Positions 1 through 64,000 of a DNA stretch of 64,000 bases are shown one piece after another. The notes beneath the pieces are model-generated. The model did not search any database, was not told where the DNA came from, and was given only the letters and a program-made list of their open reading frames with translations. Source of the DNA: Phocoena phocoena (lineage: Eukaryota > Chordata > Mammalia > Artiodactyla > Phocoenidae); contig NC_089239.1 in the NCBI RefSeq assembly GCF_963924675.1, forward strand, positions 1,291,001 to 1,355,000. Reading direction: 5' to 3'. How positions within the stretch are numbered: position 1 is the first letter of the stretch; each line of letters starts with the position of its first letter. The translations under genes and the position numbers were made by a program.

Positions 1-999
1 AGACCTGCATTCTGAGATTATATCTTTCTCTAGCAATATTTTTCTAGCAAGATGTCCTCTGCTATCCATCCTTCATCTCTGTTGTGCCCTGGCTACTATG
101 GCAGAAGAGTGCTTCCTCGACATCTTGCCATTTAATTCACCAACAGTAAATGTGATGTGTCAATAGGAATATGAAGTGTTGCTCAAACTCACTAGGAATC
201 AGAGAAGTGCAGATGAGATTTACACTGAGCTATCACCTTAGACACATGAGATTGGCAGACATTTGAAGGTTGCTAACCGAAAGTATCAACCAGGATATGA
301 GGAAAGCAGGAAACTTTCTACACAAGAGGACAGAAATGCCCAATGAAATTAAATACACTGTTGCCTTGTCCTCCAGCACATTCTATTCCTGATGTCTATC
401 CAAGCAAAGTCCTCGTGTCCAGGGCACATGTAGGAAAGTGCTGATTACAGTGGTATTTGTAGTAACAAGGAGTTGGCAGCAACCTAAGTGTCCTTCACCA
501 GTGGTTCCGGTAGGTTAAATGGTTTTAGGTTGGTTTCCTCCAAAACCAGACCCTGAGATGAGGATTTATATTCAAGTAGCTTACTTGGGAGGTGATTTAA
601 GGGAGCACCACCATGGGAGTAGAAAAGTGAGGCAGCGGCTCTTTGAGACTCAAAGAAGGATACATGATCAGCACGTTACCTCAGAGGACAATGGAAGTTT
701 CCTCTCACTGGAGAACATAGGGAGGCAGTGCTGGCCATGACCCCAGAGTAACCCCACCTGAGTAGGTGGAACACAGGGGCATTTATGCACCCACTCACAT
801 TTTCCAGGCTGAGTGGTGTTCCAGGGCCATTAGTTGCAGGTCCATCTGGATGGCCCGAGCACAGGCCAAGAGAAAGCCTTCAGGTAGAGAGTCCCAAGTT
901 CATGCAGCATAATACAGGAGGCATGGACTAGAACTGTTAGTGCCAAAGAGAGAGCACAAGGCAACACTTGTGTCATGAAGATGGTTTTAGAAATGGGGG
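1..999. other. Unique-looking intergenic DNA with a possible old repeat
   Basis: No gene is supported here. About 425-520 has a short stretch (CAACCTAAGTGTCCTTCACC) that recalls the end of L1 ORF2. About 519-780 has a TTACTTGGGAGGTGATTTAAG stretch that recurs in diverged form near 32705 (TTATTTGGGAGGTGATACC), so both may belong to an old interspersed repeat that I cannot name. The 73-codon open frame at 519 has no recognisable domain and is probably incidental. Confidence 0.4.
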
Positions 1000-1262
1000 G
1001 GGGTGTTGTGGGATAAATTAGGAGATTGGAATTGACATATATACACTATTGATACTATGTGTAAAATAGATAACTAATGAGAACCTACTGTATAGCACAG
1101 AGAACTGTACTCAGTGTTCTGTGGTGACCTAAATGAGAAGTAAATCCAAAAAACAGAGGATATATGTATATGTATAACTGCTTCACTTTGCTGTACTGTA
1201 TAAACTAAAACAGTATTATAAAACAACTATACTGCAATAAAAAAAATTTTTTAATTAAAAAA
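1000..1262 (+). mobile_element. Old L1 3' end
   Basis: The text runs through motifs typical of older artiodactyl L1 3'UTRs. These include ACTGTATAGCACAGAGAACT, a GCTGTACTG...AAACTAAAACAGTATTATAAAACAACTATACT block, and a terminal AATAAA followed by an A/T-rich tail ending near 1262. It is 5'-truncated and diverged from the young L1s in the window. It lies just upstream of the L1-A insertion and is independent of it. Confidence 0.65.
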
Positions 1263-1323
1263 GTGTAGAGGGAAGTGCATTAGAAACAGCAAGAGTGATA
1301 GACCTATACCATTAACATAAATT

Positions 1324-1338
1324 AAAAATACATGCAGA
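1324..1338 (+). repeat. Target-site duplication, left copy, of L1-A
   Basis: AAAAATACATGCAGA at 1324-1338 recurs exactly at 8895-8909 after the L1 A-tail. This 15-bp direct repeat fixes both ends of the L1-A insertion and fits L1 target-primed reverse transcription at an A-rich site. Confidence 0.9.
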
Positions 1339-1996
1339 GGGGGGGACCTTGAAGATGGCGGAAGAGTAAGACGCGGAGATCGCCTTCCTCCCCACGGATA
1401 CACCAGAAATACATCCACACGTGGAACAACTCCTACAGAACTCCTACTGAAGGCTGGCAGAAGACCTCAGACCTCCCAAAAGGCAAGAAACTCCCCACGT
1501 ACCTGGGTAGGGCAAAAGAAAAAACAGAGACAAAAGAATAAGGACGGCACCTGCACCAGAGGGATGGAGCTGTGAAGGAGGAAAAGTTTCCACACACTAG
1601 GAAGCCCCTCCGCGGGCGGAGACTGCCGGAGGCGGAGGGGGGAGTTTCGGGAACGCGGAGTAGTGCACAGCGACGGGTGCGGAGGGCAAAGCGGGGAGAT
1701 TCCTGCACAGACGATCGGTGCCGACCAGCACTCACCAACCCGAGAGGCTTGTCTGCTCACCCGCCGGGGCGGGCGGGGCTGCGAGCTGAGGCTCGGGTTT
1801 TGGTTTTGGACGGAGCTCAGGGAGAGGACTGGGGTTGGCGGCTTGAACATAGCCTGAAGGGGTTAGTGCACCACGACTAGCCCGGAGGGAGTTCGGGGAA
1901 AAGCCTGCACCTGCCGAAGAGGCAAGAGACTTTTTCTTCCCTCTTTGTTTCCTGGTGCGCGAGGAGAGGGGTTTAAGAGCGCTGCTTAAAGGATCT

Positions 1997-2097
1997 CCAG
2001 AGACGGGCGCGAGACGCGGCTGAAAGCGCAAACCCCAGAGACGGGCGCGAGCCGCGGCTAAAACCGCGGACCCCAGAGACGGGCGGGAGACGCTAAG
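1997..2097 (+). repeat. Tandem 37-38-bp units in L1-A 5'UTR
   Basis: Three consecutive units begin CCAGAGACGGGCG, at 1997, 2034 and 2072 (the last is partial). L1-E shows only about two diverged units (50709-50773). Each unit contains several CpGs, so copy number may affect promoter strength, as is known for monomeric L1 promoters in rodents. Confidence 0.75.
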
Positions 2098-2584
2098 GCT
2101 GCTGCTGCCGCCACCAAGGGGCCTGTGTGCGAGCACAGGTCACTCTCCACACCCCTCTTCCGCGGAGCCTGTGCAGCCCGCCACTGCCAGGTTCCCGGGA
2201 TCCAGGGACAACTTCCCCGGGAGTACGCACAGCGGGCCTCAGGATGGTGCAACGTCACGCCGGCCTCTGCCGCAACGTCACGCCGCCTCTGCCGCCGCAG
2301 GCCCGCCCGCACGCAGTGCCCCTCCTTCCCCCATCCCCCAACCCCCGACCTGAGTGAGCCGGAGGCCCCGAATCAGCGGCTCCTTTAACCCCGTCCTGTC
2401 TGAGCGAAAAAACAGACGCCCTCCAGCGACCTACACGCAGAGGCAGGGCCAAATCCAAAGCTGAGCTCCTGTGAGCTGTGATAACAAAGAAGAGAAAGGG
2501 AAATCTCTCCCAGCAGCCACAGAAGTAGCGGATTAAAGCTCCACAATCAACTTGATGTACCTGCATCTGTGGAATACCTTAATA

Positions 2585-3135
2585 GACAAGGAATGATCCC
2601 AAATTGAAGAGGTGGAATTTAGGAACAAGATCTATGATTTTTTTCCCTTTTCCTCTTTTTGTGAATGTGTACGTGTACGCTTCTGTGTGAGATCTTGTCT
2701 GTATACTCTTGCTTCCACCATTTGTCCTAGGGCTCTATCCGTCCATGATTTTTTTTTTAAAAATTCTTTTTCTTAATAATTAAGTTTAATTGTAATAACT
2801 TTATTATACTTTACCTTCGTTCTTTCTTTCTTTCCTTCCTTCCTTCCTTCCCTCCTTTAGACAACGAACCACCCCAAATTGAGGAAGTGGTCTCTGGGAG
2901 CAGGATTTATGATTTTTCCCCCTTTACCTCTTTTTGTCAAGGTGTGTGTGTATGCTTCTGTGTAAGATTTTCTCTGTATAGCTTTGCTTCCAACATTTGT
3001 CCTAAGGTTCTATCCGTCCCTTTTTTTTTTTTCTAAATATTTTTTAATTCAATAACTATATTATACTTTGTTTTATTTTTACTGTATCATCTTTCTGTCT
3101 TTTTTCCTTCTTTCCCTCCTTCCTTCCTTCCTCCC
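2585..3135 (+). repeat. Tandem duplication of about 275 bp in L1-A 5'UTR
   Basis: Two direct copies lie head to tail. Copy 1 is 2585-2859 (starting GACAAGGAATGATCCC) and copy 2 starts at 2860 (GACAACGAACCACCCC). Both run through AATTGA(G/A)GA(A/G)GTGG, a CTTCTGTGT stretch, a GTCCTA(G/A)GG(C/T)TCTATCCGTCC stretch and a pyrimidine tract. L1-E has a single copy (from about 51220), so this is an expansion in L1-A or its lineage. Confidence 0.75.
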
Positions 3136-3206
3136 ACCCTCCCTCCCTCCCTCTTTTCTTTCCTTCTTTCTTCCTTCCTTCCTTTCCTCCTTTCCTTCTT
3201 TCTTTA
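3093..3206 (+). repeat. Pyrimidine-rich low-complexity tract
   Basis: A CTTCC/CCCT-type tract on the + strand, about 110 bp with only rare purines, just upstream of the candidate 3' splice site in L1-A. A shorter (TTCC)n-like run is at 2820-2857. The ORF-like translation across it (Phe/Leu/Ser/Pro only) is an artefact. Confidence 0.8.
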
Positions 3207-3752
3207 CTCATACTTCTACTAATTCTCTCTACTTTTTCTCCCTTTTATTCTGAGCCGTGTGGATGAAAGGCTCTTGGTGCTCCAGCCAGGAGTCAGGGCT
3301 CTGCCTCTGAGGTAGGAGAGCCAACTTCAGGACACTGGTCAACAAGAGACCTCCCAGCTCCACATAATATTAAACGGTGGAAATCTCCCAGAGACCTCCA
3401 TCTTAACACCAGCACCCAGCTTCACTCAACGACCAGCAAGCCACAGTGCTGGACAACCTATGCCAAACAACTAGCAAAACAGGAACACAACCCCACCCAT
3501 TAGCAGAGAGGCTGCCTAAAATCATAATAAGGCCACAGACACCCCAAAACACACCACCAGACGTGAACCTGCCCACTAGAGAGACAAGATCCAGCCTCAT
3601 CCAGCACAACACAGGCACTAGTCCCCTCCACCAGGAAGCCTGCACAACCCACTGAAACAACCTTAGCCACTGGAGACAGACATCAAAAACAACGGGAACT
3701 ACGAAAGTGCAACCTGCAAAAAGGAGACCCTAAACACAGTAAGATAAGCAAA

Positions 3753-4646
3753 ATGGGAAGACAGAAAAACACACAGCAGATGAAGGAGCAAGATAAAAAC
3801 CCACCAGACCTAACAAATGAAGAGGAAATAGGCAATCTACCTGAAAAAGAATTCAGAATAATGATAGTAAGGATGATCCGAAATCTTGGAAGTAGAATGG
3901 ACAAAATGCAAGAAACAGTTAACAAGGACCTACAAGAACTAAAGATGAAACAAGCAATGATGAACAGTGCAATAAATGAAATTAAAACCACTCTAGATAG
4001 GATCAATAGCAGAAGAACTGAGGCAGAAGAACGGATAAGTGACCTGGAAGATAAAGTAGTGGAAATAACTACTGCAGAGCAGAATAAAGAAAAAAGAATG
4101 AAAAGAACTGAGGACAGTCTCAGAGACCTCTGGGACAACATGAAACGCACCAACATTCGAATTATAGGGGTTCCAGAAGAAGAAGAAAGAAAGAAAGGGA
4201 CTGAGAAAATATTTGAAGAGATTATAGTTGAAAACTTCCCTAATATGGGAAAGGAAATAGTTAATCAAGTCCAGGAAGCACAGAGAGTCCCATACAGGAT
4301 AAATACAAGGAGAAACACACCAAGACACATATTAATCAAACTGTCAAAAATTAAATACAAAGAAAGCATATTAAAAGCAGCAAGGGAAAAACAACAAATA
4401 ACACACAAGGGAATCCCCATAAGGTTAACAGCTGATCTCTCAGCAGAAACCCTACAAGCCAGAAGGGAGTGGCAGGACATACTGAAAGTGATGAAGGAGA
4501 AAAGCCTGCAACCAAGACTACTCTACCCAGCAAGGATCTCATTCAGATTTGATGGAGAAATTAAAACCTTTACAGACAGGCAAAAGCTGAGAGAGTTCAA
4601 CACCACCAAACCAGCTTTACAACAAATGCTAAAGGAACTTCTCTAG
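3753..4646 (+). CDS. L1 ORF1 protein (intact)
   Basis: This is a 297-codon intact frame encoding the L1 ORF1 RNA-binding chaperone, which trimerises and coats L1 RNA in cytoplasmic particles. A charged, heptad-like Leu/Ile/Met pattern over about residues 30-125 fits the coiled-coil trimerisation domain. NIRIIGVPEEE at 134-144 starts the RRM-like domain. The C-terminal domain follows, including YPARISFRFDG at 258-268, a signature of L1 ORF1p. Length is near the usual for mammalian ORF1p (human about 338, with a longer N-terminus). The ATG at 3753 aligns with the starts in L1-B, L1-D and L1-E. No frameshift or stop interrupts it, whereas those other copies are broken. Confidence 0.93.
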   Translation: MGRQKNTQQMKEQDKNPPDLTNEEEIGNLPEKEFRIMIVRMIRNLGSRMDKMQETVNKDLQELKMKQAMMNSAINEIKTTLDRINSRRTEAEERISDLEDKVVEITTAEQNKEKRMKRTEDSLRDLWDNMKRTNIRIIGVPEEEERKKGTEKIFEEIIVENFPNMGKEIVNQVQEAQRVPYRINTRRNTPRHILIKLSKIKYKESILKAAREKQQITHKGIPIRLTADLSAETLQARREWQDILKVMKEKSLQPRLLYPARISFRFDGEIKTFTDRQKLREFNTTKPALQQMLKELL

Positions 4647-4704
4647 ACACGAAAAACAAGAGAAGGAAACGACCTATAGTAGCGAACCCAAAACAATATA
4701 GAAA

Positions 4705-7700
4705 ATGGGAATAGGAACATACATATCGATAATTACCTTAAATGTAAATGGAATAAATGCTCCCACCAAAAGACACAGATTGGCTGTATGGATACAAAAA
4801 CAAGACCCTTATATATGCTGTCTACAAGAGACCCACTTCAGACCTAGAGACACATACAGACTGAAAGTAAGGGGATGGAAAAAGATATTCCATGCAAATG
4901 GAAACCAAAAGAAAGCTGGAGTAGCAATTCTTATATCAGACAAAATAGACTTTAAAATAAGGACTATTAAAAGGGACAAAGAAGGACACTACATAATGAT
5001 CAAGGGATCGATCCAAGAAGAAGATATAACAATTGTAAATATTTATGCACCCAACATAGGAGCACCTCAATACATAAGGAAAATACTAACAACCATAAAA
5101 GGGGAGATCAACAGTAACACATTCATAGTAGGGGACTTTAACACCCCACTTTCACCCATGGACAGATCATCCAAAATGAAAATAAATAAGGAAACACAAG
5201 CTTTAAATGATACATTAAACAAGATGGACTTAATTGATATTTATAGGACACTCCATCCAAAAACAACAGAATACACATTTTTCTCAAGTGCTCATGGAAC
5301 ATTCTCCAGGAGAGATCATATCTTGGGTCACAAATCAAGCCTTGGTAAATTTAAGAAAACTGAAATTGTATCAAGTACCTTTTCTGACCACAACGCCATG
5401 AGACTAGATATCAATTACAGGAAAAGATCTGTAAAAAATACAAACACATGGAGGCTAAACAATACACTACTTAATAATGAAGTGATCACTGAAGAAATCA
5501 AAGAGGAAATAAAAAAATACCTAGAAACAAATGACAATGGAGACACAACGACCCAAAACCTATGGGATGCAGCAAAAGCAGTTCTAAGGGGGAAGTTTAT
5601 AGCAATACAAGCCCATCTTAAGAAGCAGGAAACATCTCGAATAAACAACCTAACCTTGCACCTCAAGCAATTAGAGAAAGAAGAACAAAAAAACCCCAAA
5701 GCTAGCAGAAGGAAAGAAATCATAAAAATCAGATCAGAAATAAATGAAAAAGAAATGAAGGAGACGATAGCAAAGATCAATAAAACTAAAAGCTGGTTTT
5801 TTGAGAAGATAAACAAAATAGATAAACCGCTAGCCAGACTCATCAAGAAAAAAAGGGAGAAGACTCAAATCAATAGAATTAGAAATGAAAAAGGAGAAGT
5901 AACAACTGACACTTCAGAAATAAAAAAGATCATGAGAGATTACTACAAGCAACTCTATGCCAATAAAATGGACAATCTGGAAGAAATGGACAAATTCTTA
6001 GAAATGCACAATCTGCCAAGACTGAATCAGGAAGAAATAGAAAATATGAACAGACCAATCACAAGCACTGAAATTGAAACTGTGATTAAAAACCTTCCAA
6101 CAAACAAAAGCCCAGGACCACATGGCTTCACAGGTGAATTCTATCAACCGTTTAGAGAAGAGCTAACACCTATCCTTCTCGAACTCTTCCAAAATATAGC
6201 AGAGGGAGGAACACTCCCAAATTCCTTCTACGAGGCCACCATCACCTTGATACCAAAACCAGACAAGGATGTCACAAAGAAAGAAAACGACAGGCCAATA
6301 TCACTGATGAACATAGATGCAAAAATCCTCAACAAAATACTAGCAAACAGAATCCAACAGCACATTAAAAGGATCATACACCATGATCAAGTGGGGTTTA
6401 TTCCAGGAATGCAAGGATTCTTCAATATACGCAAAGCTATCAATGTGATAAACCATATTAACAAATTGAAGGAGAAAAATCATATGATCATCTCAATAGA
6501 TGCAGAGAAAGCTTTCGACAAAATTCAACACCCACTTATGATAAAAACCCTGCAGAAAGTAGGCATAGAGGGAACTTTCCTCAACATAATAAAGGCCATA
6601 TATGACAAGCCCACAGCAAACATCATCCTCAATGGTGAAAAACTGAAAGCATTTCCACTAAGATCAGGAACAAGACAAGGTTGCCCACTCTCACCACTCT
6701 TATTCAACATAGTTTTGGAAGTTTTAGCCACAGCAATCAGAGAAGAAAAGGAAATAAAAGGAATCCAAATCGGAAAAGAAGAAGTAAAGCTGTCACTGTT
6801 TGCAGATGACATGATACTATACATAGAGAATCCTAAAGATGCTACCAGAAAACTACTAGAGCTAATCAATGAATTTGGTAAAATAGCAGGATACAAAATT
6901 AATGCACAGAAATCTCTGGCATTCCTATATACTAATGATGAAAAATCTGAAAGTGAAATCAAGAAAACACTCCCATTTACCATTGCAAGAAAAAGAATAA
7001 AATATCTAGGAATAAACCTACCTAAGGAGACAAAAGACCTGTATGCAGAAAATTATAAGACACTGATGAAAGAAATTAAAGATGATACAAATAGATGGAG
7101 AGATATACCATGTTCTTGGATGGGAAGAATCAACATTGTGAAAATGACTCTACTACCCAAAGCAATCTACAGATTCAATGCAATCCCTATCAAACTACCA
7201 CTGGCATTTTTCACAGAACTAGAACAAAAATTTCGCAATTTGTATGGAAACACAAAAGACCCCGAATAGCGAAAGCAATCTTGAGAACGAAAAAAGGAGC
7301 TGGAGGAATCAGGCTCCCTGACTTCAGACTATATTACAAAGCAACAGTAATCAAGACAGTATGGTACTGGCACAAAAACAGAAAGATAGATCAGTGGAAC
7401 AGGATAGAAAGCCCAGAGATAAATGCACGCACATATGGACACCTTATCTTTGATAAAGGTGGCAGAAATGTACAGTGGAGAAAGGACAGCCTCTTCAATA
7501 AATGGTGCTGGGAAAACTGGACAGGTACATGTAAAAGTATGAGATTAGATCACTCCCTAACACCATACACAAAAATAAGCTCAAAATGGATTAAAGACCT
7601 AAATGTAAGGCCAGAAACTATCAAACTCTTAGAAGAAAACATAGGAAGAACACTCTATGACATAAATCACAGCAAGATCCTTTCTGACCCACCTCCTAGA

Positions 7701-8522
7701 GTAATGGAAATAAAAACAAAAATAAACAAATGGGACCTAATGAAACTTCAAAGCTTTTGCACAGCAAAGGAAACCATAACCAAGACCAAAAGACAACCCT
7801 CAGAATTGGAGAAAACATTTGCAAATGAAGCAACTGACAAAGGATTAATCGCCAAAATTTACAAGCAGCTCATGCAGCTCAATAACAAAAAAACAAACAA
7901 CCCCATCCAAAAATGGGCAGAAGACCTAAATAGACATTTCTCCAAAGAAGATATACAGACTGCCAACAAACACATGAAAGAATGCTCAACATCATTAATC
8001 ATTAGAGAAATGCAAATCAAAACTACAATGAGATATCATCTCACACCAGTCAGAATGGCCATCATCAAAAAATCTATAAACAATAAATGCTGGAGAGGGT
8101 GTGGAGAAAAGGGGACACTCTTGCACTGCTGGTGGGAATGTGAAATGGTTCAGCCACTATGGAGAACAGTATGGAGGTTCCTCAAAAAACTACAAATAGA
8201 ATTACCATATGACCCAGCAATCCCACTACTGGGCATATACCCTGAGAAAACCAAAATTCAAAAAGAGTCATGTACCAAAATGTTCATTGCAGCTCTATTT
8301 ACAATAGCCCGGAGATGGAAAGAACCTAAGCGCCCATCATCGGATGAATGGATAAAGAAGATGTGGCACATATACACAATGGAATATTACTCAGCCTTAA
8401 AAAGAAATGAAATTGAGCTATTTGTAATGAGATGGATAGACCTAGAGTCTGTCATACAGAGTGAAGTAAGTCAGAAAGAAAAAGACAAATACCGTATGCT
8501 AACACATATATATGGAATTTAA
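4705..8522 (+). pseudogene. L1 ORF2 (endonuclease-reverse transcriptase) with one frameshift
   Basis: The region spans 1272 codons plus a stop if read through, matching the usual ORF2p length (human 1275). The N-terminal APE-type endonuclease shows LNVNG (residues 12-16), QETH (41-44), GDFNTPL and [10 protein letters not shown]. The reverse transcriptase shows [23 protein letters not shown] and the catalytic FADD at residues 699-702, at the same index as in human ORF2p. The C-terminal cysteine motif CWRGCG...HCWWEC is near 8090-8140. One A is missing from the run at 7226-7230 (five As; L1-E has six at the matching place). Frame 1 therefore stops at 7269 after 854 codons, and the rest continues in another frame to 8522. 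The endonuclease and RT are retained; the C-terminal domain is lost from the in-frame product. Confidence 0.93.
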
Positions 8523-8894
8523 GGGGAAAAAATGTCATGAAGAACCTAGGGGTAAGACAGGAATAAAGACGCAGACCTACTGGAGAACGGACTTGAGGAT
8601 ATGGGGAGGGGGAAGGGTGAGTTTTGACAGGGCGAGAGAGAGTCATGGACATATACACACTAACAAACGTAGTAAGGTAGATAGCTGGGGGGAAGCAGCC
8701 GCAAGGCACAGGGATATTAGCTCGGTGCTTTGTGACAGCCTGGAAGGGTGGGATGGGGAGAGTGGGAGGGAGGGAGATGCAAGAGGGAAGACATATGGGA
8801 ACATATGTATATGTATAGCTGATTCACTTTGTTATAAAGCAGAAACTAACACACCATTGTAAAGCAATTATACCCCAATAAAGATGTTTAAAAA

Positions 8895-8909
8895 AAAAAT
8901 ACATGCAGA
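8895..8909 (+). repeat. Target-site duplication, right copy, of L1-A
   Basis: Exact repeat of 1324-1338, directly after the A-tail of L1-A. Confidence 0.9.
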
Positions 8910-9289
8910 AACAAAAGCACATTATATATGTCACACTCGTAACTTATATGTGGACAAATTTAGGACACATTATACAGTGCCTCAGGGTGGAATGGTGAAT
9001 GGGACTGAAGATGGGGAAGAAATTTAGGGGCCTCATGGAAATTCATGAGGAAATGCTGTCATAACCTGAGGGAGTGACTTAAAATATCCATCTCCTTCTA
9101 CTCCTCTAGGTTAATGAACCTGCTTTTCCTGGATCCCCTTAAAACCCTAACTTCCCACGTTACACTTAGGATATCTGGATTCAGCCACCCTAAGAGTAGG
9201 AACTGTATGGATTACAAGGTCACTCCACTCTCAGTCTGGTGCCAGGTCTCGCCAGAGTACATTTGAACAAGAGGTGCACAAGGACAACC
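8910..9289. other. Unique intergenic DNA
   Basis: No gene or recognisable repeat seen. It leads into the candidate promoter at 9290. Confidence 0.5.
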
Positions 9290-9450
9290 CAAGTTCCCAC
9301 GACTACATTTCCCAGAGCGCCCTGGTGATTCTAACAAGATTCAAGGGGTGGAGCAGTTTGCAAACCAATGAGGTCTCTTCCTGGGCTTGTCCAGGAAGTG
9401 GGAAGATGGCAGTCAGCCCGGTTCCTGGTTGTGGGACCCAGGGGAGCTCG
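9290..9450 (+). promoter_or_regulatory. Candidate TATA-less promoter and non-coding first exon of NAT
   Basis: Several proximal-promoter motifs cluster within 110 bp. ACTACATTTCCCAGAGCGC (9302-9320) resembles the ZNF143-type ACTACAATTCCC element. A CCAAT box is at 9365-9369, an ETS-like CAGGAAGTG at 9392-9400 and a YY1-like AAGATGGC at 9403-9410. The segment ends in GAGCTCG followed by GTAAGTG (GT at 9451-9452), a near-consensus splice donor. There is no TATA box. It lies 13.3 kb upstream of the NAT coding exon on the same strand, which fits NAT genes having distant untranslated first exons. The link to NAT is inferred; it could be the first exon of another gene. An ATG at 9406 with good context opens a 15-codon frame ending exactly at the donor. 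Confidence 0.5.
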
Positions 9451-9689
9451 GTAAGTGACATGTTGTGCTTTGTAATAGGGGTTTAATCCTATTTCAAATG
9501 TGAGTCCAGGAGACTAGATACTACACACACCAGAATGTCAGGTCCTAAGCCAGTTCAGAACGTTTGGCTGACATATAACTTGAAATCTTATGCTGTAATT
9601 ACTGTACAGGATAATGGAGGAGATAACACACCCCAGTTCAAACTGTCGGGGTTAATGCCAAAAGCTCAGCTTCTCTGTATGCCGGTGCC

Positions 9690-10045
9690 AAATCAGATCT
9701 TGGAGACAGAGTTTTGGGTGAAGTTGAAAAGGAGAGCTTTATTACTTTGCCAGGCAAAGTGGTACACAACAGCTCCTGCCTCGAAAAACTATGTGTCCCA
9801 ACCCAGGAAGATTTGATAAGGAGTTTTATAACTCCTTATCAAAGGAGTTATCAAAGGGTGGGGTTGCGGACAAGATGAGGATGTGTGTAGGGTCTCAGGT
9901 GGTAAGTCTTCTAATCTTGATGAGCGTCTCTGGTCCCTTTAATCTTGCTTTGGGTGGTTTCTTGCCTGCCCCTCCTTTGATTAGCAACTGTTTGAATCTG
10001 CCCTCTGGAACTCAGGGAAGGTCATGGAGGCTGTAGTCTTGCTGA
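9690..10045 (-). mobile_element. LTR-like endogenous retroviral remnant
   Basis: The stretch runs from a GAGCTTTATTACTTTGCCAGG block through GGGGTTGCGGACAAGATGAGG to TGATTAGCAACTGTTTGAATC. I recognise this as a solitary-LTR type found repeatedly in artiodactyl genomes. Read on the minus strand it would carry an AATAAAGC poly(A)-signal-like hexamer. No gag, pol or env sequence adjoins it. The family name and exact ends are uncertain. Confidence 0.45.
9815..9840. repeat. Perfect 11-bp inverted repeat (hairpin)
   Basis: GATAAGGAGTT and AACTCCTTATC are perfect reverse complements separated by the 4-nt loop TTAT. A further partial copy (GGAGTTATC) follows at about 9844. It lies inside the LTR-like segment and probably arose by local duplication. 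Confidence 0.85.
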
Positions 10046-10119
10046 CAAGAAATCGGGGACAAAAATAAAAGGCCAAGCCTCCATACCTGGGTACCTCACA
10101 GGGCCCTGCTCAGTTTCAG

Positions 10120-10290
10120 GGTTAGAGTAACAGCCATGTGACATCCCAGGTGTGAGGACTTAGGCAGGTCATTTAAGCATCTCTAAAAGTCAGTTTATCC
10201 CTCAGAAGATTGGAGCTAATAAGAGAGCTTACTTTAAAAGTTTGTTGCGAGGATGAAAGTATATAAAATATAGCTAATGTGTACAACACG
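10120..10290 (+). mobile_element. MIR SINE remnant
   Basis: The order GTGAGGACTTAGGCAGGTCA, then CAGTTTATCCCTCAG, then TTGTTGCGAGGATGAAAGTA matches the MIR core and tail pattern with heavy divergence. Ends are approximate. Confidence 0.6.
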
Positions 10291-11329
10291 TGATTCAGGG
10301 GACAGGATTTCCCTCTTGGATAGTTGAAACAGCAATGTCCACCTTCTCTGTCCCCACCTGGGTGTGTCCCAAAGGGCCCAGTTAGTCCTGCAGTCATCAA
10401 ATTCATGATCACTCTTGCTCCTCCTGCATTAGCTGATCAGAAATTCTCTAATGATCATCCCTAAACTCCAGGGAGGCTGTGTTGTGTTGTCTGCACAGTT
10501 TAAGGGAATTCTTGAGGACATTTTATCCTGATGGAAGGAAGACCCTAAGGGGAAGGTCTTCAGGAGCCATAAATGACAAGAACCAGCTCTTTCACTGTCA
10601 GGCAGGCTGAGGACACCACTCCCTGAGCACAAATGTTTAGAATTCCACAGGAGAGAGGAGCTTGTGGAGGCTGACAGCCCCAGAGCAAGGGGTCTGTGGG
10701 CTCTCCCCTCCGGACTTTGCTCCCTTGCCCTGGCCCGATGCCCACAACAACAACACGCCTGTTGGCTCTTCTTTGATGAACTGACCTTTCCCTTCCCCCA
10801 AGTCACAGTTTAGTTCCTCAACCACAAAGTGGCTGACCCTACCCCCTCTCACTCAGAAGGAAGTTGTTAACTGCCAACTATGTATATAGCTGCATCCTGC
10901 CCAGAGACTTATTTTGTTTGCCCTTTACAGGTTTAAATAGTTCAGAGCCAACTTTAAAAATAGGCAGATTTCACCCACAACTCTGAGTTTCTGCTCCTCA
11001 AGACGGGGAAAAAAAGAGAAACAAAGAAACGTTCAGAACTTCCTGCTGCCTGGGTGTAACTTTTTTTTTTTTTTTGGCTGTTTTCCATGGGCCTTCTGTG
11101 CAGTAAGCACTGTGAAGGACGGTCTGTGGGCACGGCTTGCATGGCAACTTCTCTTGTTTTCATCCAGAAGATCACTGGGCTGGCCACTTGTCCCTGGGGG
11201 TGGGTTGGGTTGTGGTGTCCTTGCAGTGAGCCTCGGCACCAGAAAAAGGTAAGTAAAGGGAAGAGATGGGAAGGGAAGGGAAAGGGAAGGAGAGGAAAAG
11301 AAAATCACAGCATATAGAATGAAAAGCCA
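10291..11329. other. Unique intergenic or intronic DNA
   Basis: No supported gene. It holds a T-run at about 11061-11075 and a purine-rich GGGAA stretch at about 11255-11300. About 10805-10925 resembles 11820-11945 (both with TTAGTTCCT and later CCCAGAGACTTATTTTGTTTG), perhaps an old local duplication. Short minus-strand frames at 10429-10852 show no domain. Confidence 0.45.
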
Positions 11330-11700
11330 CTTAGAAGTACCTCTTAAAATTCTACTATTCATTTGGACAGTTCTAATGCTAGGCATATACCCAATGAATT
11401 GAAAACAGATACAGAGAAAAGTACTTGACCACAAATGTTCTCAGCAGCACTGTTCACAGCAGCCAAAGGTGGAGCGGAACATAGAGACAGGACGTAGACT
11501 GGTGGTTGCCAGAGGCTGGAGGAAATGTGGAGTAACTGCTTCATGAGTTTGGGGTTTTACTGGGGGTAGTGATATATTTTGGAACTAGATAGAAGTCGTG
11601 GTTGTGCAAAGTTGTGAATGTACCAAATGACACGGAATTGTTCACTTTAAATGGTTTATTTAGGTCACGTAAATTTCACATCAATTTTTATAAATCTGTT
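11330..11700 (+). mobile_element. Old L1 (L1M-type) 3' end
   Basis: The stretch runs from AGGCATATACCCAATGAATTG through a CTGTTCACAGCAGCCAAAG block and GACTGGTGGTTGCCAGAGGC to a terminal region with GTGAATGTACCAAATG and CACTTTAAATGG. This matches the end of ORF2 and the 3'UTR of old mammalian L1s. It is strongly diverged with no open frame. Confidence 0.75.
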
Positions 11701-12256
11701 GTCATGACAGATAGGCTGGCAGTAGGTACAGAAAGTTCCACCTCTGTCCAAATGTGTATTTATGCTGCTTGTAGCCCTGAGTGTGTCATCAGCATTTCAC
11801 TCCCTTCCCTTGGGCCCTCATTTTAGTTCCTGAAGCATAAAACAGAGGACTCCATTCCTTCCCTCAAAAGGAGGTTTTTTTTGTTTTTGTTTTTTTAATA
11901 TCAACTCCCTAGTACTTCTGTCCCAGAGACTTATTTTGTTTGGCTTTTCTATCTTCAGCTGAGCAGCTGTGTTCCCTCTGGGCCTGCTTGGTAGTCCTCA
12001 CAATACCTGCCTGAATCTGAGAGCTTTAGCTCAGAGGCCTGGCTGAGCTGCAGGCCTTCAGTACATAAAGCCCTGTTGTCCAATGGCCTCTGAGTAGGGC
12101 TAGCCTAGCAGCTCCCTTTCCAGCCAGAAATCAAGCAGATGCCCACCTGCCCTGGGGTCAGGGAGAGTCGTAGTGTCAATCCAGTGGGATGCCATATCCT
12201 TCACTGAGACAGAGAAAAGGAAAAAGAAAGAAAGGTATTGGAAATAAACACAAGCA

Positions 12257-12257
<1 letters not shown>
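11701..12257. other. Unique DNA, no gene seen
   Basis: About 11815-11850 has a weak MIR-like tail. A T-rich low-complexity run is at about 11875-11897. Nothing else is supported. Confidence 0.4.

Positions 12258-12297
<40 letters not shown>
12258..12297. repeat. (CA)20 microsatellite
   Basis: Forty uninterrupted bases of CA, then an AGACAGACA extension. Likely length-polymorphic. Overlapping short ORFs (poly Thr-His on plus, poly Cys-Val on minus) are artefacts. Confidence 0.97.
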
Positions 12298-12301
<4 letters not shown>

Positions 12302-12509
12302 GACAAAGAAAAGCCACTCACTAGCACTCCTTAAGGCTCTTTTATTCAGTCGTGCCAGAAGTTCAGGAAGTAGGTATAGAAGATTTCGTCTCAGTCCATA
12401 ACTGTACTTGTGGTGGCAGCATCTCAGGGGTGAACTACCTCTGGATCAACCTATTTTTAATTCTTCTATTTTAGGCTTTTGCTTACAACTTTATTTGGGG
12501 AATGAATAA

Positions 12510-12590
12510 GGGTTTCTTTAGTTGAAAAATAAAAAATAAAATAATAAAAATGAAATAAGATAAGATAAAATAAAATAGAAAAACACTGCT
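12510..12590. repeat. A-rich low-complexity tract
   Basis: Imperfect AATAAA/GATAA units, about 80 bp, probably the decayed tail of a retroelement or a simple repeat. Confidence 0.7.
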
Positions 12591-13267
12591 CTACATGAAA
12601 GAGGTAGAGACCCTAGACTGGGAGCTGGACAATGAGTTCTTCATATTGACCTGCTCTCCAGGGCTACATCAAAAAGGTAATTTGTAACTGAAGTACTATG
12701 TCACTTAGGGATAAATCAAAGCAGCCAGTTGACTATTGACCATTCAACAAAATAACAAGCATTCATTTGGTGACAGAAGAAGTCTCTTTTGCCTGACTTT
12801 CAAGGCCCTCTGGAAGTTTCCTCATCCCTTACACCTTACCTTTCTTTCATACAGCTCTCCAAAATGACCACTGATATGACTTGTCAGGTTCCCCAGATTT
12901 AGACGCTGAGGCCAGGACTATGTGCAAGTGGCTTATGATGTGCTCCTGGGAGAACTCCAGTGCCAGCTTGAATGTGAATTATAACTCAAAGTCTTTCCAG
13001 ACTCAAGGCAAGGCAGCTGAGTTTTCAGAACATCTCACCAGTAAGTCACTGATGCAGGTCTGCCCTGGCAGGACATGAAATCCCTGGCACTTCCAATTTT
13101 CACATAGGAAGGCAAAGCAGCTCCAGGAACCCCCAAGAAGTCTTCCAAAGAGTCCACAATGCAGCTCCTTGAGCACAAGGACACAGAAGCCATGCTAGTC
13201 AGAGGCAAAGAAAAGTGGTCAAAGACATCTAAAGGTTTCTGGGTGGCTTAAAGACAGCATTCTCCCC
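12591..13267. other. Unique DNA, no gene seen
   Basis: No recognisable repeat or gene. A 65-codon frame at 12881 has no features of a real protein. The tandem duplication starts at its right edge. Confidence 0.4.
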
Positions 13268-14466
13268 ACATTAGCCTCAGTCCTGAATCCTCACCAATGC
13301 CATGTGCCCTCTCAAGGTACCCTGAGCATGCTCTGTTCTTTACCCTCTGTACCTGAGGCAGAAATCTATATGTCTGATGGCTTCCATTACATCACATTTT
13401 AAAAATGTTTTTAAACTACTTTAGCCAAATTCTCATAACATTTCTACTCTTTGTTCTATATTAAAAAGAAACAGTTCCTTATATATAGTTCTGTATCCAC
13501 CTTTGATTTCTTTCTTGAATATAGTTTACAGGTGAGATGTCTGGCTGTAGTGGAGCTTGGACTCCAATCTTTCCAGTGAATACGAGGGAAGGTGACTGAT
13601 GACAAGAGATACTTTAATGGCTGATCTTCTGTATATCGGTGGTTCTTCTTCCTTTCCAGTGACACCATACATTAAGAACACTGCGTTATTTTTCTACCCC
13701 AATATCCCCAATTATACTTTACACATAAAGGAAGACCGTGTGTTACCATTACATATTGGTCTTTGTTATGTTTGGTAATTCTTGTAGTAGCAATCAGGGA
13801 CACAGAACATGATTCACCCCTCCTAACTGATCCTAGGGCAACTAATCATCTGACTGGTTCCTTCTGAGCTCCCTTGTGCTGACTTGCACAACCTCCAGGC
13901 TCAGAACCCATCAGTGTTGCTGTCATTTCCTGTGGTTGCACTTGCTACACCCTCCCCTATGCAACCCAGATGTCCACTTTACTCTTCAGTTCTTTCCCTT
14001 CTATTTTGTGATTTTTAGGTACTTTTCACAACTCATGTAACACTAAACTATCTTTTTGTTTTCAAAGGAAGTCACAGTATACATTTTATTATCTCTTCTA
14101 TTATTTCTAGAGTTCAGTCCAGGAGAAAGGAATTTCTGAGACTTCTGAATTAAAATTGAACATCAACTTGCTTCCATTTGCTTAGAAATGTTTTAAGTGC
14201 CTTTCTGGAAGTTCTCAGTAGATGCTCTAAGTGTGTTCTTTATATATCCCTTGAGTCTTCTCTAATATTAATCATGAAGCTGAAAGGAAAGGATATATCT
14301 GCACAGAAATGCTATATATCAAGAAATAAGGCTAGTTGTGTTTTCAGTTAGCTATTTTCCTGGCAACTGTTTTCTAAGTTTTGCTAGTATTTCACTGTGA
14401 ATCACAACTTTAGTCATAGCAATTTATTTTGTTTAATCACAGAATACTCAAGTAATATTTCGTTAC
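13268..14466 (+). repeat. Tandem segmental duplication, copy 1, first part
   Basis: From AATCCTCACCAATGCCATGTG onward this aligns in order with 18768-20515. Shared blocks include CCCTCTCAAGGTAC (13310/18793), CTGTTCTTTACCCTCTGTACC, GAGATGTCTGGCTG (13533/19609), CTTGTAGTAGCAATCAGGG (13782/19854) and ACTTCTGAATTAAAA. Divergence is clearly visible, with indels and about 590 bp extra in copy 2, so the event is not recent. An antisense L1 interrupts copy 1 from 14467. The later part of the unit reappears at 18520-18767. Confidence 0.85.
14111..14189 (+). pseudogene. Duplicated copy of a 79-nt non-coding exon, weak donor
   Basis: This is the copy-1 counterpart of 20170-20248. It is preceded by a pyrimidine-rich tract ending TTATTTCTAG (AG at 14109-14110), so the acceptor survives. 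It is also exactly 79 nt to the next GT, but the donor reads AAAT|GTTTTA, much weaker than AAAG|GTATGC in copy 2. No coding potential. It is called a decayed exon by inference from the duplication; a functional alternative exon is not excluded. Confidence 0.4.
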
Positions 14467-14589
14467 TCTTTCTGATTTATTTCACTCTGTATGACAGACT
14501 CTACGTCTATCCACATCTCTACAAATGACCCAATTTTGTTCCTTTCTATGGCTGAGTAATATTCCATTGTATATATGTACCACATCTTT

Positions 14590-14793
14590 TTTTTTTTTTG
14601 GGGTACACAGGCCTCTCACTGCTGTGGCCTCCCCCATTGCGGAGCACAGGCTCTGAATGCACAGGCTCAGCGGCCATGGCTCACGGGCCCAGCCGCTCCA
14701 CGGCATGTGGGATCTTCCCGGACTGGGGCATGAATCCATGTCCCCTGCATCGGCAGGCGGACTCCCAACCACTGTGCCACCAGGGAAGCCCTG
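14590..14793 (-). mobile_element. CHR-type tRNA-derived SINE
   Basis: On the minus strand it starts with a GGGCTTCCCTGGTGGCACAG head, has the TCCGGG...CCATGGC body and ends in an A-tail (T-run at left). The 14-bp direct repeat TGTACCACATCTTT at 14576-14589 and 14794-14807 proves insertion into the antisense L1. This SINE family is characteristic of cetaceans and close relatives. Confidence 0.92.
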
Positions 14794-15431
14794 TGTACCA
14801 CATCTTTACCCCTTCATCTGTCGATGGACATTTAGGTTAATTCCATCTCCTGGCTATGGTAAATAACGCTGCAATAAACATTGGGGTGCCTGTGTCTTTT
14901 GAAGTATGGTTTTCTCAGGGCATATGCCCAGTAGTGGGACTGTGGGGTCATATGGTAGTTTAATTTTAGTTTTTTAAGGACCCTCCATACTCTTCTCCAT
15001 AGTGGCTGAATCAATTTACATTCACACCAACAGTGCAAGAGTGTTCCTTTTCTCCACACCCTCTCCAGCATTTATTGTTTATAGATTCTTTTGATGATGG
15101 CCATTCTGACCGCTGTGAGGTGATACGTCATTGTAGTTTTGATCAGCATTTCTCTAAAAATTATTGAGCATCTTTTCATGTGCCTCTTGGTCATCTGTAT
15201 GTCTTATTTAGAGAAATGTCTACTTAGGTCTTCTGCCCATTTTTTGACTGGGTTGTTTCTTTTTTTTTGGATATTGAGGTACATGAGCCCTTTGTATATT
15301 TTGGAGATTAATCCCATGTCAGTTGCTTCATTTGCAAATATTTTCTCCCATTCTGAGGGTTGTCTTTTTATCTCATTTATGGTTTTCTTTGTTGTGCAAA
15401 AGGTTTTAAGTTTAATTAGGTCCCATTTGAG

Positions 15432-15726
15432 TTTTTTTTTAACATCTTTATTGGAGTATAATTGCTTTACAATGGTGTGTTAGTTTCTGCTCTATAACAG
15501 AGTGAATCAGTTATACATATACATATGTTCCCATATCTCTTCCCTCTTGTGTCTCCCGCCCTCTCACCCTCCCTATCCCACCCCTCTAGGTGGTCACAAA
15601 GCACCGAGCTGATCTCCCTATGTTATGTGGCTGCTTCCCACTAGCTATCTAGTTTACGTTTGGTAGTGTATATATGTCCATGCCACTCTCTCACTTTGTC
15701 ACAGCTTACCCTTCCCCCTCCCCATA
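15432..15726 (-). mobile_element. Young 5'-truncated L1 3'UTR, antisense, nested
   Basis: The T-run followed by AACATCTTTATTGGAGTATA is the reverse complement of the young L1 3' terminus seen at about 8875. It continues through the 3'UTR landmarks (TGGTCACAAAGCACCGAGCT, CTTCCCCCTCCCCAT). It interrupts the antisense L1 fragment, which resumes at about 15727 with TTTCCATTACTCTAGGAGG. I see no clear target-site duplication, and about 20-30 bp of host L1 may be deleted. Confidence 0.85.
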
Positions 15727-17650
15727 TTTCCATTACTCTAGGAGGTGGGTCAAAATGGATCTTGCTGTGATTTATGTCATAGAGTGTTCTGCCTATGTTT
15801 TCCTCTAAGAGTTTTATACTTTCTGACTTTATATGTAGGTCTTTAATCCATTTTTAGTTTATTTCTGTGTATGGTGTTAGGGAGTGTTCTAATTTCATTC
15901 TTCTATATGTAGCTGTCCAGTTTTCCCAGTACCACTTATTGAAGAGGCTGTCTTTTCTCCATTGTATATTCTTTCTTCTTTGTTATAGACCATAGGTGCT
16001 TGAGTTTATCTCTGGGCTTGCTATCCTGTTCCATTGCTCTATATTTCTGTTTGTGTGTCAGTACCATATTGTATTGATTACTGTAGCTTTGTAGTATAGT
16101 CTGAAGCCCAGGAGCCTGATTCCTCTAGCTCCATTTTTCTCTCTCAAGATTGCTTTGACTATTCAGAGTCTTTTTTGTTTCCATACAAATTGTAAAATAG
16201 TTTGTTCTAATTCTGTGGAAAATGCCATTGGTAATTTAATAGGGATTGCATTGAATCTGTAGACTGCTATGGGTATTATAGTCATTTCCACAATATTGAT
16301 TCCTTCAGTCCAAGAAAATGGTATATCTCTCCATCTGTTTGTGTCATCTTAATTTCTTACATCAGTATCTTGTAGTTTTCTGAGTACAGGATTTTGCCTC
16401 CTTAGGTAGGTTTATTCCTAGGTATTTTATTCTTTTGGTTGCAGTGGTAAGTGGGATTGTTTCCTTAATTTCTTTTTCTGATCTTTCATTGTTAGTGTAT
16501 AGGTATGCAAGATAGTTCTGTGTATTAATTTTGTGCCCTGAAACTTTACTAAATTCATTGATTAGTTCTAGAAGATTTCTGGTGGCATCTTTAGGATTTT
16601 CTATGTATAGTAGAATACCATCTGCAAACCATGAGCATTTTACTTCTTTTCCAATTTGTATTCCTTTTATTTCTTTTTCTTCTATGATTCTCATGGCTAG
16701 GACTTCCAAAACTACGTTGAATAATAGCGGCAAGAGTGGACACACTTGTCTTGTCCCTGATCTTAGAGGAAATGCTTTCAGTTTTTCACCATTGAGAATA
16801 ATGTTTGCTGTGGGTTTGTCATATATGGCCTTTATTATGTTGAGGTAATTTCCCTGTATGCTCACTTTCTGGAGAGTTTTATCATAAATTAGTCTTGAAT
16901 TTTGTCAAAAGCTTTTTCAGCATCTATTGAAAGGATCATATGTTTTTTATTCTTCAATTTGTTAATATGGTGTGATTCGTGTATATTGAAGAATCCTTGC
17001 ATCCCTTGGATAAATCCCACTTGGTCATGGTGTATGATGCTTTTAATGTGTTGTTGGATTTGGTTTGCTAATATTGAGGATTTTTGTGTCTATATCCATC
17101 AGTAATATTGGTCTGTAGGTTTTTTGTGATATCTTTGTCTGGTATTGGTGTCAGGGTGATGGTGGCCTCGTAGAATGAGTTTGGAAGTATTCCACCCTCT
17201 GCAATTTTTTTGGAAGAGTTTGAGAAGGATGGGTGTTAGCTCTTCTCTAAATGTTTGATAGAATCCTCCCATGAAGACTTCTGGTTCTGGACCTTTGTTT
17301 GTTGGAAGATTTTTAGTCACAGTTTCGATTTCTTTACTTGTGATTCGTCTGTTCATATTTTCTATTTCTTCTGGTTCAGTCTTGGAAGGTTGTACTTTTC
17401 TAAGAATTTGTCCATTTCTTCCAGGTTGTCCATTTTATTGGCATATAATTGCTTGTAGTAGTCTCTTCCAATCCTTTGTATTTCTGTGGTGTCAGTTGTA
17501 ACTTCTCGTTTTTCATTCCTAATTTAGTTGATTTGAGTCTTCTCCCTTTTTTTCTTGAGTCTGGCTAAAGGTTTATCACTTTTGTTTATCTTCTCAAAGA
17601 ACCAGCTTTTAGTTTTATTGACCGTTGCTATTGTTTTCTTTGTGACATTA

Positions 17651-18519
17651 AGAATTAGGTTTCTAATTCCCACAAAACACCTTTCAGCATGCTTAACTTT
17701 CTGATAACACCCTCACCTGCACCAGTTTTGTTTTGGGGGTTTGTTTTTGTTGTTTGTTTTTAGATCCAAAGAACATGAAAATCCTTTTTTGACAAGGCTT
17801 AGAAACCTGACACTATCTCTTTTTTCCTCCCTCTATATGAAGGATGTATTTAAATGAATGGTGGTCAGTAAGACATTTGTCAGATATGGATATTGGGTGC
17901 TTAACTGTCTAATGTTACCATTTGAATATTATATATGATTGTAAGGCTTATGTCACTAAAGATTTTTATTCTGATTTTTCATGATCAAAATTCATATGAT
18001 ATTGTATAGACATGCTTTGTAGTGAACTATAGTAGCAATAATTTCTGTACATGATCTAGGATTTATTCCAGCATTTCTTTTCCTTTTTTTAAAAAAAATA
18101 TTTTATTTAAATTAACAAATGATGGAAATAGAAAAGTCTACATAAAGATTTTAGAAGGAGAACTTACAGGACACAAATTTGTGATTCATTAGATGAGACA
18201 CTTGGATGTGATTCCTAAAGCTTTTATTGAGCATTGCCAAATTTGTAAGCTTCATAGGGATGGACATTATATTTATAAATGCCCTTCTATAAGGGTTACT
18301 GTAGATGTGAAATTCTTGACCTTAATATCATCTTTGAAAATATTAAATTGAAAATTCTGTTAACTTATATTTTAAGAATAGGCATATTGTATTACTGCAA
18401 GAGATTTGATTTTCAGCAGAGTGCAAAGTTCTTTCAAATGCACATGTCTTTTTTTCTAATTTCATTTTGTTTTAAAGCACTTTTTAAGTGTAGTTTTCTC
18501 ATTTAGCAAATGTCTAATT
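17651..18519. other. Unique DNA, no gene seen
   Basis: A G/T-rich stretch at about 17727-17762 and an A/T-rich stretch at about 18088-18120 are present. I found no counterpart in duplication copy 2 and no coding signal. Confidence 0.4.
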
Positions 18520-18767
18520 GAACAAAAGAGAAAGACAATAGAAATACATAGCTTATCACCATTAACCTATGGGTGGGATTCTTTGTACCATGTCACCTCA
18601 GGCCATGTCATCTTACCAATAGTAATGTACCACTATTACAATTAGTGTCCATACTAGATTAGAACTCTGGTAACAGGGGACAGAAATTTTTTTCTACATC
18701 GGATTTTACAAAATACAGACTTTTGGGGGTGGGGTGCTCACCTTACCAGAGAGTCAAAAGATAGCCT
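18520..18767 (+). repeat. Tandem segmental duplication, copy 1, end part
   Basis: Aligns with 21120-21350. Both contain ACATA(G/A)CTTATCACC(A/G)TTAACCTA, CCATGTCATCTTA(C/T)CAAT, CTCTGGTA(A/T)CAGGGGACAGAAA and ATTTTACAAAATA. The copy junction with copy 2 is at about 18760-18770, where sequence matching the unit end switches directly to sequence matching the unit start. Confidence 0.85.
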
Positions 18768-18984
18768 AATCCTCACCAGTGTCATGTGCCCTCTCAAGGT
18801 ACGCTGAACATGCTCTGTTCTTTACCCTCTGTACCTGAGGCAGAGGTCAATAGGTCTAATGGCTTTTACTTAAGTCAAACTTTTAAAATGTTTTAAAATT
18901 ACTTCAGCCATTATTCTCATAACTTTTCTACTCTATCCTATAATAAAAGGAGTCAATTCTGCCTTTCTCTTCCTTAGTTTTTCA

Positions 18985-19545
18985 TTTTGATTTACATCTT
19001 CACAGGCTGATGGAGAGGTAACACTATTAGAATATATACATATATATTTTTTTTTCTATTATCCTTTTTGAGTTTTATCTTTTCCTTCAGAAATACCAAT
19101 TATCTTTATATTGGATTGTCTTTGACTGGTTTTATGTCTATTAACTTCTCTCTAACTCTTTAATGGCTTTATCTCTTCATTAAAACCATTGAGTATTAAG
19201 TTTTCCTTCTACATAAGTCATTTGATATTATGCTATATATATATATTCCCCTATTGTTCATAATTACTTATATATTATCATTGTTGTTATTCTTAATTAG
19301 TTTCCTAAGTTATAAATAGTGCTTTTGATAATGCTGTGTTACTTTATCACCTCATTTTTTTGGCTTTTTGGTATGAGTCCATTTTAAATGTTCTATCTCT
19401 TCAAGTACCTGTGAAGAATATCTTTCCATTGTTCAGTTTATGTTTCTTCTTGAGCTGGTTGTCATTTCCCCCTATATTTTGTGTATTATGTCCTTTTTTT
19501 CTGATCCCCATCTCATAGTATATTTGCATTCTGTTTTTTCATCAT
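18985..19545 (-). mobile_element. Possible old LINE ORF1 fragment inserted in copy 2
   Basis: This stretch has no counterpart in duplication copy 1. On the minus strand an AATTGGTATTTCTGAAGGAA segment resembles the L1/HAL1 ORF1 sequence for the RRM start (attggtgttccagaag). The rest is A/T-rich and diverged. The call rests on that short similarity and on the insertion pattern. Confidence 0.4.
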
Positions 19546-20169
19546 ATTCATGCATGTATAGTTCTGTCTCCATCTTTTATTTGTTCCTTGAATGAAATGT
19601 GACTGATGAGATGTCTGGCTGGAGTGGACCTTGGACTCTGCAATCTTTCCAGTGGAGATGAGGGAAGATGACTGAAGACAAGAGATATTTTGATGGCTGG
19701 TCTTCTGTATGGATGGTTCTTCGTCCTTTTTGGTGACACCATACACTAAGAATATTGCCTTATTTTTCTGCTCCAACATCCTCAATTATACTTTACACCT
19801 AAAGGAAGACAGGGGCTACCATTACATACTCGTCTTTTCTGTGTTTGGTAAATCTTGTAGTAGCAATCAGGGGCCTGAGACAGGGTTCACCCCTCCTTGC
19901 TGATTGTATGACAAGTATTCATCTGGTCTGTTGCGTCTGAGCTCCCTGCTGGTGACTTCCACAGTCTCCAGGCTTAGAACCCATCCGTTTTGCTCCCATC
20001 TCCCATCACTGTACATTCACTTCTCTTCTCTGTGCAACCCAAATGGCCATTTTACTCCTGTTTTGTGATTTTAAAATACTCTTCATATTCATGTCCCAAT
20101 GAGAACTACTGGCCTTGTTTTCAAGAAAGAATATGATATATTTAAAACTTTTTTCTTTTATTTCTACAG

Positions 20170-20248
20170 AGTGAACTAGGAAGAAGAACTATCCTAAGTC
20201 TTCTGAATTAAAACTGAGACTCAGTCTACATTGAACTTCCTCAGAAAG
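20170..20248 (+). other. Candidate 79-nt non-coding exon of NAT
   Basis: A pyrimidine tract ending CTTTTATTTCTACAG (AG at 20168-20169) precedes the segment, and AAAG|GTATGC (GT at 20249-20250) ends it, so both splice sites look usable. It is 79 nt, has no long open frame and lies on the same strand 2.47 kb upstream of the NAT coding exon. NAT genes are known to splice untranslated exons onto a single coding exon, which makes a NAT 5'UTR exon the natural reading. Proof needs RNA data. If joined to the exon at 9290-9450, the small frame starting at 9406 would end in a TAA inside this exon. Confidence 0.5.
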
Positions 20249-20592
20249 GTATGCTTTTCTGAGACATCTCAGCTGGATCCCTAAGTGTGTTCACTCTCCC
20301 TCCTTTTATTCTTTTCTTATATTTATGATCAAAGAAAATGAAATGGTATATCAGTGCACATCTAAATTATAAGTCAATATATAAACTTCGCAGTGTTTTC
20401 ACCCAGTTTTATCCTGACAACTACTTTCTAGTGCCTCCATATTTCACCTTCTATCTAACTTCAGTAGTACAAAATCTCTTATATTTAGTCACAGAATATG
20501 CAGATATAATTTGGTTATAACATGTTGCTTGCATCCAGACCCTGGCTTCTTCTCAATGAACTTGAAATTACTAAATTCTAAAGTAACATAAT

Positions 20593-20704
20593 ATTTTTTT
20601 AACATCTTTATTGGAGTATAATTGCTTTACATTGTTGTGTTAGTTTCTGCTGTATAACAAAGTGAATCAACTATATGTACACATATATCCCCATATCCCC
20701 TCCA
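20593..20704 (-). mobile_element. Very short young L1 3' end, antisense
   Basis: T-run, then AACATCTTTATTGGAGTATA and on to CCCCATATCCCC: only about 110 bp of the young L1 3'UTR. It is a severely 5'-truncated insertion within duplication copy 2 and is absent at the matching place in copy 1. Confidence 0.85.
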
Positions 20705-21119
20705 GAGGAACAAAGAAAAATCTTTAAAATCAAAATATAGCTTTAAAAAATATACATTAATATCCAAATAAAAAGTTGTTGGTTAACCCAGAAATGAAAT
20801 GGCCAGGCAGTTACAAATCATATTGCTTTTGTTCCACATCACCTGCCCTCCTTACTTACCCAGCACTGATTCTGGATACAGAAGCAGAAGAGGGTCTGTG
20901 GTGGTCTGGCTAAGTACCAGTTGTTCTCTTGGTGTCTGAGTCGTAGAGTTTTTGGCTTGTGCTGATGCATGTAAAGATGAGAAGAAATGAAATAAGCTTA
21001 AGAGATTTGGAGGATATCAGATTGCAGACATCAAGAATAGAAAAAGTTGAAACACTAGCAAAATGGGAAGAATAACCGATCAAAAAAGAGAATTAGGTGA
21101 ATCTGAAAGAAATGACAAC
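20705..21119. other. Unique DNA, no gene seen
   Basis: No recognisable gene or repeat. It is copy-2-specific sequence between the two alignable parts of the tandem unit. Confidence 0.4.
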
Positions 21120-21350
21120 AGGAAGGACAACAGGAATACATAACTTATCACCGTTAACCTAGGGACAGGGCCTTTTGTAACCTCTCACCTCAGACCATGT
21201 CATCTTATCAATGGTAATGCACCACTGTTACAATCAGTGTTCACACTGGATTATGACTCTGGTATCAGGGGACAGAAACATTTCCTATATGAGATTTTAC
21301 AAAATAAGGACTTTTTTTTTTTTTCTGGTTCACCTTACAATAAAGTCAAG
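21120..21350 (+). repeat. Tandem segmental duplication, copy 2, end part
   Basis: Counterpart of 18520-18767, see that entry. The similarity fades near CACCTTACAATAAAGTCAAG at about 21331-21350, which marks the unit end. Confidence 0.83.
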
Positions 21351-21709
21351 ATATAGCTTAAAACTTGATTTTTGTCTTTTCTCATCTTTCCTTTTCCTGC
21401 TTTTCATTCCTCAACTCAATAAATTCTTTGTTGATATTATTCTTCAGCACGTTCTCCTAGTAGATTTGAGCAAATATCCTACCAGGTTCTGGCCCTGCAG
21501 TAGAAGCATCTGCTTAGGTTTCAGCAAAAGTTCCTCAACAGAGTATCATTGAACTGACTTGGACCACATGCCATCCACGTGCAAAACACTGCTCCTAGAG
21601 AAAATGTGCTTTGAATTGCGCCTACCCTGGTCATATGTCTATTCATTCAGCTCAGTATGTACAGCTCACTCTCCATACAAGCCAGACATAACAATTTGAT
21701 GATGGTGCA
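21351..21709. other. Unique DNA, no gene seen
   Basis: T-rich at its left edge. No gene or named repeat supported. Confidence 0.4.
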
Positions 21710-22240
21710 TTTTGCCCAAACTGCAGCCTTCCCCTACTGCCCTTCTTACAGTGATTACTCATCTCCGAGTAAAAGATAAAAGGTCAAATCTCATCTCAAT
21801 CCATGCTTCCACTTACTCCCTCTGCTCCCTTCATCTTGTCTTCCTTGAATGTTCTTTGGAAACTCTAGGCAGGTTCCAGTTTAGGGCTTTTTTTTTTTTA
21901 ACCCTCTGGTCCTTCTTCCTAAATTGTCCCCTCACATTTGTGGACATGGCTCATTCTCTCACATCCTTAAAGTCATAGTGAAGCTTCCTCTGCCCACCTT
22001 ATTGGAAACTGAAGCTCTCTCTGTGCACATCTTATCTACCTTCTTTGCTTTATTTTTCCCAGAATACTTATCACTATCTAAGAAATTTCATGTTTTTTAA
22101 ATTCATTTAATTCACTGTGTCATACCAGACCCCACTAAATTGTAAGATTCTTTAAGATTAGCAACCACTAGGTCAGTAACATATACATAATAGATTTTCA
22201 GTAAACTATTTATTGAATAAATCAATAAATCAGTTTGTGA
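21710..22240 (+). mobile_element. LINE-2 (L2) 3' end remnant
   Basis: The order of diverged blocks fits L2: a pyrimidine-rich CTTCCTTGAATGTTC part, TGGCTCATTCTCTCACATCC, TTTTTCCCAGAATACTTATCA, CCACTAAATTGTAAGATTC and the terminal TTTATTGAATAAATCAATAA. It has a T-rich insertion at about 21890. It sits in the presumed last intron of NAT. Confidence 0.7.
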
Positions 22241-22703
22241 ATGAATATGAATCTTTGAGTGGGGAAATTTGTGTAAGGTTCAGTTGAAGAAGATATTGAG
22301 TTGGTCAAGTACCATGAATGAAAGTACTATATTATAATTCTCCTGTTTGTATTAGAAACTGTTTGTAAACTCTATTTTAATTGATAGCAACTTGTACCTC
22401 TCCTTATTCATCACTAAAAAAACTACATGTAAGGTCTTTACCATTTTACTCATCACTTCATCTGGATTTCCAACTTCTCATGCTCAAAACATGGAAGAAG
22501 TGATAATACTTTTCTTTCAGGGTTACTCGCACCATTAACTGAACTTATGCATGTGAAAGCCACTAATACACTAAAAGCACACACAAAAAAAGGCTTATAA
22601 TTACAGTTATTTATAACCATTGTTTGTGTTTACATGTTTAAAATACATTTGTTATCATTAGGCTAATCAAAGAAATTCAAGTACAAAAGTAATATTTTTG
22701 TTT
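22241..22703 (+). other. 3' part of the presumed last NAT intron
   Basis: A/T-rich unique sequence with no repeat recognised. It leads into the pyrimidine tract and acceptor before the coding exon. Confidence 0.5.
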
Positions 22704-22721
22704 TGTTTTCCTTGCCTTAAG
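22704..22721 (+). promoter_or_regulatory. Splice acceptor of the NAT coding exon
   Basis: TGTTTTCCTTGCCTTAAG is a pyrimidine-rich tract ending in AG at 22720-22721, five bases before the ATG. Mammalian NAT genes have an acceptor a few bases before the start codon, so this site fixes the exon start at 22722. Confidence 0.85.
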
Positions 22722-22726
22722 GAATC

Positions 22727-23599
22727 ATGAACATTGAAGCATATTTTGAAAGAATTGGTTATAAGCACTATAGGAACAAGTTGGACTTGGAAACATTAAC
22801 TGACATTCTTCAGCACCAGATCCGAGCCATTCCCTTTGAGAATCTTAACATCCATTGTGGGGAAGCCATGGAATTGGGCTTAGAGGCCACTTTTGATCAA
22901 ATTGTGAGGAGGAACCGAGGTGGGTGGTGTCTCCAAGTCAATCATCTTCTGTACTGGGCTTTGACCACAATTGGTTTTGAGACCACTATACTGGGAGGGT
23001 ATGTATACAACACTTCAGCAAACAAATACAGCGATGCCATGATTCACCTCCTGCTGAAGGTGACCATTGATGGCAGGAACTACATAGCTGATGCTGGATT
23101 TGGACGCTCTTACCAGATGTGGCAGCCTCTAGAGTTAATTTCTAGGAAGGATCAGCCCCAGGTGCCTTGCATCTTCTGCTTGACAGAAGAGAGAGGAATC
23201 TGGTACCTAGACCAAATCAGAAGAGAGCAGTATATCCCAAACCAAGAATTTCTTAATTCTGAGCTCCTGGAAAAGAATAAATATCGGAAAATCTACTCTT
23301 TTACTCTTGAACCTCGAACAATTGAAGACTTTGAGTCTGTGAATATATACCTTCAGGAATCTCCAGCATCTGTCTTTACAAGCAAGTCATTTTGTTCCTT
23401 GCAGACCCCAGAAGGTGTTCACTGTTTAGTGGGCTTCACCCTCACCTACAGGAGATTCAATTATAAGGACAATACAGATTTGGGAGAGTTTAACACACTG
23501 AATGAAGAAGAAGTAAAAGAAAATCTAAAAAATATATTTAATATTTCCTTGGAGAAAAAGCTTGTCCCCAAACATGGTGATAAATTTTTTACCATATAG
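22727..23599 (+). CDS. NAT1: Arylamine N-acetyltransferase (NAT1-like), intact single coding exon
   Basis: The 290-residue frame has the standard mammalian NAT length. It encodes the cytosolic enzyme that transfers acetyl from acetyl-CoA to arylamines, hydrazines and N-hydroxyarylamines by a ping-pong mechanism through an acetyl-cysteine. The catalytic triad is complete: Cys68 in RGGWCLQ, His107 in MIHLLL and Asp122 in IADAGFG. Residues 125, 127 and 129 are Phe, Arg and Tyr, the combination in human NAT1; human NAT2 has three serines. The C-terminus ends [13 protein letters not shown], the conserved mammalian tail that shapes the acetyl-CoA cleft. The whole frame lies in one exon, as in all mammalian NAT genes, with an acceptor 5 nt upstream. 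No stop or frameshift is present. NAT1 rather than NAT2 orthology rests on pocket residues; in a lineage with one NAT gene the name may simply be NAT. Confidence 0.96.
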
Positions 23600-23720
23600 T
23601 GTAAGCAGTAAAAATGGTCTCAGTATTACTTCTGGTGCTGTAACTTTTTATTATAAAAAAGTTTAAACGTCTATAAAAGTAGAGAGAATGAAATAATAAA
23701 CCTGCATTTGTTTATCACTC
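23600..23720 (+). other. NAT 3'UTR with poly(A) signal
   Basis: After the TAG stop, AATAAA occurs at 23695-23700, about 95 nt downstream, followed by CCTGCATTTG. This would give a short 3'UTR. No GT-rich element is obvious immediately after, and more distal signals are possible. Confidence 0.55.
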
Positions 23721-23880
23721 AGTTTATCAGCTATAAACTAGAGGCTTATCATATTTTCTCAATGCTCCCACATTATATTGAAGAAAATGCTAGATATCAA
23801 ATCATTTCACCTTTAAAAATGTCAGCATATATAATTAGATAACATTTAAAAAAACATAACCATATATCTTTTCAAAAATA
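23625..23880 (+). mobile_element. Old interspersed repeat overlapping the NAT 3'UTR
   Basis: The series TTTTTATTATAAAAAAGTTT, ATAAAAGTAGAGAGAATGAAATAATAAACC, GTTTATCACTCAGTTTATCAGC and ACATAACCATATAT follows a pattern that I recognise from a widespread old mammalian repeat. I cannot name the family. The proposed poly(A) signal lies inside it. Confidence 0.4.
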
Positions 23881-24555
23881 ATAATAGCAAAGATGTTTTA
23901 ATGATGGCCTATAGTTTTCTTGAGGAAAAAGTGATTTATGCTAGAAAACTTTCCACATTGGTTAATGTTGATTTCATAAAACATGTTTACCTATAACTCA
24001 GTAACTAGAACCTTGAGGGAAACTTTTTTATTAAATTCTACCAGTGTATATCCAATGTCATATTTGTGCAGAAATACCACATGTATAAGGGGATTATAAT
24101 TCAACCAAAAAGAAAGAGACATGACATTGTTTCCAAATAACCTAATATTTCTCAAGACAAAGTGTAAACCAATACTTGTTAGCATGTGATCAAGTACCAA
24201 GAGAGGGACACCACTAATAATTTCTTACATGGCTCTTTTTGCAACCACAGATCTTCAAGTACCATTTTTCTTAATATGGGAACACTACTATTTATAATTT
24301 TCAAATTTTGGAACTCAGTATTTTTGCTTAAAAGTAATAAGTACTGCAAATTTAAAAATACTTATTATCTAAAAACTTCATATTAGAAAAGTATGTTAAA
24401 ACATGTTGGCCAATACAATATCAGTCATAAAATTTTTGTTTGGCAGAGTTAGGTTATTATGGGGTTTCTTTTTTTGTTTTTTCCCTGCAGTAGAGTCATC
24501 CTTGAATCCTCGTTCTTGTCTCCCAGCTCTATTCTTTTACTTCCTTTTACACTTT
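23881..24555. other. Unique DNA downstream of NAT
   Basis: A/T-rich, no gene or repeat recognised, apart from a T-rich run at about 24468-24485. Confidence 0.4.
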
Positions 24556-24690
24556 GTTGTAAGAGAAAGAGTATGTGCTTCAAAGTATACAGTTCTGAGT
24601 TCAAATCCTGTGGACACCAGGTGAATTAATTGATGAATCTGTGGCTCCCATTCCTCAGGGATAAAATGGGGACAATACCTATATAAGTGC
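24556..24690 (+). mobile_element. MIR SINE remnant
   Basis: A GAGTTCAAATCCTGTGGAC block (the decayed B-box region), then CCTCAGGGATAAAATGGGGACAATACCTAT, reproduces the MIR order with divergence. Not a functional tRNA. Confidence 0.7.
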
Positions 24691-25523
24691 CAAACCTAAA
24701 GCACCATCTTCCTTCCCTCTCATTGGCCTTGTTCAGCTCTGCTGCTATCTTGCAGCATGGTTAGGTCGTGTATGGTACTGTTGGACAGAAAGGATTTTCT
24801 CACATTCTGAAAAGACAATGCCAAGGGAGGAGATGTAGGCAAGAGATACATTCCAGATCAAAATGTGGCTCAAGAGAGGACCTTCAAGATGGTGGAGGAC
24901 TCAAATATGGAGGCCACCTCCCCACAAATACATCAAAAATATATCTATATGTGGAACAACTCCTACAGAACACCTACTGAACACTGACAGAAGATCTCAG
25001 ACTTCCCAAAAGGCAAGGAAATCCCCACCTACCTGGCCGTGTGGCTGACAGGGACTTGGTGCTCCAGCAGGATGTCAGGCCTGAGCCTCTGAGGTGGGAG
25101 AGACAAGTTCAGGACGTGGGACCAGCAGAGACATCCTGACCATACGTAATATCAATCACTGAGAGTTCCCCAAAGATCTCCGTCTCAACACTAAGAAACA
25201 ACTCCACTCAATGACCAGCAAGCTGCAGTGCTGGACACCCCATGACAAACAACCAGCAAGGAACACAAACACATCCATTAGCAGAGAGACTGCCTAAAAT
25301 CATAAGAAGTTCACAGACACCCCAAAACACACCACCAGACATAGTCCTGCCCACCAGACAGACAAGATGCAGCCTCATCCACCAAAACACAGGCACCAGT
25401 CCCCTCCAGTGGGAAGCCTACACAACCCACTGAACTAACCTTACCCACTGGGGGCAGACAAAAAGACCACAGGAACTACAAGCCTGCAGTCTGCACAAAG
25501 GAATACACAATATGTTAAGCAAA

Positions 25524-26412
25524 ATGAGAAGAGAAATATGCAGCAGATGAAAGAGCAAGGTAAAAACCCACCAGACCAAACAAATGGAGAGGAAATAGGA
25601 AATCTACCTGAAAAAGAATTCAGAGTAATGATAGTAAAGATGATCCAAAATCTTGGAAATAGAATGGAGAAAACACAAGAAACGTTTAACAAGGACCTAG
25701 AAGAACTAAAGAGCAAGCAAACAATGATGAACAACACAATAAATGAAATGAAAAATCCTCTAGAAGGAATCAATAGCAGGATAAATAAAGCAGAAGAACG
25801 GATAAGTGACTTGGAAGATAAAATAGTGGAAATAACTACCACAGAGAAGAATAAAGTAAAACGAATGAAAAAAATTGAGGACAGTATCACAGACCTCAGG
25901 GACAACATTAAACGCCAAAACATTCGTATTATAGGGGTCCCAGAAGAAGAAGAGAAACAGAAAGGAACTAAGAAAATTTTTGAAGAGATTATAGTTGAAA
26001 ACTTCCCTAATATGGGAAAGGAAATAGTTAATCAAGTCCAGGAAGCACAGAGAGTCCCTTACAGGATAAATCCAAGGAGAAACATGCCAAGACACATATT
26101 AATCAAACTATCTAAAATTAAATAAAAAGAAAACATATTAAAAGCAACAAGGGAAAAACAATAAATAACACACAAGTGAATGCCCATAATGTCAACAGCT
26201 GATCTTTCAGCAGAAACTTAGCAAGCCAGAAGAGAGTGGCAGGACATATTTAAAGTGATGAAGGAGAAAAACCACAACCAAGGTTACTGTAACCGCAAAG
26301 ATCTCCTTCAGATTTGATGGAGAAATTAAAACCTTTATAGATAAGCAAAAGCTGTGAGAGTTCAGCACCATAAAACCAGCTTTACAACAAATGCTAAAGG
26401 AACTTCTCTAGG
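25524..26412 (+). pseudogene. L1-B ORF1, nonsense mutation
   Basis: The start at 25524 aligns with L1-A ORF1. The frame keeps the coiled-coil and the RRM start (QNIRIIGVPEEEE). It ends at TAA 26123-26125, where L1-A has TAC, so the C-terminal RNA-binding domain is lost. The remaining sequence continues recognisably to about 26412 with further lesions. Confidence 0.85.
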
Positions 26413-26469
26413 CAAGAAACACAAGAGAAGGAAAAGACCTACAATAACAAACCCAAAACAATTAAGAAA

Positions 26470-29400
26470 ATGGGAATAGGAACATACATATCGATAATTA
26501 CCTTAAATGTAAATGGATTAAATGCTCCCACCAAAAGATACAGACTGGCTGAATGGATACAAAAACAAGACACGTATATATGCTGTCTACAAGAGACCCA
26601 CTTCAGACCTAAGGACACATACAGACTGAAAGTGGGGGGATGGAAAAAGATATTCCATGAAAATGGAAATCAAAAGAAAGATGGTGTAGCAATTCTCATA
26701 TCAGACAAAATAGACTTTAAAATAAAGACTATAACAAGAGACAAAGAAGGACACTACATAATGATCAAGGGATCAGTCCAAGAAAAATATATAACAATTG
26801 TATATATTTATGCACCCAACATAAGAGCACTTCAATGAATAAGGCAAATGCTAAGAGCCATAAAAGGGGAAATCGACAGTAGCAAAATAGTAGGGTACTT
26901 TAACACCCCACTGTCACCAATGGACAGATCAATGAAAATAAAATTAAATAAGGAAACACAGCTTTAAATGACACATTAAACGAGATGGACTTAATTGGTA
27001 TTTATAGGGCATTCCATCAAGAAACAACGGAATACATTTTATTCTGATGTGCTCATGGAACATTCTCCAGGGTAGATCATAACTTGGGTCACAAATCAAG
27101 CCTTGGTAAATTTAAGAAAATTGAAATTGTATCAAGTATCTTTTATGACCACAATGCTATGAGACTAGATATCAATTACAGAAAAAAAAAACTGTAAAAA
27201 ATATAAACACATGGAGGTTAAATAATAAGCTACTAAATAACCAAGAGATTATTGAAGAAATCAAAGAGGAAATCAAAAAATACCTAGAAACAAATGGCAC
27301 TGAAAACATGACAAGCCAAAATCAATGGGATGCAGCAAAAGCAGTTCTAAGAGGGCAGTTTATACCAATACAATCCTACCTCCAGGAGCAAGAAAAATCT
27401 CAAATCAACAGCCTAAACTTACACCTAAAGCAACTAAAGAAATAAGAAAAATAAAACCCAAAGTGAGCAGAAGGAAAGAAATCATAAAGATCAGATCAGA
27501 AATAAATGAAACAGAAATGAAGGAAATGGTAGTAAAGATCAGTAAAACTAAAAGTTGGTTCTTTGAGAAGATAAACAAAATTGATAGGCCATTGGCCAAA
27601 CTCATCAAGAAAAAAAGGGAGAAGTCTGAAATCAACAGAATTAGAAATGAAAAAGGAGAAGTAAAAACTGACACAGCAGAAATACAAAGGATCATGAGAG
27701 ATTACTACAAGCAACTCTATGCCAATAAAATGGACAACCTGGAAGAAATGGACAAATTCTTAGAAAGGTATAAACTTTACAGACTGAACAGGAAGGAAGA
27801 GAAAATATAAGCAGATCAATCACAAGCACTGAAATTGAAACTGAAATTAAAAATCTTCCAGTAAACAGGGCTTCCCTGGTGACGCAGTGGTTGAGAGTCC
27901 ACCTGCTGATGCAGGGAACACGGGTTCATGCCCGGTCCGGGAAGATCCCACATGCTGCGGAGTGGCTGGACCCATGAGCCATGGCCACTGAGCCTGCATG
28001 TCCGGAGCCTGTGCTCCACAGCGGGAGAGACCACAACAGCGAGAGGCCCGCGTACCACCAAAAAAAAAAAAAAAATCTTCCAGTAAACAAAGGCCCAAGT
28101 ACAGATGGATTCACAGACAAATTCTATCAAACATTTAGAGAAGAGCTAACACCTATCCTTCTCAAAGTCTTCCAAAATATAACAGAGGGAGGAACACTCC
28201 CAAACTCATTCTATGAGGCCAAAATCACCCTGATACCAAAACCAAACAAAGATGTGACAAAAAAAGAAAGCTATGGCCAATATCACTGATGAACATAAAT
28301 GCAAAAATCCTCAACAAAATAATAGCAAACAGAATTCAGCCACACATTAAAAAATATCAAACACCATGATCAAATGGGGTTTATCCCAGGAATGCAAGTA
28401 TTCTTCAATATATGTAAATCAATCAATGTGATTTATTATTAACAAATTGAAGGAGAAAAACCATATGATCATCTCAATAGATGCAGAAATATCTTTTGAC
28501 AAAAGTCAACACCTATTTATGATAAAAACTCTCCAGAAAGTAAGCATAGAAGGAATCTACTCAACATAATAAAGTCCATATATGACAAACCCACAGCCAA
28601 CATCATTCTCAATGGTGAGAAACTGAAACCATTTCCACTAAGATCAGGAAGAAGGCAAGGTTGCCCACTCTCACCACTATTATTCAACATAGTTTTGGAA
28701 GTTTTAGCTACAGCAAGCAGAGAAGAAAAGGAAGTAAAAGGATTCCAAATCAGAAAAGAAGTAAATCTGTCACTGTTTTCAGATGCCATGATACTCTACA
28801 TAGAGAATCCTAAAGATGCTATCAGAAAACTACTAGAGCTAATCAATGAATTTGGTAAAGTAGCAGGATACAAAATTAATGCACAGAAATCTCTTGCATT
28901 CCTATACACTAATGGTGAAAAATCTGAAAGAGAATCTAAGGAAACACTCCGTTTACCATTGCAACAAAAAGAATAAAATATCTAGGAATAAGACTACCTA
29001 AAGAGACAAAAGACCTGTATGCAGAAAACTATAAGACACTGGTGAAAGAAATTAAAGATGATACAAAAAGATGAAAAGATATACCATGCTTTTGGATTGG
29101 AAGAATCAACATTGTGAAAATGACTCTAATAACCAAAGTAATCTACAGATTCAATGCAATCCCAATCAAACTACCAATGGCATTTTTCACAGAACTAGAA
29201 CAAAAAAAGTTTACAATTTGTATGGAAAAACAAAAGACCCTGAACAGCCAAAGAAAATTTGTGAAAGAAAAACGGAGCTGGATGAGTCTCCGTGACTTCA
29301 GACTATATTACTACAGTAATCAAGACAGTATGGTACTGGCAGAAAAACAAAAATATAGATCCCTGGAACAGGAGAGAAAGCCAGGAGATAAACTCACACA

Positions 29401-30480
29401 CATATGGTCAGCTCTTTGATACAGGGGGCAAGAGTATACAATGGAGAAAAGACACCCACTTCAATAAGTGGTGCTGGGAAAACTGGACAGCTACATGTAA
29501 AAGAATGAAATTAGAACCCCCCTTAATACTATATACAAAAATAAACTACAAATGGATTAAAGACCTAAATGTAAGGCCAGACACTATTAAACTCTTAGAG
29601 GAAAACATAGGCAGAATACTCTATGACATAAATCACAGCAAGATCCTTTTTGACCCACCTCCTAGAGAAATGGAAATAAAAACAAAAATAAACAAATAGG
29701 ACCTAATGAAACTTAAAAGCTTTTGCACAGAAAACCATAAACAAGACCAAAAGACAACCCTCAGAATGGGAGAAAATATTTGCAAATGAAGAAACTGACA
29801 AAGGGTTAATCTCCAAAATTTACAAGCAGCTCAATATCAAAAAAACAAAGAACCCAATCCAAAATTCGCCGGAAGATCTAAACAGACATTTCTCCAAAGA
29901 AAATTTACAGATTGCCAGCAAACACATGAAAGAATGCTCAACATCATTAATCATTAGAGAAATGCAAATCAAAACTACAATGAGATATCATCTCACACTG
30001 GTCAGAATGGCCATTATCAAAAAAACTACAAACAATAAATGCTGGAGAGGGTGTGGACAAAAGGGAACTCTCTTGCACTGTTGGTGGGAATGTAAATTGA
30101 TAGAGTCACTATGGAGAACAGTATGGAGGTTCCTTAAAAATCTAAAAATAGATCTACCATACGACCCAGCAATCCCACTCCTGGGCATATACCCTGAGAA
30201 AGCCATAATTCAAAAAGAGTCATGTACCACAATGTTCATTGCAGCTCTATTTACAATAACCAGAACATGGAAGCACCCTAAGCGTCCATCAACAGATGAA
30301 TGGGTAAAGAAGATGTGTCACATATACACAATGCCATATTACTCAGCCATAAAATGAAACGAAATTGAGTTATTTGTAGTAAGGTGCATGGACCTAGAGT
30401 CAGTCATACAGAGTGAAATTAGTCAGGAAGAGAAAAACAAATACCTTATGCTAACACATATATATGGGATCCAAAAATAA
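26470..30480 (+). pseudogene. L1-B ORF2, multiply broken
   Basis: It opens with the endonuclease N-terminus (122 codons to a stop at 26836-26838). Homology continues through endonuclease, RT and the cysteine-rich end with many frameshifts and stops. The RT catalytic site reads LFSDAM instead of LFADDM (about 28770-28790), a loss of a catalytic aspartate. A SINE at 27868-28070 splits it. Confidence 0.88.
27868..28070 (+). mobile_element. CHR-type SINE within L1-B ORF2
   Basis: The sense-strand SINE begins GGGCTTCCCTGGTGACGCAG and ends in an A-run. The 19-bp duplication AAAAATCTTCCAGTAAACA at 27849-27867 and 28071-28089 is exact, so insertion postdates L1-B. Confidence 0.94.
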
Positions 30481-30840
30481 AGTCCTGAAGAACCTAGGGG
30501 CAAGATGGGAATAAAGATGCAGACCTAGTAAAGAATGGACTTGAGGACACAGGGAGGGAGAAGGGTAAGCTGGGACGAATTGAGAGAGTGGCATGGACAT
30601 ATATACAGTACCAAATGTAAAACTGAAAGCCTGTGGGAAGCAGCCGCATCACACAGGGAGATCAGCTCAGTGCTTTTAGACCACCTAGAGAGGTGGGATA
30701 GGGCGGGTGGGAGGGAGGGAGATGCAAGAGGGAAGAGATATGAGCATATACGTATATATATAACTGATTCACTTTGTTATAAAGCAGAAACTAACACACC
30801 ATTGTAAAGCAATAATACTTCAATAATGATGTTAAGAAAA

Positions 30841-30898
30841 AGTGATGTTAAAAATTATTAATTAAATACTGCTATAGCTGCTCCCCAATTAAAAAAAT
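30841..30898 (+). other. Possible L1 3' transduction
   Basis: Between the first A-rich end of L1-B (about 30835-30841) and the right flanking repeat lies a non-L1 segment. It contains TGCTATAGCTGCTCCCC and ends in a second A-run. This arrangement is what read-through past a weak L1 poly(A) signal followed by retrotransposition would leave. Confidence 0.45.
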
Positions 30899-30910
30899 AT
30901 ATGGCTCAAG

Positions 30911-31155
30911 GAAAAAATGCAGTTTGTACAAATGAGTCAAAGTCATATTGTATAATGAGTATCCTGAAACCCAATGCAGTTGTTTTGCCTTAAATACAAC
31001 TATGACATGTGGTGGGGGGAGTTGGGGAAAACCCAAAATATGTTGAAAGAGACTTAGAGATATAAAATTTATCTTCCAGATTGAACAGATGTGTCTTTCT
31101 GTGCAATGTTAACATCTCTCCAGTGAAAATTAAATGAGTGGTCTCTATGGTTTAA
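30911..31155. other. Unique DNA, no gene seen
   Basis: No gene or repeat recognised between L1-B and the next repeat-like stretch. Confidence 0.4.
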
Positions 31156-31480
31156 TGATTATTGACCCTGTTACTACTGCTGCTTAAAAAATTGCCCTGA
31201 AACTCAGTGGTTTAAAACAACCATTTTATTTTGCTCACAAGGCCTCTGGGTCTGTACTTTAAGAAGGTTACAGAGGAATGGTTCTTTTCTGCTGTCCAAC
31301 GTCCAGTCTCAGCTGAGAGAACTCCAGTGGCTCACGGTTATTTGATGGCTATGTGCTAGAAGCGTATTCACTGGCATTGTGTTGCTGAGCTGGGCCTACA
31401 AAAGGAGAACATACATGTGGCCTCTCCAAGTGGTCTGGGCTTCCTCACAGCATGGTGGCCTCAGGGCAGTTATAGTTCTA
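31156..31480. mobile_element. Old interspersed repeat, family not named
   Basis: The series CTCAGTGGTTTAAAACAACC, ATTTTATTTTGCTCACAAGG, CAGTCTCAGCTGAGAGAACTC, TGGCCTCTCCAAGTGGTCTG and GGCTTCCTCACAGCATGGTG occurs together in a well-known old mammalian repeat. The order and spacing match my recollection but I cannot assign the family. Confidence 0.45.
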
Positions 31481-31554
31481 AACCGTGACTCAGAATGCTA
31501 TGTTGAGGGTTCTAGCTTATAAGTTGGAAACTAAAGCAACTTTTAAAAAATTAT

Positions 31555-31690
31555 TGTTTTCAGGTGAAGTGAAATTTGTGTACAATCACAATGTTGTGCA
31601 ACCATCACCTCCATCTAATTTCACAATATTTACATTACTCCCAAATAAAACCCCAAACCCATTGAGCTGTTTAAATCACCTGTCATGACC
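31555..31690 (-). mobile_element. Old L1 3'UTR fragment, probably antisense
   Basis: AATCACAATGTTGTGCAACC followed by ATCACCTCCATCTAATTTCA and CCAAATAAAACCCCAAACCC resembles the reverse complement of an L1M-type 3' terminus. Short and diverged. Confidence 0.45.
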
Positions 31691-33302
31691 TAGCATCAAA
31701 GTCACATAGTATCATTTTTGCCACATTCTGTTGGTTATAAGTAACTCACAAGTCCTCTGGATTCAAGGGGCAAGAACTAGACTTCACTTCTTGATGTAGA
31801 AATGGAAAGTTATGGAAGATATTCTTATGGTCATCTTTGGAAAATATAATCTGACACAGTCAACCCTCTGGTTGCAAAAATTTGCATTGAAGTCCCCTCC
31901 CATTTTGGCATTAGGTTCAAACTTGAAATCCAGGAACTTTTCATCAGGTGCTGGTGCAGATAAGGCTCCTCAGGTGCAGTTTTGTGAGTACATCTCTTTG
32001 AGTATCATTCTTCTTGATCAGAGCACTTGTAAACAATTGTGACAAATTACCTTTCCCCACATACCCCACACAAAACAGTGAAACAAGTGAAAAATGATCA
32101 CTGTGGACAGTTCCATTCAGAGCAAGGTAAACAAAGAACACACAGCAGACCCCAGTCCATAATAGGTGTGAAATCCAAGGGGCCCATGTGGCCAGTTCCT
32201 TGATTAGGGCTCAGTCCTATTTCCTGTGAGTTTTTTCATTATTCTTGACCTTATTCTCTAGGCTTTTGGATTCACCACATGTCTCTGCCATAATTTTCAT
32301 AAGGGCTAAAATTGACAAAAACCTTATTTTCTTATAAGGAGATTACAGTCCCATGGGAGCTAATAAACCTTTATCTAAGGATTTTCCTCCAGGGTGAGGG
32401 CAGTTTTGTCCACAGCCCTCCCAAGAAACAGCAAGACACTCTAGACTCAAGTGACTTGTGATGACTTGAAGGATGAGTATGGGTTTATGCAATTAAATAT
32501 GCAGGTATTCATTAATATGATGGGGCAATGTTTCTGAAAAAGTGGTGTCCTCAGTTTGGGTACCCTGAAAACAGAGCTGTCTTCAACTTGTGACCATAAC
32601 AGTGAGGTCAACTTAGAAGGTGGGACTGGAATGAAAGAATGTGAGGTAAGAAAAGAAGAATACTCGGGAGCATTGGGGTTAGATGTAGCAGTTTAAGACT
32701 CAGAGACTTATTTATTTGGGAGGTGATACCAATAAACAGGAGAGGGAACAGGGAAAGTGAGGACATGCATGAAAAGTCAGCAAGAGGGTTCATTAAGTTT
32801 GTTGCTGTGGGCAACATGAGCTAAGTGCCACTAGGACTTACAAAAGCGCATATACAAATGCCTTCCAGCATTTTCCACTAAAGAAAAAGTGGTAGGTGCA
32901 TTTGTCCACTTGTTCCCATCTCCCATTGGTTGAGAGTTCCCCCAAAGGAGTTACATGAGAGTGAGCTTCTGTTGGCATCCATGGAGAAGTCCTGTGGCAA
33001 GAAGCAAGAACATCTGGTATACGCATGAGTCAGGACACTGTCAGCAGTAAGCCATCAAATGCCCACACGACTGGACTAGTGACTTGACCAAAACAGATGG
33101 TAGTGTAGGGTGGAGGGATAAAGACAGGCTGGGTATGGAGGCAGGATCCCCCAAATCTCCCTGAATTATCAGAGCAGCCAAGCTGGGATTAGTATTCAAG
33201 CTTGGAACAAATGTTTAACCATTTTTTTTCATGATTTGTAAACACTAGACATAAATGTAAATAAGAAAGAAGCAAACACACAGAACCTATGGAGCAGAAG
33301 AA
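31691..33302. other. Mostly unique DNA, no gene seen
   Basis: No supported gene. About 32690-32790 (TTATTTATTTGGGAGGTGATACC) resembles 570-600, perhaps the same unnamed old repeat. Confidence 0.4.
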
Positions 33303-33313
33303 AAGTTGTCATT

Positions 33314-33411
33314 TTTTTTTAACATCTTTATTGGAGTATAACTGCTTTACAATGGTGTGTTACTTCCTGCTTTATAATCAGTGAATCAGATACATATATC
33401 CCCATATGTCT
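33314..33411 (-). mobile_element. Very short young L1 3' end, antisense
   Basis: T-run plus AACATCTTTATTGGAGTATAACTGC through CCCCATATGTC: about 98 bp. Imperfect duplications AAGTTGTCATT (33303-33313) and AAGCTGTCATT (33412-33422) flank it, 10 of 11 identical. Confidence 0.88.
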
Positions 33412-33422
33412 AAGCTGTCATT

Positions 33423-34154
33423 CTAATAGTAGAAAGGTGAACTGCTAAACAGGATCCTAGAAAGAACTATTTTATCTTCCAGGTCTTTAAGGAACAGTGA
33501 GTCCATATGATGTTTTGTTAATCTCTAACAATATCCAGCAGCTTTCTCTGTCAATAATTGTGGGGAATTTTTTCTGGATGTTTTTCAGAATAATTGTGAT
33601 AGTTATAGTTTCATCATTAGCACTAAACTTTCACTCTATAAGTCACTGAGATTTAGGGCTATTTGTTATGGCAGCACACTATAGCCTACACTGACAAGTG
33701 CTTTAAAATAAATCAACACTACGTGGAGCAGCAATAAAGGGGTATGCTTTTTTTGTCTCTTTTTCCTTGACAAATAGTCTAACTCCTTTAGATTATTTTA
33801 TTATTTTCCCAGATGTTAGTCATCTTCTATGACTAGCACCACATGTATAGCCAAATTACATGAAAAGAGAGATTCTGAACAGCTGCTTTAAGCACAAAAA
33901 TTTGGAAGAGGATAAAATGCCTAAAGATATTTTTTTTTACACAAAAATATGTATGAGGAACTTGTGAAGTCAGAATCATGTTGCACGATGAGCAAAGCCT
34001 CTTTTCCAGGAGGTTCAGTAAATACACAGAGGTCCACATATGACTGGAGAACTGTGAAGAGAGATCTGGGGAGACTGTAAGTGTGAAATAAGTTTCCCTC
34101 CTGATGGAAGCTTAAACTAGGTTTATGGTCATCACGGACTCTGCCATATTCAAT
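33423..34154. other. Unique DNA, no gene seen
   Basis: No gene or named repeat. Short antisense frames at 33833-34160 have no domain features. Confidence 0.4.
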
Positions 34155-34270
34155 TATCAAGTAGGTGTCGAGTAAATACTTGTTGAATTAATGCATGAAT
34201 AGCTTCAGCTTGTGTCTAGCAAAATGCTTGACAAATAGTGGTGCTCAAAAGTTGTTTGTTGACTGATGGC
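34155..34270 (+). mobile_element. Two adjacent L2/MIR-like 3' tails
   Basis: GTAGGTGTCGAGTAAATACTTGTTGAATTAATGCATGAAT is followed at once by a second similar tail (AATGCTTGACAAATAGTGGTGCTCA...GTTGACTGATGGCATGA). Both match the L2/MIR terminal pattern. Confidence 0.5.
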
Positions 34271-36039
34271 ATGAGGTATAAACACATGTTTTGTTGGAAA
34301 GGAGCTCACACACAGTTTCTTATGCTGCTGGGGTCTACTTTTCCCCACTGCCACACCCACATTAAGCAGGATCCTGAATTTTTGGCCGCAGTTGCAGTAA
34401 GTGCTTCTCTGTTTCTGGACAAGGAGCTGGGCTGCCTAAGTCATACCCCACCCTGGCAAGATGGAAAGTAGTTTCCCCAAAGGGATAACGGAAATGACCA
34501 AAACTCAGGAGCCCCTTGTTTTCTCAACTCCTGGAAGTAAGGAGCAGAAGACTGTTGTATACACCTGGAACAGGTTTTGATTTTGCTTCTTATTTTTTTT
34601 TTTCTTCCATGACAAGGAGAGAGAGGCAGCACTGAAAAACAAATAGCCCTCACTGAGGAATTGGGAAAAGTTGCATCTTGGCAGGATCTTGTCAGTAACA
34701 TCATTTGGTTGGTGCCAACATGCTGAGGAATGTGACAGGAAACAAAGCTGCCAGCATGGCTACTTTGGTTTTGCTGCTAAGGCCAGGACGGGATCCATCC
34801 TGGAGGCTTTAGCTGCAAAACGACTCACGAGGCCAAATACCAGCAAGCAGGCATCAGCCTCACCCTGCCCCTCAGTGGGTCTCAGCACCAGAGGCTCGGG
34901 GGATACCAGGGTAACCTCTGCCACAGGATAACCAAGAGGTCAGACCCATGACTATTGTTCTGGCATCCTTACTGCACCTTCTTCCCCGAACCCAGCAGCC
35001 GGCAGGTAGGGGTTTCTCAACCACTTGTTTCATCTACACCACTAAACTAGGAGATCCTTTAGGAAAAAGAATATCTAAGATGGAACCAGTGAATACATAG
35101 TTTTGGCAGTTAGATGCATAAATAAAACTCTAATTGTGTGTTCATTCTTCCCTGTGGTTTAGTACATGAGACAACTCTCAACTTCTGGAATCAGTCATTC
35201 TGGTTGGAGATTAATTTCAGTTGCTGCAAAGAAAGCCTGTTATCCAACACTTTATAAGAATAAAAGGGTATCATGAAGCCCAAATGGGTGCCAAAAGATA
35301 AAAATTTAAAAAAATTCTTTCACCTGCCAGTGCTGTCATATTCTACTACTCAAGTTTTATTTCCAAGTGAAGTTAACCATTAGCATTTCATTTGCAACAA
35401 TATTTAAGATATATTAACAAATATCTGCTTTTTAAAATTCAAATTCTTATTTTTTTTCTCAGCTAGGCAGGATTTTAGAGATGAATAGATGTGGCTGCTT
35501 GGCTGTTGTTACTTTCTCTCTTACTGACTTTAGTTCTGACCTCCTTCAATCTGCTGACATCCACGTCCTCCACCTGAAACCTCAAGCTCAGAAGCCATTT
35601 ATACACGGGGTATGTCACTACTGCTTTTCCACAACCAAGCGAAATCAGGGTGAGTTGTCTAAATCCCCGGTTGCTGATCTTCCTGTAACTGTCACTCACC
35701 CACTGGGAAATTATTAACTCTGCCTCCATCAAAAATTAACATACACATTTCAAATTCAAGTTGATCAGAACAAAGGATCAATTAAACCAATTAGAATCAA
35801 GATGTAGTAGGTATTGCATATTTTGATACTCTTTGTCCTTAACAGTTCTTTCCTTCTGAGATACAGATATTCTGCTTTCTCCTTAATCTTTCCATGAATG
35901 TAGTCTTTGACAGATTTTCAGCCAGACAAGTCTCTGAATAGGCTTGTCATCTCATTCACTTATGCCCACCCCTCTTCTCTGTCTTGGGTTGGCATAGCCA
36001 GAAAAACAACCATCTGGGTCTCTAACAATGGGCTATGTA
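34271..36039. other. Unique DNA, no gene seen
   Basis: No coding region supported. The frames at 34671, 35481 and 35475 (antisense) have no domain, codon pattern or splice support. A T-run is at about 34590-34604. Confidence 0.4.
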
Positions 36040-36170
36040 TACTATCACTAATTCTCCTACAACACTGCAAAATATTTTACTATCACCACTTTATAGATGA
36101 GAGTCCTGAGACTCATAGAGACTGATTAACATACCCAAGTTTAAACAGCTACTACATATCACAGTCATTT
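36040..36170 (-). mobile_element. MIR-like remnant
   Basis: ACTTTATAGATGAGAGTCCTGAGACTCATAGAG followed by AACATACCCAAGTTTAAACAGCTA matches the antisense MIR core pattern (tttacagatgagg...ctcagagagg...cacacagcta). Confidence 0.6.
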
Positions 36171-36194
36171 ATGTCAGTTAATGTTATGCATTAT

Positions 36195-36226
36195 GGTTAG
36201 GGTTAGGGTTAGGAATAGGGTTAAGG
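36195..36226 (+). repeat. Interstitial telomere-like repeat
   Basis: GGTTAGGGTTAGGGTTAGG followed by the degenerate AATAGGGTTAAGG, about three TTAGGG-type units plus decayed ones. It sits directly before the 5' end of L1-C. Confidence 0.8.
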
Positions 36227-37627
36227 TCTGCACCAGGAAACTAAACTGCACTTAGCACCACCAACTATGCACCTGCATGCTGCCAGGCTGACTCCCTTCA
36301 CTGACCTCTACTGCCATGTATGCACCTATTGAGAGACCCTGAAACCACAGAATACCTGCCAACAGCCAGGGCACTAGCAGCTGCCAGTGTGCCCAGAGTT
36401 GTTCCTGATCCTTGCTGCTGTCTCTGGCCACCACCACTACATGTGTGTCTGTAACCAGTCCCTGCCACAACACAGACCCTTGTAACTGAGTGTGGGCACA
36501 CCACTGGCTCTGGCCACCATTTGTCCTGCCTTAGTCTGTACCTACTGGGTACCACGCTAAAGACTCCAACAGTCCTGGTAGCAACTACAGACTCCCTGTA
36601 TCACTCAGCAAGGACAATGCAGTTGTTGACACTCTGGGCCTTAGAAGCCTGAACCAACAAGACATCAAGACACCCCCAGATGAGTTGCTACATGCCCTTG
36701 CACTTGGCACCCTGCATTACTAGACCTGGGATCACAACATATTTTAGCATTCCCCCTACCAGTAGATGATGGTCTTTCCTTACCAAAGTCTTTCCTTACA
36801 TAAACTCTGGAAGAGGTGACTCCTTCTTCAAATGCAGACACCTGTGGAATACTACATGGGTCACATAAAATCAGAGAAACAGGAAATCACCAAAAGAACA
36901 CAGTAAACTTCCAGTAACTGAACACAAATGAATAGAGATACATGAATTTCTCAATAAAATTCCAAAACAATTTGTGTAAAGTTGTTCAAAGAATTACAGA
37001 AGAATGCAAAGAAGCAATTTAATGAAATCAGTAAAATAATACAAAAGCAAAATGAGAGGTTGAACTGAATGTTTTTTAAAACATAAAGAACAAAACAAAA
37101 TTTTGGAGATGAAGAATGCAAAACTGAACTGGAAAATTCAATAGAGAGCTTCAAAAACAGACTGGACCAACAGAAGGGTCAGTGTGCTCAAAGATAAATC
37201 ATTTGAAATTATCCATACAGAGGAGCAAAAATAACAAAAAGAATGAGGAAAGCCTATGGGACTTACAGCATGTCATTAAAAGGAACAATCCACACATCAG
37301 TGGAGTCCCAGAAAGAAAAGAGAGAGAGAAAGGAGGGAAAAGTTTAGTTAAATGAATAATGGTTGAGAAAATGCTGGGGAGAAATTTGGACATCCAAGTT
37401 TATAAAGCTAATAGGTCACCCCATAATTTCAATCCAAAGACAGTTTTCTCCAAGGTGCATTATAATAAAACTGTCAAAAATTTAAAAAAGAGAGAGAATT
37501 TTAAAAGGAGCGAGGATTAAAAAAAATCTCTCATAAAAAGTGACCCTATAAGGCAATTAATGGATTTCTCAGCAGAAATCTTGCAAGCCAGGAGTGAATG
37601 GGATGATATATTCAAGGTGTTGAAGGA

Positions 37628-38243
37628 TTGTTTCCATCTCCGGGCTATTGTAAATAGAGCTGCAATGAACATTTTGGTACATGACTCTTTTTAGTGTCCA
37701 TCACAGGATGAATGGATAAAGAAGATGTGGCATATATATACAATGGACTATTACTCAGCCATAAAAAGAAACGAAATTGAGCTATTTGTAATGAGGTGGA
37801 TGGACCTAGAGTCTGTCATACAGAGTGAAGTAAGTCAGAAAGAGAAAGACAAATACTGTATGCTAACACATATATATAGGACTTAAGGGAAAAAATGTCA
37901 TGAAGAACCTAGGGGTAAGACAGGAATAAAGACACAGACCTACTAGAGAATGGACTTGAGGATATGGGGAGGAGGAAGGGCAAGCTGTGACAAAGCAAGA
38001 GTGGCATGGACATATATACACTACCTAACATGAAATAGATAGCTAGTGGGAAGCAGCCGCATAGCACAGGGAGATCAGCTCAGTGCTTTGTGACCAACTA
38101 GAGGGGTGGGATAGGGAGGGTGGGAGGGAGGGAGACACAAGAGGGAAGAGATATGGGAACATATTGACTCACTTTGTTATAAAGCAGAAGCTAGCACACC
38201 ATTGTAAAGCAATTATACTCCAGTAAAGATGTTTTAAAAAAAA
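37628..38243 (+). mobile_element. Young L1 insertion with 5' inversion (twin priming)
   Basis: 37628-37694 is the reverse complement of the young L1 segment around 8260-8325. 37695-38243 continues immediately in sense from the next position (GTCCATCACAGGATGAATGG) to the L1 3' end and A-tail. Exact duplications GTGTTGAAGGA at 37617-37627 and 38244-38254 flank it. This inverted-5' layout is the known twin-priming product. Confidence 0.93.
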
Positions 38244-39269
38244 GTGTTGAAGGAAAAAATAATGTCAACAAAGAATAATTTAACCAGCAACATTGTTCTT
38301 CAGAAATAAAGGAGAGATAAACACTTCCTAGAAAACAAAGCTGAGGGAGTTCATCACCACTATACTTGCCTTACATGGAATGTTGAATTCTTCAAGCTGG
38401 AAATGAAGGATGATGGTTAGTAACATGAAAACATGAAAATATTCAACACACTGATATGGGTAAATATACAGTTAGATTCAAAATCCTTTAATACTGTAAT
38501 ATGGTGATGTGTTAACCACTAATTCTAGTATAAATGTTAAAGGACAAAAGTATTTAAAATAGCTATAGCTACAATAATAGTTTAGTGGATACACAATATA
38601 CAAAGATGTAAATTGTGACATCCAAAACATAAAATTTGTGTGTAGGGGAAAGGGATAGGGTTCTTATATGTAATCAAGTTATTATCAGTTAAAACAGACT
38701 GATACATCTTTAAAATGATCAATAAGCCTCAAGGTAACCACAAAATAAAAACATATAGAAGACACACCCAAGAGAAAAAGAAGGGAAATAAAGTATTCCA
38801 CTATGGAAAATCATCAATTCACAAAGGAAGATGGCAAGAGAGGAGGAAAGGAACTAAAAACAACCAGAAAACAATGAACAAAATGGCATAAATACTTACT
38901 TATCAATCATTACTTAAATGTAATAGATTAAATTTTCCAACCAAAAGATAGAGTGACTGGACAGATGATAAAACCAAGACCCAACTATATGCTGCCTACA
39001 ACTGGACTCACTTCCAGTTCTCGAACACTTAACATAAAGGGATGGAAAGGTATGGAAAAAAGATAATCCACACTAGTGGGGGGAAAGAAAACGAGAGTAG
39101 GAATAACTATACTTATATCAGACAAAATAGACTTTAAGCTAAAAATGGTAACAAGTCAAAGAAGGCTATTATATATTGATTAAGGGTTCAATTCATCAAG
39201 AAGATATAAGAGTAGTAAATATATATGTGCCCAACACTATAACATGTAAATACATTAAACAAATACTAA

Positions 39270-39792
39270 ATACAAAAAGAATGAGGAAAGCCAATGGGAC
39301 ATTGTACACCATTAAAAGGAACAATTCACACGTCAGTGGAGTCCCCCCAAAAAAAGAGAAAGAGAAAGGGGCAAAAAGTTTATTTAAATGAATAATGGTT
39401 GAGAACATCCCAAACCTGGGGAGAAATTTGAACATCCAAATTTATAAAGCTAACAGGTCACCCCATAATTTCAAAACTTTGTTTTTTTGTTTATGTTTTT
39501 TTTTAATTCAGTTCAACTTCTCATTTTGTTCTTGTATTATTTTAGTGATTTCATTAAATTATTTATTTGCATTCTCTTGTAATTCTTTGAACATCTTTAC
39601 ACAAATTATTTTGGAATTTTATTGGGAAATTTGTGTATCTCTATTCGTGTTCAGTTATTGGAAGTATACTTTGTTCCTTTGGTGGTGTCCTGTTTCTCTG
39701 ATTTTATGTGACACATGTAGTCTTGCACAGGTGTCTGTGCATTTGAAGAAGCAGTCACCTCTTCCAGAGTTTATGCATCTGGAAGCGAGAAA
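39270..39792. repeat. Displaced, inverted duplication of L1-C ORF1 sequence
   Basis: 39277-39475 repeats 37237-37436 in the same direction (shared GAATAATGGTTGAGAA, AGGTCACCCCATAATTTCAA). 39490-39790 repeats 36800-37095 in the opposite direction (for example TCACATAAAATCAGAGAAACAGG read on the minus strand). The flanks are ORF2 endonuclease sequence, which resumes at about 39793. No A-tail was seen. Confidence 0.8.
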
Positions 39793-40301
39793 TAGGCACC
39801 ATACAATAAATGGTAGGGGATTTCAGTACCCTACTTTCAACAATGGATAGATTGTCAAAAAGAAAATCACTAAAGAAACATTGGAAAAAATGGACCTAAT
39901 AAACATATATAGAACATTCTATCCAACAGCAGCAGAATACACATTATTCTCAAGTAGACACAAAACATTGTCCAGGATAGAATAGATCATATGTCGGGTC
40001 ACAAAATTTATCTCAAAAAATTTTAAATGACTGAAAGCATACCAAGTACATTTTACAAACACATCACATGAAACTAGAAAACAGTAATAGGAGGATAGCT
40101 GGAAAAAATCATAAATGTGTGAAAATTAAGCAACAGAGTACTGCAACCAATGGTCAAAGAATAAATTAAAGGTGAAATTAGAAAATATATTGAAACAAAC
40201 AAAACTGGAAGCAATATACCAAAACTTAAAGCATACCAAAAAAACAGTTCTAAGAGGAAAGGTTATGGAGATAAATGCCTACATTTAAAAGAGAGAGAGA
40301 G

Positions 40302-40510
40302 GAGCTTCCCTGGTGGCGCAGTGGTCAAGAGTCTGCCTGCCGATGCAGGGGACGTGGGTTCGTGTCCTGGTCTGGGAAGATCCTACATGCCACAGAGCAA
40401 CTAGACCCGTGAGCCATGGCTGCTGAGCCTGCATGTCCGGAGCCTGTGCTCTGCAACAGGAGAGGAGAGGCCACAACAGGGAGAGGCCCGTGTACCGCCA
40501 AAAAAAAAAA
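40302..40510 (+). mobile_element. CHR-type SINE within L1-C
   Basis: Sense SINE starting GAGCTTCCCTGGTGGCGCAG, A-tail at about 40500-40514. An AAAAGAGAGAGAGAG-like direct repeat flanks both sides (from 40287 and from 40511). Confidence 0.92.
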
Positions 40511-43108
40511 AAAAGAGAGAGAGAGAGAGAGATTGCAAACAAACAACCTAAATTTATACCTCAAGGAACTGAAAAAATAAGAACCAACTGAGCCCAAAGT
40601 TAGCATGTGGAAGTAAATAATGAAGATCAAAGCAGAAATAAGTAAAATAAAGAAGAGAAAAACAATAGAAAATATCAAGAAAACTAAGAGTTGTTTTTTT
40701 AAAAAAGATAAGTAAAATTGACAAGTAGTCAGCTACACTTACAAAGAAAAAAAGAGAGAACTGAAGTATATGAAACTGTAAATGAAAGAAGAAACATTAC
40801 AAATGATGCCACAGATTACAAAAGTACCTAAGAGACTAGTTTTAACAATTAAAAAATTCAACAACCTAGAAAAAAATAGATATTGCTAGAAACATACAAA
40901 CTGCATATACCAAATCATGAAGAAATAGAAAGTCTGTACAGATCAATAATGTGTAAAGAGACTGAATCAGTAATCAAAAAAGTCCCACAAAGAAAAGCCT
41001 AGGATCAGATAGCTCTCCCATGAATTCTACCAAGTATTGATTTGAAGAGGAGCGAGCACTTCTCAACTTCCAAGGCCAACATTAACCTGATACCATAGCT
41101 ATGTAGTGATACCACAGGAAGAGAAGAGTACAGATCAATATACATGATGAATATAGATGCAATGTATCTCAACAAAATATTAGCAAACCAAATTTAATAC
41201 CACATTAAAAGGACTGTACACTATCTTCAAGTGAGATTCATCCCTGAGATGCAAGAAAAGTTTAACATACACAAATATATAAATGTAATACATCACATTA
41301 ATTCAAAAAAGGACAAAAATCATTATGGTCATCTCAATAGATGCAGAAAAAGCATTCATCAAAATTCAACAAACTTTCGTGGTAAAAGTGCTTAGTTGTT
41401 TGGATATATAAGAAACATACATAAACATAATAAAAGCCATATATGGTAAAGTCACAGCTAACATACTCAGTGGTGAAAATATGAAACTTTGCCTCTAAGA
41501 TCAGGAACAAGACAAGCGTGGCCACTCTCACCACACCTATTCAACATAGTACTAGAAGTCCTAACCAAGCAGTGAAATAAGAAAAACAAATACAAGACAT
41601 TCAAATTGAAACAGAAGTGAAAGTGTCTCTGTTTGCTGATGACATGATCTTGTATATAGACAATCCTTGAAGGCTCTACCAAAAAACTGTTAGAACTAAT
41701 AAACAAGTAAACAAGAAACAATAAACAAGTAAAGTTGCATGATACAAAATCAATATAAAAAATCAATTGTATTTCTAAACACTAACAACAGAATATCTGA
41801 AAAAAATGCAAAATAGCATTGAAAATAACAGAGTACTCAATGATAAATTTAACCAAGAAGTGAAAGGTCTCCACAATGAAAACAATAACACACTAATTTT
41901 TAAAAAATTGAAGGAGACATAAATAAATGGGAAGCTAAACTGAGTTCATGGATCGGAGGAATTGATATCCTTAAAATGTCCATACTACTCAAGGTCAATA
42001 GGTTCAAAATTTCAATGACATTTTACACAGAAATAGAAAACAACCCACAAAAACAGTCCTGAGAAAGAAGAACATAGGCTGGAGGTATCACACTGCCTAA
42101 TTTCAAACTACTATAAAGCTATAGCAATCAAAATAGTATGGTACTTTCATCAAAATGAACACGTAGACAAATGGAACAGAATCAACATCCCAGAAATAAA
42201 CCCATACGTATAAGGTCAACCTGTATTTGACAAGGGAGCCAGGAGTGCTTAATGGGAAAAGCCTCCTCAATACAAGGTTTGGGGATAACAGGATATTCAC
42301 ATACCAGGAAATGAAATCACCTCCCTATCTTACACCAGTCACAAAAATTAACTTAAAACAGATTAAGGACTTAAACTTAAGACCTGAAATTGTAAAATTA
42401 CTAGATGAAAACTTAGGGGAAATTTCCTTGACACCTGTCTTGTACATGACACCAAAAGCACAGCAACAAAAGCAAAAATCAACAAGTGGGGCTGCATCAA
42501 ACTAAAAAGCTTCGAACAGCAAAAGAAGCTATCAACAAAATGAAGTGGTAAACTATAGAATGGGAAAAAATATTTTCAAACTATATACCTGATAAAAGGT
42601 TAATATCCAAAATATATAAGGAGTTCATACAACTCAATAGCACAAAACCAAAAAATATCCAGTTAAGAAAGAGCAGAGTACTTGAATAAATATTTCTCCA
42701 AAGAAATGACCAACAAGTATATGAAAAGTGTTCAAAATCACTAATAATCAGGAAAATGCATATCAAAATCACAGTGAGATATCACCTCACATCTCTTAGA
42801 ATGCCAATAATGAGACAAGAGATAAGTGTTAGCAAAGATGTGGAGAAAACATAGTCCTTATACACTCTTGGTGGGAATGTAAGTTGGTTCAGCCACTATG
42901 AGAAATAATATGGAGGTTTCTCAAAAAATTAAAAATAGAACTACCATAGGATGCAGCAACTCCACTTCTGGGAGAGAATATAGGAAACGAAACTAGGATA
43001 TTGAAGAGATATATATGCACTTCCATGTTTATCACAGCATTATTCACAATAGCCAAGATGTGATAACAACCTAAGTGCCCATTCGTGGATGAATGGATAA
43101 AGAAAATG

Positions 43109-43112
<4 letters not shown>

Positions 43113-43160
<48 letters not shown>
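43113..43160. repeat. (TA)24 microsatellite
   Basis: Forty-eight bases of uninterrupted TA in the 3' part of L1-C ORF2. The overlapping Tyr-Ile ORF is an artefact. Confidence 0.97.
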
Positions 43161-43163
<3 letters not shown>

Positions 43164-43660
43164 GTATTCAGCCAAGAGAAAAAAGTACACCCTGCTATTT
43201 GTAACAACATATTTGTGACAACATGGATGAATCTTGTGGACCTTATGCTGAGATAAGGCAGACAGAGAAAGACAAATACTGTATGATATCATTCAAATGT
43301 AGAATCTAAAAAAACCAAACTCATAAAAACAGAGAGTAAAATGGTGGTTACCAGAAGATGGGAGTTGAGGTATAGGACAGATGTTGTTTAAAGGTACAAA
43401 CTTGCAAGGAGCAATAATAAGTACTGGAGATCTAATGCACAGTATAGTGAATATAAACAACATTGCATTATAATCATCAAACTTGCTAAAAGACTAGAAC
43501 TTAACCACTAAAGAAAAATAATAATTATGTGATGTGATAGAGTTGCTAACTATTCTACCATGGCAATCATATTACAATATATAAATGAAATTAACAAAAT
43601 TTAATTAACTTAAATCTACACAATGTGGTATGTCAAATATAGTTCAATTAAAATATTTAA

Positions 43661-43755
43661 ATACATATATATATGTATAGCTGATTCACTTTGTTATAAA
43701 GCAGAAACTAACACACCATTGTAAAGAAATTATACTCTAATAAAGATGTTACAAA
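43661..43755 (+). mobile_element. Very short young L1 3' end, sense
   Basis: GCTGATTCACTTTGTTATAAAGC through CTAATAAAGATGTTACAAAAAAA is the young L1 terminus. It sits directly at the end of L1-C. TTTAAATA occurs on both sides and may be a short target duplication. Confidence 0.85.
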
Positions 43756-44188
43756 AAAACCGTTTAAATAAATAAATAAACAAACAGACTGACCTGTTAC
43801 CCCCAAGTCATACCACATTGCAGGGAGTGGCAGGCAAGCTCAGGCTCAAGAAGTATGGAAAATTACAGACTAAGGAAGAACTGTGGCTCCCTTGGTGTTC
43901 CCTGTTGCCTAGCCTGCAGTGGCTCTTGTATGGTAAATAAAACACTCTCCTATCACTTCCCCAGAGGATACCCCCAGTCTCTCTAGTCACACCAGCTCAG
44001 TCCCAAAATGGTGATTCTGATCCTTATTTATGCTTTTTACACCCCCAAGAAAGGCAGCTAAGGTTTAGAGAAGTATTTTTAAATTCCCATTTATTTTTAC
44101 ATCCTTGTTAAAATTCTTCTTTTCTGTGAAACCATTTTCTGGTCTCCCAGGCAAAAATAATAGCTCCCTCCTTTGTGTTTTCTTCTTG
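43756..44188. other. Unique DNA with a possible L2 fragment
   Basis: No gene. About 44100-44185 (CTGTGAAACCATTTTCTGGTCTCCC...AATAGCTCCCTCCTTTGTG) resembles an L2 3' region cut by L1-D. Confidence 0.45.
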
Positions 44189-44437
44189 GTGGGGGCGGTA
44201 TAGTTGTTTTACAATGCTATGTTAGTTTCTACTGTACAGTGAAGTGGAGTTCTCTGTGCTTTACAGCAGGTTCTCATTAGTTATCTATTTTATACATATT
44301 AGTGTATATATGTCAATCCCAATCTCCCAATTCATCCCACCCCTCCTTTCCTCACTTGGTGTCCATACGTTTGTTCTCTATGTCTGTGTCTCTATTTCTG
44401 CCCTGCTAACAGGTATATCTGTACCTTTTTAAGAGAT

Positions 44438-47400
44438 TCCACATATATGCATTTATATAAGATATTTGTTTTTCTCTTTCTACTTACTTCAATCTATATG
44501 ACAGTCTCTAGGTCCATCCATGTCTCTACAAATGACCCAATTTCATTCCTTTTTATGGCTGAGTAATATTCCATTGTATATATATATGACATCTTCTTTA
44601 TCCATTCCTCTGTCTATGGGCATTTACATTGTTTCCATGACCTGCCTATTGTAAATAGTGCTTCAATGAACACTGGGGTGCATCTATTTTTTTGAATTAT
44701 GGCTTTCTCTGTGTATATGCCCAGTAGTGGGATTGCTCGGTCATATGGTATTTTTAGTTTTTTAAGGAACCTCTATACTGTTCTCCATAGTCGCTGTATC
44801 AATTTACATTCCCACCAGCAGTGCAATAGGACCCCCTTTTCTCCACACGGTCTCCAACATTTATTGTTTGTAGATTTTTTGATGAAGGCCATTCTGATGA
44901 CTGTGAGGTGATACCTCATTGTAGTTTTGATTTGCATTTCTCTAATATTTAGTGATGTTGAGTATCTTTTCATGTACCTCTTGGCCACATTTGGAGAACT
45001 GTCTATTTAGGTTTTCCTCCCATTTTTGGATTGGGTTTTTTTTTTTAATTGAGCAACATGAGCTATTTGTATATTTTGGAGATCAATCCTTTGTCTGTTG
45101 ACTCATTTGAAAATATTTTCTCCCATTCAGAGGGTTGTCTCTTCATCTTGTTTATGGTTTCCTTTGCTGTGCAAATGCTTTTAAGTTTAACTAGGTCCCA
45201 TTTGTTTATTTTTGTTTTTATTTTCATTTCTCTAAGAAGTGTGTCAAAAAATATCTTGCTGTGATTTATGTCAAAGAGTGTTTTTCCTATGTTTTCTTCT
45301 AAGAGTTTTATAGAGTCCAGTCTTACATTTAGGTCTTTAATCCATTTTGACTTTATTTCTGTGTATGGTGTTAGGAAGTGTTCTAATTTCATTCTTTTAC
45401 ACTTAGATATTCAGTTTTTCCAGCACCACTTATTGAAGAGACTTCTCCATGGTATATTGTTGGCTCACTTGTCATAGATAGGTTGACCATAGGAACATGG
45501 GTTTAACTCTAGGCTTTCTATACTTTACTATCCTTCCACTGATCTATATTTCTCTTTTTGTGCCAGTACCATATTGTCTTGATTAGTGTAGCCTTGTAGT
45601 ATAGTCTGAAGTCAGGGAGTCTGATTCCTCTAGCTCCATTTTTTTCTCAAGATTGCTTTGGCTATTCGGGGTCTTTTGTGTCTCCATACAAATTTTAAGA
45701 TTTTTTTCTTCTAGTTCTGTGAAAAATGCAATAGGTAATTTGATAGGGATTGTATTGAATCTGTAGATTGCTTTGTGTAGTATAGTCATTTTCACAATAT
45801 TGATTCTTCCAATCCAAGGACATGGTGTACCTCTCCATCTGTTTGTATCATCTTTAATTTCTTTCACCACTGTCTTATAGTTTTCTGAGTACAGGTCTAC
45901 CTCCTTAGGTAGGTTTATTCCTAGGTATTTTATTCTGTTTGTTGCAGTGGTGAATGTGATTGTTTCCTTAATTTCTCTTTCTGATCTTTCATTGTTAGTG
46001 TATAGGAATGCAAGAGATTTCTGTGCATTAATTTTGTATCCTGCAACTTTACCAAATTCATTGATGAAACCTAGTTGTTTTCTGCTGGCATCTTTGAGAT
46101 TTCTATATACAGCATCATGTCATCTGCAAACAGTGACAGTTTTACTTCTTCTTTTCCAATTCAGATTTGTTTTATTTCTTTTTTTTCTCTGATTGCTATG
46201 GCTAGGTTTTCCAAAACTATGTTGAATAATAGTGGCAAGAGTGGGCATCCTTGTCTTTTTCCTGATCTTAGAGGAAACGCTTTCAGTTTTGCACCATTGA
46301 GAATAATGTTTGCTGTGGATTTGTCATATGTGGCCTTTATTATATTGAGGTAGGTTCCCTCTATGCCCACTTACTGCAGGGTTTTTATCGTAAATGGGTG
46401 TTGAATTTTGTCAAGGACTTTTCTGCTTCTAAACAGAGATGATCATATGGCTTTTATTCTTCAATTTGTTAATATGGTGTATCACATTGATTGATTTTCA
46501 TATATTGAAGAATCCTTGCATACCTGAGATAAATCCCATTTGATCATGGTGTATGATCCTTTTAATATGTTGTTGCATTCTGTTTGCTAGTATTTTGTTG
46601 AGGATTTGGGGGTCTATATTCATCAGTGTTATTGGTCTGTAATTCTCTTTTTGTGTGTGTGTGATATGGTTGGTTTTGATGTCAACGTGTCAGTGGCCTC
46701 ATAGAATGCGTTTGGGAGTGCTCCTTCCTCTGCAATATTTTGGAAGAGTTTGAAGGATCGGTGTTAGCTCTTCTCTAAATGTTTGACAGAATTCACCTGT
46801 GAAGCCATCTGGTCCAGGACTTTTGCTTGTGGGAAGATATTTAATCACAGTTTCAATTTCATTACTTGTGATTTGTCTGTTCATATTTTCTATTTCTTCC
46901 TGGTTCAGTCTTGGAAGGTTATACCTTTCTAAGAATTTGTCCATTTCTTCCAGGTTGTCCATTTTATTGGCATATAGTTGCTCGTAGTTGTCTCTTACAG
47001 TTGTTAATGTTTCTGTGGTGTCCGTTGTAACTTCTCCTTTTTCATTTCTAATTTTATCAATTTGAGTCCTGTCCCTCTTTTTCTTGATGAGTCTGGCTAA
47101 TGGTTGATCAATTTTTCTTATCTTCTCAAAGAACCAGCTTTTAGTTTTATTGATCTATGTTATTGTTTTTTTGTTCTGTTTCATTTATTTCTGCTCTGAT
47201 CTTTATGATTTATTTCCTTCTACTAACTTTGGATTTTCTTTTGTTCTTCTCTCTCTAGCTCCTTTAGGTGTAAGGTTAGATTGTTTATTTGAGATTTTTC
47301 TTGTTTCTTGAGGTAGGATTGTATTGCTATAAACTTCCCTCTTAGAACAGCTTTTGCTGCATCCTGTAGGTTTGGGATCATCATGTTTTCATTGTCATTT

Positions 47401-48196
47401 GTCTCCAGGTATATTTTGATTTCCTCTTTGATTTCTTCAGAGAACTCTTGGTTATCTAGTAGCATATTGTTTAACCTCCATGTGTTTGTGGGTTTTACTA
47501 GTTTTTTCCTGTAATTGATTTCTAATCTCATATTATTGTGGTCAGAAAAGATGCTTGATATGATTTCAATTTTCTTAAATTCAGTGAGACTTGTTTTGTG
47601 ACCCAAGATGTGATCTATCCTGGAGAAATCTTCATATGCACTTGAGAGGAAAGTGTATTCTATAAATATCAATTAAATCTATCTGGTCTGTTGTGTCACT
47701 TAAAGCTTGTGTTTCCTTATTAATTTTCTGTCTGGATGATCTGCCCATTGGTGTAAGTGATGTGTTAAAGTCCCCCACTATTATTGTATTACTGTCAATT
47801 TCATCTTTTATAGCTGTTAGCATTTGCCTTATGTATGGAGGTACTCTGATATTGGGGGCATATAGATTTATAATTGTTCTATCTTCTTGGATTGATCCCT
47901 TGATCTTTATGTAGTGTCCTTCCTTGTCTCTTGTAACATTCTTTATTTTAAAGTCTATTTTATCTGATATGAGTATTGCTACTCCAGCTTTCTTTTGATT
48001 TCCTTTTACATGGAATATGTTCTTCCATCCCCTCACTTTTAGTCTGTATGTGTACCTATGTCTGAAGTGGGTCTCTTGTAGACAGCGTATATATGTGTCT
48101 TGTTTTTGTATCCATTCAGCCAGTCTGTGTCTTTTGGTTGGAGCATTCAATCCATTCACATTTAAGGTAATTATTGGTATATATGTTCCTATTATG
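44438..48196 (-). pseudogene. L1-D ORF2, multiply broken
   Basis: On the minus strand the endonuclease (about 48160-47220), RT (about 46960-45900) and cysteine-rich C-terminus (about 44985-44770, CWRPCG...HCWWEC) appear in order. Frames are separated by stops and frameshifts. The start codon region is altered (ATAATAGGAACATA... instead of an ATG-containing start). Confidence 0.88.
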
Positions 48197-48257
48197 ATTT
48201 TCTTAATTGTTTTGGATTTGTTTTTGTAGGTCTTTTCCTTCTGTTGTGTCTCCTGCC

Positions 48258-49440
48258 TCGAGAAGTTTCTTTATCATTTGTTGTAAAGCTGGTTTGGTGG
48301 TGCTGAATTATCTTAACTTTTTTGCTTGTCTGTAAATCTTTTGATTTCCCCATAGAAACTGAATGAGATCCTTGCTGGGTACAGTAATCTTGGTTGTAGG
48401 TTTTTCCCTTTCATCATGTTAAATATATCCTGTTACCCCCTTTTGGCCTGCAGAATTTCTGCTGAAAAATCAGCTGATAATCTTTTTTTCTTTTTATGGC
48501 TGTGCTGGGTCTTCGTTTCTGTGCGAGGGCCTTCTCCAGTTGCAGCAAGCAGGGGCCACTCTCCATCACGGTGCATGTGCCTCTCACTATCGTGGTCTCT
48601 CCTATTGCAGAGCACAGGCTCCAGATGCTCAGGCTCAGTAATTGTGGCTCATGGGCCCAGTTGCTCTGCGGCATGTGGGATCCCCCCAGACCAGGGCTCG
48701 AACACGTGTCCCCCGCATTGGCAGGCAGACTCTCAACCACTGCACCACCAGGGAAGCCCCTCAGCTGATAATTTTATAGGGATTCTCTTGTGTGTTATTT
48801 GTTGCTTTTCCCTTGCTGCTTTTAATATTTTTTCTTTGTATTTAATTTTTGATAGTTTGATTAATGTGTCTTGGCATGTATCTCCTTGGGTTTATCATGT
48901 ATGGGACTCTCTGTGCCTCCTGGACTTGATTGACTATTTCCTTTCCCATGTTAGGGAAGTTTTTGATTATAAGCTCTTCAAATATTTTCTGAGACCCTTT
49001 CTCTTTTTCTTCCTCTTCTGGGACCCCTATAATTCGAATATTGGTTTGTTTAATGTTGTCTCAGAAGTCTTTGACACTGTCCTCAATTCTTTTCATTCTT
49101 TTTTCTTTATTCTCCTCTGTAGCAATTATTTCCAATATTCTATCTTCCAGCTCACTTATCTGTTCTTCTGCCTCAGTTATTCTGCTATTGATTCCTTCTA
49201 CAATATTTTTAATTTCAGCTACTGTGTTGTCCATCACTGTTTGTTTGTTCTTTAGTTCTAACAGGTCCTTGTTAAAGTTTTTGTGTATTTTCTCCATTGT
49301 ATTTCTGAGATTTTGGGTCATCTTTACTATCATTACTCTGAATTCTTTTTCAAGTAGACTGTCTGTTTCCTTCTTCATTTGTTTTGTCTTGTGGGTTTTT
49401 TACCTTGCTCCTTCATCTGCAGCATATTTCTGTCTTCTCA
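48258..49440 (-). pseudogene. L1-D ORF1, broken and split by a SINE
   Basis: The start at 49440 aligns with other copies (MRRQKYAADEG-like reading). The coiled-coil part is open at 49378-49061. The C-terminal domain is interrupted by the SINE at 48482-48760. Removing the SINE and its duplication leaves about 890 bp, the normal ORF1 length. Confidence 0.85.
48482..48760 (-). mobile_element. Longer CHR-type SINE within L1-D ORF1
   Basis: It is antisense and about 279 bp, longer than the other SINEs. It carries an extra right part (CTGTGCTGGGTCTTCGTTTC, CAGTTGCAGCAAGCAGGGG) known from longer CHR subfamilies. The exact duplication TCAGCTGATAAT is at 48470-48481 and 48761-48772. Confidence 0.92.
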
Positions 49441-52081
49441 TTTGGTTCACTTACTGTGTTTGGGGTCTCCTTTCTGCAGGCTGCAGAGTCATAATTCCTG
49501 TTACTACTGGTGTCTGCCCCCAGGGGGTGTTGTTGGCTTGTGTAGACTTTCTGGTGGGGAGGGACTAGTGCCTGCATTCTGATCGGCTGTGCTGGATCTT
49601 GTCCCTCTGATGGGCAAAGCCATATCCAGTGGTGTGTTTTGGGGTATCTGTGAACTTAGTATGACTTCAGGCAGCCTGTCTGCTAATGGGTTGTGTTGTG
49701 CGTCTTGCTAGCTGTTTGGTGTGAGGCATCCAGCACTGGAACTTGTTGGCCATAGGGTGGAGCCAGGTCTTGGTGTTGTGGAGGAGATCTCCAGGAGAGC
49801 TCTCACTGATTAATATTCATTGGTTCTGTGAGTTCTCTGGTAGTCCAACATTCTGGACTTGGCACTCCCACCTCAAAGTCTCAAGCCAGACACCTGGCCA
49901 GAGTACCAAGAACCTGCAAGGTGCATGGTGCAGAAGAAAAGGGGGAAAAAATGAAAGAAAGAAAATGAACAGACAGCAAAAACCCAAACAAATGGTGAAA
50001 GCAAAACCAAGCAGACAAAAACACATACACACAAAAAAGAGAAAAAAAGAAGAAATCTGGGGGAGCTTCAAGATGGCGGAAGACTAAGACGTGGAGATCT
50101 CCTTCCTCCTCAAAAATACATCTACATGTGGAACAACTCCTACAGAGCACCTATTGAAGGCTGGCAGAAGACCTCAGACCTCGCAAAAGGCAAGAAACTC
50201 CCCACGTACCTGCGTAGGGCAAAAGAAAAAAGAATAAACAGAGACAAAAGAATAGGGACGGGACCTGCACCAGTGGGAGGGGGCTGTGAAGGAGGAAACG
50301 TTTCCACACACTAGGAAGCCCCTTTGTGGGCAGAGACTGTGGGTGGCAGAGGGGGGAAGCTTCAGAGCCATGGAGGAGAGCACAGCCACAGGGTTGCAGA
50401 GGGCAAAGTGGAGAGATTCCCACACAGTGGATCGATGCCGAACAGCACTCACCAGCCCGAGAGGATTGTCTGCTCACCCACCAGCAGGCGGGGGCTGAGA
50501 GCTGAGGCTTGGGCTTTGGAGGTCAGATCCCAGGGAGAGGACTGAGGTTAGCTGCGTGAACACAGCCTGAAGGGGGTTAGTGCACCACAGCTAGCTGGAA
50601 GGGAGGCAGGGAAAAGTTTGGAGCTGACAAAGAGGCAAGAGACTTTTTCTTGCCTCATTGTTTTCTGGTGCACAAGGAAAGGGGATAAAGAGCGCCACTT
50701 AAAGGAACTCCAGAGATGGGCGTGAGCTGTGGCTATCAGTGTAGACCCCAGAGACGGACATGAGATGCTAAGGCTGCTGCTGCAGCCACCAAAAATCCTG
50801 TGTGCAAGCACAGATCACTATCAAAACCTCCCCTCACAGGAGTCAGTGCAGCATGCCACTGCCAGGGTCCTGTGATCCAGGACAACTTAACCGGGAGAAC
50901 ACACAGTATGCATCAGGTTGTTGTAATGTCACGCCAGTCTCTGCCACTGCAGGCTTGCCCTGCACTCCGTATCCCATCCTCCCCCTGCCCTGAGTAAGCC
51001 AGAGCTCCCAAATCAGTTCCTCCTTTAACCCCTTCTTCTCTGAGCAAATAACAGACACCCTCAGGTGACCTACACACAGAGGCAGGTCCAAATCCAAAGC
51101 GGAACGCCAGGAGTTGTATGAGCAAAGAGAAAGGGAAATCTCTCCTAGCAGCCTCAGGAGCAGTGGATTAAATCTCCACAATCAACTTGATGTTACCTGC
51201 ATCTGTGGAATACCTGAATAGACAACGAATCTTCCTAAATTGAGGAAGTGGACTTTGGGAGCAATGATATATATTTCCCTTTTTCTCTTTTTGTGGGTGT
51301 CTATGGGTATGCTTCTGTGTGTGATTTTGTCTGTATTGTTTTGCTTTTACCATTTGCCCTAGGGTTCTATCTGTCCATTATTGTTTTTAGTTTTTAGCAC
51401 TTGTTATCATTGGTGGATTTGTTTTTTGTTTTGGTTACTCTCTTCTTTCCTTCTATCTTTCTTTTTCTTTTACTAATTAAAAACTTATTTTTTGATAATT
51501 ATTTTTTATTTTAATAACTATTTTATATCATTTTATTTTATCTTCTTCTTTCTTTCCTTCTTTTTTTCCTCCCTTTTATTCTGAGCTGTGTGGATGACAG
51601 GTTCTTGGTGCTCCAACCAGGCGACAGGGCTGTACCTCTGAGGTGGGACAGCCAAGTACAGGACACTGTTCCACAAGAGACCTCTCAGTGCAATGAAATA
51701 TCAAATGGCAAAAACCTCCCAGAGATCTCCATCTCAAAGTCAAGACCCAGATCCACTCAATGACAAGCAAGCTACAGAGCTGGACACCCTATGCCAAACA
51801 ACTAGTAGGACAGGAAAATAATGACATCCAATAACAGAGAGGCTACCTAAAGCCATAATAAGGCCACAGACACCACAAAACACATCATCACGTGTGGCCC
51901 TACCCACCAGAAGAAAAGATTCAGCTTCATCCACCAGAACACAGGCACTAGTCTCCTCCACCAGGAAGCCTACACAACCCACTTAACCAACCTTAGACAC
52001 TAGGGACAGACACCAAAAAAAATGGGAACCAGAAACTGCAGCCTGCAAAAAGGAGATCCCAAACATAGTAAGTTAAACAAA

Positions 52082-52961
52082 ATGAGAAGACAGAGAAACA
52101 CACAGCAGATGAAGGAGCAAGGCAAAAAACTACCAGACCTAACAAATGAAGAGGAAATAAGCAGTCTACGGGAAAAAGAATTCAGAATAATGATAGTAAA
52201 GATGATCCAAACTCTTGGAAATAGAATGCAGAAAATACAAGAAATGTCTAGCAAGGACCTAGAAGAACTAAAGAGCAAGCAAACAGTGATGAACAGCACA
52301 ATAAATGAAACTAAAAATTCTCCAGAAGGGATCAATAGAAGAATAACTGAGGCAGAAGAACGGATAAGTGACCTGGAAGATAAAATAGTCGAAATAACTA
52401 TTGTAGAGCAGAATAAAGAAAAAGAATGAAAACAATTGAGGACAGTCTCAGAGACCTCTGGAAAAACATGAAACACCCCAACATTCAAATTATAGGGGTT
52501 CCAGAAGAAGAGTAAAAGAAAGGGACTGAGAAAATATTTGAAGAGATTATAGTTGAAAACTTCCCTAATATGGGAAAGGAAATAGTTAATCAAGTCCAGG
52601 AAGCACAGAGAGTCCCATACAGGATAAATCCAAGGATAAACATGCCAAGACACATATTAATAAAACTACCAAAATTAAAGAATAATATTAAAATCAGCAA
52701 GGGAAAAACAACAAATAACACACAGGGAATCCCAATAAGGTTAACAGTTGATCTTTCAGCAAAAACTCTGCAAGCCAGAAGGGATTGGCAGGATATATTT
52801 AAAGTGATGAAGGAGAAAAACCTACAATCAAGATTACTCTACCCAGCAAGGATCTCATTCAGATTCGACAGAGAAATTAAAACCTTTACAGACAAAAAAA
52901 GCTAAGAGAATTCAGCACCACAAAACCAACTTTAAAACAAATACTAAAGGAACTTCACTAG
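52082..52961 (+). pseudogene. L1-E ORF1, frameshifted
   Basis: The start aligns with L1-A. One base is lost in the A-run at about 52420-52427 (the open frame ends at 52429). A TAA follows at about 52514. The C-terminal half remains recognisable in another frame (52570-52905). Confidence 0.85.
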
Positions 52962-53018
52962 GCAGGAAACACAAGAGAAGGAAAAGACCAACAATAAAAA
53001 ACCAAAACAATTTTAAAA

Positions 53019-56000
53019 ATGGTAAAGGAACATACATATCAATAATTACCTTAAATGTAAATGGACTAAATAATCCAACCAAAAGACATAGACTGGTTGA
53101 ATGGATACAAAAACAAGACCCTTATATATGCTGCCTACAAGAGACCCACTTCAGACCTAGGGACACATACAGACTGAAAGTGAGGGGATGGAAAAAAGAT
53201 ATTCCATGCAAATGGAGAGCAAAAGAAAGCTGGAGTAACAATTCTCATATCAGACAAAGTAGACTTTAAAACAAAGACTATAATAAGAAACAAAGAAGGA
53301 CACTACATAATGATCAAGGGATCAATCAAAGAAAAAGATATAACAATTGTAAATACTTATGTACCCAACATAGGAGCCCATCAATACATAAGGCAAATAC
53401 TAACAGCCATAAAAGGTGAAATCGACAGTAACACACTCATAGAAAGGGACTTTAACACCCCACTATCACCAATGGACAGATCATCCAAAATGAAAATAAA
53501 TAAGGAAACACAAGATTTACATGATGCATTAAACAAGATGGACTTAATTGATATTTATAGGACATTCCATCCAAAAACAGCAGAATACACATTCTTCTCA
53601 AATGGTCATGGAACGTTCTCCAGGATAGATCATACCTTGGGTCACAAATAAAGCCTTGGCAAATTTAAGAAAACTGAAATCATATCAGGTATCTTTTCCG
53701 ACCACAATACTATGAGACTAGATATAATTACAGGAAAAAATCTGTAAAAAAAAAAAAAAAACACATGGAGACTAAACAATACACTACTAAATAAACAAGA
53801 GATCACTCAAGAAATCAAAGAGGAAACCAAATATTACCTAGAAACAAATGACAATTAAAACACGACGACTCAAAACCTATGGGATGCAGCAAAAGCAGTT
53901 CTAAGAGTGAAGTTTACAGCAATACAATACTAACTTAAGTAACAAGAAACATCTCAAATAAACAACCTAACCTTGCACCTAAAGCAATTAGAGGAAGAAG
54001 AACAAAAAAACGCCAAAGTTAGCAGGAGGAAAGAAATCATAAAGATCAGATCAGAAATATATGAAAAAGAAATGAAGGAAACGATAGCAAAGTTCAATAA
54101 AACTAAAAGCTGGTTCTTTGAGAAGGTAAACAAAATGGAAAAACCATTAGACAGCTCATCAAGAAAAAAGGGAGAAGACTCAAATTAATAAAAATAGAAA
54201 TGAAAAAGAAGAAGTAACAACTGACACTGCAGAAATACAAAGGATCATGAGAGATTACTACAAGCAACTCTATACCAATAAAATGGCCAACATGGAAGAA
54301 ACGGACAAATTCTTAGAAAACCACGAGCTTCTGAGACTGAATCAGGAAGAAAAAGAAAATATGAATAGACCAATAACAAGTCCTGAAATTGAAACTGTGA
54401 TTTAAAATCTTCCAACAAATAAAAGCCCAGGACCAGATGGCTTCACAGGCAAATTCTATCAATATTTAGAGAAGAGCTAACACCTACCCTTCTCAAACTC
54501 TTCCAAAATATAGCTGAGGGGGGAACACTCCCAAACTCATTCTATGAGGCTAACATCACCCTGATACCAAAACCAGACAGAGATGTCACAAAGAAAGAAA
54601 ACTACAGGCCTATATCACTGATGAACATAGATGCAAAAATCCTCAACAAAATACTAGCAAACAGAATCCAACAGCACATTAAAAGGACCATACACCATGA
54701 TCAAGTGGGGTTTATTCCAGGAATGCAAGGATTCTTCAATATAGGCAAATCAATCAATGTGATACACCATACTAACAAATTGAAGGAGAAAAACCATATG
54801 ATCATCTCAATAGATGCAGAGAAACCTTTTGACAAAATTCAACACCAATTTATTATAAAAACCCTCTAGAAGGTAGGAATAGAGAGAACTTTTCTCAAAA
54901 TAATAAAGGCCATATATGACAAACACGCAGCCAAAATTGTACTCAATTGTGAAAAACTGAAACAATTTCCACTAAGATCAGGAAAAAGACAAGGTCACCC
55001 CTCGTATTCAACATAGTTTTGGAAGTTTCAGCCACAGCGATAAGAGAAGAAAAAGAAATAAAAGGAATCCAAATTGGAAAAAAAGAAGTAAAGCTGTCAC
55101 TGTTTGCAGATGACATGATATTATAAATAGAGAATCCTAAAGATGCCACCAGAAATCTACTAGAGCTAATCAATGAATTTGGTAAAGTTGCAGGATGCAA
55201 AATTAATGCACAGAAATCTCTTGCATTCCTATACAGTAATGATGAAAAATCAGAAAGTGAAATTAAGAAAACACTCCCATTTACCATTGCACCCAAAAGA
55301 ATAAAATACCTAGGATTAAACCTACCTAAGGAGACAAAAGACCTGTATGCAGAAAACTATAAGACACTGATGAAAGAAATTAAGGATGATACAAAGACAT
55401 GGAGAGATATACCATGTTCTTGGATGGGAAGAATCAACATTGTGAAAATGACTCTACTACACAAAGCAATCTACAGATTCAATGCAATCCCTATCAAACT
55501 ACCACTGGCAGTTTTCACAGAACTAGAACAAAAAATTTCACAATTTGTATGGAAACAGAAAAGCCTCCGAATAGCCAAAGCAATCTTGAGAATGAAAAAC
55601 GGAGCTGGTGAAATCAGGCTCCCTAACTTCAGACTATACTACAAAGCTACAGTAATCAAGACAGTATGGTACTGGAACAAAAATAGAAATATAGATCAAT
55701 GGAACAGAATAGAAAGCCCAGAGATAAACTCACGCACATATGGTCACCTTATCTTCGATAAAAGAATCAAGAATATACAGTGGAGAATAGACAGCCTCTT
55801 CAATAAGTGGTTCTGGGAAAACTGGACAGGTACATGTAAAAGTATGAGATTAGATCACTCCCTAACACCATACAAAATAATAAGCTCAAAATGGATTAAA
55901 GACCTAAATGTAAAGCCAGAACCTATCAAACTCTTAGAGGAAAACATAGGCAGAACACTCTATGACATATATATCAGCAAGATCCTTTTTGACCCACCTC

Positions 56001-56822
56001 CTAGAATAATGGAAATAAAAACAAAAATAAACATATGGGACCTAATGAAACTTAAAAGCTTTTACACAGCAAAGGAGACCATAAATAAGACCAAAAGACA
56101 ACCCTCAGAATAGGAGAAAATATTTGCAAATGAAGCAACTGACAAAGGATTAATCTCCAAAATATACAAGCAGTTCATGCAGCTCAATATCAAAAAAACA
56201 AACAACGCAATCCACAAATGGGCAGAAGACCTAAATAGACATTTCTCCAAAGAAGATATACATATTGCCAACAAACACATGAAAGAATGCTCAACATTTT
56301 TAATCATTAGAGAAATGCAAATCAAAATTACAATTGGATATAATCTCATACCTGTCAGAATGGCCATCATGAAAAAATCTAGAAACAATAAATGCTGGAG
56401 AGGGTGTGGAGCAAAGGGAACCCTCCTGCACTGTTGGTGGGAATGTAAGTTGATACAGCCACTGTGGAGAACACTGTGGAGGTTCCTTAAAAAACTAAAA
56501 ACAGAACTACCAAACGACCCAGCAATCCCACTACAGGGCATATACTCTGAGAAAACTATAATTCAGAAAGAGTCATGTACCAAAATGTTCATTGCAGCTC
56601 TATTTACAATAGCCCGGACATGGAAGCAACCTAAGTGCCCATCAACACATGAATGGATAAAGAAGATGTGGCACATATATGCAATGGAATATTACTTAGC
56701 CATAAAAAAAATGAAATTGAGTTATTTATATTGAGGTGGACGGACCTAGAGTCTGTCATACAGAGTTAAGTAAGAAAGAGAAAAACTAATACCATATCCT
56801 AACACTTATATAGGGAATCTAA
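53019..56822 (+). pseudogene. L1-E ORF2, multiply broken
   Basis: The endonuclease is frameshifted near 53200 and later. Open pieces are 53310-53651, 53973-54188, 54621-54869, 55370-56113 and 56177-56734. FADD is present (CTGTTTGCAGATGAC at about 55099) but followed by a TAA in ATGATATTATAA. The A-run at 55530-55535 keeps six As where L1-A has five, and this fixed the L1-A frameshift. Confidence 0.88.
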
Positions 56823-57233
56823 AAAGAAAAAGAAAACAATGGTCATGAAGAACCTAGGGGTAAGATGGGAATAAAGACAGAGACCTACTAGAGGATGGAC
56901 TTGAGGACATGGGGAGGGGGAAGTGTAAGCTGGGACAAAGTGAGAGAGTGACATGGACATATATACACTACCAAACATAAAATAGATAGTTAGTGGGAAG
57001 CGGTTGCATAGCATAGGGAGATCAGCTCGGTGCTTTGTGACCACCTAGAGGGGTGGGATAGGGAGGGTGGGAGGGAGGGAGATGCAAGATGGAAGAGAAA
57101 TGGGAACATATGTATGTGCATAACAGATTCACTTTGTTATAAAGCAGAAACTAACACACCATTGTAAAGCAATTATACTCCAAAAAAGATGTTAAAAATA
57201 AATAAAATAAAATATTTAAAAACTGAAGTAATC

Positions 57234-57447
57234 TGAGCTTCCCTGGTGGCACAGTGGTTGCGAGTCCATCTGCCGATGCAGGGGACGCGGGTTCGTGCCC
57301 TAGTCTGGGAGGGTCTTGCATGCCGCAGAGCAGCTGGGTTCATGGGCCGTGGCTGCTGGGCCTGTGCCTCTGGAGCCTGTGCTCCACGGTGGGAGAGGCC
57401 ATGGCAGTGACAGGCCCATGTACTGCAAAAAAAAAAAAAAAAAAAAA
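57234..57447 (+). mobile_element. CHR-type SINE at the L1-E / L1-D border
   Basis: Sense SINE (GAGCTTCCCTGGTGGCACAG) with a long A-tail (about 57426-57447). The duplication GAAGTAATC at 57225-57233 and 57448-57456 shows that it inserted into the right target copy of L1-E. Confidence 0.92.
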
Positions 57448-59175
57448 GAAGTAATCAACCATAGAAATAAACCAACCCAAAAATGAAATAAACACGATAA
57501 AAACAGAAGAAAGTAGAAAACAAAAGGAAAAAACACAAAACAACAAAAAAGTAAAGTCAAAACATAGAAAATATAGTTTAAAAAAGATAAAAGCAAAGAA
57601 AAAAACAGAAACAAGGAAAAAACACAATATAACAAAAAATAAAGTAGAAATGGAAAAATATATTAAAAATAAAAACATAAAAAGAGAAGAAAGGAAAAAA
57701 TTAAAAGAATAATTTATAAAAAGAACAACAGCATATCAAAATGAAACAAAAAAATAATAGCAATAATAATAATATTTTCCTGGGCCCTCAGCTGTCAGTG
57801 TCCTTGCTTCCACGGTGAGCCGCCCCCAATCCCTGCCTACCCAGAAAGTCCTCCCATACCTCTCGGTAGGTCTCTAGACCTTCTGTGGGCACTTTGGGGC
57901 AGCTCAGACTCTGACCTGGCCTTACTTCCACGTGTACTTGCCCCCAGAGTCCACAGTTGCCCCCCAAATCCACAGCCTCAATTGTAGGAACACTCATTGT
58001 CTACTCAGATACTCCACAGATGCAGAGTTTACTAAGCCAATTGCAGGGACTTAATCAGCTGCTCTTGCAGCTGCACAGAGAGATTTCCCTTCCTTTTGTT
58101 TGGTTGCACTGCCCCTGGAGTCCAGCTTTGGCTTTGGCCATGCCTCTGCATGTGGGCCACCCTCAGGCATCTCATCCTCACTCAGGCAAGAGTGGCTGAA
58201 AGCAGCGGCTGTTTAGGGTTCACTTGCTCTCTCAGGCCAGGAAGAGGGAGGGAAAAGGCAGTCACAATTGGGATGTGCAGGGAGTGCCTGCAGCGGTAGA
58301 GGCCAGCTGGAAGTTGCAACAGCCTGGGGTGTGCCGTGCACGCTGCTGGGGAAGTTGGCCCCAGATCACGGGACCCTTGGGAGTGGCTGGCTGCACAGGC
58401 TCCTGGGAAGGTGTGGGCAGTGACCTGCGCTTGCTCACGGGACCCTCGGTGGCAGGAGCAGGAGTGGTAAAGGAGACACCTCTGGGGTCCGAGGTAGCAG
58501 CCGTGGCTCATGCTCACCCCTGGATCTCATGTAGGTCTCTGCTGTCTGTGAGCACGTGGAGAAAGAAGCTCCTATGTGGACCTGCCCCTCTCCTGCCACA
58601 CCCCCAACAATGGTCCCTTGCCTGTCTGACAGGCAGAGGCTTCTTCCCCGACTCCCTCAGTTGTGGCACACTAGCCCCCTCAGACTGTCTTCACCCAGTC
58701 AACCCCAGTCCTCTACCTGGGGTCTGACCTCCAAAGCCTGAGCCTCAGCACCCAGCCCCCATCCAACCCAGTGGGCAGACTAGCGTCATGGGCTGGGAAG
58801 TGCTGGTTGGCACCAATCCTCTTTGCAGGATTCTCTCTGTTTTGCCTTCCACATCCCTGTTGCTGCACTCTCCTCTGAGGTTCTGAAGCTCCCCCCACCC
58901 TTCTCTGCCAGTGAGGGGGCTCCCTAGTCTGAAGAAACTTTTCCTCCTTCACAACTCCATCTCAGAGGTGCAGGTTCACCCCCCTCAATTCCTTTGTCTT
59001 ATTTTTTTTCTTTTGCCCTACCCAGTTACATGGAGATTTTCTTGCCTTTTTGGAAGTCTGAGGTCTTCTGCCAGCATTCAGTAGGTGTTCTGTAAGAGTT
59101 GTTCCACATGTAGATGTATTTTTGATGTATCTGTAGGGAGAAGGTGATCTCCTCTTCCATCTTGAAGGTTCCCCC

Positions 59176-59550
59176 CCTTTTTGTTCTGATTATAACTAGC
59201 ATGCATGGCTGTTTTGGAATCTATCATGATGAATTGTTTATTTGCTTGCTTTAGTTAATCTCTGACTAGTTTGTGAATGCTTTTAGTTATTCCACATTTG
59301 TGTTTAGCCTTTGCTTGATAAAAGGATATAGAGATGAATACACTTTTGTAAAATTAGTGCACAATTGGATGTGCTTAAGCTATAAAAACAACACTGTACT
59401 CAGACATGCAGATAATAAGGAAGATGGGGTGCTTCAGAAAATGGTTACTTTAGTGTGGCTAGTGCAGAGCATCATGATGGAAGATGGAGCTGGAAAGAAA
59501 ATCTAGAAAAGGACTGTATATTATGTTGAATTCCTGAGTTTGAACTTTTT
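59176..59550. other. Unique DNA, no gene seen
   Basis: No repeat recognised. The frame at 59273 has no features. Confidence 0.4.
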
Positions 59551-59745
59551 TTTCCATTACGCGGGCCTCTCACTATTGTGGCCTCTCCCGTTGCGGAGCA
59601 CAGGCTCTGGACGCACAGGCTCAGCGGCCATGGCTCACGGGCCCAGCCGCTCCGCGGCATGTTGGATCTTCCTGGACTGGGGCACGAACCCGTGTCCCCT
59701 GCATCGGCAGGCAGACTCTCAACCACTGCACCACTAGGGAAGCGC
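59551..59745 (-). mobile_element. CHR-type SINE
   Basis: Antisense copy with its head at the right (CACTAGGGAAGCGC) and T-run at the left. The duplication TGAACTTTTT is at 59541-59550 and 59746-59755. CpG content is fairly high, so it may be a young copy. Confidence 0.92.
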
Positions 59746-59755
59746 TGAACTTTTT

Positions 59756-60299
59756 AATCTGCTATAAATCTTGGTGGGTTTTTTTTTTGAAATCCTATTA
59801 AACATTTTCCAGCCCATCATGAAAATAATTAGTTAGCATTCAAAGTTCCCTAGTCAATAATAAACAAGCTGTCAGAGATAGCTTTGCAAAGGTTTGACAT
59901 ATCATTATCAAAATCTACCCGAGTGTTTTGTAACTAGCATGATAGATGTTAAAAATATGCAATGCTTCATCATGAGTAAAATGAGTGGTGCTCAGGTATG
60001 TTGTTAGGTAGAAATATCATACAGATACCATCGCCATTGTTTTGTGGACAAGTTATGGGCAACTGGAGGCCCAGAAGCCTCACCCTCAGAGGAGAGCTGG
60101 AGGCCTGGAGCTCTGTATGGCCTGTGTCCCCTCTGACCACAGGACAGGGTCTGCTTTCTGATCTGAATAGAAAAGGCCTGGTCCTGACATAAGAATTTTG
60201 CTATATTTTCCTCAAAATGAACCTCTCATTCAAGGTACTTGTTAGAGATTTCTCAAACTCATAACAATAAGCTGTATGATGGTTTTTGTTCTTGATAAT
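59756..60299. other. Unique DNA, no gene seen
   Basis: No coding region or named repeat supported. A T-run is at 59780-59789. Confidence 0.4.
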
Positions 60300-61090
60300 A
60301 AATATTACAATTTGACAGAATTTGATCTAAGGTTTGCTTTCATTCTCATATACCACCAGTTAGGGGAGAAGACAGATATAGTTCAAGTTCTTCTACTCAT
60401 TGGATCCTACCTATATTTACCAAAAGTCTACCACTTCGTACCTAATAGAACAGCTATAAATAAATAATAAGTGTTAGTGAGGTTGTGGAGAAACTGGAAT
60501 CCTCATACATTATTTGTGGGAATGTAAAATGGTGTAGCTGCTTTGGGAAACAGGTTGGCAGTTTCTTTAAAAGTTCAACATAAATTTACCATATGAACTA
60601 GCAATTTTACTCCTAGGCATCCTCCCAAATGAAAACCTATGTCCCCAAAAAACTTGTATATGGGGTCATAGCAGAGTTACTCATTATAGACAAAAACTCG
60701 AAAAAATTTAAACATTCATCAATTAGTGAATGGATAAACAAAATGTGTCATATTCTCACAACAGTCTATTTGTCAATAAAAAGGAATGGAGAGTATCCTT
60801 GCTACCACATGGATGAACTTCAAAACATTATGCTAAGTGAAATAAACTAGACACAAAGCCACATATTGTATGATTCCGTTTATGTGAAATGTCTAAAAAA
60901 GCTAAATCTATAGAGACCTAAACTAGATTAGTGGTTGCATGTGACTGGGAATGGGAATGGAAACTATCACTTGGGGAGTTGGAAATGTACTAAAATTGGA
61001 TTGTGAAAATCGTGGTACAACTCTGTAATTAATTTACTAAAAATCATTGAATTGTACACTTAAAATGAGTGATAAATTATATGCCATATA
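60300..61090 (+). mobile_element. Old L1 (L1M-type) ORF2 end and 3'UTR
   Basis: In order: GAGGTTGTGGAGAAACTGGA, TTTGTGGGAATGTAAAATGG, CAATTTTACTCCTAGGCATCC, AGTGAATGGATAAACAAAATG, ACATGGATGAACTTCAAAAC and the terminal TTGTACACTTAAAATGAGTG. This is the usual end of an old L1 with broken frames. A short (GATA)-like tract follows at about 61186-61212. Confidence 0.8.
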
Positions 61091-61279
61091 AGGTATTTTT
61101 AAATTTTAAATTATATGTCTATATAAGCTATTTTTAAATGTTCTAAATTATATATGTATGTATAAATAATAGATGCTATATAGATGATAGATACATAGAT
61201 AGATAGAGATAGGTGATTGGCCAAATTAGTTTAGGTCAGTTTGCAACATCTGACAATGGATGCACTTGTGAAGGGTTTA

Positions 61280-61465
61280 CCTTGTCAACTAAAGAAAATG
61301 CACAACCTAAAAGTTGAGAATTGTTTTACTTGGTGGACTCTCTGAGGACTTCAAGCCTGGGAGTCAGCCTCTCAGATAGCCCCGAGGAACTGCTCCAAAT
61401 AGGTAGGGCAGGAGCCAGGGGTCTTTGCAACAATAACCAGGTACTTGGGACATCAGAAGATTACT
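61280..61465 (-). mobile_element. LTR-like remnant (ERVL/MLT2-like)
   Basis: GAATTGTTTTACTTGGTGGA, GAGGACTTCAAGCCTGGGAG, CAGCCTCTCAGATAGCCCCG and AACTGCTCCAAATAGGTAGG follow the order of an antisense ERVL-class LTR that I recognise. Short, with no internal viral sequence. The family is uncertain. Confidence 0.45.
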
Positions 61466-61560
61466 GTTGAGCTTTTCATATGCTTTTTGGCCATTTGTAT
61501 GTCTTCTTTGGAGAAATGTCTATTTAGATCTTTTCATTTTTTTTTTTTTTTTACTTTAGT
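61466..61560 (-). mobile_element. Short antisense L1 fragment
   Basis: GTTGAGCTTTTCATATGC through GAGAAATGTCTATTTAGATC matches the antisense ORF2 segment also seen at 63447-63513, then a T-run. It has no L1 3' end, so it is an internal fragment. Confidence 0.65.
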
Positions 61561-61572
61561 AGTAACAAAAAG

Positions 61573-61812
61573 CAAACAAACCAAAAAACAACTAATACTA
61601 AACTTTCTTTGGGTTATTTGTATAGAAATACGTTAATATAAATGTTTCAGACATTACATGAAATTTCTAAAAATCTTATATATTCTGGTATAATGTTATA
61701 AGTCATAATTCTTGTTATTACGTTTAAATGTATATCTCAGAAATAACTAAATTTCCTTGTCAATTGTATTATTATGAACTTTCATCAAATCATTAACCAT
61801 GGTCATTTTTAA
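61573..61812 (+). repeat. Inverted-repeat pair, left arm
   Basis: About 240 bp whose reverse complement is at 62493-62732. Shared blocks include AACAACTAATACTAAACT, ATTACATGAAATTTCTAAAA, GGTATAATGTTATAAGTCATAATTC, ATGTATATCTCAGAAATAA and TTATGAACTTTCATCAAATC. By eye the arms are roughly 90 percent identical and the spacer is about 680 bp. Confidence 0.88.
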
Positions 61813-62492
61813 AAAAAGATATTTAATCATTGAAATCATAGATTAGGTAAAGAACATATGACTTTATTTATACTTTGCTTGAAAATATTTTCTGTTTACT
61901 GAGGAGACACAAATTTTGCACTACCAATATACCTAGTTAACATAATTTACATATTCCAAATTTCTTCATTTCACTTTAAAATACATGTTCCACCTTAATC
62001 TTTTTTTTTTTAATGGATGACCACAACAAAAGCAACAATGATTGCAATTACCAAACATGAAACACATTCATACTATGTCATAATATTGACATTCAGTCCA
62101 GTAATCCTCCACTGTAACAGCTCCTTTACTTGGAGTGAAAATTGATTTGTATATTTTTTGCCTCTGAGTCCTTGTGGGATTTTTTTTCTTATTCAAGCAG
62201 AAAGTCACAAAAATTATAATCATCCTCATCAGTTCACTCAGTCCCATGTAATTAAATTTTTTTTCATCTTGATCTTTTTTCATCTTGATCTTAGCACTCT
62301 TATGAATTCATCAGTTTTCCATCAGAGTTCTGAAAATGCTTATTCATTCAGTTCAGCAGTATAGTCGGTTACCAGAAACCTGAGCATGTCAGAGTCCTTT
62401 CCATGAATTCCTTAAAGATGAAACCCTTTTATAGGAACATATTTGCAAAAGCATCAGAGTACACCCAGAATTGTCTGTAAATGACAAAAGAC
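61813..62492 (-). other. Spacer between the inverted-repeat arms, unrecognised
   Basis: A/T-rich. On the minus strand a 71-codon frame (62283-62068) has a hydrophobic stretch (MRMIIIFVTFCL) in a basic context, and an A-run (T-run at about 61999-62012 on plus) lies about 60 nt after it. This would suit a retrocopy of an unknown transcript, but I recognise no protein. No other gene seen. Confidence 0.35.
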
Positions 62493-62732
62493 TTAAAAAT
62501 CACCACGGTTAAAGATTTGATGAAAGTTCATAATAATGCAATTGACAAGGAAATTTAATTATTTCTGAGATATACATTTTAATGTAATAACTAGAATTAT
62601 GACTTATAACATTATACCAGAGCATATAAGATTTTAGAAATTTCATGTAATATCTGAAACAATTATATTAAAATGTTTCCATACAAATAACCAAAAGACA
62701 GTTTAGTATTAGTTGTTTTTTTGTTTGTTTGT
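62493..62732 (-). repeat. Inverted-repeat pair, right arm
   Basis: Reverse-complement partner of 61573-61812, see that entry. Its outer edge ends in TTTTTTTGTTTGTTTGTTT at the border with the antisense L1. Confidence 0.88.
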
Positions 62733-64000
62733 TTATACTGCAGGTTCTTATTAGTCATCAATTTTATACACATCAGTGTATACATGTCAATCCCAATGGC
62801 CCAATACAGCACACCACCATCCCCACCCCACCGCAGTTTTCCCCCCTTGGTGTCCATACGTTTGTTCTCTACATATGTGTCTCCACTTCTGCCCTGCAAA
62901 CTGTACCATTTTCCTAGGTTCCACATACATGCGTTAATATACAATATTTGTCTTTCTCTTTCTGACTTACTTCACTCTGTATGACAGTCTCTAGATCCAT
63001 CCACGTCTCAACAAATGACTCATTTTCATTACTTTTCATGGCTGAGTAATATTTCATTGTATATATGAACAACATTTTCTTTACCCATTCATCTGTCAAT
63101 GGGCATTCAGGATGCTTCCATGACCTGGCTATGATAAATAGTGCTGCAATGAACATTGGGGTGCATGTGTCTTTTTGAATTATGGTTTTCTCTGGGTATA
63201 TGCCCAGTACTGGGATTGCTGGGTCATATGATAATTCTATTTTTAGTATTTTAAGGAACCTCCATACTGTTCTCCATAGTGGCTATATCCATTTACATTC
63301 CCACCAACATTGCAACAGGGTTCCCTTTTCTCCACACCTTCTCCAGCATTTGTTGCTTGTAGATTTTCTGATGATGCCCGTTCTAACTGGTGTGAGGTGA
63401 TACCTCATTGTAGTTTTGATTTGCATTTCTCTAATAATTAGATATGTTGAGCAGCTTTTCATATGCTTCTTGGCCATCTGTATGTCTTCTTTGGAGAAAT
63501 GTCTATTTAGGTCTTCTGCCCATTTTTGGATTGGGTTGTTTGTTTCTTTAATATTGAGGTGCATGAGCTGTTTATATATTTTGGAGATTAATCCTTTGTC
63601 CGATTGATTCATTTGCAAATATTATCTCCCATTCTGAGGGCTGTTTTTTCATCTTGTTTATGGTTTCCTGTGCTGTGCAAAAGCTTCGAAGTTTCGTTAG
63701 GTCCCATTTAAAAAATTTTTGTTTTTATTTTCATTACTCTGGAGGTGGATCAAAAAATATCTTGCTGTGATTTATGTCAAAAAGTGTTCTTCCTATGTTT
63801 TCTTCTAAGAATATTATAGTGTCCGGTCTTACATTTATGTCTCTAACCCATTTTGAGTTTATTTTTGTGTATGGTGTTAGGGAGTATTCTAATTTCATTC
63901 CTTTACATGTAGCTGTCCAGTCTTCCCAGCACAACTTATTGAAGAGACTGTCTTTTCTCCATTGTATATCTTTGCCTCCTTTGTGATAGATTAGTTGACC
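62733..64000 (-). mobile_element. Antisense L1, runs off the window
   Basis: Minus-strand L1 with 3'UTR sequence at left (CAGGTTCTTATTAGTCATC, as in L1-D at 44266) and the ORF2 C-terminal region rightward (cysteine motif CWRRCGEKG...QCWWEC at about 63350-63290). The broken ORF2 reading continues to the end of the window. No T-run directly precedes the 3'UTR start, so the very 3' end is missing or belongs to the neighbouring T-rich border. Confidence 0.88.

What the first reader, a model, noticed from the sequence alone, without database searches (positions are those of the whole stretch)
1507..3254. L1 5'UTR contains a removable intron: L1-B is a retrotransposed spliced L1
L1-A has a 1748-nt interval starting GTAGGG and ending in a pyrimidine tract plus TTCTGAG, with a CTACTAAT branch-like site 32 nt before the end. 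L1-B lacks exactly this interval (junction 25036/25037), while sequence on both sides is collinear. L1-D and L1-E keep the interval. A random deletion would rarely fall on GT and AG next to a pyrimidine tract. In humans, spliced integrated L1 elements (SpIREs) are known to arise from 5'UTR splicing; this would be an independent artiodactyl/cetacean case that removes most of the GC-rich promoter.
Basis: partly seen in the sequence, partly recalled or inferred. Interest (0 to 1): 0.78.

Follow-up and report, generated by a model that had tools for sequence, protein, structure and literature searches.

The report
Recurrent spliced LINE-1 copies, probable whale
Some LINE-1 jumping-gene copies in this probable whale or dolphin genome lack exactly the same stretch near their start, most likely because the cell spliced it out of the RNA before that RNA was copied back into DNA, as is known for human LINE-1.

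Summary
L1-A 1507-3254 starts GT and ends AG; L1-B lacks exactly that interval, with one base of ambiguity. The window's own genome (2.51 Gb) holds 89 exact copies of the junction 15-mer, L1-B included, against 0 for the reversed pattern; 88 of 89 have exon 1 upstream. Intact acceptor words number 3335 and intact donor words 6914. On trees of the sequence after the junction, junction copies are not one clade (p-AU 0.0017); among older rows they interleave with interval-bearing ones like shuffled labels (11 changes, mean 11.15). Loss without regain needs 27 events, 8 after collapsing weak branches. Three junction copies have the young L1-A-type exon 2 start. A second junction, readable as GC-AG, recurs in 10 copies. 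Best reading: recurrent 5'UTR splicing followed by retrotransposition, i.e. SpIREs outside primates, on different splice sites. No RNA data were available.

The parts
1341..1506 (+). L1-A 5'UTR 'exon 1', ends ...TACCTGG
   Evidence: sequence; 34 of 35 junction loci with an exon 1 match begin within 16 nt of this 5' end, and 19 of 19 further loci within 10 nt
1507..3254 (+). L1-A interval absent from L1-B: inferred intron, GTAGGG...TTCTGAG
   Evidence: first part 1507-2500 has 63.5% G+C, CpG o/e 0.78
3007..3254 (+). AG-free pyrimidine-rich tract ending in the inferred acceptor AG (3253-3254)
   Evidence: 248 nt from the previous AG, longest on the + strand of the window; 91% and 93% pyrimidine over the last 100 and 150 nt before the AG
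3216..3223 (+). CTACTAAT branch-like site, L1-A type
   Evidence: no CTAAT in the last 60 nt of 5 of 5 L1-B-type acceptors
3255..3752 (+). L1-A 5'UTR 'exon 2' up to ORF1
3753..4646 (+). L1-A ORF1 frame, 297 codons
24866..24874 (+). left copy of L1-B target-site duplication (exact core TGGCTCAAG; longer imperfect match AAAATGTGGCTCAAG)
24878..25036 (+). L1-B exon 1
25036..25037 (+). L1-B splice-like junction ACCTGG|CCGTGTGG
   Evidence: 89 exact genome copies of the 15-mer, this one included
25037..30847 (+). L1-B exon 2, degraded ORFs and 3' end, with a SINE-like insert at about 27861-28071
30902..30910 (+). right copy of L1-B target-site duplication core
50214..51585 (+). same interval retained in L1-E (1372 nt; base before GT is C)
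57957..59176 (-). L1-D 5' end with the donor GG|GTAGGG (interval retained, interrupted by L1-E)
49750..49964 (-). L1-D interval end and exon 2; TTCTGCAC in place of TTCTGAG
1483..1484 (+). GC of the inferred alternative donor AAAAG|GCAAGA, 24 nt upstream of the GT donor (second junction)
   Evidence: sequence; junction
2583..3129 (+). tandem duplication in the L1-A interval (2583-2857 / 2858-3129, 77%); places TTTAG|ACAACGAA (2860/2861) behind a pyrimidine tract
   Evidence: acceptor of the second junction

Best explanation
L1-B descends from an L1 RNA that began at the normal L1 start. The nuclear spliceosome joined exon 1 (ending TACCTGG) to exon 2 (starting CCGTGTGG), removing an interval like 1507-3254. 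The RNA then kept its ORFs and poly(A) tail and was reverse-transcribed at a new site by the usual L1 route. The same splice recurred over the life of this L1 lineage, so it is a repeated by-product and not a one-off. The acceptor is the first AG after a long AG-free pyrimidine tract. A second, rarer splice joins a GC-type donor (AAAAG|GCAAGA), 24 nt upstream of the GT donor, to ACAACG after TTTAG. Shown: exact boundaries, recurrence, independent sites where flanks were compared, mixture with interval-bearing copies, several origins. Inferred: that spliceosomal splicing of L1 RNA is the cause; that the removed G+C-rich part is the promoter and most products were dead ends.
For: Junction 15-mer: 89 exact hits including L1-B, reversed control 0 and 0; all 89 read, 88 with exon 1 upstream. 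Junction-spanning probe: 40 of 40 scored matches (of 2007 candidates, L1-B itself among them) are contiguous across the junction. Flanks of 35 loci: 2 of 595 pairs share a stretch. 34 of 35 and 19 of 19 start within 16 nt of the L1 5' end. Interval-bearing copies of L1-B's own type exist: 12 of 70 unspliced acceptors typed. Tree of 89 rows: 27 losses if loss cannot be reversed, 8 after collapsing branches under 95% support. Labels among 60 older rows change 11 times against a shuffled mean of 11.15 (59% of 2000 shuffles at or below); one clade of the 48 older junction rows rejected, p-AU 0.0017. L014, 97.9% identical to L1-A after the junction, carries it while L1-A has the interval. Second junction, GC-AG: 10 of 12 hits are L1. 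L1-B has a target-site duplication.
Against: No RNA read spans the junction; nothing here shows splicing directly. Donor and acceptor are mediocre by a recalled base-frequency table (L1-A ranks 26 of 191 and 48 of 630; L1-E 108 of 202 and 55 of 618), and a CAG ending 15 nt further on in L1-B and L1-E was not used. Backbone support in the older part of the tree is low, so the number of origins is uncertain, and weak resolution also makes labels look mixed. The tested clade was defined after a first tree had been seen. Among junction copies, target-site duplications were sought only for L1-B and L014; none of 8 nt or more was found for L014 in the stretch searched. Most junction copies fall in one age class, as a short source lineage would also give.
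Confidence: 0.92

Rival explanations
1. A short-5'UTR L1 subfamily: splicing happened once or a few times, and the resulting short element kept a usable promoter in exon 1 and multiplied as a lineage of its own beside long elements, with occasional recombination mixing the two.
For: By the bases after the junction, 83-86 of the 89 junction copies are of older type and 3 of L1-A type. Against an estimated 570 unspliced L1-B-type acceptors (12 of 70 typed, scaled to 3335; my arithmetic) the junction form would be about 13% of that age class, well above the human 1.8% (PMC5860796).
Against: One clade of the 48 older junction rows is rejected, p-AU 0.0017; labels interleave like shuffled ones; the L1-A-type copies and the second junction are separate events.
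Confidence: 0.06
2. Ordinary genomic deletion after insertion, in L1-B and separately in the other copies.
For: Internal deletions occur in L1: L080, one of 30 unspliced-acceptor loci, has another deletion, not GT-AG, starting 2 nt before the donor.
Against: It would have to give the same base-exact junction in 88 copies read with exon 1, whose flanks differ in the 35 compared; a random interval allows GT-AG in 0.35% of cases.
Confidence: 0.01
3. Reverse transcriptase jumping between the two points during integration.
For: One shared base (G) at the main junction; two (AG) at the second.
Against: One base of homology is unlikely to fix the same join in many separate events; the join falls on GT-AG at the first AG after the longest AG-free + strand tract.
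Confidence: 0.01

Closest known systems
Human SpIREs (spliced integrated retrotransposed elements), mainly SpIRE97/622, PMC5860796 (sections 7, 8, 16, part of 17 seen)
   Same: Intra-5'UTR GT-AG interval missing from otherwise full L1 copies; one main donor near the 5' end and more than one acceptor; same junction in many insertions; removed part covers G+C-rich promoter-like sequence; a low-percentage share of copies overall.
   Different: Different host and leader; donor about 166 nt from the start against 97/98 in human; interval about 1.4-1.7 kb against about 0.5-0.8 kb for the human intra-5'UTR classes; acceptor GAG after a very long AG-free pyrimidine tract; a second junction of GC-AG form; estimated share about 13% in one older type and about 0.1% in the young types.
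Mouse L1 sense-strand splice sites and exonization (PMC2176070, passages seen)
   Same: Functional splice sites inside a non-primate L1.
   Different: The passages concern L1 exons in host transcripts, not retrotransposed spliced L1 copies.
Processed pseudogenes (recalled)
   Same: Intron-less DNA copy of a spliced RNA made by L1 machinery, with target-site duplication.
   Different: Here the spliced RNA is the L1's own, and the intron lies in a non-coding leader.

Membership tests
SpIRE (intra-5'UTR class) | L1 copy lacks a 5'UTR interval bounded exactly by a splice donor and acceptor | tested here: met
   GT-AG at 1507/3254; L1-B joined base-exactly
SpIRE (intra-5'UTR class) | Same junction in several independent insertions | tested here: met
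   89 exact hits, 88 with exon 1 upstream; flanks distinct in the 35 compared
SpIRE (intra-5'UTR class) | Interval-bearing L1 of the same subfamily exists as source | tested here: met
   12 of 70 typed unspliced acceptors are L1-B type; L1-A itself for the A-type junction copies
SpIRE (intra-5'UTR class) | L1 insertion hallmarks: target-site duplication, poly(A), endonuclease site | tested here: inconclusive
   L1-B: 9-nt exact core, longer imperfect duplication, A-rich tail; L014: no duplication of 8 nt or more found; other junction copies not examined
SpIRE (intra-5'UTR class) | Spliced L1 RNA detectable from source elements | not testable with these tools
   no RNA reads available
SpIRE (intra-5'UTR class) | Reduced promoter activity of the spliced leader | not testable with these tools
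   would need reporter assays
SpIRE (intra-5'UTR class) | Separate splicing products, not one self-propagating subfamily | tested here: met
   one clade rejected, interleaving like shuffled labels; backbone support is low, so the strength of this is limited

The most novel reading that the evidence does not exclude
In an older phase of this L1 lineage roughly one in eight of the copies counted was a spliced product, and splicing at the main junction then fell about a hundredfold in the young types. The fall coincides with a C-to-A change at acceptor position -8 and with a tandem duplication that made a new competing acceptor, itself used in a second, GC-AG spliced class. L1 5'UTR evolution here would be partly an escape from host splicing.
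Probability: 0.3. Interest if true: 0.75.

Novelty: new member of a known kind. Interest (0 to 1): 0.58.

Why it matters
It indicates that 5'UTR splicing followed by retrotransposition is not a quirk of primate L1: a different L1 leader in another mammalian order did the same on other splice sites. That gives a second, independent system for asking why L1 keeps splice sites that cripple its offspring, and whether L1 subfamilies replace one another partly by escaping splicing. The apparent drop between the older and the young types makes this testable with reporters. It also warns that 'short 5'UTR' copies should not be taken for separate subfamilies in repeat libraries.

Tried and rejected
Searches for relatives outside the genome led nowhere: L1 5'UTR patterns gave 0 and then 2 hits in viral contigs and 2 in genome contigs (both Pelagibacteraceae records); I took these as chance matches from their origin and did not align them. 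The plasmid and phage collections gave no match.

Site-strength scoring with a recalled mammalian splice-site table did not single out the observed sites; I did not use it as support.

The branch site CTACTAAT was rejected as a needed part. 'The interval is a late insertion' was rejected: in the 3' half of the element L1-D (and in one run a copy at 15.7-17.6 kb) lies outside (A,E),B with 95-98% support, and L1-A, L1-E and, as far as it is preserved, L1-D have the interval. In the 5' half the same tree was unresolved (46-49%).

Literature: I saw the listings; searches returned no paper. Those listings show at most 20 papers each, so they are partial. In them I saw no report of spliced integrated L1 copies outside humans; a key paper (Belancio 2006, named) is not held. 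This is therefore not a claim of first report. PMC5860796: abstract, sections 7, 8, 16, first part of 17, and passages. PMC13174262, PMC5860798, PMC2176070, PMC5872511: passages only.

Full report
WHAT IS THERE. The window holds four L1 copies with a 5' end: L1-A 1341-8897 (+), L1-B about 24878-30847 (+), L1-D 59176 to 44262 (-) and L1-E 50059 to about 57226 (+), the last inserted into L1-D. L1-A's interval 1507-3254 begins GTAGGG and ends TTCTGAG. L1-B goes from ACCTGG (to 25036) straight to CCGTGTGG (from 25037), with collinear sequence on both sides. The boundary can slide by one base and only one placement gives GT-AG. Of 444,000 intervals with ends in the same regions 1545 (0.35%) allow GT-AG. 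The acceptor AG ends the longest AG-free stretch on the window's + strand (248 nt), the L1-E equivalent the second longest (188 nt).

POLARITY. In the 3' half of the element the tree is ((A,E)95-96,B)98 with L1-D outside, so the absence in L1-B is a loss; the 5' half was unresolved there. L1-B has a target-site duplication (exact core TGGCTCAAG at 24866 and 30902, longer imperfect match) and starts at the normal L1 start, so it is a 5'-complete insertion.

RECURRENCE. The window lies in G000:C21 of a 2.51 Gb assembly. A 131-base probe across the junction had 2007 candidates, 40 of them scored; all 40, L1-B included, matched contiguously across it at 88-100%. The 15-mer TACCTGGCCGTGTGG occurs 89 times including L1-B, its reversal 0 times. 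I read all 89: 88 have exon 1 upstream within 5 edits over 23 bases; the other (L041) has only the last 7 bases. The intact acceptor 15-mer occurs 3335 times and the intact donor 15-mer 6914 times, with 1 reversed-control hit each. The donor word has no CpG and should survive better; the acceptor count includes 5'-truncated copies and at least one (L125) without a pyrimidine tract before the AG. Junction copies are about 2.6% of junction plus acceptor hits; human SpIRE97/622 is 116 of 6609, about 1.8% (PMC5860796 section 7). Upstream 200-nt flanks of 35 loci are distinct; 2 of 595 pairs share a stretch. Of 35 loci with an exon 1 match, 34 start within 16 nt of the L1 5' end, the exception L014 at 88; 19 of 19 further loci start within 10 nt.

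ONE EVENT OR MANY. Seventy unspliced acceptors, all from contig C1 in listing order, were typed: 12 of L1-B's type and 58 of other, mostly L1-A/E, types. Of the twelve, L113 was typed by TTGACAGG with C at -8 and L130 by C at -8 alone. Trees used 1.5 kb after the junction. In the final tree 89 rows entered (49 junction, 40 interval-bearing). Left out beforehand were L005 (L1-B itself), L008 (same place as L038) and L031 (its exon 1 match lay elsewhere in the locus, though one search shows exon 1 at its junction too). Six further junction rows (L015, L018, L020, L033, L036, L040) were dropped for too short a match. If the interval can be lost but not regained, the tree needs 27 losses; after collapsing branches under 70, 80, 90 and 95% support, 21, 19, 11 and 8. 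An earlier 72-row tree, from which I had removed more rows, gave 15, and 5 after collapsing at 95, with p-AU 0.0015 against one clade. Among 60 older rows (48 junction, 12 not) the label changes 11 times; shuffled labels give 11.15 on average. Forcing the 48 into one clade costs 162 log units, p-AU 0.0017; this group was fixed after a first tree had been seen. L014 is 97.9% identical to L1-A over 1471 positions yet carries the junction. L158 and L165 have the same L1-A-type exon 2 start, ATGAAAGG, and were typed by those bases only; three more (L018, L053, L177) read ATGACAGG.

SPLICE SITES. Of 10 interval-bearing loci whose donor could be read, 8 keep GG|GT (by eye). By a recalled frequency table donor and acceptor are unremarkable (L1-A ranks 26 of 191 and 48 of 630; L1-E 108 of 202 and 55 of 618). 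All 30 unspliced acceptors have 99-794 nt without AG before the AG. Acceptor base -8 is C in 4 of those 5 and A in 21 of the 25 others (by eye); one search shows the same trend, but there two rows were typed by this very base.

A SECOND JUNCTION. Locus L090 joins CCCAAAAG to ACAACGAA. Read as splicing this is a GC-AG intron: donor AAAAG|GCAAGA at 1483, acceptor TTTAG at 2860, the top-scoring acceptor of L1-A. The join can slide by two bases (AG), and only one placement is splice-like. The 16-mer occurs 12 times; the reversed, low-complexity control 23 times, so the count alone says nothing. Reading the contexts, 10 of 12 are L1 exon 1 joined there, with differing bases after the join. In L1-A and six young copies (L070, L082, L085, L088, L089, L092) this acceptor sits behind a pyrimidine tract made by a tandem duplication; in L1-E and several others the same AG follows CTGAAT or ATGAAT. 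L080 has yet another deletion that is not GT-AG: ordinary deletions also occur.

HOW IT MOST LIKELY WORKS. L1 RNA starts at the L1 5' end; U1 pairs with GG|GTAGGG, U2AF binds the long pyrimidine tract, and the first AG after it is used; the leader loses its G+C-rich part (1507-2500: 63.5% G+C, CpG o/e 0.78); the RNA still carries its ORFs and tail and is copied into a new site. Shown are the DNA products and their recurrence; the RNA steps are inferred from general splicing and L1 biology (recalled).

HOW COMMON. Scaling 12 of 70 to 3335 gives about 570 unspliced L1-B-type acceptors against 83-86 junction copies: about 13%, roughly 8-20% from sampling of the 70 alone. For the younger types about 2760 against 3-6: 0.1-0.2%. 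These are my arithmetic; the sample comes from one contig and the counts from exact words. I offer the drop as an observation to test, not as a result.

HOST. No call named it.

NOVELTY. The kind is known (human SpIREs). Here it appears in a probable non-primate host, on a different leader, with other site positions and a GC-AG class: a new member of that kind. A high-share phase followed by decline, if confirmed, would make it a new variant.

Noticed in passing
L090; C1:43522860 (L140) and nine other places (L141-L144, L146-L149, L151): Second recurrent L1 leader junction CCCAAAAG|ACAACGAA, readable as a GC-AG splice; 10 of 12 genome hits are L1.
   Followed up: partly
2583-3129: Tandem duplication in the L1-A leader, also in six young copies, which puts an AG behind a pyrimidine tract.
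   Followed up: partly
L064, L065, L067, L071, L075, L079: Six young L1 copies have AG-free stretches of 628-794 nt before the acceptor, against 99-168 nt in five L1-B-type copies.
   Followed up: no
L041, about position 1500 of 3015: Unrelated sequence followed by only TACCTGG and then L1 exon 2: a 5' truncation 7 nt before the junction, chance, or a host exon spliced to L1.
   Followed up: no
L125 (C1:66696842): TTCTGAG|CCGTGTGG preceded by sequence that is not the usual pyrimidine tract.
   Followed up: no
30848-30901: About 50 nt of apparently non-L1 sequence between L1-B's 3' end and its right target-site duplication, ending in an A-run: possible 3' transduction that could identify the source element.
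   Followed up: no
50059-57226 inside 44262-59176: L1-E is nested in L1-D's leader, with an imperfect duplication read by eye (GAAGAAATCTG / GAAGTAATCTG).
   Followed up: partly
4705-8522: L1-A ORF1 frame is open (297 codons) but ORF2 is split into two overlapping frames (854 and 475 codons), so this copy is probably inactive.
   Followed up: no
L092 and other rows next to L1-A in the trees: Some L1 copies have terminal branches of about 0.005 or less, i.e. look recent, while a passage in PMC5872511 says L1 is apparently extinct in some cetacean lineages.
   Followed up: no
L080, about 815: Another large leader deletion starting 2 nt before the donor but not GT-AG: an ordinary deletion or template jump.
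   Followed up: partly
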